Shown piece after piece: positions 1 through 64,000 of a stretch of DNA of 64,000 bases. The position numbers and the translations under genes are program-made. The notes below the pieces were generated by a model, which ran no database searches, had not been told where the DNA came from, and was given only the letters and a program-made list of their open reading frames with translations. The DNA lies in NCBI GenBank assembly GCA_003164035.1, contig PLRS01000114.1:37110-101109 (forward strand), given 5' to 3'. The DNA comes from Bryobacterales bacterium (GTDB lineage: Bacteria > Acidobacteriota > Terriglobia > Bryobacterales > Bryobacteraceae). Each line of letters starts with the position of its first letter. Position 1 is the first letter of the stretch.

Positions 1-390
1 TTCGGCGAAGTAGACGCCCGCATTTGCCGTGCCCTCGGTTGTGTGGGTTACGTCACCAACGGCGCGGTTCGCGATCTTGATGCCATCGACGCGCTGGGTT
101 ATCATCTTTTCGCTGGTTCGATTTCCGTTTCACACGCCTACGCGCACGTCGTCGATTTCGGAGGCCCTGTGGAAATTGGCGGCCTACGCGTCGCTCCCGG
201 CGACTTGTTGTTTGGCGATCGCCATGGCGTTCTCTCCCTGCCATCGGCCGCAGTCCCGCGGCTCCCCGATCTGGCCGAGCAAGTGCTAGCCGAGGAGCGG
301 GCGCTGTTCCAACTATGCCAGCCCGACAAGTTCTCCATCGACGCACTTGCAAACCGGATTCAGGAGATGGCGCGGAGGCAGCGATGCTAG
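1..390 (+). CDS. RraA-like family protein, 5'-truncated by window edge
   Basis: The reading frame is open from base 1, so the gene starts before the window. The visible 129 residues contain the RraA/HMG-aldolase signature: GYVTNGAVRD (Gly-x-Arg-Asp, the substrate/metal-binding region) followed by VAPGDLLFGDRHGVLSLP, equivalent to the conserved PGD-x-x-x-x-D-x-D/H-G-V-x-x-x-P block. Members are either inhibitors of RNase E or 4-hydroxy-4-methyl-2-oxoglutarate / oxaloacetate-type aldolases; the sequence does not decide between these, and most environmental members are annotated only as RraA family. The stop codon overlaps the start of the downstream efflux adaptor (ATGCTAG), so the two are probably co-transcribed, although a functional link is not obvious. 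Confidence 0.8.
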   Translation, partial: FGEVDARICRALGCVGYVTNGAVRDLDAIDALGYHLFAGSISVSHAYAHVVDFGGPVEIGGLRVAPGDLLFGDRHGVLSLPSAAVPRLPDLAEQVLAEERALFQLCQPDKFSIDALANRIQEMARRQRC

Positions 391-1604
391 CCCCGCGCGC
401 TCTGCTGGCCCTCCCTCTCGCCGCCGCCATCTGCGCCTTGGGCGGCTGCTCCGCCAAGGGCAGCGCCAAAGCCCAGCCGCCTTTGACCACGGTGGGCACG
501 GTCGCGCTCACCCGTAAACCGATCTTCCGCCAGCTTACTGTCTCCTCCGAGCTCGTCCCTTTTCAGGAGATCGACATTTATGCCAAGGAATCCGGCTACG
601 TTAAACAACTTCTGGTGGATTACGGCACCCACGTGAAGCGGAATCAGCTTCTGGCCGTGCTGGAGATTCCGGAACTGGAAGTGCAGTTGCAACAGGACGA
701 AGCGGCCATCGACAACGAGCGGGAGATGGTCACCCATGCCCAGCATGAACAAACCCGCGTGGAAGCGCAGCACAACGCCTATCATTTGCAGTACACCCGC
801 CTGAAAGGCGTGGCCGATAAGACTCCCGGCCTGGTGGCGCAGCAGGAAGTGGACGATTCGCAGGGCAAGGACCTGGCGGCCGAGGCGCAAGTGGAAGCGG
901 CCCAATCGGCAGTCCAATCCGCCCAAAGCCAGTTGCTGCAGGCGCAGGCCAAGCTACAGCACGACCGGGTCCTGTTCGAGTACTCGAAACTTTACGCTCC
1001 TTTCGACGGCGTGGTAACCCAGCGCTACGCCAATCAGGGGACCCTGGTGCAAGCCGGAACCAGTTCCAGCACCCAGGTCATCCCCATCGTGAAGCTTTCC
1101 CAGGACGACCTGTTCCGCCTGGTAATTCCGGTGCCGGAGTCCTCAGTGAAGTTCGTTCGTCTGGGCAGCCGGGTTCAAGTGCGAGTGCCCTCGCTCGACA
1201 AAGTGGTTTCCGGACGTGTCGCGCGATTTTCGGTGGACGTCAGCCAGGATACCCGCACCATGCATACCGAAGTGGACGTTCCCAACCCCACCCGAAGCCT
1301 CATGCCGGGCATGTTCGCCGAAGCCACCCTGACGCTGGAGGGCAACAACGACGCGCTCGCGGTCCCTCTGGCGGCTCTCGACCAGACCGCCGGTCAGGCC
1401 AGCGTTTTTCTGGTGAGCCCGGACAATCGCCTCGAGGAGAGAAGAGTTCAGATCGGGTTCGAGACATCGAGCGACGCCGAGGTGCTGAGCGGCCTGGCCG
1501 TGGGCGACCGGGTGGTGGTCAGCGACCGCAGCGGTCTTAAGCCGGGAATCGAAGTGCGGCCGCAAAATGCCGATGTCATGGAATTCGAAGCCGGCAAACA
1601 GTAA
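384..1604 (+). CDS. RND efflux periplasmic adaptor (HlyD/AcrA family lipoprotein)
   Basis: A 406-residue membrane-fusion protein of a tripartite efflux pump. The N-terminus is a lipoprotein signal with lipobox Leu-Gly-Gly-Cys at residues 19-22, so the mature protein should be anchored to a membrane through Cys22. A first lipoyl half follows (EIDIYAKESGYVKQLLVDYGTHVKRNQLL), then an alpha-helical hairpin rich in Gln/Ala/Glu (about residues 95-195), the second lipoyl half (LYAPFDGVVTQRYANQGTLVQAG), and beta-barrel and membrane-proximal domains. ATG 384 was chosen over an upstream in-frame start because it gives the intact lipoprotein signal and a 4-base overlap with the preceding stop. The pump gene follows after 41 bases. 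The exported substrate cannot be inferred from sequence. Confidence 0.93.
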   Translation: MLAPRALLALPLAAAICALGGCSAKGSAKAQPPLTTVGTVALTRKPIFRQLTVSSELVPFQEIDIYAKESGYVKQLLVDYGTHVKRNQLLAVLEIPELEVQLQQDEAAIDNEREMVTHAQHEQTRVEAQHNAYHLQYTRLKGVADKTPGLVAQQEVDDSQGKDLAAEAQVEAAQSAVQSAQSQLLQAQAKLQHDRVLFEYSKLYAPFDGVVTQRYANQGTLVQAGTSSSTQVIPIVKLSQDDLFRLVIPVPESSVKFVRLGSRVQVRVPSLDKVVSGRVARFSVDVSQDTRTMHTEVDVPNPTRSLMPGMFAEATLTLEGNNDALAVPLAALDQTAGQASVFLVSPDNRLEERRVQIGFETSSDAEVLSGLAVGDRVVVSDRSGLKPGIEVRPQNADVMEFEAGKQ

Positions 1605-1645
1605 TTAACCGTCCGGCCGGAGCGGCCGGCAGCCAACTCTCTCTT

Positions 1646-4600
1646 ATGCCACGTTTTTCGATTCGCAACCCGTACTTCATTGTGGTCATCTGCCTGGCGC
1701 TGCTGGTCATTGGAGCCACCAGCCTGGCGCGCATGCCCGTCGATCTGTTTCCGGCCATCAATATTCCCGTGGTGATGGTGGCCACCTTCTACTCCGGCAT
1801 GCCGCCGCAGGATATCGAGACCGACATCACCGACCCACTGGAGCGATTCTTCACCCTCGGCGCCGGCATCGATCACCAGGAATCGCGCTCCATGCTCGGC
1901 GTCAGTCTGATCAAGATTTACTTTCAGCCGGGAAGCAACGCCGACTCGGACGTAACCGAAATCAGCAACCTGGCGCTGGCCGACCTGAAACGGCTTCCTC
2001 CCGGCACCTTGCCGCCCGTGGTTCTAAAATTCGACGCCTCCAGCCTGCCGGTCTGCCTGGTTACCGTGAAAGGCGAGGGGCTCAACGAAACCCGGCTCCA
2101 CGACCTGGCGCAATTCCAGATTCGCAACCAGATCGGCGCCGGCGTGCAAGGCGCCGAAATCCCGCCGCCGTTCGGTGGCAAGTACCGCCAGATCATGGTG
2201 TACGTCGACCCGTTCAAAATGTTCGCCCGCCAGCTTAGCCCCATGGACGTGGTGCGTGCGGTCAACGACGCCAACCTCATCATGCCCGCCGGCGACGTCA
2301 AGATAGGCCCTTACGACTATTACGTCTATTCCAACAGCATGGTCGATAAGGCCGAAGAACTGAACGACGTGCCGCTGAAAATGGTCGGGGACCGCTGGGT
2401 GTCGGTTGCCGACGTAGGCAAAGCCGAGGATGCCGCCCAGATTCAGTACAACATCGTGCGGGTGGATGGCCAGAAGTCGTCTTACATCCCCATCATGAAG
2501 CAGGGCGGCGACACCAATACCATCGCCGTGGTCAACGGAATCCGCAATCAGCTCCAGCACCTCTTCGAAGTTCCCAAACAACTGGTGACCAGCGTGGTCT
2601 TCGATCAGTCGGTCTATGTGAAGAACGCTCTGGAAACGGTGCTGCATGAAGGCGGGTTGGGTCTGGTCCTCACCAGCATCATGATCCTGCTCTTCCTCGG
2701 AAGCCTGCGGGCCACCTCAGCCGTGCTGATCTCGATTCCGCTCTCCGCGCTGGCCACCTTCGTGGTCCTGGCGATGATGGGCAGCACTGTCAACACCATG
2801 ATCCTGGGCGGCCTGGCGCTGGCCTTTTCGCGCGTCATCGATAACTCGGTCATCTCGCTCGAAAACATCTATCGCCATCTGGAAATGGGCGCCGCTCCGG
2901 CCGTGGCGGCGGAAGTCGGCGGTGCCGAAGTGAACCTCGCGGTGCTGGCGGCGACCCTGGTGGACGTGGTCGATTTCTTCCCGGTGGTCTTCCTGTACGG
3001 CGTGGGAAAATTCCTGTTCTCCGCGCTCGCATTGGCGTTCTGCCTGTCGCTGCTGGCGTCTTTCGTAGTGGCAATGACCGTCATCCCCCTTTTCTGCTCC
3101 CGTTTCCTCAAAAGCATCCCCCACGAAGAACACGGCGAGAAGGAGCAGCCGGCCAGCCGCAATCTTTGGGACAGGTTCAACCATCACTTCAATCGCGGTT
3201 TTACCAGAGTGCTCGACTTCTACGAAAGATCCGTGCGGCGGGCGCTGGCGCGTCCGTGGCTGACCGTCGCCGCGCTGGCCATCCTGTTCTTCGCGAGTTT
3301 CGCCATCTATCCCCTGCTTGGTCTCGCCTTCTTCCCCCAAACCGACGCCGGCCAGTTCACCATCAATGCCAAACTTCCCACCGGCACGCGAATCGAAATC
3401 ACCAACGATTACGTAGCCAGGGTGGAGGACCTGATCCGGCACACGGTGTCCCCGGAGGACCTGAAGATCATCGTCTCCAATATCGGAGTCGTGGCCGACT
3501 TTTCGGCCCTCTACACCACCAACGCCGGTCCCTACACGGCCACCATTCAGGTGCAGCTCAACGAACAACACAAGACCAGCAGCTTCGAATACATGGACCG
3601 GGTGCGGCAGGCGATCGCGCGGCGGTATCCCCAAATCCGCACCTTCTTTTCCAGCGGCTCCATGGTGGACGCAGTGCTCAATTCGGGCATGCCCGCGCCC
3701 ATCGACATTCAACTCGCCAGTTCCAATCTGCCCCTCTCCTACAGCGTGGCCCAGGGCTTGGCGGCGCGCATCCGCCAACTGCCCGGCGTGGGCCAGGTCT
3801 ACATCCCGCAAGACATGAACTATCCCGGCCTGCAGTTGAACGTGAACCGTATTCACGCCGGCGAGCTCGGCCTGAGCCAGAGAGACGTCATCGACAATCT
3901 GATTACCTCGTTGAACTCGGATTACATGATTGCGCCCAATTACTGGGTGGATTATAAGACGGGCAACGACTATTACGTCACGGTGCAGTATTTCGAGCAC
4001 GGCAGCGGCGCTATCCATAATCTGGTGGATCTTAGCCAGATGCCGCTACGCGCTCCCGCTCTTACCAAACCGACGACGCTCGATGCGGTCGCCAGCGTCA
4101 AGCGAATCGAAACGCCCACCGAAATCGACCACTACCAGATCAAGCGAGTCATGGATGTCTACGTATCGCCGTCGGGCGAAGACTTGGGCAACGTGACTAA
4201 GTCGATTCAGAAGGTGATCGCCGACACCAAAATCCCGGAAGGCATGCTGGTGGATTTGCACGGCATGGTGGAGGGCATGTTCGCTTCCTTCAAGAGCTTC
4301 GGGTTCGGCTTTACCCTGTCTTTCATCCTGCTCTTTCTCATCCTGGTGGCGCAGTTCCGGTCTTTCATCGACCCCTTTCTGATCATGCTGGCGATTCCGA
4401 TGGGCTTCATCGGCGTGCTCATCATTCTGCCGCTCACCCACAGCACCCTCAACGTCATGTCGCTGATGGGTGTGCTGATGCTGATCGGCATCGCCGATTC
4501 CAACAGCATTCTCATCGTGGATTTCGCCCACAAGCTGGAAGGGGAAGGGAAGTCGGTGGAAGATGCGATTGTCACCGCCTGCCGCGTACGCTTGCGCCCG

Positions 4601-4819
4601 ATTCTGATGACCTCGCTCGCCACCATCATCGGTATGATCCCGATGGCCATGAAGCTGGGCGAGGGCGCGGAGCAATACGCTCCCATGGCGAAGGCCATCA
4701 TCGGCGGACTCACAACATCCGTGATTTTGACCGTGTTCATCGTTCCCGCGGCGTATCTGTTGGTCTATCGCAACAGACGCCCCAATCCGCCGGCGATCCC
4801 GGCCACGGAGGCAGCCTGA
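1646..4819 (+). CDS. RND-family efflux pump permease (AcrB/HAE-1-like)
   Basis: This 1057-residue inner-membrane pump has the RND layout: TM1 at about residues 10-30, a large periplasmic loop, TM2-6, TM7 near residue 540, a second periplasmic loop and TM8-12. Its length fits the family (about 1020-1070). Two intramembrane motifs depart from AcrB. In TM4 the sequence is VIDNSVISLENI, so the AcrB Asp407-Asp408 pair is Asp-Asn. In TM10 it is GIADSNSILIVDF, placing Ser where AcrB has Lys940 and adding an Asp next to it. The proton relay is therefore altered, or belongs to a divergent subfamily. The gene ends in TGATG, which couples it to the TolC-like gene. The substrate is unknown. Confidence 0.95.
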   Translation: MPRFSIRNPYFIVVICLALLVIGATSLARMPVDLFPAINIPVVMVATFYSGMPPQDIETDITDPLERFFTLGAGIDHQESRSMLGVSLIKIYFQPGSNADSDVTEISNLALADLKRLPPGTLPPVVLKFDASSLPVCLVTVKGEGLNETRLHDLAQFQIRNQIGAGVQGAEIPPPFGGKYRQIMVYVDPFKMFARQLSPMDVVRAVNDANLIMPAGDVKIGPYDYYVYSNSMVDKAEELNDVPLKMVGDRWVSVADVGKAEDAAQIQYNIVRVDGQKSSYIPIMKQGGDTNTIAVVNGIRNQLQHLFEVPKQLVTSVVFDQSVYVKNALETVLHEGGLGLVLTSIMILLFLGSLRATSAVLISIPLSALATFVVLAMMGSTVNTMILGGLALAFSRVIDNSVISLENIYRHLEMGAAPAVAAEVGGAEVNLAVLAATLVDVVDFFPVVFLYGVGKFLFSALALAFCLSLLASFVVAMTVIPLFCSRFLKSIPHEEHGEKEQPASRNLWDRFNHHFNRGFTRVLDFYERSVRRALARPWLTVAALAILFFASFAIYPLLGLAFFPQTDAGQFTINAKLPTGTRIEITNDYVARVEDLIRHTVSPEDLKIIVSNIGVVADFSALYTTNAGPYTATIQVQLNEQHKTSSFEYMDRVRQAIARRYPQIRTFFSSGSMVDAVLNSGMPAPIDIQLASSNLPLSYSVAQGLAARIRQLPGVGQVYIPQDMNYPGLQLNVNRIHAGELGLSQRDVIDNLITSLNSDYMIAPNYWVDYKTGNDYYVTVQYFEHGSGAIHNLVDLSQMPLRAPALTKPTTLDAVASVKRIETPTEIDHYQIKRVMDVYVSPSGEDLGNVTKSIQKVIADTKIPEGMLVDLHGMVEGMFASFKSFGFGFTLSFILLFLILVAQFRSFIDPFLIMLAIPMGFIGVLIILPLTHSTLNVMSLMGVLMLIGIADSNSILIVDFAHKLEGEGKSVEDAIVTACRVRLRPILMTSLATIIGMIPMAMKLGEGAEQYAPMAKAIIGGLTTSVILTVFIVPAAYLLVYRNRRPNPPAIPATEAA

Positions 4820-6123
4820 TGCGCATCGCTACCAATCTCCCGCTAATCGCCCTCGCCTGCGCCTGTCTGGCAGCGGCCCAAACCGGCGCGCCGGTGCTCC
4901 TCACTCTTCAGGACGCCGAAGCGCTCGCTCTCAAGAACCATCCCCAGGTGCAGGCCGCCCAACACGCCGTGGCCGCCCAAGGCCAGCGCGTGGTGGAAAG
5001 CCGCGCGGCGTATTATCCCGACATCTACGGTTTGGCTACGGGCTCGGAGGCGAACAGAGACGGGCGAATCGGCGCCGGGTACCTTTCGACGTCGAGCCTG
5101 TTCAACCGTTTCGGCGACGGCATCCAGATCGATCAGTTGATCACCGATTCGGGCCGCACCCCCAACCTGGTGGCCCAGTCCAGGCTGCTGCGCAACGCCG
5201 CGGACCAGACTCTTCAGGCCACCCGCTACGACGTGCTGATGGCCGTCAACCGCGCTTATTTCGGCGTCTTGCAATCGCAAGCCACGGTAAAGGTGGCTCA
5301 GGAGACCATCGCCGCCCGCCAATTGCTGGTCGACCAGGTAACCGCGTTGGCCAATAACAAGCTGCGCTCGGAACTGGACGTGAGCTTCGCCGACGTCAGC
5401 CGGTCCGAGGCGCAACTGCTGCTGATCCGCGCGCAAGACGCAGTGCAGCGCACGTTTGCGGAGTTGACCCGCACCCTCGGCTCGCAACAGAACGCCGCTT
5501 ACCGCCTGTCCGAAGAGCCGCTGCCTCCCAGCCCGGCGACCAACGTTGAAGACCTGGTCGCACAGGCTCTCCAGAACCGTCCCGAACTGGCCGGCCTGCG
5601 CCTTTCGCGCGACGCGGCCTATCGTCTGGAGCAGGCCGAACGCGACCTCAGCCGACCCACCGTCAGCTTCGTGGCCGTGGCAGGCTATATGCCGTACATC
5701 GACCAGATCACCCTGCCGCGAGCGATCCCCGGTGAATACGAAGGCGCGGCCGTGAACGTAAGCGTGCCTATCTTCAACGGCCACCTGTTTTCGGCGCGGC
5801 GCGAAGAAGCGCACGAACGCGCCCTCGAATCCGACCAGCGAGTCCGCGACCTGGAAGACAGCATCGCGCGCGACGTCCGCGCCGCCTGGGCCTCATCGGT
5901 CACCGCCTATCAGGAGCTGGACGTTACCGCCCAAATGGTGCGTGAAGCCTCGCTCGGCATGAGCCTGGCGCAAGGCCGCTACGATATCGGGCTCTCCTCC
6001 ATCGTCGAGCTGACCCAGGCCCAGCTCAACCTGACCAGCGCCGAAATCGAAAACTTGAGCGCCAAGTACGGTTATCAGGCTCAATACGCGGAGCTGCAGT
6101 ACGCTATCGGAGCGCTACGATAA
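4819..6123 (+). CDS. TolC-family outer-membrane efflux channel
   Basis: A 434-residue outer-membrane factor completing the tripartite pump. A signal peptide (residues 1 to about 20, ending ...CACLAAAQ) is followed by two copies of the OEP repeat: the first begins LTLQDAEALALKNHPQVQAAQHAV and the second includes VEDLVAQALQNRPELAGLRLSRDAA. Long amphipathic helices end in YDIGLSSIVELTQAQLNLTSAEIE, a typical C-terminal OEP motif. The start codon overlaps the pump stop (TGATG), so translation is coupled and subunit stoichiometry can be balanced. No local repressor gene is adjacent, so control of the operon is not evident here. Confidence 0.93.
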   Translation: MRIATNLPLIALACACLAAAQTGAPVLLTLQDAEALALKNHPQVQAAQHAVAAQGQRVVESRAAYYPDIYGLATGSEANRDGRIGAGYLSTSSLFNRFGDGIQIDQLITDSGRTPNLVAQSRLLRNAADQTLQATRYDVLMAVNRAYFGVLQSQATVKVAQETIAARQLLVDQVTALANNKLRSELDVSFADVSRSEAQLLLIRAQDAVQRTFAELTRTLGSQQNAAYRLSEEPLPPSPATNVEDLVAQALQNRPELAGLRLSRDAAYRLEQAERDLSRPTVSFVAVAGYMPYIDQITLPRAIPGEYEGAAVNVSVPIFNGHLFSARREEAHERALESDQRVRDLEDSIARDVRAAWASSVTAYQELDVTAQMVREASLGMSLAQGRYDIGLSSIVELTQAQLNLTSAEIENLSAKYGYQAQYAELQYAIGALR

Positions 6124-6165
6124 CCTCGGATGCAATTTGAGCCGCGACACGGGAAACGAACTCCG

Positions 6166-6345
6166 ATGACAACCGATTCGAATACAGCGGGCGCTAACCG
6201 AGGAAAGACACCCCGGTTCGTAATTGGAAAGTTTCTGCTCGTAGTCGTCTTGACAATCGTCTTCTTTCTGCTCGCACACAGCATGGTGCGTCACCGCTTC
6301 CATGAGGGCGGCCGGGTCAATCGGAACGGCTCCCTCGTACCATAG
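6166..6345 (+). CDS. Small single-pass membrane protein, unknown
   Basis: A 59-residue reading frame 42 bases after the TolC gene. It has a basic linker (RGKTPRFVIGK) and one hydrophobic helix (FLLVVVLTIVFFLLAHSMV), followed by a short polar tail. I do not recognise it. The position after an efflux operon and the clear transmembrane helix favour a real small membrane protein over chance. An upstream ATG at 6130 is also in frame, but ATG 6166 puts the helix at the usual distance from the start. It could be an accessory subunit of the pump, which is a guess from position only. Confidence 0.45.
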   Translation: MTTDSNTAGANRGKTPRFVIGKFLLVVVLTIVFFLLAHSMVRHRFHEGGRVNRNGSLVP

Positions 6346-6371
6346 CGGCGCCAGAACCGCGTGACTCACCT

Positions 6372-7736
6372 TCAAAACCGGGTGACTTCGGTGAAATTAA
6401 AATCGCGCACCAGCATGGCCGGAACCACCATGTCGAAAGTCTCTTCGCCGGAGGCCCGCACCGGCGCCGAAATCGCTTCCACGTTCGAGAGCATTTCGAT
6501 CAGCCCCTGATTGAAACGGAAATTGCGCAGCCCGGCGGTGACGCGGCCGTCCTCCACCAGGAAGGTGCCGTCGCGAGTCATCCCGGTAAAGATCTTGTCG
6601 TACGGGTCGACCTCGCGAATGTACCATAGGCGCGTCACCAGAATGCCGCGGCCGGTGGAAGCGATCATCTCTTCCACCGAACTCCCGCCTCCGGCGATCA
6701 CGATATTCACGGGCGCTTCGCCGTATTCGTTGGGCAGGCTGAAACCATGGCCGGTGGGTTCCACGCCGGCCCGCGCCGCGGCCTGCCGGCAATAGGCGAT
6801 CTGCCGCACGACGCCGCGCTCCACCAGCGTGAGCCGCCGCCGCGGCACTCCCTCGCCGTCGAAGGGAGCGCCGGATTGCAGCGGATCGAACACGTCGTCG
6901 TGGATGGTGATGTTGTCTCCGAACAGCTTCGCGCCCACGCGATCGTTGAGGAAGCCGCGGCTGTCTTCGAGAGCCGTAGCGCTGAAATCGCCGAACATCT
7001 GGCCCACCAGGTCCAGCACGGCGGCCGGCTCCAGGATCGCCGTATAGCGTCCCGGCGGGACTTCGCGGGGGGACCGCGACCGCGCCGCCTTCGCGGCCGC
7101 CGATCCGGCTAACTTCACCGGATCGAAATCGGTCAGGCGGCAGCCGCTCGCCTTGGCCCAGCCGGAACTGTCGGCGTCCATGGCGGTGATGGAAAAACGT
7201 GCCATCGTTTCCCGGTGCACGGCCGCCACGCCGCGCGTATTGAAAAGCGCAAAATCGGTTTCGTCGGTGGAGTAAATGCCCGCACCTGTCTGGCTATGGC
7301 TTTCCACCACGCCAATGGCTTCGGCGACGGCGCGGGCGCGCTCGTCGGGTGTAGCGCACGCCGTCGGCTGGTGCCAGCGCTCCACCGGTGGGCTTTGTTT
7401 CACCGCCGGCTCGGCCAGCGGCAGCAGCCCAGCGTCCGCTTCGCTGAGCCGCGTAAGCGCGATGGCCTCTTCCACGACGCGGCGAATGGAATCCCTGTCG
7501 ACGCGATTGGTGGCGGCGCGAGCGGTGCGCCCGCCGATCACGGGCCGTACCGATACCACCGTGCTCCGCTCAGCCACGTTCTGATGAATCGCGTTATTGG
7601 CGAAACGGGTGAGCGCCTGGGTTTCCGAGTCCACGGAAACTTCGATTTCGCCCACCCCGTGCCCGCGGGCTTCGCTCACCACGCGCTCGAAGATCTCGGC
7701 GGCGCGGGCCGGATTGTTTTCAGTGCTGGTGGACAT
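6372..7736 (-). CDS. TldE/PmbA-like metalloprotease-family protein
   Basis: A 454-residue member of the TldD/PmbA superfamily (peptidase U62). TldD-TldE heterodimers degrade unfolded peptides and process microcin or PqqA-like precursors. The N-terminal half has the family opening (FANNAIHQNVAERSTVVSVR); the C-terminal half ends in the GLRNFRFNQGLIEMLSNVEAIS block. The zinc motif HExxxH of the TldD subunit is absent, so this is the TldE/PmbA-like partner, which forms the active-site cover and has no catalysis of its own. No TldD gene is in the window; on the minus strand the upstream neighbour is Mrp. It probably pairs with a TldD encoded elsewhere. Confidence 0.9.
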   Translation of the reverse strand: MSTSTENNPARAAEIFERVVSEARGHGVGEIEVSVDSETQALTRFANNAIHQNVAERSTVVSVRPVIGGRTARAATNRVDRDSIRRVVEEAIALTRLSEADAGLLPLAEPAVKQSPPVERWHQPTACATPDERARAVAEAIGVVESHSQTGAGIYSTDETDFALFNTRGVAAVHRETMARFSITAMDADSSGWAKASGCRLTDFDPVKLAGSAAAKAARSRSPREVPPGRYTAILEPAAVLDLVGQMFGDFSATALEDSRGFLNDRVGAKLFGDNITIHDDVFDPLQSGAPFDGEGVPRRRLTLVERGVVRQIAYCRQAAARAGVEPTGHGFSLPNEYGEAPVNIVIAGGGSSVEEMIASTGRGILVTRLWYIREVDPYDKIFTGMTRDGTFLVEDGRVTAGLRNFRFNQGLIEMLSNVEAISAPVRASGEETFDMVVPAMLVRDFNFTEVTRF

Positions 7737-7853
7737 GGAGCCTCTGAAAAATCAAACTATCGCCATGGACGACCGCCGGTAAGTTCTTTGTTTGCTTAAT
7801 CGGTGTGCATCTTTGTGCATCCGTGGCGATAATTCTTCGCCCCCTCTCGGAGC

Positions 7854-8678
7854 CTAATCGGTGATGTCGAACGACGGGCCTTCCTGGGAGGCTACCTCTT
7901 CGGCGCGGGCGGCGGCATGGCGCGCCAGGTCGAGATACGCCGCTCCCTCGGCCGGTTTCAGCACGATCGGATTGCCGCTATCCCCGCCCACGCGAACTTG
8001 CGGGTCGAGCGGCAGCTCGCCCAGAAAGTGTACGCCCAGTTGCTCGGCGGTGCGCTTCCCGCCGCCGTGGCTGAATACATCGATGCGCACGCCGCAGTGC
8101 GGGCAATCGAGGTAGCTCATGTTCTCCACGATGCCCAGAATCGGCACCCGCACCTGGTGGAACATGGCCACGGCCTTGCGGGCGTCTTCCAGCGATACGT
8201 CCGAGGGCGTGGTCACCACCATGGCGCCGGTGATAGGAGCCGTCTGGATCAGGGAAAGCTGCACATCGCCCGTGCCAGGGGGCAAATCGATCACCAGGTA
8301 ATCCAACTCGCCCCAATCCACCCCGCGCAGGAACTGCTGGATGACGGAGTGGAGCATGGGCCCGCGCCAAACCAGCGGCTTGTCGCCGGGATTCAGGAAC
8401 CCCATCGACATGATCTTCACCCCGTACTGGTCGAGCGGCTGGATGCGGTCGCCGTGCGCCATTGGCGTTTCGTTGATGCCCATCATCAGCGGCACGTTGG
8501 GTCCGTAAACGTCGGCATCCATCAGGCCCGCGCGCAGGCCGAGCGCGCCCAGGCCAACCGCCAGGTTGACCGCGACGGTAGTCTTACCAACGCCTCCCTT
8601 TCCGGACCCCACCGCAATCAGGTACTTCACGCCGGGGATAGGCAGTTTGGGAGGAGCGCCAGGGGGATTCATCGCCAC
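7854..8678 (-). CDS. mrp: Mrp/NBP35-family Fe-S cluster carrier ATPase
   Basis: A 274-residue P-loop ATPase of the Mrp/ApbC family that binds and delivers [4Fe-4S] clusters to apo-enzymes in the cytoplasm. The deviant Walker A motif GSGKGGVGKTTVAVNLA is at about residues 23-39, the Walker B region is LDYLVIDLPPGTGDVQ, and the cluster-coordinating CPHC pair (NMSYLDCPHCG) is near residue 196. The N-terminal MIP18/DUF59 domain found in longer Mrp proteins is missing, which is common. It reads in the same direction as the TldE-like gene, about 120 bases upstream of it. No other Fe-S assembly genes are nearby. Confidence 0.93.
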   Translation of the reverse strand: MAMNPPGAPPKLPIPGVKYLIAVGSGKGGVGKTTVAVNLAVGLGALGLRAGLMDADVYGPNVPLMMGINETPMAHGDRIQPLDQYGVKIMSMGFLNPGDKPLVWRGPMLHSVIQQFLRGVDWGELDYLVIDLPPGTGDVQLSLIQTAPITGAMVVTTPSDVSLEDARKAVAMFHQVRVPILGIVENMSYLDCPHCGVRIDVFSHGGGKRTAEQLGVHFLGELPLDPQVRVGGDSGNPIVLKPAEGAAYLDLARHAAARAEEVASQEGPSFDITD

Positions 8679-8806
8679 TATCGTAGCAGCACGCGCCCGC
8701 GGCGCTCACCTACCTTGGCTCCCGTGCACAAAAATGCACAAGGGGGTCGGACTTCGGGATCACCGGGTCTGAATTGGGTAGGGCTAAATCCGCGCTACAC
8801 TCAATC

Positions 8807-9061
8807 ATGTCTCTCACCCTGACTTTGGACGCTCATGGCGAGGAACTGGTCGCGGCGCATCTTCGCAGCGGCCTCTACCAGTCGCCCGAAGAGGTGGTCA
8901 CCCGTGCCTTGGAAACTCTAGCCGTAAAGGAGCAATGCGGCGCGGCTGGCGGGACTATGACGCCCGCCGAAGCCGTGGACGACATCCGCGAACTCCGTAA
9001 AGGCGTCACGCTCGGCGGGCTCCGCATCAGGGATCTCATTAACGAGGGCCGCAAGTATTGA
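8807..9061 (+). CDS. Solitary ParD-like ribbon-helix-helix antitoxin homologue
   Basis: An 84-residue protein opening MSLTLTLDAHGEELVAAHLRSGLYQSPEEVVTRALETL, the beta-strand plus two-helix layout of ParD/CopG ribbon-helix-helix DNA-binding proteins. The C-terminal tail GVTLGGLRIRDLINEGRKY is the flexible toxin-binding part seen in many acidobacterial antitoxins. No toxin follows: the next sequence is an IS3 remnant on the opposite strand. A second protein with the same tail pattern lies at 39510-39755, also without a toxin. ATG 8807 was chosen because the ribbon strand begins right there. It may be a genuine orphan regulator or an antitoxin that lost its partner when the IS arrived. Confidence 0.75.
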   Translation: MSLTLTLDAHGEELVAAHLRSGLYQSPEEVVTRALETLAVKEQCGAAGGTMTPAEAVDDIRELRKGVTLGGLRIRDLINEGRKY

Positions 9062-9083
9062 TGCCCTCCGGGAGCGGCGGTTG

Positions 9084-9625
9084 CTACTTCCCCGGTTTCC
9101 CTCCCGGTCTCACAAAAAACCGGAAAACACGTAGCCTGTCACAGGTTTCGTCCAGGTTTCCTATGCCGGTCATCTGACACAGCGCGGTCACGTCCTCACC
9201 TTTCGCCGCGGCTTGCTCGATTTCTTCAAACAGGCATCCGCGCCACTGACGACGGCCGGCGGGTGATGATCCCTGAAATGCTGCAAGGTTTTTTTTAAAA
9301 AATCGTTCTCCATCGTCAACTGACCGATCTTGCGCTCCAGTTCGGCGATGCGGCGGGCGTCGTCGAGCGCCGGCAGATCGGCGCCGCGGCTTCCAATACC
9401 GGGAAAGGCCAATTCTCCTTTAGCGCGCCACTCGCCGCGCCAGCGTTCCAGCAGTTTCGGGCTCAGTTGATATTTCCGCGCAATTTCGCCGGTGCCAGTA
9501 CCGGCGTCCAGGGCGCGCATGGCGGCGATCTTCAGATCGCGACTGTACACGGTTCGGGCCAAATCCATTCCTCACTCCATTCAATGTATTTGGTCCCTAA
9601 CTTGGTGTCTCAGTTTTGGGGTTCA
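9084..9625 (-). mobile_element. Truncated IS3-family insertion sequence
   Basis: On the minus strand one end is recognisable: TGAACCCCAAAACTGAGACA, complementary to about 9606-9625, matches IS3-type terminal repeats (TGA start, CCCCAAAA core). OrfA follows (9188-9568). Its frame contains a run of eight A (plus-strand T run 9289-9296), the usual -1 slippage site. In the -1 frame the sequence continues as an OrfB start (CLFEEIEQAAAKGEDVTALC) and stops at 9084, about 60 codons after the slip instead of the usual 280 or so. The second terminal repeat is not present. The element is therefore a 5' fragment that cannot transpose by itself. Confidence 0.8.
9188..9568 (-). CDS. IS3-family transposase OrfA
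   Basis: A 126-residue OrfA with a helix-turn-helix (YSRDLKIAAMRALDAGTGTG, then EIARKYQLSPKLLERWRGEW) and a leucine-zipper segment DDARRIAELERKIGQLTMENDFLKKTLQ used for multimerisation. The codons for FLKK lie on the slippery A run, so normal expression would include a -1 frameshift to OrfAB. Since OrfB is cut short after about 60 codons, only a DNA-binding fragment can be made, possibly acting as an inhibitor of related elements. The start ATG is about 35 bases inside the left terminal repeat, as expected for IS3. Confidence 0.85.
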   Translation of the reverse strand: MDLARTVYSRDLKIAAMRALDAGTGTGEIARKYQLSPKLLERWRGEWRAKGELAFPGIGSRGADLPALDDARRIAELERKIGQLTMENDFLKKTLQHFRDHHPPAVVSGADACLKKSSKPRRKVRT

Positions 9626-9851
9626 CTCCAGGTGGCGCCGTCGCGACTATATCCCTGAAGTCCCTAACCAACAGCCCAAAACAGGCTATCAGGAGGACAA
9701 GGCGCATGGGGCGGTTGTTCATAGCGCGCCAACCCCGTGGCCATTTGCGCTTGATAATTTCAAGGCGCCCGTACCAATCCAGAAACTCGATGGCCGCCAC
9801 AAGTATCGCCAGGATAGCCAGCGGGAACCACTGTATGATCTTAAGCGCCAT
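9597..9851 (-). pseudogene. Small membrane-protein gene interrupted by IS3 end
   Basis: Reading from ATG 9851, the 84 residues begin MALKIIQWFPLAILAILVAA and contain two hydrophobic helices (residues about 4-22 and 51-64) joined by a basic loop (RLEIIKRKWPRGWR). The last residues (VNPKTETPS) are encoded by the IS3 terminal repeat at 9602-9625, so the native 3' end has been replaced. How much is lost is unknown; the remaining part holds both helices and might still be expressed. I do not recognise the family. It points away from argF, and the intervening 9852-10040 holds a hairpin repeat and the argF promoter. Confidence 0.5.
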
Positions 9852-9915
9852 CCCAACCAATCTATTCCAATTCGTGCCCCTAGTGTTCTGTCTCGCGTAA
9901 CACTTGGCAATCAAC

Positions 9916-10002
9916 GTGGGGCGGGCAATTTTGCCCGTAGCCGGCTTTCAGCCGGCTGGACCCGCAAGAATGCGGGTCCGCAGCCTGAAAAGGCTGCCCC
10001 AC
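9916..10002. repeat. Multi-hairpin intergenic element bounded by GTGGGGC/GCCCCAC
   Basis: The element opens with GTGGGGCGGGCAA and closes with GGCTGCCCCAC. In between are consecutive short stem-loops: GGGCAATTTTGCCC, CCGGCTTTCAGCCGG, ACCCGCAAGAATGCGGGT and CAGCCTGAAAAGGCTG. Similar elements with the same outer GTGGGGC arms are at about 36940-37058 and 63290-63345. It looks like a REP-type element and not a terminator, because there is no T run. Confidence 0.7.
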
Positions 10003-10010
10003 GGATTCAC

Positions 10011-10039
10011 TTGACTCCTCCCCCCAAATGTGTGATTAT
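10011..10039 (+). promoter_or_regulatory. Predicted argF sigma-70-type promoter
   Basis: TTGACT at 10011-10016 is one base from the consensus -35 box. After a 17-base spacer, GATTAT at 10034-10039 matches four of six -10 positions. The predicted start point (about 10046) is some 30 bases before the argF ATG. The -10 box lies inside the first ARG-box-like sequence, the geometry expected for repression by ArgR. Confidence 0.55.
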
Positions 10040-10064
10040 TCATTAGAGTGAATAAAAATTCACC
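10027..10064 (+). promoter_or_regulatory. Tandem ARG boxes (ArgR operator)
   Basis: AGTGAATAAAAATTCACC at 10047-10064 matches the enterobacterial ARG-box consensus WNTNAATWWWWATTNANW at every position but the last. A weaker half-matched box, AATGTGTGATTATTCATT at 10027-10044, precedes it with a 2-base gap, close to the 2-3 base spacing of known paired operators. The boxes cover the -10 element and start point of argF. The regulator gene argR is the last gene of the same operon, which predicts arginine-dependent autoregulation of the whole set. Confidence 0.7.
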
Positions 10065-10077
10065 AAAGGTCCGACCC

Positions 10078-11022
10078 ATGGCTGCACTTGCTTCTTCCAG
10101 TCCGATCTTGAAATGCGCCGCGCCGGATTTGTTGCGCGATCTGGATCTTACCGGTGACGAGCTGACGTATTTGCTCGACCTGGCGGACGACGTGAAGCGG
10201 TCGCCGCGGGATTACAGCCAGGCGCTGGCCGGCAAATCGGTGGCGCTGCTGTTTGAGAAGCCTTCGCTGCGGACGCGGCTGACGTTCGAAATCGCCATCC
10301 TGCAGCTTGGCGGCGGAAGCGTATTCATCGAGGGGCCGATCGGCGTGCGAGAGCCGCTGAAGGACGTGGCGCGGAATTTGGACCGGTGGGTGAACGGGAT
10401 CGTGGCGCGGGTATTCGCGCAGGCGACGGTGGAAGGGCTGGCGGAATGGTCGTCGGTACCGGTGATCAATGCGTTGAGCGACGCTTACCACCCCTGCCAG
10501 GCGCTGGCGGATGTCGAGACCGTGCGGGAGCATTTTGGCGGGCTGCAGGGTCTGAAGCTGGCCTTCGTGGGCGACGGCAACAACGTAGCGCATTCGCTGA
10601 TGTTGAACTGTCTGCGGCTGGGGATGGATTTCGCGCTGGCGTGCCCGCCGGGTTACGACGCGAATCCCGACGTGGTGATGCAAGCCCAGGGATTGGCTGC
10701 GGCTTCGGGCACTATGCTGACGCTGACGCATGAGCCCGCCGAGGCTGTGGCCGGCGCGCACGTGATTTATACCGACGTTTGGGCGAGCATGGGGCAGGAA
10801 CAGGAAGCGGTGGAGCGGCGCGAGGCGTTTCGCGCATACCAGGTCAACGACCGGTTGTTCGGGCTGGCGCGGCCGGATGCGGTATTCATGCACTGCCTGC
10901 CGGCAAAGCGTGGCGAAGAGGTGACGGATTCGGTGATGGAAGCGGCGCGCTCGGTGGTGTTCGACCAGGCGGAGAACCGGCTGCACGCGCAAAAGGCGCT
11001 GCTGCTGATGCTGCTGAGCTGA
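10078..11022 (+). CDS. argF: Ornithine carbamoyltransferase
   Basis: A 314-residue cytoplasmic enzyme that joins carbamoyl phosphate and ornithine to make citrulline. The carbamoyl-phosphate motif reads FEKPSLRTRLTFE (Leu in place of the usual Thr of STRT, a known variant in several phyla). DAYHPCQALADVET carries the HPCQ motif and MHCLPAKRGEEVTD the catalytic HCLP loop. An in-frame GTG at 10048 would lengthen the protein by 10 residues but lies inside the ARG box; ATG 10078 with AAAGG ten bases upstream is the better start. It is the first gene of argF-argG-argH-argR, although a 31-base-arm inverted repeat separates it from argG. Confidence 0.95.
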   Translation: MAALASSSPILKCAAPDLLRDLDLTGDELTYLLDLADDVKRSPRDYSQALAGKSVALLFEKPSLRTRLTFEIAILQLGGGSVFIEGPIGVREPLKDVARNLDRWVNGIVARVFAQATVEGLAEWSSVPVINALSDAYHPCQALADVETVREHFGGLQGLKLAFVGDGNNVAHSLMLNCLRLGMDFALACPPGYDANPDVVMQAQGLAAASGTMLTLTHEPAEAVAGAHVIYTDVWASMGQEQEAVERREAFRAYQVNDRLFGLARPDAVFMHCLPAKRGEEVTDSVMEAARSVVFDQAENRLHAQKALLLMLLS

Positions 11023-11025
11023 GCT

Positions 11026-11115
11026 GGCAACCGCTCCCTTACGGTCGCGGCTCGGTAAGCGAACGCATACGCGCGGCGCGCGTAACCGAGCCGCGACCGT
11101 AAGGGAGCGGTTGCC
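11026..11115. repeat. Perfect 31-bp inverted repeat (intergenic repeat family A)
   Basis: The left arm 11026-11056 begins GGCAACCGCTCCCTTACGGT; the right arm 11085-11115 is its exact reverse complement, separated by 28 bases. Related copies are at 24380-24445, 39344-39420, 50413-50498 and 54851-54919, with a half copy near 51801. It lies between argF and argG, where a folded RNA could reduce read-through or protect the argF 3' end. No T run follows, so it is not a simple terminator. Confidence 0.85.
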
Positions 11116-11152
11116 GGGACGCGCGGGCCGCTTTGATACGCTAAAGATTCTT

Positions 11153-12361
11153 ATGAGCAAACCAAAGAAAGTGGCGCTCGCCTACTCGGGCGGGCTGGAT
11201 ACCTCTGTCATCATTCCATGGCTGAAGGAAAACTACGGCTGTGAAGTCGTCGCGGTATGCGGCGATATCGGACAGGGAACGGACGAGCTCTCGGGTCTGG
11301 AAGCCAAGGCGCTGGCGACCGGCGCGGCCGAAGTCCACGTGGAAGACATGCGCGAAGAGTTCGTCTCCCAGTACCTGTGGAAGCTGGTGCGGTCGGGCGG
11401 GGTGTACGAGCACAAGTACCTGCTGGGCACTTCGATTGCGCGGCCGTTGCTGGCGAAAAAACAAGTGGAAGTGGCGCTGGCCACCGGTTGCGACGCGCTG
11501 GCGCACGGCTGCACAGGCAAGGGCAACGACCAGGTGCGTTTCGAGCTCACTTACAAAGCGCTGGCGCCGGAGTTGGCCGTAATCGCCCCGTGGCGCGAAT
11601 GGAACATCGTCTCGCGCGAGGACGCCATCGAATACGCGCGCGTTCACCACGTGCCCATCGCCCAATCCACCACCAAGATCTATAGCCGCGACCGCAACAT
11701 CTGGCACATCTCGCACGAAGGCGGCGAGCTGGAAGATCCGGCCAACGCCGCGCCGGAAGCGATCTGGATGCTGACGAAGAGTCCGGCCCAGGCGCCGGAT
11801 ACGCCCGGTGAAGTCACCATTACGTTCGAAAAAGGCGTGCCGGTCGCGGTGGATGGCAAGAGCATGAAAGCGTTCGAGCTGCTGGAAGCGCTGAACGCGA
11901 TCGGCAGCGAGCACGCCATCGGCCGCATCGACCTGGTGGAGAACCGTTTCGTAGGCATGAAGTCCCGCGGCTGCTACGAGACGCCGGGCGGCACGCTCAT
12001 TTACTTCGCACTGCGCGAGCTGGAAGCGCTGACGCTCGATAAGAACACGCTCCACTACAAGCAGCAGCGGGCGCTCGAGTACGCCGAACTGGTTTACAAC
12101 GGCTTGTGGTTCACGCCGCTGCGGGAAGCGCTGGATGCATTTTTCGAAAGCGTGAGCGCGACCGCTACCGGGGAGGTCAAGCTGCAATTGTATAAGGGCA
12201 ATATCGCGCCCGTCAGCCGCAAATCGCCGCATTCGCTCTACTCGCTCGATATCGCCAGCTTCACCATGGGCGCCAGCTACGACCAGAAGGACGCGCTCGG
12301 CTTCATCAACCTGATCGGCCTGCCCATCAAGGTGCGGGCGCTGGCCGCCAAATCCAAATGA
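11153..12361 (+). CDS. argG: Argininosuccinate synthase
   Basis: A 402-residue ATP-dependent ligase condensing citrulline and aspartate. The N-terminal PP-loop AYSGGLDTSVIIPWL (residues 8-22) binds ATP, ALAHGCTGKGNDQVRFE is the second family signature and YSRDRNIWHISHEGGELEDP the substrate-binding block. Length and motif order are typical. ATG 11153 is preferred over upstream in-frame codons because the PP-loop sits eight residues from it, as in other ArgG proteins. It overlaps argH by four bases (ATGA), so translation is coupled. Confidence 0.97.
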   Translation: MSKPKKVALAYSGGLDTSVIIPWLKENYGCEVVAVCGDIGQGTDELSGLEAKALATGAAEVHVEDMREEFVSQYLWKLVRSGGVYEHKYLLGTSIARPLLAKKQVEVALATGCDALAHGCTGKGNDQVRFELTYKALAPELAVIAPWREWNIVSREDAIEYARVHHVPIAQSTTKIYSRDRNIWHISHEGGELEDPANAAPEAIWMLTKSPAQAPDTPGEVTITFEKGVPVAVDGKSMKAFELLEALNAIGSEHAIGRIDLVENRFVGMKSRGCYETPGGTLIYFALRELEALTLDKNTLHYKQQRALEYAELVYNGLWFTPLREALDAFFESVSATATGEVKLQLYKGNIAPVSRKSPHSLYSLDIASFTMGASYDQKDALGFINLIGLPIKVRALAAKSK

Positions 12362-13740
12362 AGCTCTGGGGCGGACGTTTTGAGAGCGGGCCCTCGGAGG
12401 TGTTCGAACGCTTCTCGGGCTCGCTCGATTTCGACCGGCGGCTGATCGGCGCCGATATCCGCGGCTCACAGGCCTTCGCGCGGGCGCTCGAACGGGTGGG
12501 CATTCTGAGCGTGGAGGAGCGGGCGGCTATCGTAGCGGCTTTCGGCGCGATCGCGGCGGAATCGGCGTCGGCGGCCTTCTACGAAGGCGCGTCGGACGAA
12601 GACGTGCATACGCTGGTGATCCGCAAGCTGAAGGAAAAGGCGGGCGCTGTAGCCGACAAAATCCATACGGGACGCAGCCGCAACGAGCAGGTTTCGCTCG
12701 ATACGCGGCTGTGGCTGCGGGAGGAATCGGACCGCGCGCGTGGGCTGGTGACGGGCGTGATGGAAGCGCTGGTCAACCTGGCGGAAGCGTATCCGGACGC
12801 GGTGATTCCGGGCTATACGCACATGCGCCGCGCCCAGGCGGTGCTGTGGCCGCACTATCTGCTGGCGTACTTCGAAATGTTCGCGCGCGATTGGGAGCGG
12901 TTGGGCGAAGCGCGGGCGCGCGCCAATGTGCTGCCGCTGGGATCGGGCGCGCTGGCCGGCGCGGGCTTTCCGTTTGATCGCGATGCCATGGCGCAGGATT
13001 TGGGCTTCGACGGGGTGACCCGCAACAGCATGGATGTTTCCGGCGACCGCGATTTCGTGCTCGATTTCCTATATGCCGCCAGCGTCGCCATGATTCACTT
13101 GAGCCGGCTGGCGGAGGACTGGATTCTATATTCGAGTGAAGAATTCGGCTGGCTGGAACTGGGCGATGGGGTAACCAGCGGGTCGAGCCTGATGCCGCAG
13201 AAGAAGAACCCGGATTCGCTGGAGTTGATTCGCGGCAAATGCGGCCGGGTGATCGGTTCGCTCACGTCGTTGATGGTCACCATGAAGGGGCTGCCGATGA
13301 CCTACAACCGCGACATGCAGGAGGACAAAGTCCCGCTGTTCGAAGCCGCCGACCAACTGGGGGGCGCGCTCGAGATGGCGCGGGTGGCGATCGAATCGGT
13401 GCGCCTGAATCCTGGCCGTCCGGCCCGCGCGGCGGAGGAGAGCTGGGTGGTGGCTACGGACCTGGCCGAAGCGCTGGCGCGCGCCGGAACGCCGTTTCAT
13501 CAGGCCCACCAAATTGTAGGCCGCTTTGTGCTCGAAAGCGTTCGCAGCGGCAAGAAACCCTCGGACTGGACGGCGGCCGAGATGCAGAGCTTTGCGCCGG
13601 AATTGACCGGCGATCTGGCCGTGCTGCTGGATCCGAAGAAAGGAATGGGATCGCGCGAAATCGCCGGCGGCACGGGGCCGGGTGCGGTTGCTGGGGCGCT
13701 CGAAGAGGCGCGCCGGCGCCTCGCGCGAATGAGAGTATGA
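12358..13740 (+). CDS. argH: Argininosuccinate lyase
   Basis: A 460-residue enzyme of the aspartase/fumarase superfamily splitting argininosuccinate to arginine and fumarate, the last step of arginine synthesis. The superfamily signature GSSLMPQKKNPDSLELIRGK is at about residues 278-297, with catalytic Ser in the flexible loop; KIHTGRSRNEQVSLDTRLW and GYTHMRRAQAVLW are the other two conserved blocks. The start overlaps the argG stop (ATGA) and the stop overlaps the argR start (ATGA), so G-H-R form a tightly coupled unit. Confidence 0.97.
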   Translation: MKLWGGRFESGPSEVFERFSGSLDFDRRLIGADIRGSQAFARALERVGILSVEERAAIVAAFGAIAAESASAAFYEGASDEDVHTLVIRKLKEKAGAVADKIHTGRSRNEQVSLDTRLWLREESDRARGLVTGVMEALVNLAEAYPDAVIPGYTHMRRAQAVLWPHYLLAYFEMFARDWERLGEARARANVLPLGSGALAGAGFPFDRDAMAQDLGFDGVTRNSMDVSGDRDFVLDFLYAASVAMIHLSRLAEDWILYSSEEFGWLELGDGVTSGSSLMPQKKNPDSLELIRGKCGRVIGSLTSLMVTMKGLPMTYNRDMQEDKVPLFEAADQLGGALEMARVAIESVRLNPGRPARAAEESWVVATDLAEALARAGTPFHQAHQIVGRFVLESVRSGKKPSDWTAAEMQSFAPELTGDLAVLLDPKKGMGSREIAGGTGPGAVAGALEEARRRLARMRV

Positions 13741-14174
13741 CAAAGACGTATCGGCAGGGCCAGATTCTGAAGCTGATTCGCTCCAAGCGCATCGGCACCC
13801 AGGAAGAATTGGCGCAGGAATTGAAGAACCAGGGCATAGCCGCGACCCAGGTAACGCTGTCGCGCGATATCCGCGATTTGCGGCTGGTGAAGACCCGCGA
13901 GGGCTACCAGGAGATGGCGCCGGAGGAATCGGGCCCGCAGTTTTCGCTGTTGGCGGGGGAGTTTCTGCAGGACGTGCTGCGCGCCCAGAACCTGGTGATA
14001 CTGAAAACGTCTCCCGGCCATGCCAACTCGGTAGCGGTGGCGCTGGACAGCGAGAAATGGCCGGAGGTAGTCGGCACCATAGCCGGGGACGATACCATCC
14101 TGGTGATTGCACCGGACAACCCGACGGCCGAGGCGGTGCAGGAGAAGCTATTGGGACTGCTAGAGCGGGGATAG
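13737..14174 (+). CDS. argR: Arginine repressor
   Basis: A 145-residue regulator. The N-terminal winged helix (QGQILKLIRSKRIGTQEELAQELKNQGIAATQVTLSRDIRDLRLVKTREGY) includes the SRDIRDL recognition-helix motif. The C-terminal half carries the hexamerisation/arginine-binding region with GHANSVAVALD and GTIAGDDTILVIAPD (the conserved GTIAGDDT motif). It starts inside the argH stop codon. With arginine bound, such proteins repress by binding ARG boxes; the pair found upstream of argF is the obvious target, so the operon encodes its own repressor. Confidence 0.96.
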   Translation: MTKTYRQGQILKLIRSKRIGTQEELAQELKNQGIAATQVTLSRDIRDLRLVKTREGYQEMAPEESGPQFSLLAGEFLQDVLRAQNLVILKTSPGHANSVAVALDSEKWPEVVGTIAGDDTILVIAPDNPTAEAVQEKLLGLLERG

Positions 14175-14178
14175 AGAA

Positions 14179-14706
14179 TCAGCCGCGTTCTTCGAGGCGC
14201 CGCACGCGCTCGGAGATGGCATCGATTTGCCGGTCCTTTTCTTCCAGGGCGGATTCCACTTTGTCGATACGGGAGTCGGTTCTCACCGTCCAAACCCGAC
14301 CCGTTTGCAGCAATCCCGCCTGCCGGTCCAACCGGTCGGACTGATTGTCGAAGCGGGCCAGGAAACTGTCCTGGCGGGAGTCCAGGCGCTCCAGATTGTC
14401 CTGCAACAAGGCGATCACGCGCTCCGTGTTTTGACGCGTGAGATCCTTCATCGAGGTCTCCAGGTCCTTGATAGAGTTCTCCAGGCGGAGAATGTCGTCT
14501 TTAGTGGATTTCTCCAGGCGAAGAACGGTGTCATCCAGGCGGAGAATATCGTCTCTTGTCGCTTTCTCCAGGCGGAGAATATCGTCTCTTGTCGCTTTCT
14601 CCAGCCGGAGAATATCGTCTTTGGTCGCTTTCTCCAGGCGGAGAATATCGTCTCTTGTCGCTTTCTCCAAGCGGAGAATATCGTCTTTGGTTGCGGGCTC
14701 GGACAT
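14179..14706 (-). CDS. Coiled-coil protein with 11-residue (hendecad) repeats
   Basis: A 175-residue, highly charged protein without signal peptide or membrane helix. Residues 4 to about 70 consist of repeats of the type ATKDDILRLEK, five of them nearly perfect at the DNA level (33-base units), followed by degenerate copies (STKDDILRLEN, SIKDLETSMKD). The remainder (ERVIALLQDNLERLDSRQDS... to VRRLEERG) keeps a continuous coiled-coil pattern. Eleven-residue periodicity predicts a slightly right-handed coiled coil. I do not recognise a family. It ends four bases from the argR stop on the opposite strand and lies just downstream of the S41 protease gene in the same direction. A role in DNA or membrane organisation is possible but unsupported. 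Confidence 0.7.
   Translation of the reverse strand: MSEPATKDDILRLEKATRDDILRLEKATKDDILRLEKATRDDILRLEKATRDDILRLDDTVLRLEKSTKDDILRLENSIKDLETSMKDLTRQNTERVIALLQDNLERLDSRQDSFLARFDNQSDRLDRQAGLLQTGRVWTVRTDSRIDKVESALEEKDRQIDAISERVRRLEERG
14471..14700. repeat. 33-bp tandem repeats inside the coiled-coil gene
   Basis: About five close copies of a 33-base unit (plus strand core GGCGGAGAATATCGTCT) run from about 14533 to 14697, with two more diverged copies before them. Copies differ mainly by CTTGTCGC versus TTGGTCGC, i.e. Arg/Lys exchange in the encoded protein. Such an array is prone to copy-number change. Confidence 0.8.
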
Positions 14707-14718
14707 ACGATTCCAAGC

Positions 14719-16305
14719 TTACCCCTTGGCGGCGCGCATGGCCAGCACCCGCTCGACTTGTTCCAGCAGCGACTGCGCCCGCGGCATGCTCTCGATGGCC
14801 TTCTTGATTTCCGCATCGTCCAGCCAGCGGGCGCGATCCCCGGCCGGTTTGTCGAAGGCGCGGAAATAGAATTCCCAGCGAATCTCCCCGCGAACCCATT
14901 CTTTATTGGCGTCGAATTCGGCGTCGGTGAAAGCGACCTTCTGAGATTTGAGAAAATCGCGGAAGCGCTCGATGACCGCGTCGTCCGGCTGCCACCCGTC
15001 CGTCAAGGCCGGCTTGGCGCCATTGAAGTAGACATTGCCAAATCGGAAAAACAAATAGGAATACGGGGCCAACCGGCGCTGAAACACGTTGTAGACCGTG
15101 CTGGCGTACTTCTCGTCCGGGGTGATGCCGCCGCCCCCGTACACCTTGCGGCCGCTGTCGGTCGACTTCAGATCCTGGGTGTTGTTGGTGTCGCCGTGTT
15201 TAGCGTAGTAGTAATCGAAGAACGACTCGTGCGAGTAGTCGCGCTGGATCAGGCGCCCGCTGGGAGTGTAGTAGTGGGCGATGGTGAGCAGCAGCGCGGC
15301 CCCCTCATTGAGCGGAAACTGGGCCTGCACCAAGCCCTTGCCGAAGGTGGTTTCCCCCAGAACCCAGGCGCGGTCGTGATCCTGCAGCGCCCCGGAAACG
15401 ATCTCGGCGGCAGAAGCCGAACGGCTATCCACCAACACCACGATGGGATACTTCTGTGCCGCGGCCACGGCCCGCGCCCGGAATACCTGCTCGGTTTCCG
15501 CGCGGCCATGGTGCGAAACTACCAGTTGGCCCTCCCGCAGGAAACGTCCGGCCACGCGCACGGCTTCGCTTACCAATCCGCCCGGATTACCACGCAAATC
15601 GAGGATCAGGCCCTTGACGTTCTCCTCGCCCAACTTCGCCATGTCCTTTTCGACGTCTTCGGCGACATTCTGCGCTTCGAAGCTGTCGATCCGCAGGAAG
15701 GCAATGCCGGGCTTCACCCAGAACGCATCCACCAGGCTGGTTTCAATTTCTCCACGGATCACTTCCACCGTGACGGGCTGGTCCACACCCACGCGGCGCA
15801 CCGAAACGGTCACCTTGGTGCCACGGGGCCCGCGCAGCAGGTCCGCCACTTCCGGCGATTGCAGGGTAGTGGTATCCTTGCCGTCGACACCCACAATCGT
15901 GTCGCCACGGCGCAGGTCCGCCCGGTACGCCGGCGATCCCACGAAGGGACGGTCGACAATCACCTTGGGGCCGTCCATGCCGATCTGCATCCCCACCCCG
16001 AAATATTGCGCCCGCTGCCGCTGCTGCATCTCGCGGTATTCGGTCGGATCCACGAAATTGGAGTGCGGATCGAGGGTATGCAGCATGCCGGGGATGGCCC
16101 CTTGATAGAAAGCCCGCTCGGAGGAAACCGGATCTGCGAAGTTCTTTTCCAGCAGTGCGTACGCCGATGCCACCTCGTGCATCGATTTGTCGAGATCGTC
16201 TCCGGAGGTGGCCGCGCGCGCGTGAAAAACGGGCGTGCAAAACAGTGCGAATACGGCCAGCAATGCCGCCGCCAGGGTGAGGAAAAAGCTACTACGGATT
16301 TTCAT
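14719..16305 (-). CDS. S41-family C-terminal processing protease with PDZ domain
   Basis: A 528-residue exported serine protease (CtpA/Prc-like). A signal peptide is present (MKIRSSFFLTLAAALLAVFALFCTPVFHARAA). A PDZ domain follows (GVGMQIGMDGPKVIVDRPFVGSPAYRADLRRGDTIVGVDG). The peptidase core has LILDLRGNPGGLVSEAVRVAG, the nucleophile region DSRSASAAEIVSGALQDHDRA (Ser in SASAAE) and the general-base Lys in GETTFGKGLVQ. The ~150 residues after the core are an uncharacterised C-terminal extension common in acidobacterial members. An earlier in-frame ATG (16380) would mask the signal peptide, so ATG 16305 is chosen. It probably trims periplasmic proteins. Confidence 0.92.
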   Translation of the reverse strand: MKIRSSFFLTLAAALLAVFALFCTPVFHARAATSGDDLDKSMHEVASAYALLEKNFADPVSSERAFYQGAIPGMLHTLDPHSNFVDPTEYREMQQRQRAQYFGVGMQIGMDGPKVIVDRPFVGSPAYRADLRRGDTIVGVDGKDTTTLQSPEVADLLRGPRGTKVTVSVRRVGVDQPVTVEVIRGEIETSLVDAFWVKPGIAFLRIDSFEAQNVAEDVEKDMAKLGEENVKGLILDLRGNPGGLVSEAVRVAGRFLREGQLVVSHHGRAETEQVFRARAVAAAQKYPIVVLVDSRSASAAEIVSGALQDHDRAWVLGETTFGKGLVQAQFPLNEGAALLLTIAHYYTPSGRLIQRDYSHESFFDYYYAKHGDTNNTQDLKSTDSGRKVYGGGGITPDEKYASTVYNVFQRRLAPYSYLFFRFGNVYFNGAKPALTDGWQPDDAVIERFRDFLKSQKVAFTDAEFDANKEWVRGEIRWEFYFRAFDKPAGDRARWLDDAEIKKAIESMPRAQSLLEQVERVLAMRAAKG

Positions 16306-16524
16306 GGGTACCAGGGCCGGTGTGCCGGCCGGTGTCTCCCTTCCTTCGCCTCTATCATACCGTAATGTTCGGGCGCCCAAACCGGCGGGATAAACGGGTG
16401 CTTAGCTCCTGGTTCAGGCGTACCAACCCGGCGTGTTAAGTGCTATGAGGGAAAGCCCTCGGTACCGGTAAGGTACCCTGGCATCTTTCGTTATGCTAGA
16501 CAATTGAGTCAAAATGGATTGGTT

Positions 16525-16728
16525 ATGATTCGAGCTTTAGGAATCCTCGGCTTGGGCGGCAGCTTCCTGGCGATTTCGCCAATACTCCGGGAAGACGTAT
16601 TCTCCGGGGCCCGCAAGCTCACCGGTACCCTGAACCAGTACAGTCCATACTCCTACATCGCGGTGGCGCTGTGCCTGTTCGGCCTGATCACCTTGTCCCT
16701 CTATCGCAGCACCGGCTTGCGGAGCTGA
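16525..16728 (+). CDS. Small two-helix membrane protein, unknown
   Basis: A 67-residue protein starting MIRALGILGLGGSFLAISPI with two hydrophobic segments (residues about 3-20 and 44-60) and a short hydrophilic loop between (LREDVFSGARKLTGTLNQYS). It reads away from the S41 protease gene and converges on the MerR gene. I do not recognise it; the transmembrane pattern and its codon composition, which matches the neighbours, support a real gene. The 120 bases before it contain imperfect inverted repeats (GAGGGAAAGCCCTC, GGTACCGGTAAGGTACC) and nothing else I can name. Confidence 0.55.
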   Translation: MIRALGILGLGGSFLAISPILREDVFSGARKLTGTLNQYSPYSYIAVALCLFGLITLSLYRSTGLRS

Positions 16729-16745
16729 CAATGCTCGCCGGGCCG

Positions 16746-17252
16746 CTAGACGGCGGCTCGAGTTCTGCGCGAACCGGTGCCGGACTCGGACCGGGCCGGT
16801 TTCCGCTGCGCCACTTCGTTCAGCCTGTGCACCTGGTCGGTTACGCACACTAGAAACATCGGCTGGCGAGCGTTCTTCAGCAGATTGATGATCCGGTTGG
16901 GCGCCTCCTCCAGATAAATCGATTTCCCGTCCGTCAAAAGGTGAATTTCCGAATTGGCCGCGATTGCGTCCGCCAGGCGTTTGCCCATGTCTTTCTGCAG
17001 AAATCGCAGCACGCGCCGGATCTTCTGCAGCGAGAAGCCCTTCCTTCGCAGTTCGGCAATCACCGAAATCTCCACCACTTCCTGGGTAGAGTAGATGCGT
17101 TTGTGCCCGTCCTGGCGGGGCGAAACCACGTTGCGTTCGTCCCACCACTGCAACTGACGGAGGCTGACCCCACAAATCCGCGCCACATCGCTGCTGTTGT
17201 AGCCTTCGGCTTCCGCGGAGGCCTCCGGACGGATCTTCTTCCCTCTAAACAT
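16746..17252 (-). CDS. MerR-family transcriptional regulator
   Basis: A 168-residue regulator. After a short basic lead, residues about 17-85 form the MerR winged helix-turn-helix: YNSSDVARICGVSLRQLQWWDERNVVSP, then GHKRIYSTQEVVEISVIAELRRKGFSLQKIRRVL. The C-terminal part (DMGKRLADAIAANSEIHLLTDGKSIYLEEAPNRIINLLKNARQPMFLV) has no metal-binding cysteine cluster, so it is not a classic mercury/copper sensor. This dual-helix type with a short effector region is widespread in Acidobacteria. ATG 17252 was chosen because longer versions run into the neighbouring degraded gene. The target is not evident. Confidence 0.87.
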   Translation of the reverse strand: MFRGKKIRPEASAEAEGYNSSDVARICGVSLRQLQWWDERNVVSPRQDGHKRIYSTQEVVEISVIAELRRKGFSLQKIRRVLRFLQKDMGKRLADAIAANSEIHLLTDGKSIYLEEAPNRIINLLKNARQPMFLVCVTDQVHRLNEVAQRKPARSESGTGSRRTRAAV

Positions 17253-17389
17253 TCTGCGCCACTTCCGTTCCCAAAGAAATTTCAGTGCCAGTCTGCATTT
17301 TACCCGCCACGCCGGCGGTGTCAATAGGCTGGTCGGCCGATCTTTTCCGCGCACGCCGCCATTGAGCTGATTTTACGCTGAAACGGTTC

Positions 17390-18354
17390 GTCTGGAAACG
17401 GCATTTGCAAACGCCCGTTTTATAGACATAGGCATTCACCTGGACCACTCCCGGGTAGGGCAGCCCGGCAAAGGCTGCTTGAAACGCCGGGTCGCCGCCG
17501 AATTGCACCGAGACAGGAAAGCTCGGTGACGCCCACGGCGAGGCGGGAGGAATCCCCCCGATGTCCATGAACTCCGCGTTGTTTAGCAGGCAGAGCCCGG
17601 CGCCCGTAATGAAAAATGTTATGTACGTTCCCCTCGCCGCCGGTGTGCTTATGCTGTAACCGCCATCCTGGTTCACCACCACGGCCTGGAGCGAGTTGGG
17701 ATACGTGAAGATCCCTGGAGCCTCATTCACTGCCGGAACCGTCACGGATTCGATATGCCCCCGCTGCTCGACACCTCGACACTGATGTACTGGCCGAAGA
17801 CAAGAGGGACAATGGCGGTCACAGCGCCGCCGGATGCGTAGAGAAGGGGCGAGGGCACGCCATCGAAAAGGGCCGTGGTCCCCCCTACCGTTTGCTGCAG
17901 CTCGTTTGCGACGTAGGACGTCGTCCGCAAAGTCGAGGGACCCAGCCCGCTGCCGAAGATCGTAACGATTTCGCCAGGTGCGACGCCGCCCGCGGCCCAA
18001 CTGGCGCCATTGACGATGCCTGCCGCGCTGATGACGGGCGGCGCTGCCGATGCCGCGACATCCCAGCTCGAAACCAGTTGCCCGGTTTCGCCGGACCAGT
18101 CCGTCACGATCACCTTTACCTGCTGCTCGCCGGCCAGGGTGCTCTTGAAGGTTACCGGCGGGATTACCGTTCGCGTGTTGCCGCTTGTGGTGGAGCTGGT
18201 GCGCAGCAGGTCCAGGCTGCAGTAGGAGTTCTCCACAACGTGGAGCCCGTAGGAGCTGCGCGTTCAGCGACGCGATGGTTTCATCCGCGGCGCCGTAATT
18301 CCGAGCCCAAAGCGAAATGGCGCACGGCAGAAACAGCCAATAGCCAGCATGCAT
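17390..18354 (-). pseudogene. Frameshifted exported protein with Solibacter C-terminal domain
   Basis: Three frames together encode one recognisable protein. It opens as a signal peptide (MHAGYWLFLPCAISLWARNYG) and shifts near 18260 into ...SYGLHVVENSYCSLDLLRTS. It then runs into the signature VISAAGIVNGASWAAGGVAP and GEIVTIFGSGLGPSTLR of the TIGR03437-like domain, stops at 17742, and resumes in a second frame as VTVPAVNEAPGIFTYPN, then LQAVVVNQDGG. At least two frameshifts plus a degraded 3' end make it a likely pseudogene. Sequencing error is an alternative for a single shift but not for all of them. The domain is typical of extracellular proteins of Solibacter/Bryobacter, and its presence supports the taxonomic guess. 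Confidence 0.75.
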
Positions 18355-18723
18355 TTGAATAAGACTCAATCGTCTCAATCTTACCGCCAGAATCCAGGGG
18401 AACCTGGGTTTCCAGGAGAGTTCGGACTGGAAGGTCGATCATCGTCCACGACAGGCCCCCAGCTTGGACACGTCTCGAACTCGCGGCTATCGATCCGATG
18501 GCACCTTAGCGGATTCGAAGTAGCCGCGCTTGCCCGCGGGGGTGGCGGAGGCCATTGGGCCGCTCAGGACAGATCGAGTTCCATGGATAACTCTACGTCG
18601 CCTGGTCGTCACTTAGCCGCCGGCCGCGACTCCGGATGACTCGACAACGGTGACTCGACCCCCTTGACAACGCGCGCGCAGGCGACGTGACTAAGCTGGC
18701 CGGGATATTGCTAAAATAATGCT
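18355..18723. other. Intergenic region, no recognisable gene
   Basis: About 370 bases between the Solibacter-domain pseudogene and brnT. No coding frame with family resemblance is visible. A TTGACA at 18664-18669 and a TAAAAT at 18712-18717 are present but too far apart for one promoter. The TAAAAT lies 7 bases before the brnT GTG, too close for an ordinary -10. Confidence 0.5.
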
Positions 18724-19014
18724 GTGAGCAATATCGAGTTCGCTTGGGATGGCCGAAAGGCCAAGTCCAACCTCGCGAAGCACGGCGTCTCATTCGAGGA
18801 AGCGAAGACCGCTTTTCTAGATGAGAACGGCCGCTTACTCGATGACCCGGATCATTCGGACAACGAAGATCGATTTGTGCTGCTCGCGTACAGCTTCAAG
18901 GCGCGTTGCCTGATTGTCAGCCACTGTTACCGGGCATCCGATTCTGTGATTAGGATCATTTCCGCCAGACGCGCTACCGCGCAGGAAGAGAAGGACTATT
19001 GGAGGCTCCAATGA
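18724..19014 (+). CDS. brnT: BrnT-family ribonuclease toxin
   Basis: A 96-residue RelE-fold toxin that cleaves RNA and arrests growth in characterised members. It has the BrnT layout: FAWDGRKAKSNLAKHGVSFEEAKTAF at the N-terminus, DDPDHSDNEDRFVLLAYSFKARCLIVSHCYR in the middle, and VIRIISARRATAQEEKDY at the end (the IRIISARxA block with catalytic Arg). Start is GTG 18724. The next gene, brnA, overlaps by four bases (ATGA), the usual toxin-first order of this system. BrnA usually represses the pair, with BrnT as co-repressor. Confidence 0.92.
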   Translation: MSNIEFAWDGRKAKSNLAKHGVSFEEAKTAFLDENGRLLDDPDHSDNEDRFVLLAYSFKARCLIVSHCYRASDSVIRIISARRATAQEEKDYWRLQ

Positions 19015-19253
19015 GAACTGAATACGATTTTTCTAAGTCCCGCAAGAATCCTTATGCCAAACAACTCAAACGCCAAATCACGATTCGCATCGATACGGCG
19101 GCCGTGGACTACTTCAAGCAAATGGCGGCCGAGTTGGGGATGCCGTATCAGAATCTCATCAATCTGTTCCTGAGAGACTGCGCAATTCAAAAGCGGCGCC
19201 CGACCCTGCAATGGCCCGAGGATCCGGCGGGTAGCGCTGCTCGATCACACTAG
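19011..19253 (+). CDS. brnA: BrnA-family antitoxin
   Basis: An 80-residue antitoxin. The N-terminal part (YDFSKSRKNPYAKQLKRQITIRID) is the toxin-embracing region with the FSKSRKNPYAK pattern, and the C-terminal part is a ribbon-helix-helix DNA-binding domain (QITIRIDTAAVDYFKQMAAELGMPYQNLINLFLRDCA). It starts inside the brnT stop codon. It should bind its own promoter region upstream of brnT as a dimer. This is one of only two toxin-antitoxin pairs in the window that look complete. Confidence 0.9.
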   Translation: MRTEYDFSKSRKNPYAKQLKRQITIRIDTAAVDYFKQMAAELGMPYQNLINLFLRDCAIQKRRPTLQWPEDPAGSAARSH

Positions 19254-19430
19254 CGCGTCGGGCCAGTGGGACCATCGCCGCGCGGGTGTTGTGCGAACCG
19301 GACTCGGCTCCCGGCCTGCCCGCTGGCCTGAACGAAATGCACGGCGGCCGGATCGCTTTCAACTATATTGGACGGACGAGGCGGGACACCCGAGCCTTCC
19401 GTGGCTTCCGTAGAAACCTCTGTCATTGCA

Positions 19431-21641
19431 TTACCCCTCCACCCTTGCGCAGGCGATGACGGCTTGGCCCAGCGACAGGCCGCCGTCGTTGGGCGGGACT
19501 TGGGATTGCCAATACACTTCGAAGGCGGCGCCCTCCAGGCCGGCTACGGTAGCTTCCAGCAGACGCATGTTTTGAAAGCTGCCGCCGCTCAGGCAGACGC
19601 GGTGGAGTCCGTCGGTGTGGCGCACCTGGTTGCAGGCCGCGACAATGGCGCCCGCCAACGTATGGTGGAACCGCGCGGCCAGGCTGGCAACGCCGTCGCC
19701 GCGGCCGAGGCCGGCAATCAAGGCGCGGATGGTTTCGCGCAGATCGATTTCCTCGCCGCACAGCTCGAAGCCGAAGGCGGTGCTATCGTCGCCGGCTATC
19801 GCTTCCAGTTCCATGGCGGCTTCGGCTTCGTAGCGGCTCTCCAGGCACACCCCCAGCAGGGCGGAAACGGCGTCGAACAGGCGTCCGCAGGAAGAAGTAT
19901 CCACGGTCTGGAAGCGGCGGCCTATCATGGTCGAGACCACCCGCATGCGGCGCTCGTCCACATCGGCCAGCGCGGGCGCATCCGCCGGACCGAGGCCGGC
20001 GTCGCCGAGGTAAGCCAGCGCCGCGCGCCACGGCTCGCGCACCGCCGTATCGCCTCCGGCCAGCGGGATATAGCGCAGGTGAAAGCGGCGTTCGAAGCCG
20101 GCGTAATCGCAGACCAGTATTTCGCCGCCCCAGATGGCGCCGTCGGTGCCGTAGCCGGTGCCGTCGAACGCCACGCCGATCGCCTTGCCTTCCAGGCGAT
20201 GCTCCGCCATGCAACTGGCGGCATGGGCATGATGATGCTGCACGCCGATCGCCGGCAGGTTCATTTCGAAAGCGGCACGAGTGCTGAGGTAACCGGGATG
20301 AAGATCGTGAGCCACGGCGCACGGTTTCACCCGGAAGAAACGCTGCATGTGATCGAGGGTCTCGCGAAAAAAGACCAGGGTTTCGTAGTTTTCCAGGTCG
20401 CCGATGTGCTGGCTCAGGATGCCGTAGTGGCCGGTGGTGAGGCAGAAGGTGTTCTTGAGTTCGCCGCCGGCGGCCGCAAGCGCGGGCAGCGGACGGCCCA
20501 GGTCGATGGGCGCCGGGGCAAAGCCGCGGGACCGCCGCAGTACCACCGGCCGGCCGCGGAACAAGCGCACCACCGAATCGTCCACAGCGGTGCGGATGGG
20601 GCGGTTGTGAGTCACAAAGCGGTCGGCAAGCTGCCGCAGGCGCGACAATTCCTCTTCCCGGCTCACGATCGGCTCTTCGCTCAGGTTGCCGCTGGTCATG
20701 ACGAGCGCCCGAAATTGGCCGTCAGCGAAAAGCAGGTGATGCAGCGGCGTAGAGGGCAGCATCACGCCGAGGTCGGGGACGCCGGGCGCGACACAGGGTG
20801 AAACAACGGGCGAGATCACCGCCATCGGCCGCCTCCGCAGCAGCACGATGGGACGGCGCGGGCCGGTCAGCTCGCGCGCCGCTTCGTCGTCCACAAAACA
20901 AATCGCGGCGGCGTCTTCCAGGGTGCCGACCATCAGGGCGAAAGGCTTGTTGCCTCGCCGCTTGCGTTCGCGCAGCAGGCGCACCGCGCCGTCGCTCGAG
21001 GCGTCGCAGGCCAGGTGATAGCCGCCCAGACCCTTGATGGCCACGATTTGCCCTTCGCCGAGCCAGCCGCGCACCTCCGCCAGGGCCGCCGAAATCCGCG
21101 GGCCGCATTCGGCGCAGGCGTTCGGCTGGGCATGGAAACGGCGGTCGCCGCAGTCGCGATATTCGGCTTCGCAGGCGGCGCACATGCGGAAGCCGGCCAT
21201 GGTGGTGGCGGCGCGGTCGTAAGGGACGTCCTGAATGATGGTGTAGCGCGGGCCGCAATTGGTGCAGTTGGTAAACGGGTAGAGATAGCGGCGGTTGGCG
21301 GGATCGGTGAAGTCGCGCAGGCAGTCGTCGCAGGTGGCGATGTCCGGAGGGACCAGGGCGAAATCTCCCACCGGCCGCGCGCTTGGGCGGATCTCGAAAC
21401 TGGTTTCGCCGGCCGGCGGCAGGTCCGAAACGTCGATTTCGGCAATCCGCGCCAGCGGCGGGCATTCGGTGCGAAGCCGCTCCAGGAAAACGCCGGTCTC
21501 GCCGCCCTCGGCTTCAATTTCTACCCCGGCCTCGGTGTTGCGGACGAAGCCGGCGACGCCGAGTTTGCGCGCCAGGTTCCGGACGAACGGCCGGAAGCCA
21601 ACCCCCTGCACGGTGCCGCGAATTCGGATTTGTTTGCGCAC
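19431..21641 (-). CDS. hypF: Carbamoyltransferase HypF (NiFe-hydrogenase maturation)
   Basis: A 736-residue cytoplasmic enzyme using carbamoyl phosphate and ATP to make the cyanide ligand precursor for NiFe-hydrogenase centres, passed to HypE. Domain order: acylphosphatase (RIRGTVQGVGFRPFVRNLAR, residues 5-24), two zinc fingers (CDDCLRDF... NCTNCGP and CAACEAEYRDCGD... ACAECGP), a YrdC-like nucleotide-binding domain (GGYHLACDASSDGAVRLLRERKRR) and a Kae1-like domain (HHHAHAASCMAEH, FDGTGYGTDGAIWGGE). All parts are present. No other hyp or hydrogenase gene lies in the window, so the partners must be elsewhere. Confidence 0.96.
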   Translation of the reverse strand: MRKQIRIRGTVQGVGFRPFVRNLARKLGVAGFVRNTEAGVEIEAEGGETGVFLERLRTECPPLARIAEIDVSDLPPAGETSFEIRPSARPVGDFALVPPDIATCDDCLRDFTDPANRRYLYPFTNCTNCGPRYTIIQDVPYDRAATTMAGFRMCAACEAEYRDCGDRRFHAQPNACAECGPRISAALAEVRGWLGEGQIVAIKGLGGYHLACDASSDGAVRLLRERKRRGNKPFALMVGTLEDAAAICFVDDEAARELTGPRRPIVLLRRRPMAVISPVVSPCVAPGVPDLGVMLPSTPLHHLLFADGQFRALVMTSGNLSEEPIVSREEELSRLRQLADRFVTHNRPIRTAVDDSVVRLFRGRPVVLRRSRGFAPAPIDLGRPLPALAAAGGELKNTFCLTTGHYGILSQHIGDLENYETLVFFRETLDHMQRFFRVKPCAVAHDLHPGYLSTRAAFEMNLPAIGVQHHHAHAASCMAEHRLEGKAIGVAFDGTGYGTDGAIWGGEILVCDYAGFERRFHLRYIPLAGGDTAVREPWRAALAYLGDAGLGPADAPALADVDERRMRVVSTMIGRRFQTVDTSSCGRLFDAVSALLGVCLESRYEAEAAMELEAIAGDDSTAFGFELCGEEIDLRETIRALIAGLGRGDGVASLAARFHHTLAGAIVAACNQVRHTDGLHRVCLSGGSFQNMRLLEATVAGLEGAAFEVYWQSQVPPNDGGLSLGQAVIACARVEG

Positions 21642-21714
21642 CTTCCGCTACCGGCCAAGTGTAACCGGATTTTGGACTGGCGGTAAGCTATTGGATCGCG
21701 TCAAAATCAAACCT

Positions 21715-22671
21715 ATGCGAAGCTTCGACAGCCTGACTGAAAAAGAGGTCCTCGCCCTGGCGATTTCTCTCGAGGAAGAAGACGAGCGGATCTACGCCGA
21801 TTTCGCCGAAGGCCTGCGCCAGGATTTTCCGGCAACCGCGTCGGTCTTCGACGAGATGAAGGAGGAAGAGTCCGGCCACCGGCGCCGCCTGATCGAGCTG
21901 TCCCGCGAAAAGTTCGGCGATCATATACCCCTGATCCGCCGCCAGGACGTGCGCGGCTTCGTCAACCGCAGGCCGGTATGGCTGGTCAGGCCGTTGGGGC
22001 TTGAGGCGGTTCGCAATCAGGCCGCCGCCATGGAGGTCGAAACCCGCCGCTTCTACGAGCGCGCCGCGGCCCGCACCAACGACGCCCGCGTTCGCCAGTT
22101 GCTCGACGACCTGGCGCAGGAAGAACGCTATCACGAAAACCGCGCCGAAGCGCTGGAAGAAGCTAAGGTCGGTCCGGACGTGAAGAAGCAGGAGGCGGAG
22201 GCCAGCCGCCGGCTGTTCGTGTTGCAGATCGTGCAGCCGGGCCTTGCCGGGCTGATGGATGGTTCGGTTTCCACGCTGGCGCCGGTGTTTGCCGCCGCCT
22301 ATGCTACCCATCGCCCCGACGAAGCGTTCCTGGTGGGCCTGGCGGCCTCCGTGGGCGCGGGCATCAGCATGGGGTTTGCCGAAGCGCTATCCGACGATGG
22401 CAGCCTGACCGGACGCGGCCATCCCTGGGTCCGCGGCGGAGTGTGCGGCCTGATGACCGCGCTCGGCGGTATCGGCCATACGCTGCCGTTCCTGATCGGC
22501 AATTTCCATACCGCCATGACCGCGGCCATCGCCGTGGTGGCCGTCGAACTGGCCAGCATCGCCTGGATTCGCCACCGTTACATGGAAACCCCGCCGCTGT
22601 CCGCCGCCCTGCAAGTTGGCCTGGGCGGCGCGCTGGTGTTTCTCACCGGGATATTGATTGGGAGCTCGTAA
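21715..22671 (+). CDS. mbfA: Membrane-bound ferritin-like iron exporter (MbfA-type)
   Basis: A 318-residue fusion of an N-terminal ferritin-like/rubrerythrin di-iron domain and a C-terminal VIT1/CCC1-like membrane domain. Iron ligands are visible as EEEDERIYADFAEG, MKEEESGHRRRL (ExxxH), AMEVETRRFYERAA and LAQEERYHENRA. The membrane part has helices at about 180-200, 215-235, 250-275 and 290-315 with LAGLMDGSVSTLAPVFAAA. MbfA of alphaproteobacteria exports iron from the cytoplasm and protects against iron/peroxide stress; that function is inferred here by architecture. ATG 21715 begins right at MRSFDSLTEKEVLALA, the family N-terminus. No Fur or Irr site is obvious upstream. Confidence 0.92.
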   Translation: MRSFDSLTEKEVLALAISLEEEDERIYADFAEGLRQDFPATASVFDEMKEEESGHRRRLIELSREKFGDHIPLIRRQDVRGFVNRRPVWLVRPLGLEAVRNQAAAMEVETRRFYERAAARTNDARVRQLLDDLAQEERYHENRAEALEEAKVGPDVKKQEAEASRRLFVLQIVQPGLAGLMDGSVSTLAPVFAAAYATHRPDEAFLVGLAASVGAGISMGFAEALSDDGSLTGRGHPWVRGGVCGLMTALGGIGHTLPFLIGNFHTAMTAAIAVVAVELASIAWIRHRYMETPPLSAALQVGLGGALVFLTGILIGSS

Positions 22672-22673
22672 GC
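22635..22673. repeat. Direct repeat copy 1 (3' end of mbfA)
   Basis: The last 12 codons of mbfA and adjacent bases are repeated at 23206-23244, with 33 of 39 positions identical. Both copies read ...VF-(L/I)-TGI-(L/P)-IGSS-stop in frame. Confidence 0.75.
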
Positions 22674-22773
22674 AGCGAGCCGGCTTCGGTCGCGCGGCCT
22701 TGCACGAGTTGGCGAAGATGCGCCGGCGCCATCGGCGGATTGACAGGTGTAAGGCAGCGGGCTACGGTAGAGA

Positions 22774-22869
22774 AGTGAAGATAAGGGGCCTCGTCCACAA
22801 AGGCCTGAGACGGCTCTACCTGGAGGACAGCACGAGATATTGGACGTCGATTATGAAGACTATCACTGA
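22774..22869 (+). pseudogene. HigB-like toxin gene with internal deletion
   Basis: GTG 22774 opens the HigB N-terminus (KIRGLVHKGLRRLYLEDSTR). About 21 codons later the same DNA, in another frame, reads ILDVDYEDYH-stop, the C-terminus of HigB/RelE-type toxins of this subgroup. The roughly 60 codons that normally lie between, including the catalytic core, are missing. The toxin is therefore dead, while the following antitoxin gene is intact. The call rests on the two short ends matching the family from memory. Confidence 0.6.
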
Positions 22870-22879
22870 GGAGAAAGCC

Positions 22880-23176
22880 ATGCGCATGCGAAGTCCGGTT
22901 CATCCCGGCCGCTTCTTGCGGACGGAGGTTATCGAGGCTCACGACCTGACGGTGACGACTGCGGCGAGGATTCTTCGCGTATCCCGCCCCACCCTCTCCA
23001 CCCTGTTAAACGCCAAGGCCGATCTATCCGGCGACATGGCCCTGCGCTTCGAGAAGGCATTCGGCGTCGATATGGATACCCTTATGAGAATGCAGAATTC
23101 CTACGACATCGCGCGCACCCGCAGCCGCGAGAAAACCATTCGGGTGGAGCGCTACCAACCGCGGCCCGCGGCATAG
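22880..23176 (+). CDS. higA: HigA-family antitoxin / XRE regulator
   Basis: A 98-residue protein with the HigA opening SPVHPGRFLRTEVIEAHDLT and a helix-turn-helix TVTTAARILRVSRPTLSTLLNAKADLSGDMALRFEKAFG, then a C-terminal arm RTRSREKTIRVERYQP. ATG 22880 is preceded by GAGGAG six bases upstream. Longer in-frame starts (22853 or earlier) run through the remains of higB. With its toxin deleted, it may persist as a DNA-binding regulator or simply be a leftover. Confidence 0.88.
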   Translation: MRMRSPVHPGRFLRTEVIEAHDLTVTTAARILRVSRPTLSTLLNAKADLSGDMALRFEKAFGVDMDTLMRMQNSYDIARTRSREKTIRVERYQPRPAA

Positions 23177-23205
23177 AAATGAGATGATACCCCGGGGAAC
23201 GGGCC

Positions 23206-23244
23206 GGTGTTTATCACCGGGATTCCGATTGGCAGTTCGTAAGC
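23206..23244. repeat. Direct repeat copy 2 (remnant of an mbfA-like 3' end)
   Basis: This copy encodes GPVFITGIPIGSS-stop, a second version of the mbfA C-terminus without the rest of the gene. Together with copy 1 at 22635-22673 it brackets the higBA remnant. It could be left by recombination between two mbfA-like tails, or by loss of a second mbfA. Confidence 0.7.
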
Positions 23245-23265
23245 GGGCCGCCCCCGGACACGCCG

Positions 23266-24291
23266 CTACGCCACGACGATCTCGCTACCATACCCCGGCC
23301 CAGGCAGTCCCCCGGCCAGCGACAGATTGGCCGGCCGATACGTCCCGTCTATCGGACAGCGCACCTCCACGCTATTGGCCAACGTCGCGTTCTTAGCGAT
23401 CTCCCTCGACTTTGGGAACAGCCACAATGGACTCCAGGTCTCGTGCCTCGTGTCCAGCGCATATTTCTTGTCGATGGGGCTTGGGAATCGAGCGGCGACG
23501 CCGGGGTCGAACGACAATCCCAGCGCCTGCGCTTTGTTGATTATCCAACTTAGCGATATGTCGGACAGCGTGGTTCCCGTGCCCGAATCGTCGACGTATC
23601 CGCCGCCAACATCGCCATGGACGCCGCAGAAGTACACCTGATCGACGATTTGTCCGGCGGCGAACGGCCCGGTCCAAAGCGTCGCGGGAAACTCCTGCCG
23701 GCGCTCGTCGATCGCGACCGCGTGGTAGGCGTTCAAAACGTCCGGGTGCAGACCCGTATCGAGGAACTCATATAGCAGCGGATCGACTCCGCCGACGAGC
23801 GCCGGTATCCCGAGTGACCCCACCGTGTCCCACACTCCCACCATGGTGATCTTTGCGTCCACCAGCCCATAGGCGCCCAGCGCCGCCAGAATCGCGTCCC
23901 TCCGGTCTTTGCTTCGATACGCTTCGAATGCCGCATTCACCAGGTTGGTATCGGGATTTTTCGTCGGAAGCCCGCAGATGGCAATCATCCCCGCCAGACT
24001 GCGGGCCGTATAGGCGCCACGGCTGAAGCCGAACAGGAAAACCTCGTCTCCCTCCTCGTAGACGCTCGAAATCGCCGAATACCCATCCTTGATCTTCTGG
24101 AAAAGCCCGGTGCCGACCGCTCCGCCCAGCAGCCTTTCGATCGGCGTTCCGTCCGCGCCGACGCCATCGTCGTAAAACGGGAATTGTTCGCCGGGGATGG
24201 CGACGATCGCCTTGAAGATTTTGTAAACATTGGTGTTGCCGTCCGTCCCCTCCCACGTACCATCCGAGCAAAATGCAATTCGTCGACTCAT
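23266..24291 (-). CDS. DUF2235 alpha/beta-hydrolase
   Basis: A 341-residue protein of the DUF2235 family (T6SS phospholipase-effector-like alpha/beta hydrolases and many uncharacterised members). It opens with IAFCSDGTWEGTDGNTNVYKIFKA, the conserved FxDGTxN-type start. The nucleophile elbow GFSRGAY puts Ser at residue 90, GVWDTVGSLG carries the Asp, and VYFCGVHGDVGGGY carries the catalytic His. There is no signal peptide and no VgrG/Hcp gene nearby, so a secreted-effector role is not supported. It lies 168 bases downstream of the GMC flavoprotein gene in the same direction, with a palindromic repeat between. The substrate is unknown; a lipid or ester is most likely from the family. Confidence 0.88.
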   Translation of the reverse strand: MSRRIAFCSDGTWEGTDGNTNVYKIFKAIVAIPGEQFPFYDDGVGADGTPIERLLGGAVGTGLFQKIKDGYSAISSVYEEGDEVFLFGFSRGAYTARSLAGMIAICGLPTKNPDTNLVNAAFEAYRSKDRRDAILAALGAYGLVDAKITMVGVWDTVGSLGIPALVGGVDPLLYEFLDTGLHPDVLNAYHAVAIDERRQEFPATLWTGPFAAGQIVDQVYFCGVHGDVGGGYVDDSGTGTTLSDISLSWIINKAQALGLSFDPGVAARFPSPIDKKYALDTRHETWSPLWLFPKSREIAKNATLANSVEVRCPIDGTYRPANLSLAGGLPGPGYGSEIVVA

Positions 24292-24379
24292 GCTTAGCTC
24301 CTGTCTATTAGTGAACTGCTTGACAACGGGGTCATGGTTACTAAGTACTCAATTTAGAAATTGCGGTCGCCTATGAACT

Positions 24380-24445
24380 ACCGCTCCCTCACGGTCGCGG
24401 CTCGGTTTCGTGTGTTTTCCGAGCCGCGACCGTCAGGGAGCGGTT
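24380..24445. repeat. Inverted repeat, family A
   Basis: Left arm 24380-24405 (ACCGCTCCCTCACGGTCGCG...) and right arm 24419-24445 are reverse complements with a 13-base loop. It lies between the GMC gene stop and the DUF2235 gene start, so it may separate their expression or stabilise the upstream message. Confidence 0.8.
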
Positions 24446-24459
24446 GATCGCGCACCTGG

Positions 24460-27400
24460 CTAGCTACCAAACGACCCGAGAGGATCGAATTCGCGCTGAA
24501 CGAACTGCGCGGTGAAGGCGATGAAACGCATTCGCGCCTGAAATTGAATCGTCGGATCGCTTGTCCCGGTGATCTGAAAAGACCCCAGGAAGCCGGCCAG
24601 ATTCTCCACCGCGGCCCAATCTTCGAACGTCTGAAACCTCAGCAGGGCCGTGCCCGTTTCCTTGTCGCCGCCGGGTTGTTGCTGGTAGACGTGGCAATAG
24701 AGCGTCGTGTAGTCGGTGAGCAGGTCGCCCACGTCTTTCTCCATGTATTTCACTCCTTCGAAGCGGAAACGGTTGCCGCCGGCGAGGAATTCGATATGGT
24801 AATTCATCTCGGCTTCGCCCGTGGCCAGGTTCACTTTCAGGTAATGAAACCGGCTGTTCGCCGAGTCGATCGGGAAAGTGGCCGGTCCCTGACCCTGGAA
24901 CTGTCCGAATGAGATGGTTCCGCCGATCTGTGCCTCATGCTCATAGCCGTCGACGAACTCGTTGACGTCCCGAATCGTCATGGTGGCTTCGAAGCTCGAG
25001 GTCACCGCGCCGGGCGGGTTGCCGCTGGCTGGAATTCGCTGCGCGATGGTAAGGTCCCCGGCGCGGCCGGGAGCGGGAGTGCCTTCTCCCGGGAAATACC
25101 AGCCGACCATCTGCTCCTTGAAAGTCATGCCGACGCCATCCGGCAATTGTGTGTCGAGAAACGGGCGCAATAGCGTGTTAGTGGGCAGTTGCTTCCCGGC
25201 GATTCGCGTCAGCATGTAGTAGAAGCCGAATTGCCCGCCGGCTTCGGTGTGAAAGAGGCCGAACGAGGAGTTAGCCACCAGCTCGGCGGTGGCGCCCGGC
25301 AGCGTGGCGATGTACTTGCCGACCATGAAATCCGCGGTCACTTTGCGAATCTCGTCGTGAAACGGGGTGAAGTCGTTCAACTGGAAATGGTCTTTCAGAA
25401 AGCTCGGGACGATCAATCCCTCGATGAGACCGATAAGTTGATAGCGCGCCTCGAACCGCCCATCCGGCAAGTTACTGAACTGCAGATAGGCAATTCCGCT
25501 TGCATGATTCGCGTTGGAAATGACATCCATGCGCCAAACGCCGTTCAGATCGGCGGCGTCGGGCGCCGTACCGGTGGCGTACAGCGCGTCATGATCGTCA
25601 TCGGTCATCTGGCCAAAGCCGTAGAGCCGGGACATGGGAAAAGTCAGAACGCGCGCGCCGTGCGGATACTTACCCAGGTACACGCGCCCGATCAACAAGT
25701 CCTGATTGACGATCTTCAGGATATCGTAAAAGCCCTGCCAGGGCGGATCCAGATAGCGAAGAAGAACGTAGTTGCCCGGCTCCAGAGTGCCGTCGCTGTG
25801 TCCCACTTCCACGGTCACTTCTTCCAGGCTGTTGCGCGCCTGGATGTGCCCATCGGTGTCGCTGGTAACACCGGTGTGTTGTCCATTCGGCTGCTTTTGA
25901 AATTGCTTCTTGAAGCCCGTGAAAATGGCCGAAGACATGGCGTTCAGCACGTTTCCCCGCGGGAAGAAGCCCTTCCAGTAGCGGTCGTTGTAAATGGTCT
26001 CGTTAGCGATGTCGATTGTCGGATTGCCGCCCTGGTTGACAATGGTATCGATCCCCATGGTGGGACAGCGGCGGAACAGAACTTCGAGTTCGCCTTCGTT
26101 ATAGCCGATGGCGTCGAGCGCGCTCAGGCCCGCCATGCTGACCGGTTTCGCCGGTTCGGGATAGGCCGCGCCCTGGAGCTGCTGAATCTTGCGCTCGACA
26201 AAGCGCTCGGTCAGCGCCGAGATGGTCAGAAAAGGATTGACGCCGAGCGCGCTCGGAATGATGGACCCATCGGTGACGTAGAGTCCCTGGTGTACGCTGC
26301 CGTCGCCGGCGAACACGCGCCCGTAGACGTCGACCGCGCCTTCCAGGTTATCGTCGCCCATCGGGCATCCGCCCAAAGGATGGGCTGTAATCAAATGCCG
26401 CAGCTTGAAAAAGCTCCAGGTGGGATTGGAGATGAAGCTGGCGCTGAGCGCGCGCGCGTTGCGGCGCAGTTCTTCGTTCATTCGCGTGAAGATCTGCTGC
26501 TGGCCGGCCTGGTCCCAGGAAATCTGGATGCGGCCATCGGGCTCAATGAGGGGTTTGTCGAACAGGATGAGGCCGCGGGCATTGTCCTGGCCCATCACCA
26601 AATAAAGCATGGTATGGTTCAACGCGCCGTTCGGATCGTGCTCGCGGCCGGCGGGATCGAGGTCGCGCAGCAGGCGCGCGCGTTGGTCGGCCTCGTTTCC
26701 GGTGACCGTATCCTGGCCCTGAATCGCGGCGAAAACCGCCTTGGCGGCGGCAACCGAGGCGCTCGGGAAGGAAAAGTCTTCGATTGCCATGCGCTTCGAT
26801 TCGGACAGCGTACCGTTGTAGCGAACCAGCCCGACAATGTTCGGCCCCGGCGATGGCGAATCGCCCGCCGCCGGTTTTTGCTCCGCGTTATAGCCCAGCA
26901 CATCGGTCTCATACCCGCCGTTGTAGGCTAACCCGAAAAAGTCGCCATTGCTGCTGAACTTAGTGCCCAGGGCCGGCGCCACCGAAAGACCGTGCATCTC
27001 CGAACGGAGCAGAATCTCGGTGGAATTCAGAGAACCGGCGGAGAGAACCACTTCGCCCGCGTTCAGCGTGAAGCTCTCGCTGCCGCCGCCCGTCTTTACA
27101 TAACTCCCGTGAATGATCCAACCGCCCGAGGCGCCCTTCTCCAGCCACTCTACCTTGGCCTGGGTCAGAATGGTCGCGCCCGCCCGCTGCGCCATCGGGA
27201 GGTAATTCATGTAAAGGGTATTCTTCGCTCCCACGTTGCAACCGGTGACGCAGTTACCGCAGTCGATGCACGGCTTCTGCTCGACGCCATAGGGATTCAA
27301 GCCGTCAATGGTGAAATTGACGACTATATTGAGCGGCTGCACCGTAGTGCCGATTTCCACCGCCCGGCGATTAAGCGCCTGAACCTTGGCGAGCGAGAGC

Positions 27401-27834
27401 GCATTCGGATGCGGATTGGCCGCCAGCATCGCCCGGGCGCGGTCGTAGTAAGGCAGCAGCGCGTTGTACTCAATCGCGGACGGCCAACTGAACTGCTGGA
27501 ACACCTCCTCATCCGGGACGATGGCCACGTTGGCGTTGATCAGTGAGGTGCCGCCTAATCCTGAGCCTTTGATTACGGAGATATCCTGGTAATTGAGCAG
27601 CTCATACAACCCCAGCGGATTCAGGTCGCCGCGAGTCGCACCTGCCACGTCCAGCGGCGCTTCCGGGTATTCGCCCGGCTGCCATTCCTTGCCTCGCTCC
27701 AAAATGCAGATGGAGGGTTTCGGGTTCAGGTCGGCCGTGGCCAGCCGTGCCGCCGTGATCGCTCCTCCATAACCCGATCCGATCACCACGATGTCGTACG
27801 CACTCTTACGCTGCGCCCAGGGTGTCGATAACAT
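24460..27834 (-). CDS. GMC-family flavoprotein with CxxCxxCxxxC motif and long C-terminal module
   Basis: A 1124-residue protein. Residues 1 to about 560 are a GMC oxidoreductase of the cholesterol-oxidase-like type: dinucleotide fold VIGSGYGGAITAARLA (residues 17-32), second FAD motif IKGSGLGGTSLINANV, and C-terminal HPLGGCPMGDDN... VNPFLTISAL. Residues 189-199 read CIDCGNCVTGC, a cysteine spacing like a 4Fe-4S site that recurs in this GMC branch. The last ~560 residues are not part of the GMC fold. Its end (FRFEGVKYMEKDVGDLLTDY, then TTLYCHVY) recalls a region of actinobacterial GMC-hydrolase fusions. No signal peptide. It is preceded by a VAO-type flavoprotein gene with only 15 bases between. 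Substrate unknown; a sterol- or terpenoid-like alcohol is one possibility. Confidence 0.88.
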   Translation of the reverse strand: MLSTPWAQRKSAYDIVVIGSGYGGAITAARLATADLNPKPSICILERGKEWQPGEYPEAPLDVAGATRGDLNPLGLYELLNYQDISVIKGSGLGGTSLINANVAIVPDEEVFQQFSWPSAIEYNALLPYYDRARAMLAANPHPNALSLAKVQALNRRAVEIGTTVQPLNIVVNFTIDGLNPYGVEQKPCIDCGNCVTGCNVGAKNTLYMNYLPMAQRAGATILTQAKVEWLEKGASGGWIIHGSYVKTGGGSESFTLNAGEVVLSAGSLNSTEILLRSEMHGLSVAPALGTKFSSNGDFFGLAYNGGYETDVLGYNAEQKPAAGDSPSPGPNIVGLVRYNGTLSESKRMAIEDFSFPSASVAAAKAVFAAIQGQDTVTGNEADQRARLLRDLDPAGREHDPNGALNHTMLYLVMGQDNARGLILFDKPLIEPDGRIQISWDQAGQQQIFTRMNEELRRNARALSASFISNPTWSFFKLRHLITAHPLGGCPMGDDNLEGAVDVYGRVFAGDGSVHQGLYVTDGSIIPSALGVNPFLTISALTERFVERKIQQLQGAAYPEPAKPVSMAGLSALDAIGYNEGELEVLFRRCPTMGIDTIVNQGGNPTIDIANETIYNDRYWKGFFPRGNVLNAMSSAIFTGFKKQFQKQPNGQHTGVTSDTDGHIQARNSLEEVTVEVGHSDGTLEPGNYVLLRYLDPPWQGFYDILKIVNQDLLIGRVYLGKYPHGARVLTFPMSRLYGFGQMTDDDHDALYATGTAPDAADLNGVWRMDVISNANHASGIAYLQFSNLPDGRFEARYQLIGLIEGLIVPSFLKDHFQLNDFTPFHDEIRKVTADFMVGKYIATLPGATAELVANSSFGLFHTEAGGQFGFYYMLTRIAGKQLPTNTLLRPFLDTQLPDGVGMTFKEQMVGWYFPGEGTPAPGRAGDLTIAQRIPASGNPPGAVTSSFEATMTIRDVNEFVDGYEHEAQIGGTISFGQFQGQGPATFPIDSANSRFHYLKVNLATGEAEMNYHIEFLAGGNRFRFEGVKYMEKDVGDLLTDYTTLYCHVYQQQPGGDKETGTALLRFQTFEDWAAVENLAGFLGSFQITGTSDPTIQFQARMRFIAFTAQFVQREFDPLGSFGS

Positions 27835-27849
27835 AAGAAAACCTCCAAT

Positions 27850-29205
27850 TCAGTTTCCGAGCAGTGCCCGGAAATAATCGTTGAGAAGCCGGCCCTGGGG
27901 ATCGTAAGTCTTGCGTGCGGCGGCGAACGCAGTCAACCGGTCACCCAGCGCCTTTTGCGCCTGTGCGGGGGTGATGCCATAAGTCTGATTAAACAACGGA
28001 ATGCCGCCCTGGTCGCTCGAAAACTGGTTGTAAGCCACCAGGAACTGGTCCCATCCCGGATTCGCGGTGGACACCGGGTCGATGGTCATCACGTCGCCAT
28101 CCCAGGAATAGGAAAGCAGCGAGTTCTGGTCCTTCGCGACGCGATAGCCGACGAAGAGCATGTCAACGCGGTAACCGTTCTGCTTATAATACTGTTGGCA
28201 AAACTGAAAGCAGGCCCGCAGGACAGCCGGATAAGTCGCCTCGGGGAACGCCCAAAGGCTGAAGGTGTAGCGGCTCGCCCCGCCTACTGGCGGGTAACGG
28301 ATGATCTGGTCGGTGGCGACCGTGTTCCCGCTCTGAATCAGGTTCTCCAGCTTCCAGCGCCATAGGGCGTTGAATCCGTCGATCACTTTGTACCGCACCG
28401 TCTTATCCGGGATGTCCTTTCCGGCGTTGGCGCAAACCAGCGGCCCGGCGCTGGCCCACATATAATTGCGCAGCGGCCAGACGGCGCGATTGGGATCGCC
28501 GGTCGCGGTGGGATCGTACTTCCGGAATTCCACCGTGATCAGGTTGTCGAAGGGGAAGACGTAGAACATCAGCGATTCGCCGCCGGCTTTCAGCGCGGGC
28601 AACTGCTGGATGAAATCGTCGAGTTTGAAGGTCTTGTGACGCACCGCCATAGGCTGGATCGGGCGAACGCGGAAAGTGGCTTCACAGACGATCCCGAACG
28701 TTCCGTAACTGGACCGGACCTTCTGCATCAGGTCGGGCTGATCGTCGGTCACTTCCAGGAAATCGCCCGAAGGCAGCGCCATCTTGATCCGTGTAACATA
28801 GGAGCCGACCTGGCCGTACTCGCCGGGCATCGACGAGTCCTTGGTCCCCGCGCAGGCCGCGCTGCCGACCGAGAGACTGCCGATCTCGGTATTGACATAG
28901 AACTGCAAATTCTGCTTTTCCAGCTCTTTGGCCACGTCGATGTAGAGCGCGCCCGCCTCCGCCGTCACCGTGCCGTTCGAGATGTCCAGAATCTTATTCA
29001 TGCCGGACATCTTGAGGATGGTGCCGCCGTCGACCACGGCGCACGGCGCGGTGGAATGGTTGGAGCCAACCGCCCGCACCGGAGACGGATACTGGGCGGG
29101 GTTCTTCAAGACCTTGACCACGTCATCGGCGGAAGCCGCTTCCACCACCGCCTGCGCGTGGGAAACCAGGTCCCCAAACCAATTGGTGACGATAATGTCG
29201 CTCAT
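27850..29205 (-). CDS. VAO-type FAD-linked oxidoreductase (aldonolactone/alditol oxidase-like)
   Basis: A 451-residue flavoprotein. The FAD-binding half has VRAVGSNHSTAPCAVVDGGTILKMSGMNKIL (with the GSxHS element), GSLSVGSAACAGTKDSSMPGEYGQVGSYV, and YGTFGIVCEATFRV. The C-terminus YDPQGRLLNDYFRALLG is typical of sugar-lactone oxidases (FAD/arabinono-lactone oxidase family). There is no signal peptide. It is 40 bases downstream of the 724-residue unknown gene and 15 bases upstream of the GMC gene, forming an operon of two different flavoenzymes. Reaction probably oxidation of a sugar or lactone alcohol; the real substrate cannot be read from sequence. Confidence 0.86.
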   Translation of the reverse strand: MSDIIVTNWFGDLVSHAQAVVEAASADDVVKVLKNPAQYPSPVRAVGSNHSTAPCAVVDGGTILKMSGMNKILDISNGTVTAEAGALYIDVAKELEKQNLQFYVNTEIGSLSVGSAACAGTKDSSMPGEYGQVGSYVTRIKMALPSGDFLEVTDDQPDLMQKVRSSYGTFGIVCEATFRVRPIQPMAVRHKTFKLDDFIQQLPALKAGGESLMFYVFPFDNLITVEFRKYDPTATGDPNRAVWPLRNYMWASAGPLVCANAGKDIPDKTVRYKVIDGFNALWRWKLENLIQSGNTVATDQIIRYPPVGGASRYTFSLWAFPEATYPAVLRACFQFCQQYYKQNGYRVDMLFVGYRVAKDQNSLLSYSWDGDVMTIDPVSTANPGWDQFLVAYNQFSSDQGGIPLFNQTYGITPAQAQKALGDRLTAFAAARKTYDPQGRLLNDYFRALLGN

Positions 29206-29245
29206 CGAAAAGTCCCCTCCTTGCCCCTTCGGATCGATGATTTTG

Positions 29246-31420
29246 TTACGACCCGGCCGTGGCCGCCAGCACGCGCTGTTTCGTCCGGACGAGCTGCGGC
29301 CCGACGATCAAAATGCTTGCGCCGGCCCGGCGGCCCGACGCCTCGTCCATGGCGATCAGGCCCCAGGGCTCGCCGAACTGTTCGCTGGTGGTGGAGGCCA
29401 CCTGCTTCAAATGGGCCGCCAGGTCCTGCCGCAAGCTCTGAAATTCCGGATCGTCCGGCGCCGCCGCCGGATGCTGGCCCAACCATTTGCCCATCGCCGC
29501 CAGCCGTTGGCCGGCGCCGGCCATGGCGCCAGCCCACCACATGATGGCCGTATAGTCTGCTGTGATGGCTCCCACGAGAGGCGCCGGTACGCCCGGAAAT
29601 AGCTGTGCAAAGCCCGGCTGGCCTTGAGCCTTCAGCCGGCCCCAGAGATCGTCGTCGATGGCGGGCCCGCGCCGGACGGCATCGTCGTCGCCCTCATTCA
29701 CCAGCAATTGGACCGCGGCGCGTCCCATGTTTTCGTAGAACGGTTCCGGCACGGGCGCGCCCGTCGGGTCGAGAAACAGAGCCGCCGCCAGGCCGCTGTC
29801 GTAATCGGTGCGGGCATGAATCATGGTGCGGCCGAAATCGCCAACGCCGGCCGGCAAGGTGGCGTCCTCGCCGGAGAACAGCCCGAGGGCCGCGCCAACG
29901 CCGAGGTCGCGCTGCATCTGGTCCCGGCCGGTAGCGTTTTGCAGATCGAAAAAATCGTGGCTGCAGCGCAACGCCGGGCCGCCGATTTGCCGTTGCGATC
30001 CCTGGTAAGCCGCCGTCAGCAGGAACGATTCCGCCATCACGTGGCGCAGTTTCTGGGTGTCGGCCCCAAAATTCACCGCCGTCGAACGAATTCGCTGGGC
30101 CGTAACCTTGTCGGTGATGACCAGCGCCCCGGTCGCCGGCTCGAACAGCACCTCGCCGCTGGAGGCCAGAGTCGAGATAGAGCCGAAATTGAATATCCCC
30201 AGCAGGTTCACGTCTAACTGAATCCCGGCCTTTCGCGCATTGCCCCAAACGCTCTGAACCTCCGTGATCCCGGCCAGGGCGCCGCCATGCAATCCGCTCA
30301 AATCGCCGGTGAGCGCCTGGTTGAGCGCCTGGCGCGAACCCGGCGTCAGGGCGGCAACTTCGATATCGTACAGAAACGCGGCGTCGGTGGACTCGGTCAC
30401 GCTGATCGCGGCGGAAAGCGCCAATTCCAGCTTGCGATCGACGGCTGCCTTCACGGCACCTTGAATGGCGCTGATCTGGTCGGGGGGAAGCCCCGCCTTT
30501 TGGAGCTCGGCGAGGTCGGCGGTGGCGCTGGAGCTGATGGCCCCGATGATAGTGGAAAACAGATCGGTAGTTCCGAAGCCCGCGCTCACGCTCGCGCCCG
30601 CCGTTGCGGTCACGGCTAACTCAGCCGCTTTTTCCCGGTACCAGCCCAGGTGCACGTGCCCCGCGGCCTGTTTTTGCGCGCAGATTTGGAAGGTGCCCTT
30701 CAACTCGAAGGATGCCCCAACCTGCGCCACCCCGCCGGCGGTCACCGACAGCGCCGGCAGCAGCGCGGGAAGCGCCACCGAAGCCAGGGGATTGGTGACG
30801 GCGAGCAGGTTGGCCGTGGCGGAAAGCTTGAGTGTCCCGGTTCCCGTCGCCGTGGCCACCGCGCCGTCCGGCAGTGAGGCCAGGTCGTCGGCGCTGGCTG
30901 GAATAAGGAAACTGCCCACGGTTTGTTCGACCGCGTCCAAAAGCGTAATCCCTTGCTTCAGCGGAAAATTCCGATAGTTCCGGATGTCGATGGTCTCGCC
31001 AGGGCCCACTCCGAATTGGAGAAGTCCCGCATCCGGTCCAACCGCAACCCCCACCGACGCCTGGACGCCCAGGCCGACGTAGCAGGTTCCCGCCGCGATC
31101 CCGATGTCGCCCGAATACACATCGGGCAGGTTCGCGACCGTCGGCGTTGGTTGAATCAATTCCAGCGACCCGTGCGCGCCGGCCGAAATCGAAAGGGCGT
31201 TTGCGCCCGGCCCGATCGATACACTGTTAGCGAACGAGAGGCCGCTGGTGAGCGCCGTCAGCGCCGGTTGATCCAGCGTGAGTCCTCCCGCCTTCGAAAA
31301 ATCGCCATTGGTCAGCCGTAGCGCCGGCAGTTGCTGAAAGTATTTCAGCAGCGAGGAGAAGGGGGCCAGTTGAATGTCGGCGTCCAGCCCGAGATCGTCC
31401 GTCAGTTTGATCGTCGCCAT
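29246..31420 (-). CDS. Large unassigned protein, first gene of flavoenzyme operon
   Basis: A 724-residue protein I do not recognise. There is no signal peptide, no long hydrophobic helix and no catalytic motif I can name. The first ~400 residues are Ala/Gly/Val/Thr-rich, alternating beta-like (GTGTLKLSATANLLAVTNPL, AELAVTATAGASVSAGFGTT), suggesting a beta-sandwich or barrel. The last ~300 residues look helical with Trp-containing stretches (TAIMWWAGAMAGAGQRLAAM, GKWLGQHPAAAPDDPEFQSL). It begins MATIKLTDDLGLDADIQLAP after GAGG ten bases upstream, and is divergent from the phosphoesterase gene. It could be a scaffold or binding partner of the two flavoproteins encoded behind it; this is inference from operon position. 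Confidence 0.72.
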   Translation of the reverse strand: MATIKLTDDLGLDADIQLAPFSSLLKYFQQLPALRLTNGDFSKAGGLTLDQPALTALTSGLSFANSVSIGPGANALSISAGAHGSLELIQPTPTVANLPDVYSGDIGIAAGTCYVGLGVQASVGVAVGPDAGLLQFGVGPGETIDIRNYRNFPLKQGITLLDAVEQTVGSFLIPASADDLASLPDGAVATATGTGTLKLSATANLLAVTNPLASVALPALLPALSVTAGGVAQVGASFELKGTFQICAQKQAAGHVHLGWYREKAAELAVTATAGASVSAGFGTTDLFSTIIGAISSSATADLAELQKAGLPPDQISAIQGAVKAAVDRKLELALSAAISVTESTDAAFLYDIEVAALTPGSRQALNQALTGDLSGLHGGALAGITEVQSVWGNARKAGIQLDVNLLGIFNFGSISTLASSGEVLFEPATGALVITDKVTAQRIRSTAVNFGADTQKLRHVMAESFLLTAAYQGSQRQIGGPALRCSHDFFDLQNATGRDQMQRDLGVGAALGLFSGEDATLPAGVGDFGRTMIHARTDYDSGLAAALFLDPTGAPVPEPFYENMGRAAVQLLVNEGDDDAVRRGPAIDDDLWGRLKAQGQPGFAQLFPGVPAPLVGAITADYTAIMWWAGAMAGAGQRLAAMGKWLGQHPAAAPDDPEFQSLRQDLAAHLKQVASTTSEQFGEPWGLIAMDEASGRRAGASILIVGPQLVRTKQRVLAATAGS

Positions 31421-31715
31421 GTGATTCCTCGATTCCCTCTCCTCCAATGAACTGGACGTGTCAAGATCGTACACCAAAACGAATGGAAACAAAATGGGAA
31501 AATCCGCGTTCCGGTAACCCCCCGGTGTCTTGGGATGGAGCATCCAGAAACGGGAGCTAAAGTACCCGTTTGACCTGTCACTTACTGATTCCTGGTGAGA
31601 GAAGCGGTACTGAGTTCCCGTTTTTTCCCGAGCTGGAGGTTGAATGTCCGGCCAAACCGTGACGGTCGGGTGTATACTCTACACGAATTGGGGATGCCAG
31701 AAAGGATCTACTAAA
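31421..31715. promoter_or_regulatory. Divergent promoter region of the flavoenzyme/phosphoesterase cluster
   Basis: About 295 bases separate the two divergent genes. On the plus strand TATACT at 31673-31678 could be a -10 box for the phosphoesterase gene, but no good -35 is seen. On the minus strand TTGACA (complement of about 31459-31464) lies about 40 bases before the 724-residue gene, without a clear -10. A shared regulatory region is plausible; no operator palindrome is obvious. Confidence 0.35.
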
Positions 31716-33110
31716 ATGAACCTACCGCTCAGCCTTCACAGTGGCAAGCTGTCGCTGTTTCAATCCGCCGTGAATAAGATCATTCAGAAAAAGGGCACGT
31801 CCGCAACCCACCTTTCCGAAGACCAGCCCATGATGCAGCAGGCTAACACCGTGCTGCAGGCCGCGGACGCAGGGCAGGATCTGGGCCAGTTTCTGGGCAC
31901 CCCGCTCGAATGCGCCAGCCTGACGGTCCAGGCCGCCCTTGCGTTCGCGGCCGGTGACAGCGCCAAGGAGGCTGAGATCCGCGCGCAGCTCGTGGACAGC
32001 CCGTGCGATCCCGGCTGGGTCACGGTGCTGGCGGCCTATGAGGTCTACTATGCCGGCGGCCAAAGCCCGAAATACACCAACTGGACCAACATCGGAGATT
32101 TCGTCTACCCCATCCCGGACACGGGCCGCAATGGCGATCAACTGACGGTCGCCGTGCTGGCCGATTGGGGTACTGGCGATAACCTCGTAGCTAAGAACAG
32201 CCTGGAGGCGATCTTCCGGTTCAAGCCCGATCTGATTATCCACCTGGGTGACATCTATTACGCCGGCACGGCCGACGAATGCACCGCCAATTTCCTGAAT
32301 TACATGGTGGCCGCGTGCAAGGCTAACTACCCGGTGCCGATTTATAACCTGGCCGGCAACCACGATTACTACAGCGGCGGCGCCGCCTACTACAACCTGC
32401 TAACCCAGCTCAACCCCCAGTGCGCGCCGCCGGGCACGCCCGTTCAGGGCGCCAGTTTCTTCTGCCTGCGCAACCGCGACTGGCAGATTCAGGGCATGGA
32501 CACGGGATACGGCGACCACGATGTTTTCACGGTCGCAAACGACATCACCCAACTGCAGCCGAGCGAGGTGGAGTGGCACCAGGACAAGATTGCCACCGCC
32601 GCCGGGCGGAAGATCGTGATGCTGTCCCACCATCAGCTCTATTCCGCTTTCGAGAACATCGGCAGGCAGACAAATAATTACTACAATCCCAACTTGCTGG
32701 CCAACTTTAAGGACGCCATGAATGCCGGGGCGATCACCGCCTGGTACTGGGGCCACTCGCACATTCTGGAACTCTACGGAGCGTTTCCGCTCCTCAACGC
32801 CAGCCAGCCCAAGGGACGCTGTATCGGCTACTCCGCGTTTCCGATGATGAAGGCCGGGGACCCCTACAAGGTGCTCGTTTCCGCCGACAAACTGCCGCCG
32901 CTGGGAGACCCGCCGTTTCTCGACACCACCGGGGACGTGTACGATCACGGTTTCATGATCCTGACGCTGGCCGATACCTTCGCCCAGGCGGATTATTACC
33001 AGACCCCCGGCGACGGTGCGCCGGCTCCCAGTCCCCTCAACCCCAAGTTTTCGGAAAATCTCTGGGCCGCCCAACCGTCGCAGGTGCAGACTTCGTCCGC
33101 GCCGGCCTGA
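31716..33110 (+). CDS. Calcineurin-like metallophosphoesterase
   Basis: A 464-residue protein. Residues ~1-120 are helical and unassigned; from residue 145 the metallophosphoesterase blocks appear in order: ADWGTGD (Asp150), HLGDIYYAG (Asp179), AGNHDYY (214-219), LSHHQLYS (His305/306) and YWGHSHILELYG (346-357). This set coordinates two metal ions. The Tyr after GDIY resembles purple acid phosphatases. No signal peptide is evident, so it is probably cytoplasmic unless exported by another route. ATG 31716 follows AAAGGA by nine bases; an in-frame start upstream lacks this. It diverges from the flavoenzyme operon and may act on a phosphorylated intermediate of the same process. Confidence 0.88.
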   Translation: MNLPLSLHSGKLSLFQSAVNKIIQKKGTSATHLSEDQPMMQQANTVLQAADAGQDLGQFLGTPLECASLTVQAALAFAAGDSAKEAEIRAQLVDSPCDPGWVTVLAAYEVYYAGGQSPKYTNWTNIGDFVYPIPDTGRNGDQLTVAVLADWGTGDNLVAKNSLEAIFRFKPDLIIHLGDIYYAGTADECTANFLNYMVAACKANYPVPIYNLAGNHDYYSGGAAYYNLLTQLNPQCAPPGTPVQGASFFCLRNRDWQIQGMDTGYGDHDVFTVANDITQLQPSEVEWHQDKIATAAGRKIVMLSHHQLYSAFENIGRQTNNYYNPNLLANFKDAMNAGAITAWYWGHSHILELYGAFPLLNASQPKGRCIGYSAFPMMKAGDPYKVLVSADKLPPLGDPPFLDTTGDVYDHGFMILTLADTFAQADYYQTPGDGAPAPSPLNPKFSENLWAAQPSQVQTSSAPA

Positions 33111-33186
33111 GGCTGCCCGGGAACGGATTTCCCCGGATCGGGTAGGCGCCCTTCGCCGGCTTTCCGGATACAGTCCGCGGCGCCCC

Positions 33187-34620
33187 ATGCTATCCTGTTT
33201 CCGGATGTATCATCGGCAGCGTAAAGTCCGTGTTTTGTTTGGACTATCGGATATCATCCTGGTCACGCTCGGGTTTGAAGCCGCCTACCAGACGCGTAGC
33301 GTGCTCCAGCTTGAAAACCTCTTTTTTCTAACCGTCGAGCGCCAGGCTCTGCTGCTGGGTTTTTCGCTTCTGGTGTGGGTCGCGGTGGCGCTGTGGCTGG
33401 AAATTTACGACCGGCTGGATTCCGGAAATCCCAGGATCGTTCTGCGCGACTCGGCGCGCCAGGCGGCCTACGCGTGGCTTGCGGTGGTGGTGTTCGAATT
33501 CACGCTGCGCATGGAACTGAGCCGCCCCTTCGTACTGCTGTTCACGGTCTATAGCTGGGCTCTGCTGCTGCTGTTCCGGCTGACGATGGGAAGAATGGCG
33601 GGAGCGATCCGGCGGGAATTCACGGCGCCCCGCCACATCATGGTGGTAGGGACCAACCCGCGCGCGCTGCGGCTGGCCGAGGCTCTGGAAAGCTCGGCCG
33701 ATTACGGCATCCGCCTGGCCGGGTTCCTGAGCGAGCCGGCGGAACGGGAGGCACCCGCCTCGATCGAGCTGGGCGCGGTGTATGCGGTTCGGCCGATTCG
33801 CGACTTGCCCTCCATCCTGCAGCGCCAGGTGGTGGATGAAATCGTTTTCGCGGTGGGCAGCGAAAGCCTCGCGGAGTTGGAAGAGGCTTTCCTGTTGTGC
33901 GACGAAGAAGGCGTGCGCACCCGCATCGCGGTGGATTTTTTTCCCCATATCAACAGTACGGTTTCGCTCGACCGGTTCGAATCCACCCCGCTGCTGACAT
34001 TTTCCGCCGCACCGGAGGACGACCTGCGTCTGATGGCGAAGCGGGCCATCGACGTCGTGCTGGCGGCGGCCGGCCTGCTGGTGCTGGCGCCGTTCATGCT
34101 GGTGGTGGCGCTTCTGATTCGCCTGACTTCGCCGGGGCCGGCGATTTTTCGCCAGGTGCGCTGCGGCTTGAACGGGCGCCGCTTCACCTTCTATAAATTC
34201 CGGTCGATGGTGGAGAATGCCGAGGAGCTGAAGGCCGCGTTGGCGCACCTGAATACCCGCGGAACGGCTTTCAAGATACCCGACGATCCGCGCCTCACCG
34301 CGGTGGGCCGCTATCTGCGCAAGTTTTCCATCGACGAATGGCCGCAACTGTGGAACGTGTGGAAAGGCGACATGTCGCTGGTGGGCCCGCGCCCGGCCAT
34401 TCCGAGCGAAGTGGACCGGTACCTGCGCTGGCAGCGGCGCCGCCTGCGGATGCGTCCGGGGCTGACCTGCCTGTGGGCGGTAGCCGGACGCGACAAAGTG
34501 GATTTCGACACCTGGATGAAGCTGGACATGCAGTACATTGATAATTGGTCGCTGGCACTCGACTGGAAGATTCTGTTGCAAACCATTCCGCGCGTGCTGA
34601 CTGGCCACGGAGCCAATTGA
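33187..34620 (+). CDS. Undecaprenyl-phosphate sugar phosphotransferase (WbaP/WcaJ-like)
   Basis: A 477-residue polyisoprenyl-phosphate hexose-1-phosphate transferase that starts exopolysaccharide or O-antigen repeat units. The N-terminal half has four to five membrane helices (residues ~12-140) and a Rossmann-like CoA-binding fold region (HIMVVGTNPRALRLAEALESS). The C-terminal catalytic domain begins at the helix DVVLAAAGLLVLAPFMLVVALLIRL and has GPAIFRQVRCGLNGRRFTFYKFRSM, KFSIDEWPQLWNVWKGDMSLVGPRP and the tail AVAGRDKVDFDTWMKLDMQYIDNWSL. Start could be ATG 33187 or 33205. No glycosyltransferase cluster lies nearby, so it may act as a stand-alone initiator. Confidence 0.92.
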   Translation: MLSCFRMYHRQRKVRVLFGLSDIILVTLGFEAAYQTRSVLQLENLFFLTVERQALLLGFSLLVWVAVALWLEIYDRLDSGNPRIVLRDSARQAAYAWLAVVVFEFTLRMELSRPFVLLFTVYSWALLLLFRLTMGRMAGAIRREFTAPRHIMVVGTNPRALRLAEALESSADYGIRLAGFLSEPAEREAPASIELGAVYAVRPIRDLPSILQRQVVDEIVFAVGSESLAELEEAFLLCDEEGVRTRIAVDFFPHINSTVSLDRFESTPLLTFSAAPEDDLRLMAKRAIDVVLAAAGLLVLAPFMLVVALLIRLTSPGPAIFRQVRCGLNGRRFTFYKFRSMVENAEELKAALAHLNTRGTAFKIPDDPRLTAVGRYLRKFSIDEWPQLWNVWKGDMSLVGPRPAIPSEVDRYLRWQRRRLRMRPGLTCLWAVAGRDKVDFDTWMKLDMQYIDNWSLALDWKILLQTIPRVLTGHGAN

Positions 34621-34627
34621 TCCTGAT

Positions 34628-35242
34628 ATGCACCTGATTCCCACCGAGGAAGAAGTCGTCGCCGTGCTGCGCGACACCGGCGCATTGCGCGACGGCCATT
34701 TCGAATATCCCAGCGGCATGCACTCGAACGAACTGCTGCAGGTTCCGCTGGCGATGCGCTATTCCAAGCACCAGCGGATGATGGCGGTCGGGCTGAGCCG
34801 GCTGCTGCGCAATAATCCGGAGATTCGCGCCATGGCGGCCGAGGTATCGATCGTGACGCCGATGACCGGCGGATTGCCGGTGGCCTACGGCATTTGCGAA
34901 GCGCTGCGCGCGCGGCAGGTGTATTGGGCCGAGCGCGGGCACGACGCCGAGTCCTTGCGGTTTCGCCAGTTTCTGACGCCGGTCAAAGGCGAGCCGGTGA
35001 TTATCGTGGACGACGTGCTTCGGTCGGGCGCCAAGCTGCAGGAGCTCAAGCAGCTTCTGGAGTCGTTCCAGGCGCAGGTAGTGGCGCTGGCGGTGGTGAT
35101 CTATCAGCCCAATCCCGAAACCGCCAGCTTCGGCAGCCTGCCGCTCTATTATCTGGCCAAGCTGGATGCCCGCTATTACGTCAACGGCGAGCGGTGCGAC
35201 CAATGCCGCCGCGGCGTGGCTGCCGAGAAAGTGTGGGTTTGA
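34628..35242 (+). CDS. PyrE-like phosphoribosyltransferase
   Basis: A 204-residue type I phosphoribosyltransferase. The PRPP-binding loop is VIIVDDVLRSGAKLQELKQLL (residues ~122-142), and the N-terminus (EEEVVAVLRDTGALRDGHFEYPSGMHSNE) is orotate-phosphoribosyltransferase-like. The C-terminus carries an unusual CDQC pair (GERCDQCRRGVAAEKVWV), not part of classic PyrE, which might bind a metal. It could make OMP in pyrimidine synthesis or be a divergent paralogue. It starts seven bases after the sugar-phosphate transferase gene and overlaps the methyltransferase gene (TGATG). Confidence 0.82.
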   Translation: MHLIPTEEEVVAVLRDTGALRDGHFEYPSGMHSNELLQVPLAMRYSKHQRMMAVGLSRLLRNNPEIRAMAAEVSIVTPMTGGLPVAYGICEALRARQVYWAERGHDAESLRFRQFLTPVKGEPVIIVDDVLRSGAKLQELKQLLESFQAQVVALAVVIYQPNPETASFGSLPLYYLAKLDARYYVNGERCDQCRRGVAAEKVWV

Positions 35243-35778
35243 TGACGCGCTGGTTGCCGGCGGTCGTCTTTGGGCTGTGCGCATTGGCGGCGCAGGATCT
35301 GGCGCCGCGCTCGCTGGCGCCCTACTACCCGACCCCGGACACGGTGGTGCTCAAAATGCTGCAACTCGGCGGTCTCAAAGCCGGCGAAAAGATGTTCGAT
35401 CTGGGCTCCGGCGACGGCCGAATCGTGATTCTGGCGGCGCAGAAGTTCCATGCCGAAGCGGTGGGAATCGAGATCGACAACGACCTCTACCGCAAGAGCG
35501 TGGAGCGGATCCGGTCGCTCGGCCTGGAGCGTTCCGCCCACATCGTTCATGGCGATTTGCTGGCGCAGAACTACGGCTCGGCCGACCTGGTGACCGTGTA
35601 CCTGCTGCCCGATGCCATCGATAACCAGGTGGAGCCGCTGCTGGACCGGCAGTTGAAAAAGGGCGCCCGGGTGGTGGCTCACGATTTCGAGTTTCGAAAC
35701 TGGAAGCCGGAAAAAGTGGAGAATATCGCCGACGACGGCGAGGGCCGCAGCCGAACGTTGTATCTGTATCGAAAGTAG
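35242..35778 (+). CDS. Exported class I SAM-dependent methyltransferase-like protein
   Basis: A 178-residue protein with a short signal-like N-terminus (MTRWLPAVVFGLCALAAQDL) followed by a Rossmann methyltransferase core: KMFDLGSGDGRIVILAAQKF (SAM motif I), AVGIEIDNDLYRKSVERIRS (motif II with acidic Glu/Asp) and HIVHGDLLAQNYGSADLVTVYLLPDAI. A signal peptide on a SAM-binding enzyme is odd, because SAM is cytoplasmic; the leader may instead be a membrane anchor. Related acidobacterial proteins are usually unnamed. Start ATG overlaps the preceding stop (TGATG); the kinase gene follows after three bases. Confidence 0.78.
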   Translation: MTRWLPAVVFGLCALAAQDLAPRSLAPYYPTPDTVVLKMLQLGGLKAGEKMFDLGSGDGRIVILAAQKFHAEAVGIEIDNDLYRKSVERIRSLGLERSAHIVHGDLLAQNYGSADLVTVYLLPDAIDNQVEPLLDRQLKKGARVVAHDFEFRNWKPEKVENIADDGEGRSRTLYLYRK

Positions 35779-35781
35779 TCC

Positions 35782-36930
35782 GTGGCAGACGTTGCCAAAA
35801 TCCGCTGGACCGAACCGATAAGCTGGGCCCGGGTAGGGCTCACCGCCGTGCTGTTGCCTCTGGCCTGGTTCTGGGTACCGCGAACCTCGGGCTGGATATA
35901 CGGTTTGGTGCTGCTCTACCTGGCAATCGCCGTGACCATGGTTTTGCGCGGTTGGGGGCGGAGCGGCATGATCGGGCTGCTGGCGCTGTTTCAGGATGCG
36001 GTATTTCTTCTGGTGGCCGCCTCCTATGGGGCGGACCGGCTGCTGTGGTGGTCATCGGCCTTCTATCTGCTTGTGCTCGCCGAAGGGGTCGCGTTCTACG
36101 GTCCGGTCGAGGTCGGAGTGGTCGGTCTGGTGGTGGCGCTATTCTGCATCCTGGTGCCGCAACCCGGCTTGCGCGACCTGGAATATGCCGCCGTGGTGGG
36201 CGGCGTATTAGGCTGCTGGCTGGCCGCGATCGGGCGGCGGAGGGAACGGGACGAAGTGCGCATGGCGGCGCAGGTGGAAGAGGCGCGCCGCCGCGCCGAA
36301 CGCGCCACCGAGGCCGAGCGGCAACGCGTCGCCTCCGACTTCCACGATGGCCCGCTGCAGAATTTCATCAGCCTGCAGATGCGCCTGGAGGTGCTGCGCA
36401 AACTGCTCGGCCGCGACCTCGACGCGGGGATGGACGAGTTGCGCCAGTTGCAGACCATCGCCCAATCGCAGGTCCGCGATCTGCGCGTGTTCCTGCATTC
36501 CATGCGGCCGGTGGATGTGGATGGAGCCGACCTGGTGGTGACCGCGCGCCGCACCGCCGAGGCGTTTCAGAAAGAGAGCGGGATTCCCGTCACTTTCATC
36601 GGCACCGCGGCTCCCATGGGCCTCTCGCAGGAGTCCACCAGCGAAGTCCTGCAGATGATCCGCGAAGCGCTTTACAACGTGCAAAAGCATTCCGGGGCCA
36701 CGCGCGTGGCGGTGGCGCTCGAAAAGAGCGAGAAGGCGCTGGAGATTTCCGTCGACGACAACGGGCACGGCTTCCCGTTCGCGGGCACCTATTCGCTGGA
36801 AGAACTGGAATTGCTGCGGCTGGGTCCGAACAGCCTGAAACGCCGCGCCCGGACGCTGAATGCCGATATGCAGTTGGAATCGCGTCCGGGCCGCGGAGCC
36901 GGGCTGAAAGTTCGGATTCCGCTGCAATGA
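35782..36930 (+). CDS. Orphan membrane histidine kinase (NarL-type, HisKA_3)
   Basis: A 382-residue sensor kinase starting at GTG 35782. Five or six membrane helices (residues ~15-155) form the sensor, then a short coiled coil (EEARRRAERATEAERQRVASD) leads to the phosphoacceptor helix with DFHDGPLQNF (His in the DxHDG motif of HisKA_3). The ATPase domain has MIREALYNVQKHSGATRV (N box) and SVDDNGHGFPF (G1). No response regulator is adjacent, unusual for this kinase class, which normally pairs with a NarL-type regulator. It overlaps the next gene by four bases (ATGA). Confidence 0.9.
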   Translation: MADVAKIRWTEPISWARVGLTAVLLPLAWFWVPRTSGWIYGLVLLYLAIAVTMVLRGWGRSGMIGLLALFQDAVFLLVAASYGADRLLWWSSAFYLLVLAEGVAFYGPVEVGVVGLVVALFCILVPQPGLRDLEYAAVVGGVLGCWLAAIGRRRERDEVRMAAQVEEARRRAERATEAERQRVASDFHDGPLQNFISLQMRLEVLRKLLGRDLDAGMDELRQLQTIAQSQVRDLRVFLHSMRPVDVDGADLVVTARRTAEAFQKESGIPVTFIGTAAPMGLSQESTSEVLQMIREALYNVQKHSGATRVAVALEKSEKALEISVDDNGHGFPFAGTYSLEELELLRLGPNSLKRRARTLNADMQLESRPGRGAGLKVRIPLQ

Positions 36931-38042
36931 AGGGGCCAAGTATTGGTGGGGCAGACCCCCCTGGACCCGCTCTTCGCTCGAAGAGTCAGGTGCTTGCCAT
37001 TGGCGATAGGCCGGCCAGGGGGCCGGCTGCGGACCAGGGGGTCCGCCCCACCAAATACGCCGCCCTGGCCGCCTTCCTCCTCGCCGCCCTTCTTCTGACC
37101 TCCTGCGGCGGCTACGCCGACTTCACCTTGCCGCCGCTCCCTGGCGGCGATCCCACCCTGACCTTTGCCTGGGACGAGCGCACAGAACCGGTCTTCAGCG
37201 AGCCGGGCGAGGAAGCGCTGAACCCATCGGTGATTCCGGGGCAGCCGTTGCTCAACTTCTATTCCCGCTTCGACGGCCGCACCTGGCGCACCGCCATGGC
37301 CACTTCCGCCGATGGCATCGGCTGGCAACCGCGGGGTACGATTCTCTCCCCCGACGCGCGCACCTGGGAAGGCCGGTACATTGCAGCCAACGGATCGGCA
37401 CTCGTCGAAGGCGGCAAGTGGTGGTATTGGTACCAGGCGGGAGCGAAACCCAATCCGCGCATCGGCCTGCTTCGGGAGGGTCTGCCGCGCGAGCCGGCGC
37501 CGGCGCTTGGCTATGGCCCTTATATGAGCTGGGACGAACGTGCCGTTGCCGACCCGGACGCTATCCATGTCGGCCCGTATTTCTATCTCTATTACCTCGG
37601 CCAGGACCGCGCCGATCCGCCGCGCCAGCGCCTGGGGCTAGCCCGCTCCCGCGACGGCGTCGATTGGGAAAAGCTGCGGACCAATCCGATTCTTTCTCCC
37701 GGCGGCCCGGGAGCATTCGATGAAAACGGCGTGGGCGAACCGGCCGTCTGGCAATTCCACGGATTCTATTGGATGCTGTTCACCGGCCGCGACCGCGGCG
37801 AACGGCGCCGGCTGGGACTGGCACGCTCCACCGACGGCGTCCATTGGCGCAAGCTGCCGCAAGTATTTGCCGGCTCCCAAGCCTGGGACTCCCAAGTGAT
37901 CTGCGACCCCTCGGTGATCGTCGATGGCGAACAAATCCGGGTCTGGTTCGGCGGCGGCGACGTGGCCCGGCCCGATGAGGGCATCCATGGTCGGATCGGC
38001 TACGGAACCCTCCGCGCCGTCCATGCTACTCTGGCCCCGTGA
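36927..38042 (+). CDS. Beta-propeller lipoprotein (GH43/GH32-like fold)
   Basis: A 371-residue predicted lipoprotein. A hydrophobic helix with lipobox LTSC (AALAAFLLAALLLTSCGG) lies at residues ~44-62, preceded by ~43 residues encoded largely by a palindromic repeat (36940-37058). The exported part has repeated blade motifs (RTAMATSADGIGW, RLGLARSRDGVDWEKL, RLGLARSTDGVHWRKL) and FDENGVGEPAVWQFHG, FYWMLFTGRDR, as in five-bladed propeller glycosidases. Catalytic acids are not certain. The ATG overlaps the kinase stop, but because the repeat sits between start and signal, the true start may lie nearer the helix. The stop overlaps bshA. Confidence 0.7.
   Translation: MKGPSIGGADPPGPALRSKSQVLAIGDRPARGPAADQGVRPTKYAALAAFLLAALLLTSCGGYADFTLPPLPGGDPTLTFAWDERTEPVFSEPGEEALNPSVIPGQPLLNFYSRFDGRTWRTAMATSADGIGWQPRGTILSPDARTWEGRYIAANGSALVEGGKWWYWYQAGAKPNPRIGLLREGLPREPAPALGYGPYMSWDERAVADPDAIHVGPYFYLYYLGQDRADPPRQRLGLARSRDGVDWEKLRTNPILSPGGPGAFDENGVGEPAVWQFHGFYWMLFTGRDRGERRRLGLARSTDGVHWRKLPQVFAGSQAWDSQVICDPSVIVDGEQIRVWFGGGDVARPDEGIHGRIGYGTLRAVHATLAP
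36940..37058. repeat. GTGGGGC-bounded inverted repeat inside a reading frame
   Basis: The left end GTATTGGTGGGGCAGACCCC and the right end 37034-37058 (..GTCCGCCCCACCAAATAC) are near-perfect reverse complements; internal stems include GCTCTTCGCTCGAAGAG and GGCCGGCCAGGGGGCCGGC. Same outer arms as the element at 9916-10002. It lies over the first ~43 codons of the lipoprotein gene. Confidence 0.75.
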
Positions 38043-39169
38043 ACATCGGCATCACCTGTTACCCCACCTACGGCGGCAGCGGCATTGTCGCCACCGAGCT
38101 GGGCATGGAACTGGCGGCGCGCGGCCACCACGTACACTTCATCACCTACGCCAACCCCATTCGCCTGGACCCCGATACGCCGCGGATTGACTATCACGAA
38201 GTCGAAGTGTCCAACTATCCCCTGTTCCAATATCCGCCGTATTGCCTGGCCCTGGCCTCGCGCATGGCGGAAGTGGCGGATTGCTACGCCCTCGACCTGC
38301 TGCACGTGCACTACGCCATTCCCCATTCCATAGCCGCCCTGCTGGCGCAGCAAATGCTTGCACCCAAGCGCCGCCTGCCGTTTGTCACTACTTTGCATGG
38401 AACCGATATCACCCTGGTGGGAGTGGACCGCTCTTACTTTCCCATTACCAAGTTTTCGATCGAACAATCCGACGGAGTGACTTCCATCAGCGAAGATCTG
38501 CGCGCCCAGACCGCCGACGTGTTCGGAATCGCCCGGCCCATCGAAGTGATCCATAACTTCGTCAACTGCGACTTGTATCATTCCAATGACGCCAAGAAAG
38601 AAGCCGCGCAGTTCGCGCCCGCCGGCGAAAAGCTGCTCATCCACCTTTCCAACTTTCGCCCCGTGAAGCGCGTGCTGGATTGCATTCGCATCCTGGCCGA
38701 GGCGCGTAAGAATACGCCGGCCCACCTGCTGATGGTGGGCGACGGTCCGGATCGCGGGCCCGCCGAACTGCTGGCGCGCCAGTTGGACGTTGCCGGCCAC
38801 GTCACGTTCCTGGGCAAGCAGAACCACGTGGAGCGGCTGATTCCCCTGGCCCACGCCCTGCTGATGCCGAGCGAAATGGAGTCCTTCGGTTTGGCCGCTC
38901 TCGAAGCCATGGCGTGCAGTGTGGTGCCCGTGGCGACCCGGGTGGGCGGCGTCCCCGAGCTGATTACCGACGGGGTCGACGGATTTCTCGAAGCCGTCGG
39001 CGATATCCCCGCCATGGCGGCCCGTGTTACCTCCCTGTTAACCGACGAGGACCTGCATTACCGCATGAGCAAAGCCGGCCGCTGGACCGCCTCCGCCCGA
39101 TTCTGCTCCGAAAAAATCATTCCGCAATACGAGAGTCACTACAAAGAGGTGATCGAGCGGGCCGGTTAG
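38039..39169 (+). CDS. bshA: N-acetyl-alpha-D-glucosaminyl L-malate synthase (bacillithiol)
   Basis: A 376-residue GT4 glycosyltransferase. It has the BshA opening GITCYPTYGGSGIVATELGMELAARGHHVHFIT, the malate/UDP-GlcNAc region LLHVHYAIPHSIAALLAQQ, and LPFVTTLHGTDITLVGVD, which distinguish it from general GT4 enzymes. The C-terminal EMESFGLAALEAMACSVVPVATRVGG is the E-x7-E nucleotide-sugar motif. It makes GlcNAc-malate, the first intermediate of bacillithiol, a low-molecular-weight thiol also made by Acidobacteria. The start is GTG 38039 overlapping the preceding stop (GTGA). bshB and bshC are not in the window. Confidence 0.93.
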   Translation: MNIGITCYPTYGGSGIVATELGMELAARGHHVHFITYANPIRLDPDTPRIDYHEVEVSNYPLFQYPPYCLALASRMAEVADCYALDLLHVHYAIPHSIAALLAQQMLAPKRRLPFVTTLHGTDITLVGVDRSYFPITKFSIEQSDGVTSISEDLRAQTADVFGIARPIEVIHNFVNCDLYHSNDAKKEAAQFAPAGEKLLIHLSNFRPVKRVLDCIRILAEARKNTPAHLLMVGDGPDRGPAELLARQLDVAGHVTFLGKQNHVERLIPLAHALLMPSEMESFGLAALEAMACSVVPVATRVGGVPELITDGVDGFLEAVGDIPAMAARVTSLLTDEDLHYRMSKAGRWTASARFCSEKIIPQYESHYKEVIERAG

Positions 39170-39420
39170 CCGGGCTGGCGATTTCGCAGTTTCCACGCGG
39201 CAACCGCTCTCTTGGAAGCCGTGAAAAAGACTCGCCGAGACGCGCTAGGCAGGCGGAACCGCCTGCCCCACCATTGAAAGCGCGGCTCTTGCTTTGGTGG
39301 CGCAGGCGGTTCCGCCTGCGACTTTCGATTTCTTCACAGCTTCTTGCGGTTGCGGCTCGGTAACGGGTGCTGTGCGTTTGCAGCTACTTACCGAGCCGCG
39401 ACCGTGAGGGAGCGGTTGCC
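39170..39420. repeat. Repeat-rich intergenic region: family A copy and GCAGGCGG hairpins
   Basis: Two hairpins GCAGGCGGAACCGCCTGC (39250-39267) and GCAGGCGGTTCCGCCTGC (about 39302-39319) surround GCCCCACC...GGTGGCGC. The right arm of repeat family A is intact at 39388-39420 and the left arm is eroded at 39344-39362. A further left-arm fragment (GGCAACCGCTCTCTT) is at about 39200. No gene is visible here. Confidence 0.75.
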
Positions 39421-39509
39421 GGGAACGGATTTCCCAGATCGGTTAAGCCCGCATGGGGCGGTCCGCGGCAGATATGAACCGCGAGATAATAAAGGGCCGA
39501 GGGTGCTCC

Positions 39510-39755
39510 GTGACCATCAATTTGACTCCAGAGCAAGAAAGAGCCATTCACGAGGCCATTCAGTCCGGCATGGTCCGGTCCGTGGACGAGTTCATCGATT
39601 CCGCCGTCGCCGCACTGCCGCACCGCACCGGCGGATTTGATAAGGCGAAGGCCCGGCTCGCCGGTGCGCGAATCGGTGAGATTCGCCAAGGCGTCCGGCT
39701 CGACTTAAAGGGCATGTCCATCCGGGAGTTGGCTCACAGCGGGCATAAATATTGA
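39510..39755 (+). CDS. Solitary ribbon-helix-helix antitoxin-like protein
   Basis: An 81-residue protein from GTG 39510, preceded by GAGGG. It opens TINLTPEQERAIHEAIQSGMVRSVDEFIDSAVAALP, a ParD/CopG-type strand plus helices, and ends GVRLDLKGMSIRELAHSGHKY. This tail matches the pattern GVxLxGxxIRxLxxxGxKY of the other lone antitoxin at 8807-9061. No toxin follows; the next gene on this strand is far away. Probably an autonomous regulator or leftover antitoxin. Confidence 0.72.
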   Translation: MTINLTPEQERAIHEAIQSGMVRSVDEFIDSAVAALPHRTGGFDKAKARLAGARIGEIRQGVRLDLKGMSIRELAHSGHKY

Positions 39756-39836
39756 TGGATGCCTTTGTACTCGGCGGGTCCGCCTGCATGCCATGGTGCG
39801 GGTCGTTTTGCCTGTACGGCCACACGGAAAATCGCG

Positions 39837-40147
39837 TTAATGCGGCCGCGTTCGCTGACCGTCCAAGATGCGCTTTCCCATCTCGTACCTGGCGACCGGA
39901 ATCAACACAATTCCGTTATCGAGATAAACCATAGGGACGAAGCTGTCGCCGATCCACAATTTCGTCGCCCTTTCCGCGCTCCGAGCGTCGATATGTAGTG
40001 GGGAGCACAGAGGAACACTGCGTCCGGCCTAACCGACGTTGGCCGATGAGGAACTGTGTTGGACAACCAGTATGCAGCAGGAACACTGATGATGAGCAGT
40101 ATCACGAGGGCCCAAGCCGCCGTCAGGAATTTCTCGGACTGTGTCAT
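39837..40147 (-). pseudogene. Frameshifted single-pass membrane protein, unknown
   Basis: From ATG 40147 the protein reads MTQSEKFLTAAWALVILLII, a membrane helix, up to RPDAVFLCAP, where the frame breaks in a short C run. In another frame the sequence continues as PLHIDARSAERATKLWIGDS, then FVPMVYLDNGIVLIPVARYE and MGKRILDGQRTRPH-stop, which looks like genuine protein. The total length is one base short of whole codons, fitting a single-base deletion (or sequencing error). The family is not known to me; the tail LDNGIVLIPVARYEMGKRILDG looks like a short conserved soluble domain. Confidence 0.55.
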
Positions 40148-40234
40148 GTGGCGCTCCGTAGAAGGCGCTGACGCGGCGGCGATTAGAGGTATCGACATAC
40201 CGCCTACCGGAAAAGTGGCTCCACGCTGGAGTTG

Positions 40235-40459
40235 TTACGCCGCCGGCTGGATTTCAATATCTCTGGCGACACTCGTCGGTTGCGGGACCGGGTCGCCAAA
40301 TTCGCGGAGCGTCTTCAGGTGCCCTTCGATAGCTTCCCGAATATTGCGCTCCGTTTCTTCAAGGCTGCTACCGGTTGTGATACAACCGGGCAAGTCCGGA
40401 ACGTAGGCCGCCCAGTTGCGCTCTGCCTGCTCGAAAATGACTGCGTACCTGACGCCCAT
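40235..40459 (-). CDS. Solitary HicB-family antitoxin-like protein
   Basis: A 74-residue protein with the partial RNase-H fold of HicB: MGVRYAVIFEQAERNWAAYV, then PDLPGCITTGSSLEETERNI and REAIEGHLKTLREFGDPVPQP (PDLPGC and the helix LEEAxxNIxEAIExHL are the family marks). No HicA toxin is adjacent: the upstream 38 bases lead directly to the galE stop. HicB-like single genes are common; they may act as regulators. Confidence 0.85.
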   Translation of the reverse strand: MGVRYAVIFEQAERNWAAYVPDLPGCITTGSSLEETERNIREAIEGHLKTLREFGDPVPQPTSVARDIEIQPAA

Positions 40460-40497
40460 TACTTTTTCTCCAATCCCGCCGCCTTTTGGATCGGGAA

Positions 40498-41484
40498 CTA
40501 AGTGCCGGTTTTGCTCTTCCTGGCGAAATTCCAGGCGTGGCGCACGATCTCCCGCAGGTCCGTATATTGCGGTTTCCAGCCTAACTTCGTGCGCAGTTTG
40601 TCGGAGGCGGCGACCAGAGCGGCGGGATCGCCTTCCCTGCGCGGACCGGTCGTGTAGGGCACCTTCCTGCCGGTAACTTCTTCCACCGCGCGGATGATCT
40701 CGAGCACGGTGTGTCCGGTTCCGGTGCCGACGTTGAACGCATCCGACGTGCCGCCGCCCAGCAGGTATTCGAGCGCCTGAATGTGCGCCCGCGCCAGGTC
40801 GTTGACGTGAATGTAATCGCGGATACAGGTGCCGTCGGGGGTATCGTAATCGTCGCCGAATATGGTCACCGGCTGGCCGCTCTCGACTGCGCGCAGCACC
40901 AGCGGCACCAGGTGCGTTTCCGGTTCGTGTTGCTCGCCCAGCCGGCCTTGGGGATCGGCGCCGCAGGCATTGAAGTAGCGCAGCCTCACGTTGGTGATCT
41001 GGTGAATCTCGTCGAACCAGCGCAGCAGCGTTTCCACCATCACTTTCGATTCGCCGTAGACGTTGACGGGCTGAATGGGAAACGTTTCCAGGATCGGAGT
41101 CGCATGCGGGTTGCCGTACACCGCGGCGGTCGAGGAAAATACGATGTGCCTGACGCCCGCGTCCGCCATGGCGGCTAGCACCGACAGCGATCCGCACACG
41201 TTGTTGGAAAAATACCGGGCGGGCTCGCGCATCGATTCGCCCACCGCGATAAACGCGGCGAAGTGCACCACGGCTTCGGCGCCGGACTCCTTCAGCACGG
41301 CCGCCAGCCGCCTGGTATCGGCGATGTCCATTTCCACCAAATGCCCAACCGGAACGTTTTCCCGATAGCCCTTGGAGAGGTTATCCACCACGGTTACTTC
41401 GTAACCCTGGTCGAGCAGCAGGCGGACGGTGTGCGAGCCGATGTAGCCGGCCCCGCCGGTCACTAATATTTTGCGGGTAGTCAC
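40498..41484 (-). CDS. galE: UDP-glucose 4-epimerase
   Basis: A 328-residue extended short-chain dehydrogenase. The NAD motif is LVTGGAGYIGSHTVRLLLDQGYEV at the N-terminus; the catalytic Ser and Tyr-x3-Lys lie in VFSSTAAVYGNP and PVNVYGESKVMVE; TCIRDYIHVNDLARAH and the C-terminal DPAALVAASDKLRTKLGWKPQ are GalE-typical. It interconverts UDP-Glc and UDP-Gal for surface polysaccharides or galactose use. GTG 41484 was chosen; an upstream TTG start would overlap the LacI-type gene. It is seven bases downstream of that regulator. Confidence 0.95.
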   Translation of the reverse strand: MTTRKILVTGGAGYIGSHTVRLLLDQGYEVTVVDNLSKGYRENVPVGHLVEMDIADTRRLAAVLKESGAEAVVHFAAFIAVGESMREPARYFSNNVCGSLSVLAAMADAGVRHIVFSSTAAVYGNPHATPILETFPIQPVNVYGESKVMVETLLRWFDEIHQITNVRLRYFNACGADPQGRLGEQHEPETHLVPLVLRAVESGQPVTIFGDDYDTPDGTCIRDYIHVNDLARAHIQALEYLLGGGTSDAFNVGTGTGHTVLEIIRAVEEVTGRKVPYTTGPRREGDPAALVAASDKLRTKLGWKPQYTDLREIVRHAWNFARKSKTGT

Positions 41485-41491
41485 GGAAGGA

Positions 41492-42493
41492 TTAAACTCC
41501 AACTCTGGCCGGACCGGTGGAGGCGCGCACGATGAGCGTGGGTTCGATAAGAACTTCCTTGCCGACGGGCGGCGGCGTGCCGCGCGGGGTGAGGATCTGG
41601 GCGCACATGATCTGGCCGATGCGCTCGCGCGGAATATCCACCGTGGTCAGGGACGGGTAGCAGAATTCGGCCAGCTTCACGTTGTCGAATCCGGTTACGG
41701 AGATGTCTTCGGGAACGCGCCGGCCGAGTTCCCGAACGGCCCGCAGCGCGCCCACGGCGGTGAGGTCGTTAACGCACACCAGGGCGGTCAGGTCGAAGCC
41801 CGAAGCAAAGAGCGCGTGGGCCGCGCGGCGTCCGCCTTCGAGAGTGTCCTCGTCGGCGGCGGTACGGACTTCGAGGCCGGGGCGGCGGCTGACGGCCTCC
41901 AGCACGGTGTTCATGCGTTCATTAAGAGGCGCCAACATCGAGTGGTGGCCGACGAAACCGATGCGGCGGTGGCCCAGGCCGTAGAGGTGATCGAGCACGC
42001 GCGTGACCGCGCCGACGTAGTTGACGCGAATGCTGGAGACGGTTTCGCTCGGCGTGCCCACGTCGTAGAACACCACCGGAATCCGCAGCCCGGCCACTTC
42101 GGCGATCAGCGCCGGCTCCATTTCCGACACGATGGGAGCCAGTCCGTCCACGCGGCGCCCAATCATCAGGCGCAGGCTGGCGATGAGTTGTTCGGGCCGA
42201 TAATCCGTGTTGGCCATGAGCACTTCGTATCCGTGTTCGTGAGCCTGGGCTTCGATGGTCTTGTAGATATCGAAGAAGAACGGGTTCTCGAGATTGGACA
42301 CGATCACGCCGATGGTGTTGCTTTTGCCGCCGGCTAGCGATCGCGCCTGGAGGTTGGGATGGTACTTCAGCTCCTCGATAGCACGCAGGACGCGGGTCCG
42401 CGTGGCGTTCCTCACCACGCTGGCATTGTTGATGACGCGCGACACGGTGGCCGTTGAAACCTTCGCGCGCCGGGCAACTTGTTGCAGGTTCAT
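41492..42493 (-). CDS. LacI-family transcriptional regulator
   Basis: A 333-residue repressor/activator. The N-terminal helix-turn-helix and hinge read MNLQQVARRAKVSTATVSRVINNASVVRNATRTRVLRAIEELKYHPNLQARSLAG. The periplasmic-binding-like sensor follows (TIGVIVSNLENPFFFDIYKTIEAQAHEHGYEVLMANTDYRPE... SVTGFDNVKLAEFCYPSLTTVDIPRERIG). It lies directly upstream of galE in the same direction, which suggests co-transcription; an effector sugar is likely but not identifiable. The alcohol dehydrogenase gene diverges from it. Confidence 0.93.
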   Translation of the reverse strand: MNLQQVARRAKVSTATVSRVINNASVVRNATRTRVLRAIEELKYHPNLQARSLAGGKSNTIGVIVSNLENPFFFDIYKTIEAQAHEHGYEVLMANTDYRPEQLIASLRLMIGRRVDGLAPIVSEMEPALIAEVAGLRIPVVFYDVGTPSETVSSIRVNYVGAVTRVLDHLYGLGHRRIGFVGHHSMLAPLNERMNTVLEAVSRRPGLEVRTAADEDTLEGGRRAAHALFASGFDLTALVCVNDLTAVGALRAVRELGRRVPEDISVTGFDNVKLAEFCYPSLTTVDIPRERIGQIMCAQILTPRGTPPPVGKEVLIEPTLIVRASTGPARVGV

Positions 42494-42640
42494 GGGGCTC
42501 CCCCCGTTATTGTAGTCCCATTAAACACGGCGCCGGAAAGTACTTAGGACCCATGCGGGAATCGGTTCGCATTCGCCGGCGGGCAAATGTGCGGGCTCGC
42601 GCCCGGCCCTTTCCTCGCTAAGCTGGAAAGGGAGGGCTGG

Positions 42641-43633
42641 ATGAAAGCCGCCATTCTGAACGCGTCCGGCAGTGTGTCGAAGCGCCCGCTCGAAATCGGC
42701 GAGGTGCGCCAACCCGAACTCCAGCCGGGGCACGTGCTGATTCGGGTACGGGCCTGCGGGGTTTGCCGCACGGATCTGCACATTGTGGAAGGCGAACTGG
42801 CGCCGCGGCTGCGGCCGCTGATACCGGGTCACCAGATTGTGGGCGAGATCGCGGGCGGAGCGACGGCGGAGCTGCCAGAAGGCACACGGGTGGGGGTTTC
42901 GTGGATCGGCGGCACGGACGGAGACTGCCCCTATTGCCGGCGGGGCAGCGAGAACCTGTGCGACTCGCCCACGTTCACGGGTTATACGGTGAACGGCGGC
43001 TACGCGGAAATGGCGCTGGCGCGCAGAGATTTCGTGTTTCGGCTGCCCGAGGGGCTGGACGATTTGCAGGCCGCGCCGCTGCTGTGCGCCGGCATCATCG
43101 GCTTCCGCAGTCTGCGGGTGGCGGGGGTCGAGGCGGGCGAACGGGTGGGGCTGTTCGGGTTTGGAGCGTCGGCGCACCTGGCGATCGCCATCCTGCGGAA
43201 GTGGAACTGCGAGGTGTACGTTTCGACAAGGGGGGAATCGCACCGGAAGCTGGCGGCAACGCTGGGAGCGGCTTGGGCTGGCGGCGAAAGGGACCGGCCG
43301 CCGGTGGAACTGGATCGCGCCGTCACGTTCGCGCCGAGCGGCGACGTGGTGATCGCCGCGCTTTCGAGCCTGAGAAAGGGCGGCGTGGTTGCCATCAACG
43401 CGATCCACCTGGACCGCATTCCGGAATTCGACTACGACAGCTTGCTTTGGGGCGAACGCCAACTGCGCAGCGTAGCGAATATGACCCGAGCGGACGCGCG
43501 GGATTTTTTGCGGATTGCCGCCGAAATCGGGCTGCGGCCCAAAGTGACCGCGTTTCCGCTGGAGCAGGCAAACGAAGCGCTGCAAGCGGTGAAAAACGAT
43601 GCGATCGACGGAGCGGCGGCGATCACGATGTGA
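42641..43633 (+). CDS. Zinc-type alcohol dehydrogenase, one structural-zinc Cys replaced
   Basis: A 330-residue medium-chain dehydrogenase. Catalytic zinc ligands are in ACGVCRTDLH and PGHQIVGEIAGG (Cys and His). The structural zinc loop reads GGTDGDCPYCRRGSENLCDSP: three cysteines remain, and the first one (usually GHTCGxCxxC) is Asp. Coenzyme region VGLFGFGASAHLAIAIL has a G-x-G-x-x-A fold. The start ATG 42641 is preceded by GGGAGGG. It probably oxidises or reduces a primary alcohol/aldehyde; a divergent LacI regulator lies 148 bases upstream. Confidence 0.87.
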   Translation: MKAAILNASGSVSKRPLEIGEVRQPELQPGHVLIRVRACGVCRTDLHIVEGELAPRLRPLIPGHQIVGEIAGGATAELPEGTRVGVSWIGGTDGDCPYCRRGSENLCDSPTFTGYTVNGGYAEMALARRDFVFRLPEGLDDLQAAPLLCAGIIGFRSLRVAGVEAGERVGLFGFGASAHLAIAILRKWNCEVYVSTRGESHRKLAATLGAAWAGGERDRPPVELDRAVTFAPSGDVVIAALSSLRKGGVVAINAIHLDRIPEFDYDSLLWGERQLRSVANMTRADARDFLRIAAEIGLRPKVTAFPLEQANEALQAVKNDAIDGAAAITM

Positions 43634-44278
43634 GGGGGCGGGCTTCTCCAGGAGCCACTGCCTGGCTATGGTCGGCAACCTGGAGCCAACAGAACCTCGT
43701 CAACGCATCCCGGTTTCAATAGTCCAGGCGGGCGGGTTCCCCCCATAGGCGCTCATATCGCCCCAACGTGGCGCACGCACTTTGCAACGCACTTTGCGTG
43801 CCGCGTCGAGACTCCGATCTCCTGATGTCACCTCGGCATTTTGAGCGGCCCAAGGGAAAATGACCTGGCCCGGAGGGGGGGACAGACGATCGTTTCTTGT
43901 CGTCTGTCAGGCTGGTAGGGCCTGGCGAGGACCCGACAGACCACAAAAAACGATGGTCTGTCCCACCCTCTCGCCGCTGAAACTGGCTCAACCCAAATTC
44001 CGCGACCTCAGGAGCGGGGGACGGTCCCTGGCGGGATCGTCTCTGGCGTCAGAAACCTCGCGTCACCCGACTCTTTGTTTGCAATGGCTTGCGTAGAAGT
44101 TCCTGGAGAGTTCGGAGACTCGTTTCGACGCGGTTTGGTTCGATTCGTGGGGCGATTCTGGGCCGCGCCGCAGTCGACAGGTGCACGCACCTCTGTCCGG
44201 CAGGCGCGGCTGTTTCTCGCCCACGCCGCGCACCAGCCCCAGTCCGAGCGCAAGCGTCGAGAGACGCCGTTTTGGGAG
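43634..44278. repeat. Intergenic region holding a copy of repeat family B
   Basis: Around 43876-43966 lies a compound palindrome: ACAGACGATCGTTTCTTGTCGTCTGTCAGG, then GGGCCTGGCGAGGACCCGAC, then AACGATGGTCTGTCCC. A related copy in opposite orientation is at 53416-53500. The rest of the region has no gene I can recognise until the peptidase remnant at 44279. Confidence 0.65.
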
Positions 44279-44443
44279 CGCGAAGTCTACGTGGGCAAGG
44301 TGAACGAATTTATCCTGAAAGGCGTTTCCATCGACGAAACCCGCTTTGGCGTCAAAGCCATCTCGGCGGATGGCGGCGAAAGCCTGGTTGCCGCCTACGC
44401 CTACCCGCCCCGCCAGAAAGTGGAATACCAGACGGTGGAGTAA
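44279..44443 (+). pseudogene. C-terminal remnant of an M28/M20-type peptidase
   Basis: The last 54 residues (REVYVGKVNEFILKGVSIDE, TRFGVKAISADGGESLVAAY, AYPPRQKVEYQTVE) resemble the C-terminal beta domain of secreted M28 aminopeptidases in Acidobacteria and Myxobacteria, where the pattern is LKGVSKDxxxFGVxAVDxxGxESLVSxY. The upstream catalytic part is missing. Recognition is from memory of the family and is not certain. Confidence 0.5.
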
Positions 44444-44480
44444 ACGCGGACGGCCAATCCGTCGATTGGCGCCGTACCTC

Positions 44481-46526
44481 TTACGCCGACACTCCGATGA
44501 AGCCATGAATGGTTTGAAACAGCGTGGCGGTCTGCACCGGTTTGGAGAGGAAGGCGTCCATGCCGGCGGCGAAACAGCGTTCGCGGTCGGCATTCATAGT
44601 GTGCGCGGTTAGAGCCACGATCGGCACATGAGCGCCGGTCTGCTTTTCGCGCTGGCGGATGAGCGCCGCCGCTTCGCAGCCGTCCATGACAGGCATTTGA
44701 ATGTCCATCAGTACGAGGTCGAAGGCTTCACTGCCGACGGCTTTCACCGCCTCCCGCCCGTCGCCCACCACGACGGTCGAACAGCCGGATTTTTCCAGCA
44801 TCCGCTTCACCAGGCGTTGGTTCACGGCGTTATCTTCCGCCACCAGAACGTGCGCGTGCCGTTCCGGAGCGCCTTGGCTGGCGCGCTGCTCCGGCTGGCG
44901 CGGATCCGGCGGCGCCGGAGCCGCGGTGCGCCGGCAGCGGATCGTGAAATGGAAGGCGCTGCCCCCGCCTTCGCGATTCTCGGCCCAAATCGTTCCCCCC
45001 ATCAGCCGCACCAGTTTGGAAGAAATGCTCAAACCCAGGCCAACGCCGCCGTGCCGGCGGGTAAGGGAGCCGTCGGCTTGGGTAAACGCGTCGAAAATGC
45101 AGCCCAGCTTGGCGCCTGCAATTCCAATGCCGGTGTCGGTGACCGTGAAGTGCAGGCAAAGCCCACTCGCGTCCTCGGATTCTACCGCGGCCGAGAGCCG
45201 TACCTCGCCTTGATCGGTGAACTTGATCGCATTACCGGCCAGGTGAGTGAGCACTTGCCGCAACCGGGCCGCATCGCCCAAAACCACCTCGGGTGCGTCG
45301 GGCGAGATCTCGGATTTTAAGCGCAGGCCCTTTTCCAGCGCGCGAGGCGCCAGGCACTCGATGGTTTCGTCCAGGCTTTGACGCAGGCGGAAGGCCGTGG
45401 CGGCAAGCTCGATCGTTCCCGTTTCCACCCTGGCGAAATCCAGCACCTCGTCGATGGTCATCAGCAGGGATTCGGCCGAGCTCTTGACCGTAGCCAGATA
45501 CTCCCGCTGTTCGGCTGAGAGCTCCGTATCGAGAGCCAACTCGCTCATCCCGATGATGCCGTTCAGCGGCGTGCGCATCTCGTGGCTCATGTTGGCCAGA
45601 AACTGGCTCTTGGCGCGGTTCGCCGCTTCGGCCTCTTCCTTAGCGCGTTGCAGGGCATGTTCGGCCAGTTTGTGCTCGGTGATATCGGTGTGCGAGCCGA
45701 TGAACCGTAGCGGGTGTCCGGCGGCGTCCCATTGCGCCTGGCCGCGGGCCAGCACCCAGCGGTAACTGCCGTCTTTGGCTCGCAAACGGTATTCGGTGTG
45801 GTAATAAGGAGTCACCCGCTCGAGGTGGTCGCGCTCGGCGCGTTGGACCATTTCCAGGTCGTCGGGATGAATGCGGCTCGTCCATTCCTCGCTGCGGTTT
45901 TCGATCTCCCCGTCCTCATAGCCCAAAATCTGCTTCCAGCGAGGCGAATAGAAGACCTTGCCGGTGGCTGCGTCCCAGTCGTAGATGCCGTCGTTGTTGC
46001 CACGTACGGCGAGTTGCCAACGGTCTTCTGCGGACCGCGCTTGTTGTTCGGCTTGCACCCGCTCGGTGACGTCCAGCGAGACCCCGATAACACCCATAAC
46101 GGTGCCGGAGGAATCCTTCCGAGGAATCACCCAGAGTTCGAAGGTGTAGTTCGGCGTCCGATCCGTGAAGATCACCGTCTCACCGGCCAGAGCCCGGCGG
46201 AAGCAATCCCGGACTTCCGGATGATCCCGGTGCACATCAAAAATCGATTGCCCGACCACCTGTCCGGGTTGACGGCCCAAAGCGCCCAGAGCCTTACCCT
46301 CCGACAACGTAAAGACGCCCTGCGCATCGAGCGCGAACAGGACGAGCGGGGCGTTTGCCACCACGGCATGCAAGTGCTGCTCACTCAGTTCAAGGGCTGC
46401 GGCACGCTTTCGCGGGACGCGGATTTCGTCCCCGCCCGCTCCCCGCCGCGATACGGCAAGGCGGACTAGAAGCGCGACCGCGGCGGCCAGGACACACAAA
46501 CCGAGCGAATAGGCACCACCTGCCAT
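44481..46526 (-). CDS. Hybrid sensor histidine kinase (PAS-PAS-HisKA-HATPase-REC)
   Basis: A 681-residue membrane-anchored kinase: one N-terminal helix (residues ~5-25), PAS at ~45-160, PAS/PAC at ~165-290 ([26 protein letters not shown]), HisKA with [24 protein letters not shown], HATPase ([35 protein letters not shown]) and a C-terminal receiver ([18 protein letters not shown], phosphoacceptor in [13 protein letters not shown], and VALTAH with Lys in FLSKPV). All phosphorelay residues are present. No separate Hpt protein is encoded nearby, so the final partner is unknown. Confidence 0.94.
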
Positions 46527-46839
46527 GCAGTTGTCATATCGGCAGTTGGCTCGCGTTTCTGTGTTAACTTTATAACTGATTTGGATTCAGCGTAATACGG
46601 ACACATCCGGAAACCACAAAACGACCGACGAAATGCAGGCAGGCCGGCCCGCGCAACCGTGTGACCACCTCCCCCGAGATTCGCCATCGCGGTTGCGCCT
46701 GCCGCCTTTGAGAACTCTTATGTTGTACCCCGCCGGCCGGGCCTGGCGCTAGCGCCCAGCCGGGCTTTTCAACAGATTTCTCGGACAGCGATGGCAAGTA
46801 CTTAACGTGGTGCCGATGTGGTAATGATGTGAATAAATC

Positions 46840-47979
46840 ATGAAGATTCAGAAACGCTTCGGGCGAGAAGCGGCCAGCGGCCGGGTAGTCGAGATTGCGT
46901 TCTCGGAAATTGTGGTTTCGACCGGCGAAAGCGGCGCCGCCACCGATCTCTATCTAGCTCCCGGATTCGTCGATCTGCAGGTGAACGGTTTTGCCGGGGT
47001 GGACTTCAACCGCCCGGATCAGCCGGCCGAGGAGATCGACCGCGCCTTGCGCGCCGCCCTCGCCACCGGCGTGACGCGGCTTTTGCCCACCGTAATTACA
47101 GCCTCGCCGGAGCATATCCTCGCGGCCTTGCGCAACCTGGCGCGCGCCCGCCGCGCCTCGGCCGTGGGACGCGCCGTGGCCGGGTTTCACGTGGAGGGGC
47201 CGCACATCGCCGCGGAGGACGGTCCGCGCGGGGCGCACCCGCGCGCCTGGGTTCGCCCGCCCTCGATCGACGAATTTCGGAGCTGGATGGATGCGTCCGA
47301 GGGGCTGCTGCGGGTGGTCACGCTCGCACCCGAATATCGCGAGGCGCCACGCTACATCGAGGCCGTGGTGGCCCACGGGGTGGTGGCCGCGATCGGACAC
47401 ACCGCCGCCACCGGCGCTCAAATCGCCGACGCCGTCAGCGCCGGCGCCTCGCTTTCCACCCATCTTGGCAACGGCGCCCACGCAGTGCTGCCGCGCCACC
47501 CCAACTATCTTTGGGACCAACTGGCGGCCGATCGCCTGATGGCCAGCTTCATCGCCGATGGCATTCACCTGGACGCGCCGTTTCTCAAGACCGCCTTTCG
47601 TGCCAAAGGAGCGGCGCGGACCGTGCTAGTGACCGATGCGGCCCCACCGGCGGCGGCCTTGCCCGGGACCTATACGCTGGGCGAGCAGACGGTAGAGTTG
47701 ACGCCCGCCGGCCGCGTGGTGCTGGCCGGCACCGACCGGCTGGCCGGAAGCGCTCTCACCATGAACCGCGCCGTAGCGAACCTCATGCGCCTGGCCGGAG
47801 CCAGCCTGGCCGACGCCGTGGCGGCCGCTACCGTGAACCCCGCCAGGGCCGGAGGCATCGCCGGCCGCGCGCGGGGGTTGGTCCCAGGCGAGAAGGCCGA
47901 TTTCGTGCTCTTCCGCTTCGAACCCCCCGAGGACGGCATCCGCGTGGTCGAAACCTGGATCGACGGCGAGCGGGTGTAG
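46840..47979 (+). CDS. nagA: N-acetylglucosamine-6-phosphate deacetylase
   Basis: A 379-residue amidohydrolase. Family motifs: LAPGFVDLQVNGFAGVDF (residues ~41-58), GFHVEGPHIA (metal-binding Glu), AAIGHTAATGAQI, and SLSTHLGNGAHAVLPRHPNYLWD, where the usual LFNAM is LGNGA; then FIADGIHL and LVTDAAPP with the catalytic Asp. It removes acetate from GlcNAc-6-P during chitin or cell-wall sugar recycling. nagB and a GlcNAc kinase are not in the window. The DUF2264 gene follows ten bases later. Confidence 0.92.
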   Translation: MKIQKRFGREAASGRVVEIAFSEIVVSTGESGAATDLYLAPGFVDLQVNGFAGVDFNRPDQPAEEIDRALRAALATGVTRLLPTVITASPEHILAALRNLARARRASAVGRAVAGFHVEGPHIAAEDGPRGAHPRAWVRPPSIDEFRSWMDASEGLLRVVTLAPEYREAPRYIEAVVAHGVVAAIGHTAATGAQIADAVSAGASLSTHLGNGAHAVLPRHPNYLWDQLAADRLMASFIADGIHLDAPFLKTAFRAKGAARTVLVTDAAPPAAALPGTYTLGEQTVELTPAGRVVLAGTDRLAGSALTMNRAVANLMRLAGASLADAVAAATVNPARAGGIAGRARGLVPGEKADFVLFRFEPPEDGIRVVETWIDGERV

Positions 47980-47989
47980 CTTAAGGAAT

Positions 47990-49240
47990 ATGCATTCTTC
48001 CCGCAGAGGCTTTCTGGAAGCGGCCGCCGGCGGCGCTTTCCTCCGCCCCGCTGCGTCTGACGCGGAGGAGAATACCGGCGCGGCCGACCGGGCCTATTGG
48101 CTGAGCGTGGCGGCCCGCCTGGCCGAGCCGGTGCTGACCGCCCTCAGCCAGCGCAGGCTGCGCGCCACCATGCCGGTCGAAGCGCCCCACGGAAACGTCG
48201 ACGATCGGCGCCTCTATACTCACCTGGAAGCCTTCGGCCGGTTGATAGCCGGTATCGCGCCGTGGCTCGAATCGGGCCCCGCGGCCGACCACGGCGCCGC
48301 GAGCGCCGAAGCTCGCCAACGCACCCGCCTCGCTGAACTGGCCCGCCAGGCAATGGCAGCCGCCACCGACCCCGCTTCTCCCGATTACCTCAACTTCACC
48401 CACGGCCAGCAGCCGCTGGTGGATGCCGCCTTTCTGGCGCAGGCGCTGTTGCGCGCGCCGGGCGAACTCTGGCGCAAGCTCGACCGCCCCACCCAGAGCC
48501 GCGTGGTGGAAGCGTTGCGCTCCACCCGCGCCATTCGCCCCGGCGCCAGCAATTGGCTCCTGTTCAGCGCTACCGTGGAAGCCGCCCTGCACCTGGCCGG
48601 CGAGCCGTGGGATTCCATGCGCGTCGACTATGCCCTGCGCCAGCACCAGGCCTGGTACAAGGGCGACGGTGTCTACGGAGACGGCGCCCAGTTCCACTGG
48701 GATTACTACAACAGCTTCGTCATCCAGCCTATGCTTCTCGACGTTCTGGAGTCCCTCGCGCCCGGCGTCCCGGATTGGGAAGCGATGCGTCCACCCGTAG
48801 TGGCGCGCGCCCGGCGCTATGCCGCCATCCAGGAACGAATGATCGGCCCCGATGCCGCCTTCCCTTGGATGGGCCGCTCCTCGGCCTACCGCTTCGGCGC
48901 TTTTCACCTGCTGGCGGCCATCGCCCTGCGGCGCCAGTTGCCGGAAGGCGTGTCTCCCGAACAGGTGCGCTGCGCCCTCACGGCCGTGATGCGCCGCATG
49001 GTCGAAGCTCCCGGAACGTTCGACTCGCGCGGATGGCTCACGGTGGGCTTCTGCGGACACCAGCCGGCCATCGCCGAACCCTATATTTCCACCGGCAGCC
49101 TGTACCTTTGCGCCACCGCGCTGCTGCCGCTGGCCCTCGATCCCGCCGACCCTTTCTGGAGCGGGGCGCCGCAGCCCTGGACCGCGCGGAAAATCTGGCG
49201 CGGCGACGATCTCCCGGCCGATCACGCACTGGCTGAATAG
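47990..49240 (+). CDS. DUF2264 protein with Tat-type signal
   Basis: A 416-residue protein. The N-terminus SSRRGFLEAAAGGAFLRPAAS has an RRGFL twin-arginine motif, so it is probably exported folded. The body matches DUF2264 (GDGVYGDGAQFHWDYYNSFVIQPMLLDVL, then AFPWMGRSSAYRFGAFHLLA), an alpha/alpha-toroid family suspected to act on carbohydrates (related to glycoside hydrolases/lyases of heparinase-like fold). It probably forms an operon with nagA, suggesting sugar scavenging. No enzymatic activity can be named from sequence. Confidence 0.85.
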   Translation: MHSSRRGFLEAAAGGAFLRPAASDAEENTGAADRAYWLSVAARLAEPVLTALSQRRLRATMPVEAPHGNVDDRRLYTHLEAFGRLIAGIAPWLESGPAADHGAASAEARQRTRLAELARQAMAAATDPASPDYLNFTHGQQPLVDAAFLAQALLRAPGELWRKLDRPTQSRVVEALRSTRAIRPGASNWLLFSATVEAALHLAGEPWDSMRVDYALRQHQAWYKGDGVYGDGAQFHWDYYNSFVIQPMLLDVLESLAPGVPDWEAMRPPVVARARRYAAIQERMIGPDAAFPWMGRSSAYRFGAFHLLAAIALRRQLPEGVSPEQVRCALTAVMRRMVEAPGTFDSRGWLTVGFCGHQPAIAEPYISTGSLYLCATALLPLALDPADPFWSGAPQPWTARKIWRGDDLPADHALAE

Positions 49241-49330
49241 GCGCGCGGCGCCGCCAGCCATGCCGGTTGTGTCGCGGCCCCGAATCGGCGGGCTACACTT
49301 TTTTCAGCGAAAAGCCGATAAGTGCCCTTG

Positions 49331-50410
49331 ATGGAATCTCCCGGAGGCGGTGCCGGCGGAAAGCGATTGAAATCCCGAATCCCATCTGCGGACCGCCAGC
49401 CCGGCGCCCAGTGTAAGACCGGTTCCGCATTGCGGGCCGGCAGCGGACACTGCGAGCTTGCCCTGTGGTTGCGCATCACGGCCCTGTGGTTGGCGCTAGC
49501 GCTCGGCATTGCTACCGCGACAGCCGTGGCGCAACCGGACGCGCCGGCCAAGGCCACCGCCATCGAGGCCCCCGGTACTCGTCACGCGCTCCTTCACTGG
49601 GTCGCCAGCAGCAAGGTGTTCAACAATGTCAACCGCGACGATGCGCGCGCCGCGCTCAAGGTTTCCTCCGACATCCTGGCTCAACAAAGAGGCTACGTCC
49701 AGGATTCCACGGTCGACATCCTCGACAGTGTGGCTGAGATCAAGGCGCGCTTGCAGAACCATTCCGTGGAACTGGTCTCGTTGGGCGCCACCGATTATCT
49801 GGAACTCGAAAGCAGTAAACTGATCGTACCCGTCCTGACCGATTCCCGCACCCGCCAGGGAGCGCCTCTTTATTCTTATGTGTTGATGGTCGGCCCTACC
49901 TCCCCAACCACATCGCTGGCCGGTCTGCGGGGCAACCGCATCCTGGTGTCCGCGCGCGGCAGCGGGGAAACCGGTTTCGCGTGGCTGGAGGTCTTGCTCG
50001 GTAAGGAAAAGTTGGGGCGCGCCGCGTCCTTTTTCGCCTCGGCTAAAACGGCTCCCAAGCCGCAAGCCTGCATTTTGCCGCTGTTTTTCGGCACCGTGGA
50101 CGCCTGCCTGGTGGACGAAGTCAATCTGAATCTGGCGAAGGAGATGAATCCTCAGTTGGGGAAGCTCAGGGTTCTCGCCCGCTCCCGTCCTATGATCGAA
50201 AGCGTAATCGCCGTGCCGTCGGAACCGCATCCGTTCCAGAAGGAGCTGATCGACACCATGCTCTCGCTCCAGGACGACCCGCGCGGCCGCCAACTCCTGA
50301 TGGTCTTCAAGACCGATCGCCTGGTGCCTATCCAACCGGGCGATCTCGATTCGGCGCGCGAACTCTGGAGGGATTACTACAAGCTGACGGGTTCGACGCC
50401 GGGTCGGTAA
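49331..50410 (+). CDS. PhnD-like periplasmic substrate-binding protein
   Basis: A 359-residue protein. After a long basic start (residues 1-45) a signal helix (LWLRITALWLALALGIATATAVAQ) is followed by a phosphate/phosphonate-binding-protein fold: LQNHSVELVSLGATDYLELESS, SLAGLRGNRILVSARGSGETG, FFGTVDACLVDEVNLNLAKEMNP. No permease or ATPase gene is adjacent, so it may be part of a sensory or two-component system instead of an ABC importer. A GTG at 49322 is an alternative start. It lies 90 bases after the DUF2264 gene and may be separate. Confidence 0.75.
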   Translation: MESPGGGAGGKRLKSRIPSADRQPGAQCKTGSALRAGSGHCELALWLRITALWLALALGIATATAVAQPDAPAKATAIEAPGTRHALLHWVASSKVFNNVNRDDARAALKVSSDILAQQRGYVQDSTVDILDSVAEIKARLQNHSVELVSLGATDYLELESSKLIVPVLTDSRTRQGAPLYSYVLMVGPTSPTTSLAGLRGNRILVSARGSGETGFAWLEVLLGKEKLGRAASFFASAKTAPKPQACILPLFFGTVDACLVDEVNLNLAKEMNPQLGKLRVLARSRPMIESVIAVPSEPHPFQKELIDTMLSLQDDPRGRQLLMVFKTDRLVPIQPGDLDSARELWRDYYKLTGSTPGR

Positions 50411-50412
50411 GA

Positions 50413-50498
50413 CCGGCCGCTCCCTCGCGGTGTCTCCCTGTAAGTTACTGAAAAAAGCGGTATTATTAACCGAGCCGCGACCGTCAGGGAGCGGTTGC
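50413..50498. repeat. Inverted repeat, family A (eroded left arm)
   Basis: The right arm 50468-50498 (AACCGAGCCGCGACCGTCAG...) is intact. The left arm starting at about 50413 (GGCCGCTCCCTCGCGGTGTC) retains only its outer half. It follows the PhnD-like gene stop immediately. Confidence 0.65.
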
Positions 50499-50614
50499 GC
50501 GTAAACCGCGAATTCCCCCAAACTTCGGTTAAGCACCCCCGGCCGGCAGTGGCGCGCCGCAGTCGCCTTTGGCGATGGTAGAGTGTTAAGGATCGGTCCT
50601 CGGGGAGCAACGTC

Positions 50615-51577
50615 ATGAATGCCGCCGTCGTCACTGCCTTCAATAGGCCTCCTCGCTACAGCTCATTCGCCGAGCCTGTGCCCGCCGAAGGAGAACGGCT
50701 CGTCAACGTAACCGCCGCCGGTCTCCACCCGATCGTGAAGGCGCTGGCGAGCGGCACTCACTACGGCAGCACCGGAGAACTGCCGTTCGTTGCCGGAGTC
50801 GATGGCGTGGGGCGGCTCGAAAACGGCGCGCGCGTCTATTTTGGCGTCTCGCGAAAACCGTTCGGAACTTTCGCCGAACGTGCCCCGGCGCCGAGCTGGA
50901 TGTGCCTGCCCCTGCCCGATGGAATCGGCGACCAGACCGCCGCGGGAATCGCCAATCCGGCCATGTCTTCCTGGGTCGCGCTCACGACGCGGGCTAAGTT
51001 CGCCGCTGGAGAAAGCGTTCTGATCCTGGGGGCAACCGGCACCGCCGGGCAGCTTGCGGTGCAAATTGCCAAACGCCTCGGTGCGCGCCGCGTGGTCGCC
51101 GCCGGCCGTAATCCTCAAGCCCTGGAAAAGCTGCGCGGACTGGGCGCGGACGCCACCGTTTCGCTTGATCAGGAGCGCCCGGCTCTGGTGTCTCAGTTTC
51201 GTCGCGAATTTGCGGAAGCCGGAGTGGATGTGGTGCTCGATTATCTCTGCGGCTCTCCGGCGGAGAGCGCCATAGAGGCCATCTCCCAAAAGGGACTGCA
51301 AAACACCGCTCCACGCATTCGCTTCGTTCAGATAGGGTCCAGCGCGGGCAACGCCATCTCGCTGCCCGCGGCCGCCTTGCGCAGTTCGGGGCTCGAGCTT
51401 CTTGGCAGCGGCTTCGGCAGTGCCTCCCTCGTTCAGATCCTGGAGGCCCTGGCCGAGTTTTTCCAGGCGGCCGTGCGCCAGCCCTTTCAGTTCGAAACCA
51501 AGTCCGCGCCCCTGCGCGATGTGGAAGCGCTCTGGAACAGGTCGGAACAAGGCGTGCGGCTGGTTTTCCAACCCTGA
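50615..51577 (+). CDS. Zinc-independent MDR oxidoreductase (quinone-oxidoreductase-like)
   Basis: A 320-residue medium-chain dehydrogenase/reductase. The NADPH motif is SVLILGATGTAGQLAVQIAKRLGARRVVAAGRNP (A-T-G-T-A-G). No catalytic zinc cysteine/histidine set is visible, which puts it near quinone reductases. Substrate region begins NVTAAGLHPIVKALASGTHYGSTGELPFVAGVDGVG. The start ATG 50615 follows GGGGAG. It stands alone between repeats and a decayed region; probably a general detoxification reductase. Confidence 0.9.
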   Translation: MNAAVVTAFNRPPRYSSFAEPVPAEGERLVNVTAAGLHPIVKALASGTHYGSTGELPFVAGVDGVGRLENGARVYFGVSRKPFGTFAERAPAPSWMCLPLPDGIGDQTAAGIANPAMSSWVALTTRAKFAAGESVLILGATGTAGQLAVQIAKRLGARRVVAAGRNPQALEKLRGLGADATVSLDQERPALVSQFRREFAEAGVDVVLDYLCGSPAESAIEAISQKGLQNTAPRIRFVQIGSSAGNAISLPAAALRSSGLELLGSGFGSASLVQILEALAEFFQAAVRQPFQFETKSAPLRDVEALWNRSEQGVRLVFQP

Positions 51578-51963
51578 CGCGAGGCGCTAACTAACTTACA
51601 TACAGCAGCAGCCATCGATCGGCATTCCGGCACTCTACTTCGTCTACCAGACGGAGAGCACCAGATGGCGCTCCACGCCCAGTCGCGGCCGTGCTCCGGC
51701 CTCCTTCCCATTCACTTCACGGACACGCGCACGCGAGCGTGAGCGCTCCACGGGTCAATGACGAGTGCCGGATTCACGAGCGGGTGCTCCTCCGAGTTCC
51801 GTAACCGTTCTCTGACGGTCGCGGGCTTCGCTTACCAGCATTTCGGCCAGGACTGATGTTTGGCTGTGCGCCCGGAACCCCGTCATTCCGGACGGGTCCA
51901 CCGAGACCGGACGCGGGTGGAGGGTCCGGCTCTGGACCGACGACCACAGCAACGTGTTCGAGT
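51578..51963. other. Decayed intergenic region
   Basis: No intact gene is visible. A half copy of repeat family A (GTAACCGTTCTCTGACGGTC) lies near 51801-51826. The remainder shows no family resemblance. Confidence 0.5.
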
Positions 51964-52236
51964 TTATGCGAGCGTCAGGTCCAGCCTCGTCACCGAGGCG
52001 GGCTGGAAGCGGTAGACGTCGTACCGGTCCAGTGGCTGCGTTACCGGTTCGAGCGTTTTCGGCGCGGCGAACGAGTTGTGCGCGTGGATGTCGTTCGACG
52101 TGAGTACCGTGGCGCGCCCGCCAACCACCTTTCGGGCGCGCACCGCGATCCGGGCCACGCGCTCGTTGCTCGCGTGCGGGTTCACTGCGGTCACCACCAA
52201 TTGGTTCGCCTGGATCGAAGCGCCGCGCGGCCGCAA
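51964..52236 (-). pseudogene. C-terminal remnant of a GH51-like alpha-L-arabinofuranosidase
   Basis: The 90-residue frame reads LVVTAVNPHASNERVARIAV, RARKVVGGRATVLTSNDIHA, HNSFAAPKTLEPVTQ and ends YRFQPASVTRLDLTLA. This is the layout of the C-terminal beta domain of GH51 enzymes (LTVVNP, then ATxLTxxDxHAHNSFExPxxVxP, then FxPASVTxL). The catalytic barrel is absent; upstream frames on the minus strand contain in-frame stops. Family recognition is from memory. The next 340 bases up to the tRNA hold no gene I can support. Confidence 0.55.
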
Positions 52237-52576
52237 CCGTATTGCGCTCAGTTCGTCTTAGATGGTATCCAAGGCATCGTCCGGGATCGGCTGATCTTCC
52301 GGAAATAGGCTGTTAAAGATGAGGTCGATATTGAACGGCTCCAATAATCGGACGCCCTGCATTTACTCGTGAATTGCTTACCCGAATTCCGATCTATGGG
52401 GCGGTCGGTACCGGCAATCCACACGGAGAGGGTTCGCTGGGCCAATTGTCGCAGAGAGGGTTCACTCTGGCGCTGGATCGACACAATTTATTGAAGATAT
52501 TATGGAAGGCAAAGACAAAATTGGTCATCATTGGCCGACAGGGCAGTATATTCGCTGTAAACTATTGATTTTGTTG

Positions 52577-52670
<94 letters not shown>

Positions 52671-52817
52671 GCGGTGGAGCAAGCTTTGTTTCAACGCCTT
52701 GCGGTCATTGTCACTATACCATATTTCATAGCGCGGCCTTCGGCTGGCTGCGGCTCGAATGGGGTGATTGAAAAGAAACCCGTCGACCGCCAAGACCTTA
52801 GTAAAATAATCACTTAG

Positions 52818-53393
52818 ATGGCCGAGGAATCCCTAACGGAGTTGTTGCGGAATTTCCGCTCGGGAGACCGGGCGGCATTGGACCGCCTCATTCCGATGGT
52901 GTACGCCGAGTTGCGGCGCCTGGCGGCAAACTGCTTGCGCCAGGAACGCACCGGGCATACGCTTCAGCCGACTGCGCTGGTGCATGAATGCTACATGCGG
53001 CTGCTGGCGCAGCAACCGCCGGACTACCAGAGCCGCGCGCATTTCTACGGCGTAGCGGCGCAGGTAATGCGACAGATTCTGGTGGATCATGCGCGCACGC
53101 GGAACGCAGCCAAGAGGGGCGGGGGCAGCGAGAAGCTATCGCTCGACGAGGCCTGGCACTATAGCGAAGCGCGCGCCGCCAGCCTGATCGAACTGGACGA
53201 CGCTCTGGCGGCACTGGAGCGGGTGGATGCGCGCCGCGCCCGCATGGTGGAGATGCGGTACTTTGGCGGGCTGACGGCGGAGGAATCGGGCGAGGTTCTC
53301 GGCATCCCCGCACAACAGGTATATCGCGAGTTGCGCGTGGCGCAGGCGTGGCTGCAGCGGGAACTGGATCGGCGGCCCCCGCAACCGGGCTGA
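52818..53393 (+). CDS. ECF sigma factor, acidobacterial TIGR02999-like type
   Basis: A 191-residue RNA polymerase sigma factor. Region 2 reads LIPMVYAELRRLAANCLRQERTGHTLQPTALVHECYMRLL, with the TLQPTALVHExYxRL signature of this group; region 4 is ALERVDARRARMVEMRYFGGLTAEESGEVLGIPAQQVYRELRVAQAWLQREL. Such sigma factors usually sit next to a Ser/Thr protein kinase gene; here none is present. Instead two small beta-rich proteins are encoded immediately downstream. No anti-sigma factor is obvious. A family B repeat follows the stop. Confidence 0.92.
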   Translation: MAEESLTELLRNFRSGDRAALDRLIPMVYAELRRLAANCLRQERTGHTLQPTALVHECYMRLLAQQPPDYQSRAHFYGVAAQVMRQILVDHARTRNAAKRGGGSEKLSLDEAWHYSEARAASLIELDDALAALERVDARRARMVEMRYFGGLTAEESGEVLGIPAQQVYRELRVAQAWLQRELDRRPPQPG

Positions 53394-53415
53394 GATTCGG
53401 ACTCGTGAGGCCGCC

Positions 53416-53562
53416 AGGCAGACCATCGCGTTTCGTGGTCGGGCCCTCGCCAGACCGTAACAGCCTGACAGACGATGGAAAACGATCGTCTGTACCCCCG
53501 GGTTTCCCGCACCGATCCGCATTGATCCGCATCAAGACAGGCCGGGAGGCCTGTCCCACTGA
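53416..53562. repeat. Repeat family B copy and ACAGGCC hairpin
   Basis: 53416-53500 is the reverse-oriented counterpart of the palindrome at 43876-43966 (GGCAGACCATCGCG, GTCGGGCCCTCGCCAGAC, CTGACAGACGATGGAAAACG). It is followed near 53538-53562 by ACAGGCCGGGAGGCCTGTCCCAC, a short hairpin ending in the same GTCCCAC. Confidence 0.65.
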
Positions 53563-53563
53563 G

Positions 53564-54088
53564 CTAGTCCGCGGTCAGGTAACCGTGTACGTAGACATAG
53601 ACAGGGCCGGCGCCGGGGGGCGCGAGAATGCCGATGGTCTGGCCCGCGACAAACACTAATCCGGAGGGAAACTGAAGCTGGGTGGTAGTGGATTGCGGAA
53701 CAATCCAGTACTCGCGGAAGTTCTGGGTGTCCCCGTCGGTAAGATACACGTAGTCGGCGCCGGCGCCTCCGACGCTCGGTGTGATCTCGACATTGGTGAC
53801 GACGAAGCTCTGGCCGGCCGGAACGGCAAAGGCAGCGGGCACGACATTGCCGGGGGCATCGACCTGCCGCAGGAGCTGGTATTCGCCAGTACCGCTGAAC
53901 GCCACCAGCCCGACAGACCGGGATGCGGCTTTCAAAGTGTCCTGAGCGATAGCAGGACTGGCCACGGTGTTCGCCATCAGGAGGAGGGCCGCGGTCACGG
54001 CGTGTACGGCGCGCGGCCCGGTCAAGGTAAGCAGCAGGGCGGCCGCAGCCACGCCGAATGGAAACGAGTGCTTGGAGAAGGTGGTCAT
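53564..54088 (-). CDS. Secreted small beta-rich protein, unknown
   Basis: A 174-residue exported protein: signal/hydrophobic N-terminus up to about residue 48 (two hydrophobic stretches, ending SPAIAQ). The mature part is beta-rich: GLVAFSGTGEYQLLRQVDAP, AFAVPAGQSFVVTNVEITPS, LQFPSGLVFVAGQTIGILAP and YVYVHGYLTAD. Many acidobacterial small secreted proteins have this VPAGQ-x-FVVT... GYL layout. The function is unknown. It is convergent with the sigma factor gene and divergent from the related-looking 166-residue protein. Confidence 0.75.
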   Translation of the reverse strand: MTTFSKHSFPFGVAAAALLLTLTGPRAVHAVTAALLLMANTVASPAIAQDTLKAASRSVGLVAFSGTGEYQLLRQVDAPGNVVPAAFAVPAGQSFVVTNVEITPSVGGAGADYVYLTDGDTQNFREYWIVPQSTTTQLQFPSGLVFVAGQTIGILAPPGAGPVYVYVHGYLTAD

Positions 54089-54332
54089 GAATCGATCCCT
54101 CCTTGGTGAAAAAGGCTACGGCTTGCTAAGCCGCTCTAATTCTGTAAGGCGAAAAAACGGAAAGGAGTTTGAGGACTATTTTGGATGGGGCGAGACAACT
54201 GGTACTCTCCCCTGGAAAAATGCGAGACGATCCGGCAATTCGTACCCAAATTTTTCGCCACTCTTGTTTGGCGGACGATATAGGCCACAGGACGCCTAAT
54301 CTACGAGCGAGGACCAGCCGGAGGAAAAACGA

Positions 54333-54833
54333 ATGCCAGCGAAGACTGAGGCGGCGGGGAGTGCGGCTTCGATCGTGCTTGGCCTGATGGGGGCGGTCGA
54401 CCCGAACAAGAGGGGGATGTTCCCGGCGGGGATTCACGACAATAGCCCGGCGCGGCGACCGGTTGAGTTCAATGTCACTTTCACGCTGAGTCCCGGCATG
54501 GGGCCGGAGGCTGGGCCGGTTTACACGGTTCCGGCCGGCCAGCGTCTGGTGATCGACGGGTTTTCCGCCAGAATCACCGGGCCGGCGGGACAGCGCGCGC
54601 TGGTCGCCCTCCAATCCTGGAGCGGCGGCAGCGGGCAATATCTGGAGTATTATCCGCAGATGCAATGGGGGGCTGTCGATCCCAACACGGACCTGGGCCT
54701 GGGAACCCTCTCGGTTCAACGTTACGCGGATCCGGGCTCGCTGATCTACGTCAGCGCCCAGCGGCTCAAGGCCGGAGACGGCACGATGATCGCATCCGTT
54801 ACGTGGAGCGGACACCTGGTGCCGCTGGGGTAG
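54333..54833 (+). CDS. Small beta-rich protein related in pattern to its neighbour
   Basis: A 166-residue protein without clear signal peptide. Its core VYTVPAGQRLVIDGFSARIT, LVALQSWSGGSGQYLEYYPQ and the end GTMIASVTWSGHLVPLG parallel the VPAGQ... GYL pattern of the 174-residue neighbour, so the two may be distant paralogues of one small beta-sandwich fold. ATG 54333 was chosen after GGAGG (54319-54323). I cannot name a function. A family A repeat lies 17 bases after the stop. Confidence 0.65.
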   Translation: MPAKTEAAGSAASIVLGLMGAVDPNKRGMFPAGIHDNSPARRPVEFNVTFTLSPGMGPEAGPVYTVPAGQRLVIDGFSARITGPAGQRALVALQSWSGGSGQYLEYYPQMQWGAVDPNTDLGLGTLSVQRYADPGSLIYVSAQRLKAGDGTMIASVTWSGHLVPLG

Positions 54834-54850
54834 GACCCGTCCCAGATAGC

Positions 54851-54919
54851 GGCAACCGCTGCCTGGCGGTCGCCGCTCGGAAACGCGCGAAGCCGAGCCG
54901 CGGCCGTTAAGCGAGCGGA
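54851..54919. repeat. Inverted repeat, family A (diverged)
   Basis: Left arm GGCAACCGCTGCCTGGCGGT begins at 54851; right arm GCCGAGCCGCGGCCGTTAAG starts at about 54892. Several positions differ from the other copies, but the two arms still pair over most of their length. Confidence 0.65.
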
Positions 54920-55459
54920 TGGGCATTCAGAGAGGCAATTTTGCGCTGGGAGTGGCTAAAGACACCGGCGCCAAAGATCGCCGGCGCTGGTCGCGGTAGG
55001 GACAGCGGTTAACCCGTTGCCCCCCGCTCAGACCCGTGCTGGCGCTGCTAACGCACACGGGTCCTGCCTCGGATGTTTGGATGTTTGGCGTCGAAGCGCA
55101 CGCTCGGGTAGGGTGGCAGAATTTGGATCGGCGGCAGCAGGCTGCCCAGGCCTTCCCGAAAACGCTCCCGCGTCAGGCGACCTCTAGCCCTCTCCGACAC
55201 CCAGATGGCCCGCCATCCTTGTAATGAAGCTGTTCAGTGCTCTGGAGCAGGCCGCCGTGGGTTTGGGTTTCGACCAGGACGACATCAATGAGCTTCGGCT
55301 GTTGGCTGCACCAAAGGTCTCTCAGCAGGCGACCTATCCATTGCAGTCTCACGGGAACAATCAGACTTTGAAAAGTGGTGACAGCGCGCCAAAGAATCAC
55401 GGTGCCCGGCAACGGAACCAATCTCGCTTTCCCAGATCGTGACCATGTCCTTCAGGATT
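54920..55459. other. Decayed region without recognisable gene
   Basis: About 540 bases with only short open frames on both strands. None resembles a known family and none has a convincing start, so I report nothing here. Confidence 0.45.
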
Positions 55460-55896
55460 CAGCGATGGAGCCTGAAGAAGACTGGTCGGTGTAGATCGAG
55501 GGGCAGACGCTCGCCGATTTCAGGTACGATTCGGCTCCGTCGAACATCGCCATCATTGGGACCGGCTCGCGATCGCGGACAACGAACCAGTCGCCCGCCT
55601 GCAAAATACCGTTGGGGCCGATCCGGGCGTGGTACCCGGAATATCATTACAATCTAGAGCTGTTCTGGGATTCCGATCCGTCTCATGCCAAGGCACTTCT
55701 GGCCCCTTCGCCCAATGACTCGGTTGGTGTGGTCTGGATCGAGATCTCGAAAGAGCGCTACGGCATCCACGGCACGCCAGAACCATCAAAGATCGGCTAT
55801 TCGACGTCGCACGGCTGCATCGATTTGACGAACTGGGATGCTGCGGAGTTGGCCCAGATCGTTTCGCCGGCTACCCCGGTGATCCTGACGAAGTAA
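55460..55896 (+). pseudogene. L,D-transpeptidase (YkuD) remnant
   Basis: The frame ending at 55896 encodes EYHYNLELFWDSDPSHAKAL, VGVVWIEISKERYGIHGTPE, PSKIGYSTSHGCIDLTNWDA and AELAQIVSPATPVILTK. This matches the YkuD catalytic domain of acidobacterial/proteobacterial L,D-transpeptidases (HGTPEPSxIGxxxSHGCxRLTNWDA). The catalytic Cys and His are kept, but the conserved Arg after GC-x is Asp. Upstream in the same frame is a TAG at about 55492-55494 and no proper N-terminal signal or LysM part. The gene is therefore a decayed copy of a peptidoglycan cross-linking enzyme. Confidence 0.75.
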
Positions 55897-56139
55897 GAGC
55901 CGCCGGAGGAAATCTCGGGATTCGAAACGGCACCACGGAGATGCACCTCTTCGTTGTGGTCTCCATCGAGCCGTTCTGCTACTATGCCGCGTCCTATGTA
56001 CAAGCGGGACGGAAACTGCCAGAGGCAAGAGCGAGCCCGTAAAGCCTGCCAGGATCGCCTTTGTGACGCGAAGCGCGCAGCCTGAGCCGTATTTTGGGTG
56101 CGATTGGACGACCCGCATCTCTTTTTAACAGCGTACTTG

Positions 56140-56300
56140 CACGTTGTTATGGGCGGCTGCGGAAAGCACAGCCCACGGGCGGGCGGCATATCGCTGGTGG
56201 CTCGGGCCAGTGGCGTTTCCAGGCGAGCCATCGCACTGGGTTTGGCGGAATTGAAGAAAAAGCCGGTTCGCTCACCGCGGACGCGTCTGCCGATCGTCGG
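56140..56300 (+). pseudogene. Possible ISAzo13-type transposase N-terminal fragment
   Basis: The short frame contains RAGGISLVARASGVSRRAIA followed by LGLAELKKKP, similar to the helix-turn-helix of ISAzo13/IS630-like transposases (GGxSLVxRATGxSRxTIxxGLxEL). Neither the DDE part nor terminal repeats are visible, so this is a fragment at most. Flanking bases 55897-56139 and 56301-56574 show nothing else I can support. Confidence 0.4.
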
Positions 56301-56574
56301 GACACTGTTTCTGTGTGATCGGCTCCTTCCGCTGCAGGGTCACGGCTCTGCATCTGGCAGCCATCCCCAACCTGAACCCTTCCTTTACTACAAGAAGCAT
56401 CGAAGCAGCGGAAAATGACGGCGTAGTCTGTCAGATCGGAAGCATCTTGGGGTGACCTCGAAGCCTGACGCCGCCGCGCCACCCGCGCTGGAGTACTGCC
56501 GCGCTGTGCGCTCCGATAGAGGCCCGAGCGGGCACAGGAGAATCGAGAAGACCGAGTTACGCTATTGTAACCAG

Positions 56575-58116
56575 ATGGATTCTTTTTTACTGGACTCGAT
56601 CCGTAATCGTGCCGGCGCGGCCGTGCTGGGCGTCCTGCTTCTGGCTTGGGGCTGTTCGGTTGCCGGGGCGCAGGAGACGAAACCGGCTTCCGCCGATGGG
56701 AAGGGTGCCGCGAAGGATAAAGATAGAGAGGCCGAAAAGGAGGCTCCGCTGCCGGCGGACGCTCATGTGGCGCAGAGCATTCAACTGGATGGCAAGCCGC
56801 TGCACTACACCGTGACCGTGGGCGCGCTGCCAGTCAACGACAAGGGCAAGAAGATTGGAGAAGTCGTCTTTACCGCATATACCGTCGAGGGCGAGGATCG
56901 GCCGGTCACATTCGCCTTGAATGGCGGACCGGGTGCCGCTTCCGTATTTCTGAATTTGGGCGCTATCGGCCCGAAGCACATCGAATTCGGCGACGAGGGA
57001 GACAGCCCGTCCGATCCGGCGAAGCTGATCGACAATCCGGGCACGTGGCTGGATTTCACCGATCTGGTGTTTGTCGATCCGGTGGGCACCGGTTTCAGCC
57101 GGTCGCTGGTTCCGGCGGACGAAACCAAGAAACAGTTCTACAGCACCGAGGCCGACATCCATTACCTGTCGCGCATCATTTACGACTGGCTGGTGAAGAA
57201 CGGGCGCATGGGTTCGCGAAAATATTTTGTGGGAGAGAGCTACGGCGGCTACCGCGGGCCGCGCATCACGCATTACCTGCAAACCCAGCTCGGAGTGGCA
57301 TTGAACGGCGTCGTGCTGGTTTCCCCGTACCTGAATCCGGCGCTGGACGAGAGCCGCGACGTCTCTCCCGTGCCGTGGATGCTGACGCTGCCCTCGATCA
57401 CGGCGGCGCATCTGGAGCGCGAGCACAAGCTGACGCCGGAAGCGATGGCGCCGGTGATTGCCTACACCCGCGGCGAGTATGCCGCCGACCTGCTAAAAGG
57501 CCGCTCCGATCCGGAGGCGACGCCGCGAATCGTGAAACGCGTTACCGAGATGACCGGCCTCGAGGAGGAGTTTGTGCGGCGGGCCGGCGGCCGTTTGGAG
57601 ATTGGCGCCTATCTGCGCGAAGTCTTTCGCGAGAGCGGTAAGATCGGCAGCGTGTACGACTCGAATGTGACCGGCTGGGACCCGTTTCCTTACGCTCCCG
57701 AGCAGCGCACCAACGATCCGATGCTGGAGAGCATCATCGCGCCGACCACGATGGGAATGGTGGATTTTGTGACCCGCGTGGTGGGATGGAAGCCGGAGGC
57801 GCACTACAACACGCTCAGCCGCGAGGTGAACTCCCAGTGGGATGGCGACAGCCCCGCGCTGCGCATCGGCGCCGTGCCGGATTTGAGGCAGGCGGTGGCG
57901 GCCGACCCGAAGTTGCGCGTCCTGATTACGCACGGCTGGAACGACCTTTCCTGCCCTTTCATGGGCTCGGTGCTGACGGTGGACCAGATGCCGGTGATGG
58001 GCGATCCGGCGCGGGTCGCGGTCGCCGAGTATCCGGGCGGCCACATGTTCTACAGCCGTCCCGGCAGCCAGGCTGCGTTGCGCAAAGACGTGCGGGCGAT
58101 GTTCGCCAAGCACTGA
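56575..58116 (+). CDS. Exported S10-family serine carboxypeptidase
   Basis: A 513-residue serine carboxypeptidase. A signal peptide (residues ~12-33, ending VAGAQE) and a charged linker precede the alpha/beta-hydrolase core. Motifs: FALNGGPGAASVFLNLGAIGP (oxyanion region), FVDPVGTGFS, the nucleophile elbow VGESYGGYRGP (Ser), the Asp region VLITHGWNDLSCP and the His region YPGGHMFYS. Bacterial S10 enzymes release C-terminal residues of peptides in the periplasm or outside. ATG 56575 was chosen because the signal peptide starts shortly after. It stands alone downstream of a decayed region. Confidence 0.92.
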   Translation: MDSFLLDSIRNRAGAAVLGVLLLAWGCSVAGAQETKPASADGKGAAKDKDREAEKEAPLPADAHVAQSIQLDGKPLHYTVTVGALPVNDKGKKIGEVVFTAYTVEGEDRPVTFALNGGPGAASVFLNLGAIGPKHIEFGDEGDSPSDPAKLIDNPGTWLDFTDLVFVDPVGTGFSRSLVPADETKKQFYSTEADIHYLSRIIYDWLVKNGRMGSRKYFVGESYGGYRGPRITHYLQTQLGVALNGVVLVSPYLNPALDESRDVSPVPWMLTLPSITAAHLEREHKLTPEAMAPVIAYTRGEYAADLLKGRSDPEATPRIVKRVTEMTGLEEEFVRRAGGRLEIGAYLREVFRESGKIGSVYDSNVTGWDPFPYAPEQRTNDPMLESIIAPTTMGMVDFVTRVVGWKPEAHYNTLSREVNSQWDGDSPALRIGAVPDLRQAVAADPKLRVLITHGWNDLSCPFMGSVLTVDQMPVMGDPARVAVAEYPGGHMFYSRPGSQAALRKDVRAMFAKH

Positions 58117-58389
58117 GGAGGGCAGGGCAGGCTAGAGCCTTTCCCGCCACTCCGGTGGGGCACGCTCGGCTTGCCCGTGCGGCGAGGATTCGTGTCGCCA
58201 GAACGGCTCCCCCGTTCGTCCCGGCAGTAGGTTCGCCTCTCGATTACGACCCAAACCCAGAGTTCGTAGACCCGCTTCGGACTCTCGCCGGTGCGAGTCG
58301 CCTGCGCCACTTGGCGGCGACTCGCGAACGTTTGATGACAGACGCGCACAAGTGCGCGCCACGGCGGGCTGACCCTAAGATAGAAGTGC
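58117..58389. other. Intergenic region with a 10-bp hairpin
   Basis: GCGAGTCGCC (58293-58302) and GGCGACTCGC (58316-58325) form a perfect stem with a 13-base loop, about 65 bases before hrpB. There is no T run, so it is not a typical terminator. Nothing else is recognised. Confidence 0.5.
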
Positions 58390-60786
58390 GTGCCCTTCCC
58401 CATTGAACCGCTGGTTCCGGCGATTATCGATCATCTGCGAAATCATAATTGCCTGGTGCTGGAGGCTCCGGCCGGGGCCGGGAAGACTACCCGCGTGCCG
58501 CCGGCGGTGATGGATACGCTGGGCGGGACGGTGCTGGTGCTGGAGCCTCGGCGGCTGGCGGCCAGGCTGGCGGCGCGGTTTGTGGCGGCGGAGCGTGGAG
58601 AGCGGGTGGGCGAGACGGTGGGCTACCAGGTCCGTTTCGAAGAGGTGGCTGGGCCGAAGACGCGGCTGCGTTACCTGACCGAAGGCGTGCTGACGCGGCG
58701 GCTGCTGAGGGACCCAAACCTTGAGGGAGTCGCAGCCGTGGTGCTGGACGAATTTCACGAGCGGCACCTGGAGGGCGATCTGGCGCTGGCGCTGCTGCGG
58801 CGGCTGCAGACTACCGGGCGGCGGGATCTGCGGGTCGTCGCCATGTCTGCCACCCTGGATGCCGGGCCTGTGGCGGAATACCTGGGCGGGGCGCGCAGCA
58901 TACGGAGCGAAGGGCGGGCGTGGCCGCTCGATATCGTTTACACGCCGCATTCGCCCGCGCCGCTGGAACAACAGGTGGCTGGCGCGCTGGAGCGACTGGG
59001 CGAGGGCGGGCTGGACGGCCACGTGCTTGTATTCTTGCCGGGGGCGGCGGAGATTCGCAAAGCGCAAAGCGCCTGCGCGGCGCTGGCCGGGAGGCACGGC
59101 TGGATGGTTCTGCCGCTCCATGGCGACCAATCGCCGGAAGAGCAGGACCGGGCGGTGGGGCGGTCGGAACGGCTCAAGATAATTCTGGCGACCAACGTGG
59201 CGGAAAGCTCGATCACGATAGAAGGCGTGCGCGCGGTGGTCGATAGCGGCCTGGCGCGGGTAGCCGGGCATTCGCCCTGGTCGGGGCTGCCCACGCTGGA
59301 CGTGGCGCGCATCAGCCAGGCATCGGCGCAGCAGCGGGCGGGGCGCGCGGGCCGCACCGGACCGGGGCGCGCGATTCGGCTCTATCCGCTGGAAGATTTT
59401 CTGCGCCGGCCGCCGCAGCAGGCGCCGGAAGTCATGCGCGCCGACCTGGCGCCGGTAGTGCTGCTGGTGGATGCAATGGGGATTGAGTGGGAGCAACTGG
59501 GGTGGCTGGATGCGCCGCCCACGGCCGCGGTAGAACGGGCGCGGGAGCTGCTGGCGCGGTTGGGCGCTACGGGCGAAACGGCGCGGGAGATGGTCCGCTA
59601 TCCGCTGCATCCGCGCCTGGCGAGGTTGATTGTGGAAGCGCGGCGGCGCGGGGTACTGGAAGATGGGGCCGCGGTGGCCGCGCTGCTGAGCGCCAGCGAG
59701 CGGCTGCCCGGACGTCCTTCGCGGGCTTCGCGCTCGGACGTGGTGGAATTGCTCGATGGAGAGTGGCAACCGCGCACGGCCCAGGCGGTGCGTCAGATCC
59801 GGCGGCTGGCGGGCACGGGACGGAGGCCGGCGGGTCGCGATGAAAATGCGCTGCTCGAATGCGTGCTGGCGGCATTTCCCGATCGCGTGGCCAAGCGTCG
59901 CCAGGGCGACCAGTTGCAGATGGCGGATGGCGGCTCGGCGCAACTGGCCGCTTCGAGCACGGTGACGGAAGCGGAGTTTCTGGTGGCGGTGGAGGCCGAG
60001 AGCCGGGCGGAGCAGAAGCTGCCGCTGGTGCGGATCGCCAGCGCCATCGAGCCGGAGTGGCTGCTGGACCTCGATTCGGAGCGGGTGCGCGAACGCTCGC
60101 GGGTGGAATGGAACCGCACGGCCGAGCGGGTGGAGGCCGTGGAGGAACTGCTGTATGGCGAGGTGGCGCTGGAGGCGCGGCGGGGCGATCCGGAGCCCGA
60201 AGCCGCCGCGGCATTGTTGGCGGAGAAGGCACTGGAAGCGGGCCTGGAACGATTCGCGGATGCCGAAGAGCTGGCTCGGTTCCAGCAACGCCTGCGGTTC
60301 GCGGCCGAACAGGACAGCGCGCGATTCGCCGCTACGCTCGATTGGGCGGACGTGCTGCGCCAGATGGCTTACGGGCTGAAGAGCTTCGCTCAACTGGAAG
60401 CGGCCACGCGCGACGGCGGACTGGTGCGGGCGGCGCGGGACCAAATGCCGGCCGCGTCGCGCCGGGCTTTGGACGAAATCGCTCCCGAACGCATCGGATT
60501 ACCGGGCGGGCGGCAGACGCGGGTACATTACCAGGCCGGACAGCCGCCGTGGATCGCATCCCGCCTGCAGGATTTTTTCGGTATGACCGAGACGCCGGCT
60601 ATCGCCCGCGGCCGCGTGCCGCTGGTGGTTCGTCTGCTGGCCCCCAATCAACGGCCGGTGCAGACCACCACCGACCTGGCAGGCTTCTGGGAGAGGTTGT
60701 ATCCGCAGGTGCGCAAAGAACTGGCGCGGCGTTATCCGAAGCATGCGTGGCCGGAAAGCCCGCTGGCAGGGAAGGGCGGACGATAG
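58390..60786 (+). CDS. hrpB: ATP-dependent RNA helicase HrpB
   Basis: A 798-residue DEAH/RHA-type helicase starting at GTG 58390. Walker A APAGAGKTTRVPPAV (residues ~25-39), motif II DEFHER, motif III MSATLD, NVAESSITIEGVRAVVDSGLAR, motif VI QQRAGRAGRTGPGRAIRLY, then HA2-like and HrpB C-terminal domains (RVPLVVRLLAPNQRPVQTTTDLAGFWERLYPQVRKELARRYPKHAWPE). The order and length match HrpB, whose exact RNA target is unknown in most bacteria. The next gene (ppx) is convergent. Confidence 0.95.
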   Translation: MPFPIEPLVPAIIDHLRNHNCLVLEAPAGAGKTTRVPPAVMDTLGGTVLVLEPRRLAARLAARFVAAERGERVGETVGYQVRFEEVAGPKTRLRYLTEGVLTRRLLRDPNLEGVAAVVLDEFHERHLEGDLALALLRRLQTTGRRDLRVVAMSATLDAGPVAEYLGGARSIRSEGRAWPLDIVYTPHSPAPLEQQVAGALERLGEGGLDGHVLVFLPGAAEIRKAQSACAALAGRHGWMVLPLHGDQSPEEQDRAVGRSERLKIILATNVAESSITIEGVRAVVDSGLARVAGHSPWSGLPTLDVARISQASAQQRAGRAGRTGPGRAIRLYPLEDFLRRPPQQAPEVMRADLAPVVLLVDAMGIEWEQLGWLDAPPTAAVERARELLARLGATGETAREMVRYPLHPRLARLIVEARRRGVLEDGAAVAALLSASERLPGRPSRASRSDVVELLDGEWQPRTAQAVRQIRRLAGTGRRPAGRDENALLECVLAAFPDRVAKRRQGDQLQMADGGSAQLAASSTVTEAEFLVAVEAESRAEQKLPLVRIASAIEPEWLLDLDSERVRERSRVEWNRTAERVEAVEELLYGEVALEARRGDPEPEAAAALLAEKALEAGLERFADAEELARFQQRLRFAAEQDSARFAATLDWADVLRQMAYGLKSFAQLEAATRDGGLVRAARDQMPAASRRALDEIAPERIGLPGGRQTRVHYQAGQPPWIASRLQDFFGMTETPAIARGRVPLVVRLLAPNQRPVQTTTDLAGFWERLYPQVRKELARRYPKHAWPESPLAGKGGR

Positions 60787-60807
60787 GCGGAGGCGCGTGG
60801 CAATCTT

Positions 60808-62343
60808 CTACCCCTTCGCCCTGACAACTTCCATCGGCCGGTTATAGATCTGGCGGAACGCTTCCCCGGCTTGTTCGGCGCCCCACTCGGCCAGGTCGAG
60901 ATCGCCGGTGGCGCGAATCTCCAAGGTCACCTGGCCGTTCTGCAGCTTGCACTGGATTCCGTCGATGCGCTGGTGCGGCTCGTCGCCCACCAGGTTGTCG
61001 GCCAGGCGCACCAGCGGGATCATCAGCGCCAGCGGGCGCCGCTCGTCGGCGGTCAGGCTTTGAAACGCGGCGTGCATGGCCGAGGGCAGCGCCTTGCGAT
61101 GATAGCGGCACAAAGTGGCGATGGACAGCCGCTCGCGCTCGGTGAAGCCGGCCAGGTCGGAATTCGCGATCACGTAATAGGAGTGTTTGTGATGGCTGGA
61201 GCTGGAAACGTAGTGGCCCACGTCGGCTAAATACGATGCGGCTTCCAGCAGCTTTCCATACTGCGCCGGCAAACCATGCAGCGGCTGCAGAGCCAGAAAC
61301 AAAAGGTGCGACATGTGGGCCACGGCGCGCGCACGCTCGAGCGGCACGCCGAAGCGCCGCGCCAGTTGCTCCACTTCGCGGCGCTGCTCGCGGCTCAGCC
61401 GCGCGCGCTCGGCGCCCACGTTGCGCGCCGCCAGGTCGGCGATGATGCCGTCGCGCACGCCGGCCCGCGAATAGTAGAAGCCGCGCAGCCCGAACGCGCC
61501 CAGAAAATCCTGCAGCACGGCGATGCCGGGAACGATGATCTCCGCCCGCCGCGGCCCGATGCCGGTCACCTTGCGCCGCGCCGCCACGTCCCGCGTGGAA
61601 AGCTTCTGGTACAACTTGCGCACTTGCGCGGTGGAAACACGCAGCCGGTCGACGTCCTCGCGCGCTCCGCCCGGCAGGCGCGCCACCGTGCTGGCAACGG
61701 CTGAGGCCGTCGCCGAAGTGGCAATGGCCCGCTCCCAGCCGGTGCGGCCCAGCTTCCGTACCGCCTCGGAAAGCTTCCCTTCGATGAACTGGTGCATGCG
61801 GTGCAACTGGCGCGGCGTGGGCGGGTCGTCCTCGATAAAGATCTCCTTCAGCCGCACCGCCCCCAGCGGCCGCGAAAACGCCTCGCGCAACTGCCCCTGC
61901 TCCAGCGAGATGATCTCCGCGCTGCCGCCTCCGATATCGACGATGAGCGCGCGCTTGTCCCCCTGCGGCCAAATGCTCTCGACGCCCAGGTGGATCAGGC
62001 GGGCCTCCTCCCTGCCCGAGATGATTTCGATGGGAACGCCCAGCGCGGCTGAAGCACGCTCCAGAAACGTCTTCTGGTTGCGCGTGTCGCGAATCGCGCT
62101 GGTGGCCACGGCGCGCACCCCGACTACCTCCAGGCGCCGGTACAAGGCCGCCATCCGCGCCAGCACGGTGCAGCTCGCCCGCATGGCCTCTTCACTCACC
62201 ACGCCGGTGCGAAACACGCTTTCGCCCAGGCGGGTCACTTCGCGGTCGGAGGCCAAAATCCGCGTGGCCTGACCGGGAACGACTTCCGCGGCCTCCATCC
62301 GAATGGAGTTGCTGCCGATATCGACGGCCGCATAACGGGGCAC
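60808..62343 (-). CDS. ppx: Exopolyphosphatase / guanosine pentaphosphatase (Ppx/GppA)
   Basis: A 511-residue enzyme with the actin-like ASKHA fold. N-terminal AAVDIGSNSIRMEAAEV, VRAVATSAIRDTRNQKTFLERA, and the catalytic/phosphate region ISGREEARLIHLGVESIWPQGDKRALIVDIGGGSAEI. The C-terminal HD domain includes ASYLADVGHYVSSSSHHKHSYYVIANSDLAGFTERERLSIATLCRYHRK. Ppx cuts polyphosphate; GppA converts pppGpp to ppGpp; the two are not separable from sequence alone. No polyphosphate kinase gene is in the window. The 240 bases upstream hold no other gene. Confidence 0.93.
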   Translation of the reverse strand: MPRYAAVDIGSNSIRMEAAEVVPGQATRILASDREVTRLGESVFRTGVVSEEAMRASCTVLARMAALYRRLEVVGVRAVATSAIRDTRNQKTFLERASAALGVPIEIISGREEARLIHLGVESIWPQGDKRALIVDIGGGSAEIISLEQGQLREAFSRPLGAVRLKEIFIEDDPPTPRQLHRMHQFIEGKLSEAVRKLGRTGWERAIATSATASAVASTVARLPGGAREDVDRLRVSTAQVRKLYQKLSTRDVAARRKVTGIGPRRAEIIVPGIAVLQDFLGAFGLRGFYYSRAGVRDGIIADLAARNVGAERARLSREQRREVEQLARRFGVPLERARAVAHMSHLLFLALQPLHGLPAQYGKLLEAASYLADVGHYVSSSSHHKHSYYVIANSDLAGFTERERLSIATLCRYHRKALPSAMHAAFQSLTADERRPLALMIPLVRLADNLVGDEPHQRIDGIQCKLQNGQVTLEIRATGDLDLAEWGAEQAGEAFRQIYNRPMEVVRAKG

Positions 62344-62586
62344 CCTTTTATGCTAATCGAGGGAGGGGGCGGTCCGCATTTCAGTTGCGTTACGCCGGGT
62401 CTGGCTGGCCGAAGCTCCGGCCTCATTTCGAGACCGAGTTTTGCGGACGCCGAGCTTGTCAATGCGGCGTAGCAGGCCCATATTTTGTCTGCGGTTTTGA
62501 CGTAGGCTCTTGCGACGCCGGAAGGTCCGATTCCTCGGGCTCCGCGCAGCGTCGCAGAACTTACCCTTTGTGAGACGGCCCGCCGT

Positions 62587-62958
62587 TCAGAAGATCGGCC
62601 TCAGGACCATCCGGCCGTACGCGATGAACGCCATGAGGAGACCCAGCACGCCGCTTAAGATGATGGGCGTGATCTCGCCGTACTTGGCATGCACCCAGAC
62701 GAACACGAGGCTCTCGATCGTCAGGAACGCGGCGGCCACCACCGTGAGCGCCGGCTGCCAGTGGAAGGCGGCGGGGACGATCAGCCCGATCGTGCAGACG
62801 AGTTCGAGGATGCCGAGGGCCATCCAGGCTTTCCGCGGCAATGCACCAAAGGACGGGACCCCCTCGCTTACCTTGTCGAACATGAAGACCTTCATGACGC
62901 CCGACGCTCCGTACAGGAGCGCGGCGAGGACCTGCAGAACCCACAACAGGATGTTCAT
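62587..62958 (-). CDS. DoxX-like small integral membrane protein
   Basis: A 123-residue protein with four hydrophobic helices (starting MNILLWVLQVLAALLYGASG; then KAWMALGILELVCTIGLIVP, ALTVVAAAFLTIESLVFVWV, IILSGVLGLLMAFIAYGRMV), the DoxX/DoxD-like pattern with the typical loop VPSFGALPRKAW. The role of this family is mostly unknown; some members form redox complexes. ATG 62958 is preceded by GGAGG, and an earlier start would add a charged, unlikely N-terminus. Confidence 0.85.
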   Translation of the reverse strand: MNILLWVLQVLAALLYGASGVMKVFMFDKVSEGVPSFGALPRKAWMALGILELVCTIGLIVPAAFHWQPALTVVAAAFLTIESLVFVWVHAKYGEITPIILSGVLGLLMAFIAYGRMVLRPIF

Positions 62959-63463
62959 CGTGTGCCTCCTCCCGGTTTCCGCGTCGGCGCGCGCAGGGCG
63001 GTTTCTCCCCGCGCGATCCACGTTCTGAGCCCAGATCTAGTGATCCATGGATAACCTCATGATAATTCCCCTTCGTGTTGCACAGAGGACCCCTTGTGAG
63101 CGTTGCAAGCGATCGGCACGAGCGCCGGCGCGATTACGGTCAGTACGATTTTGGTGTAGAGGTCTGGTTTCATGTGCGAGAGATTCGCACGGTACATCTC
63201 CGCGAGCACGAAACCACCAGTCCCGAAAGGGACCGGCCAGCCTCCCATCCGGTCCGGTGATCTTGACTTCACACCTGCCGCGCTGGCGCGCGGCTGGACC
63301 GATTGACAATCGGTCCGCAGGTTGCCAACCTGCCCCACAACAGATGTTCAACCCACAATCGCGAGGTCCACACCCGTGGGACCCAGATGCCGGTCCGCGG
63401 ACCAGCAAATCGCGTTGCGGGATCCTTAATGATTACCAGCCCATGGGCGTCGGGGGCGACGCA
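62959..63463. repeat. Intergenic region with hairpin element
   Basis: GGACCGATTGACAATCGGTCC (about 63296-63316) and CAGGTTGCCAACCTG (63318-63332) form consecutive hairpins followed by CCCCAC, the same outer end as the element at 9916-10002. GGTCCGCGGACC is found further on (about 63391-63402). No gene with family resemblance is visible. Confidence 0.6.
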
Positions 63464-63718
63464 TCAAGTGAGCTTGCGCTCGTACGGATCGTGCTGGCCG
63501 ATCCAGATCCACACCAGCCCGTCCTCCGCCTCAACCGCCACTGCCCGATGGCTGCGTCCGACCCGCGCCGACCAGTATCGGCCGGTTTTCTTGAGCCGGA
63601 CGCTGGGGTGTCGAGGATCGCTCTTCATGAGGTCGAAAGCGCCTCTTGCTGCCTTCTGTATCGCCGGATCAAGCGAGCCGAATGCCTCCCAAAACGCCGG
63701 CGAGGCGTAATGCATCAA
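63464..63718 (-). CDS. RelE/ParE-like toxin
   Basis: An 84-residue basic protein: YASPAFWEAFGSLDPAIQKAARGAFDLMKSDPRHPSVRLKKTGRYWSARVGRSHRAVAVEAEDGLVWIWIGQHDPYERKLT. It fits the RelE superfamily, with the two N-terminal helices, the YWSARVGRSHRAV strand pair with Arg/His and the terminal WIGQHDPYERKL (the HxxYxR ending). Such toxins cut ribosome-bound mRNA. It starts overlapping the stop of the antitoxin gene (antitoxin first), the usual order for relBE-like pairs. Confidence 0.85.
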   Translation of the reverse strand: MMHYASPAFWEAFGSLDPAIQKAARGAFDLMKSDPRHPSVRLKKTGRYWSARVGRSHRAVAVEAEDGLVWIWIGQHDPYERKLT

Positions 63719-63915
63719 AGCGGAGTCGAGTTGCCTTCCCTATGGTCGCGCAGCGCCTTTTCCGCCAGCGCGTCCCACTTGCCCGCGGCAACTTCAGCCT
63801 CGAACTTTTCGTCCCACGCCCGGTCCTCGAACTCATCCAGCCAAGCCCGTATCTCACGCAGTTCGGCTCGCGAAAGCGCGCGCATCCGCTCGGCAATTTC
63901 CTGAACCCGGTCCAC
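63715..63915 (-). CDS. Small antitoxin of the RelE-like pair
   Basis: A 66-residue acidic helical protein from GTG 63915: MDRVQEIAERMRALSRAELREIRAWLDEFEDRAWDEKFEAEVAAGKWDALAEKALRDHREGNSTPL. The C-terminal pattern WDxKFExEVAxGKWDxLAExALxDHxxG is that of antitoxins found beside RelE/ParE-like toxins in many bacteria. There is no separate DNA-binding fold in this short form, so autoregulation may be weak. It overlaps the toxin start by four bases. Confidence 0.82.
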   Translation of the reverse strand: MDRVQEIAERMRALSRAELREIRAWLDEFEDRAWDEKFEAEVAAGKWDALAEKALRDHREGNSTPL

Positions 63916-64000
63916 GTGGCCTCCTCTCCGATGGTAGCCAATTCTGACGCGCCCGGCGAAGGCCGCCTCCCGGGGCAGCCCGCCTGCGCCGAGCGTCGGC

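Follow-up and report, generated by a model that had tools for sequence, protein, structure and literature searches.

The genes for a 724-residue protein without a family match (BIG), an FAD-linked oxidase (VAO) and a GMC flavoprotein (GMC) are a real, flexible gene set kept by Acidobacteriota, as their linkage recurs in several gene orders and orientations. An anonymous protein becomes a testable partner of two flavoenzymes, an iron-sulfur cluster is predicted in a cholesterol-oxidase-like GMC group, and a candidate pathway for oxidation of lipid-like alcohols emerges for these abundant soil bacteria, which are hard to grow. The DUF2235 hydrolase that the first-pass annotation had counted as a member is likely a bystander. 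The locus lies in the window (the whole 64,000-nucleotide stretch of DNA that was analysed) and comprises the following features:

23266..24291, minus strand: DUF2235 / Tle1-like alpha/beta hydrolase (341 aa; PF09994 E 3.4e-67)
24460..27834, minus strand: GMC flavoprotein (1124 aa; PF00732 and PF05199)
24463..26169, minus strand: GMC C-terminal lobe, residues 556-1124
27238..27270, minus strand: GMC residues 189-199, C-x2-C-x2-C-x3-C, predicted iron-sulfur ligands
27850..29205, minus strand: VAO, FAD-linked oxidase, alditol/xylitol-oxidase-like (451 aa; PF01565 and PF04030)
29246..31420, minus strand: BIG, 724-aa protein without family match, first gene of the minus-strand trio (ORF)
31421..31643, no strand: intergenic stretch of the divergent BIG/MPE pair (sequence read)
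31644..33110, plus strand: MPE, calcineurin-like phosphoesterase, diverging from the trio (488 aa; PF00149)

All five open reading frames were recovered where the first-pass annotation had placed them, and its tight minus-strand spacing is exact in the ORF list, with 40 bases between BIG and VAO and 15 between VAO and GMC; the DUF2235 gene follows 168 bases past GMC. Pfam and NCBIfam likewise bear out its GMC, VAO, DUF2235 and phosphoesterase assignments and its failure to place the 724-residue protein, and its view that signal peptides are lacking agrees with the absence of a hydrophobic N-terminus from all five proteins (highest 19-residue hydropathy 1.23 in the first 40 residues). The BIG-MPE intergenic stretch is presumed to be the promoter region; a promoter scan found no sigma-70-like site in 31421..31643. 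Over the window six promoter sites were found against 2.8 expected and 10 terminator sites against 9.5, and an Rfam scan returned a tRNA and nothing else.

The first-pass proposal that BIG, VAO and GMC form one recurrent set holds up well. BIG lies less than 4 kb from GMC in 11 genomes, nine of which also have VAO there, and within 5 kb of the GMC ORF at 43 loci we find BIG in 11, VAO in 14 and a phosphoesterase in nine, these counts and the GMC tree covering ORFs longer than 800 aa and so not reaching shorter pieces, for example the 499-aa GMC fragment that adjoins VAO at L195. Duplicate loci were omitted (L096, L097 and L099, equal to L032, L033 and L038; L036 and L039, equal to L197 and L196), and the L032 VAO was read as two overlapping ORFs. 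The 11 BIG-GMC gaps measure at most 92 bases in four cases (one an overlap), 1.1-1.5 kb in six, where VAO, MPE or another gene lies in between, and 3.7 kb in L035. Gene orders include BIG-VAO-GMC, BIG facing GMC-VAO, MPE-VAO-GMC facing BIG, VAO-GMC-MPE facing BIG, and BIG-GMC. In a sample of 150 genomes BIG occurs in 28, of which 12 also have GMC among the matches listed; the two lie within 4 kb in six of these 12, for which chance is roughly estimated at ~0.2% each. Mapped on the GMC tree, the presence of BIG requires six changes, at least five of them forced, a number as low being reached in 1 of 500 shuffles. A search of full-text literature by title and abstract, most subscription journals lying outside it, returned no description of the gene set, of BIG or of an iron-sulfur cluster in this GMC group.

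It is unlikely, on our estimate, that these genes are simply a loose guild, in which oxidoreductase, phosphatase, protease, BIG and C6 (a further family of ~320 aa that recurs adjoining BIG, GMC or VAO elsewhere) collect in variable genome spots without acting jointly. Gene content and order do vary strongly, each cluster gene also occurs alone, some copies have subtilases or a protein with a TIR-like N-terminus close by, and no Pfam family appears in more than two of 66 scanned BIG-gene neighbours once GMC, VAO, BIG and MPE are set aside (the scan took in 66 of 102 listed ORFs, omitting MPE rows and some second neighbours). However, genes of the same families stand directly next to one another time and again, separated by short gaps and in different orders, which the sharing of spots alone does not predict.

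BIG itself has 214 homologues, and the named relatives seen are all Acidobacteriota. Its longest ORF encodes 765 aa, and the 724-aa form, starting MATIKL at base 31420, is the better start because its M1 is invariant in an alignment of 36 relatives. No match was found in Pfam, NCBIfam or PADLOC, and a BIG profile searched against PDB sequences gave a best E of 0.62. The structure model (pLDDT 80.9, pTM 0.79) predicts a beta-rich N-terminal half and a helical C-terminal half; neither the whole-chain model nor one of residues 80-452 has a significant match in the PDB by Foldseek and VIA-align. Weak, non-significant fold matches recur to the TULIP proteins LmcA, TMEM24, E-Syt2, Mdm12 and Mmm1, and are equalled or exceeded in strength by those to Bcl-2-like helices, uricase, OmpT and porins. 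With the TULIP lipid-binding proteins (LmcA, SMP domains, YceB/DUF1439) the BIG model shares long strands and a long helix, and one of 36 BIG members matches DUF1439 (E 0.022), but no match is significant and the likeness is a lead only. The long helix and long amphipathic strands (the two faces of strand 229-252 have mean hydropathies of +1.7 and -1.4) suggest a hydrophobic pocket, and the model hints weakly at a lipid-binding, TULIP-like shape.

That BIG is instead a structural or storage protein, a shell or scaffold clustering the two flavoenzymes and binding no lipid, we consider distinctly unlikely. It would account for the absence of any enzyme family match, for the numerous glycines, prolines and leucines conserved throughout the sequence, and for the occurrence of BIG without the enzymes. 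It sits less well with D622, Y623, W628 and W629, which are invariant in 36 rows, all fall in one predicted helix and look like a putative binding site; in 23 more divergent rows W629 alone is still invariant and D622 nearly so.

GMC comprises a cholesterol-oxidase-like lobe (residues 1-555) and a 570-aa C-terminal lobe. Both Pfam domains score well above their cut-offs (PF00732 60.7 bits against 23, PF05199 51.5 against 24.6), the glycine-rich stretch at residues 20-26, the Rossmann FAD motif of the GMC family, is conserved, and the catalytic pair His485/Asn533, aligned to cholesterol oxidase, is invariant in 44 of 44 rows. Among PDB sequences the catalytic lobe matches cholesterol oxidase best (4u2l, 1b4v; E 1.1e-26 for 4u2l), but GMC is twice as long, its residues 300-482 are unaligned, its four motif cysteines have no cysteine partner in the printed alignment, and it falls below the cholesterol oxidase equivalog cut-off (NF058674, 176 bits against 850). 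These cysteines, in the motif CxxCxxCxxxC, are all invariant in 44 of 44 rows (43 different). Cys189, Cys195 and Cys199 align with Cys212, Cys218 and Cys222 of the Burkholderia FAD-glucose dehydrogenase, in an alignment that is weak for this stretch (E 0.0027); PMC6719666 gives the latter three as [3Fe-4S] ligands. The motif also draws weak hits from ferredoxin models (Pfam PF13183, E 0.015; NCBIfam NF058577, E 6.8e-4). The window enzyme shares the GMC scaffold, His/Asn pair and three ligand-position cysteines with FAD-glucose dehydrogenase, yet differs in its fourth cysteine, which makes the motif C-x2-C-x2-C-x3-C, in its extra C-terminal lobe and in its partners, BIG and VAO; none of the cluster genes in the window encodes a multihaem cytochrome c subunit. 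From this pattern we infer an iron-sulfur cluster bound via Cys189/192/195/199, and because the four-cysteine motif is invariant and three of its cysteines align with [3Fe-4S] ligands, GMC likely passes its electrons to a protein acceptor rather than to oxygen. Such an exit of electrons is in keeping with RoxA-like cytochrome genes (two CxxCH, di-haem) that stand beside GMC relatives, only there and not beside the window GMC; the distance is 12 bases in L124 (51% identity) and in L207 (38%), and no more than 3 kb in L201 and in L203.

The GMC C-terminal lobe finds nothing among PDB sequences up to E 5. It is partly repeated in relatives of ~1460 aa, shows a weak likeness to DUF4334 (3 of 33 members, lowest E 0.016), and in some distant relatives (three of the 33 members) Abhydrolase_1 lies at the C-terminal end (best E 1.8e-11). 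A fused alpha/beta hydrolase domain is also indicated at L202.

VAO has the two domains of the alditol/xylitol and aldonolactone oxidases (VAO/PCMH, ALO domain), namely an FAD-binding domain (PF01565, E 1.2e-19), aligned over residues 1-186, and an ALO C-terminal domain (PF04030, E 3e-8). In the PDB it matches xylitol oxidase (2vfr, E 8.4e-12), and His50 aligns with the GHS motif of that enzyme; we take this to be the histidine of covalent FAD attachment, and a covalently bound FAD is predicted. Unlike these oxidases, VAO scores far too low for the NCBIfam models (at most 94.5 bits where 292 are required) and is paired, operon-like, with a GMC enzyme.

The divergent MPE (PF00149, E 5.6e-16; 60 bits against a cut-off of 21.5) may start at 31716 (M25). 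Its motifs DWG, GDxYY, GNHD, HH and GHxH, at residues 174, 202, 238, 328 and 370, follow the order of purple-acid-phosphatase-like calcineurin phosphoesterases, and we assume them to be the purple-acid-phosphatase set; a fixed pattern of motifs fits 20 of 28 relatives. MPE differs from those enzymes in a ~160-residue N-terminal region outside the Pfam match, and a search of PDB sequences at E 0.01 gave no match for it. Phosphoesterases of this type recur near the set, less often than the other members.

Our leading reading, put forward tentatively and at a little under even likelihood, is that a cytosolic BIG-VAO-GMC module acts on a lipophilic molecule, probably sterol- or isoprenoid-like, and oxidises its alcohol groups, with DUF2235 standing outside. 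It starts from what is directly observed: the genes are repeatedly linked in varying orders, neither the GMC His/Asn pair nor the four motif cysteines vary, and VAO has its pair of domains. Electrons from the alcohol would pass to the GMC FAD, on to the iron-sulfur cluster (Cys189/192/195/199) and then to an acceptor protein whose gene lies elsewhere, either a cytochrome or a ferredoxin, and because of this route GMC would act as a dehydrogenase rather than as an oxidase that uses oxygen. VAO, with its covalent FAD, would oxidise a second alcohol or a lactol on the same substrate, BIG would hold the substrate or dock the two flavoenzymes, and the phosphoesterase, where present, would take phosphate off substrate or product. 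A bolder form, which we regard as doubtful, sees in BIG a new family of lipid carriers of the cytosol that arose in Acidobacteriota and would hand a greasy alcohol to the four-cysteine iron-sulfur GMC dehydrogenase and the VAO oxidase; BIG and phosphatase partners would be interchangeable and thereby tune the substrate. If true, it would be the first GMC-VAO relay built round a dedicated substrate-carrying protein.

The first-pass annotation had suggested a five-gene pathway in which a lipid or terpenoid, carried by BIG, is worked on successively by phosphoesterase, VAO, GMC and DUF2235, a scheme we find improbable. Four of its five families do recur together elsewhere, and a hydrolase step is not absurd given the alpha/beta hydrolase domain fused to some GMC relatives (3 of 33); one genome with the set (G135) also has a DUF2235 protein 62% identical to that of the window, on another contig. 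But the phosphoesterases near GMC or BIG elsewhere have diverged, sharing only 28-33% identity with MPE, and the other 98 loci hold no BLAST relative of DUF2235. A DUF2235 gene is found in four of 18 GMC-carrying genomes, the window's included; in the three of 17 others it is on a separate contig, at least 3.4 kb from the contig ends, and the stretch fetched around it contains none of the cluster genes. The scattering of homologues that the annotation had named as evidence against a shared system was therefore borne out for DUF2235 but for none of the other four genes. DUF2235 was rejected as a set member, having no recurrence beside BIG, VAO, GMC or MPE, and we judge it a bystander.

A defence or conflict system is very improbable, for although a TIR-type protein cluster lies near L035, L038 and L053 and a subtilase adjoins BIG in L045, PADLOC returned no match for any of the five window proteins or for C6. 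In Pfam C6 shows only a sub-threshold likeness to CarboxypepD_reg (5 of 6 members, best E 0.0091). It is present in 56 of 250 genomes, and a by-eye comparison places BIG, GMC or VAO within 5 kb on the same contig in 12, two of which have short C6 remnants and five of which are alignment seeds, leaving an independent 7 of 50 non-seed genomes.

All five open reading frames which the first-pass annotation had joined into one possible lipid- or terpenoid-modifying system were found in the window by ORF search, and its family assignments were confirmed by Pfam and NCBIfam, the large 724-residue protein (BIG) remaining without any assignment:

23266..24291, minus strand: DUF2235 gene, Tle1-like α/β hydrolase
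24460..27834, minus strand: 1124-residue GMC flavoprotein (GMC)
27850..29205, minus strand: FAD-linked oxidase (VAO)
29246..31420, minus strand: BIG
31644..33110, plus strand: calcineurin-like phosphoesterase (MPE)

The BIG-VAO-GMC trio is tightly spaced on the minus strand, as had been described, 40 bases separating BIG from VAO and 15 separating VAO from GMC. Between BIG's 724-residue start and that of MPE, which is read in the opposite direction, are 223 bases; the DUF2235 gene lies 168 bases beyond GMC. The contig comprises 101 kb of an 8.0 Mb genome.

Flanking ORFs were annotated in 99 loci, the window counted, 35 of which carry BIG. In 11 genomes (window, L032, L033, L034, L035, L038, L043, L051, L098, L100, L109) no more than 4 kb separates BIG from GMC, and VAO belongs to the group in nine of them, the exceptions being L109 and L051, in the latter of which the contig stops within GMC. 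Gene orders vary: BIG-VAO-GMC in the same direction, BIG facing GMC-VAO, MPE-VAO-GMC facing BIG, VAO-GMC-MPE facing BIG, and BIG-GMC. Within 5 kb of the 43 different GMC ORFs longer than 800 residues are VAO (14/43), BIG (11/43), MPE (9/43) and RoxA-like di-haem cytochrome genes (4/43), and all 14 VAO-linked GMC proteins fall within one supported 19-row set of the GMC tree (SH-aLRT 100). Of 150 sampled genomes 24 carry MPE relatives, and in seven of these, by manual reading, the gene is no more than 5 kb from BIG or GMC. Linkage of the genes is near certain. Identity to the window in linked loci is 62-89% for GMC and 64-92% for VAO, falling to 30% for BIG (L051, L100) and 28-33% for MPE, and this uneven conservation indicates that closely related flavoenzymes have partners of differing BIG and MPE types. 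The MPE of the window is similar both to the type found in L199, L201, L203 and L207 close to subtilase and/or RoxA-like genes (33-37% identity) and to that of L098 (33% over residues 31-458). MPE has a subtilase neighbour no more than 18 bases away in L199, L201 and L202 and 24 bases away in L206, and in L045 a relative stands 10 bases from BIG; PF00082 was tested in L199 and L098. The VAO at L032:12129-13689, which adjoins BIG and GMC, is read as two ORFs that overlap, a frameshift or an assembly error in the MAG.

Membership of the DUF2235 hydrolase in the set did not hold: the window protein has no BLAST relative in the 98 other loci, and in three of the four GMC genomes (of 18) with a DUF2235 gene by Pfam model, G135, G477 and G457, it is on a different contig from GMC. 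As the contigs carrying GMC in G477 and G457 stop shortly after that gene, the DUF2235 contigs of these two genomes were inspected together with that of G135; the genes are 8.4, 6.7 and 3.4 kb, respectively, from the nearest contig end, and the fetched stretches around them contain no BIG, GMC, VAO or MPE relative. We judge the DUF2235 gene a bystander, with slight doubt left by the G135 copy, which is 62% identical to that of the window (30-33% for G477 and G457).

The GMC catalytic lobe (residues 1-555) has cholesterol oxidase as its nearest PDB relative and scores far under the equivalog cut-off for that enzyme. All 44 aligned rows (43 different) have His485 and Asn533, and 43/44 keep Glu352, our guess for the counterpart of the isomerisation glutamate of cholesterol oxidase. 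Cys189, 192, 195 and 199 are likewise invariant (44/44). Three of these align with Cys212, Cys218 and Cys222 of FAD-glucose dehydrogenase (E 0.0027 for the stretch), and with its additional cysteine GMC has the ferredoxin-type spacing. The PDB entry ranking next for the stretch is ferredoxin 1dur (E 0.029), and ferredoxin models match it weakly. The three glucose dehydrogenase cysteines are described as ligands of a [3Fe-4S] cluster in the crystal structure, electrons passing to a multihaem cytochrome (PMC6719666). GMC is thus predicted from its sequence as likely to bear an Fe-S cluster. The C-terminal lobe (556-1124) has no PDB sequence match; part of it is repeated in GMC relatives, most of 1390-1500 residues, a second partial copy being present in L084, L103, L104, L105, L108, L110, L112-L115, L118, L120 and L128. 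Three of 33 GMC members, presumably the three distant rows, have an α/β hydrolase domain, and three of 33 weakly match DUF4334.

No gene for an electron acceptor is present within the cluster. RoxA, which cleaves rubber, has relatives beside several GMC genes:

L124:6853-8289: RoxA-like gene, 12 bases from GMC relative
L207:7308-9170: RoxA-like gene, 12 bases from GMC relative
L203:1-1863: RoxA-like gene (PF21419 tested, E 5e-14)
L201:185-1786: RoxA-like gene

The 12-base spacing in L124 and L207 hints that such cytochromes accept the electrons of these GMC enzymes. All six members of the RoxA-like cluster have two CxxCH motifs, and RoxA-like matches, one of them above cut-off, occur on two other contigs of the window's genome.

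BIG has 214 homologues among 5.8 billion proteins; the best 120 are mostly of 700-740 residues, the few named being Terriglobia, Bryobacteraceae and Candidatus Sulfopaludibacter. Named relatives of the window protein are Bryobacterales/Bryobacteraceae and other Acidobacteriota, and a profile of divergent members gave no named match beyond Acidobacteriota in its best 120. One genome per species (84,980 species) yielded 11 loci, all titled Acidobacteriota groups; BIG occurs in 28/150 genomes of the window's order and 3/297 drawn across the phylum, the window's genome counted. The fairly confident structure model (pLDDT 80.9, pTM 0.79; five models, lowest 58.4) has a helical C-terminal half, a helix of 28 residues (313-340) and two strands of 24-25 residues (188-212, 229-252), each with one greasier face. 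No significant PDB fold match was found, and the fold of the family may prove to be new. Among the weak fold rows TULIP lipid-binding proteins recur (LmcA, TMEM24, E-Syt2, Mdm12, Mmm1). Of 36 BIG members, one has a match to DUF1439 (E 0.022), the YceB family. YceB is listed as one of the bacterial TULIP families (PMC6791001). TULIP-like nature is a lead and not a result.

A further family of ~320 residues with no Pfam match over cut-off, C6, adjoins these genes in several loci:

L032:9026-9988: 9 bases before BIG
L038:7742-8509: 109 bases before BIG; broken or with unread bases
L110:12558-13499: 16 bases after GMC
L112:12654-13586: 31 bases after GMC
L186:7427-8389: overlaps VAO start

By profile search C6 is in 56/250 genomes and absent from that of the window; by eye, 12/56 (7/50 without seed genomes) have it no more than 5 kb from BIG, GMC or VAO. 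Short remnants adjoin BIG in G014 and GMC in G111.

GMC dehydrogenases with an Fe-S cluster, and VAO oxidases, are already known; the papers listed by literature searches include none on these enzymes paired with BIG, C6 and a phosphoesterase. The most economical reading would be an alcohol-oxidising module in the cytosol, in which GMC would act as an Fe-S-linked dehydrogenase and VAO as a second oxidase, BIG would hold the substrate or link the enzymes, and MPE might occasionally remove phosphate. We infer a lipophilic substrate from the resemblance of the lobe to cholesterol oxidase, from the RoxA-like cytochromes near relatives and from BIG's weak likeness to lipid-binding proteins. For BIG the carrier role first proposed is one of two or three options.

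Several other genes were noted. The protein encoded at L035:20752-22083, adjoining VAO-GMC and with relatives in L038 and L053, is TIR-like at its N-terminus (E 2e-7 to the SAVED_TIR model of PADLOC). In the window, a 463-residue ORF adjoining MPE (33328-34719, minus strand) has no Pfam or NCBIfam match and may be no gene, as a 534-residue ORF overlaps it on the opposite strand. A HypF-type hydrogenase maturation protein (19431-21641; PF22521 and others) is encoded near the cluster, and 315-6123 is an RND efflux operon of membrane-fusion protein, AcrB-type pump and outer membrane channel.
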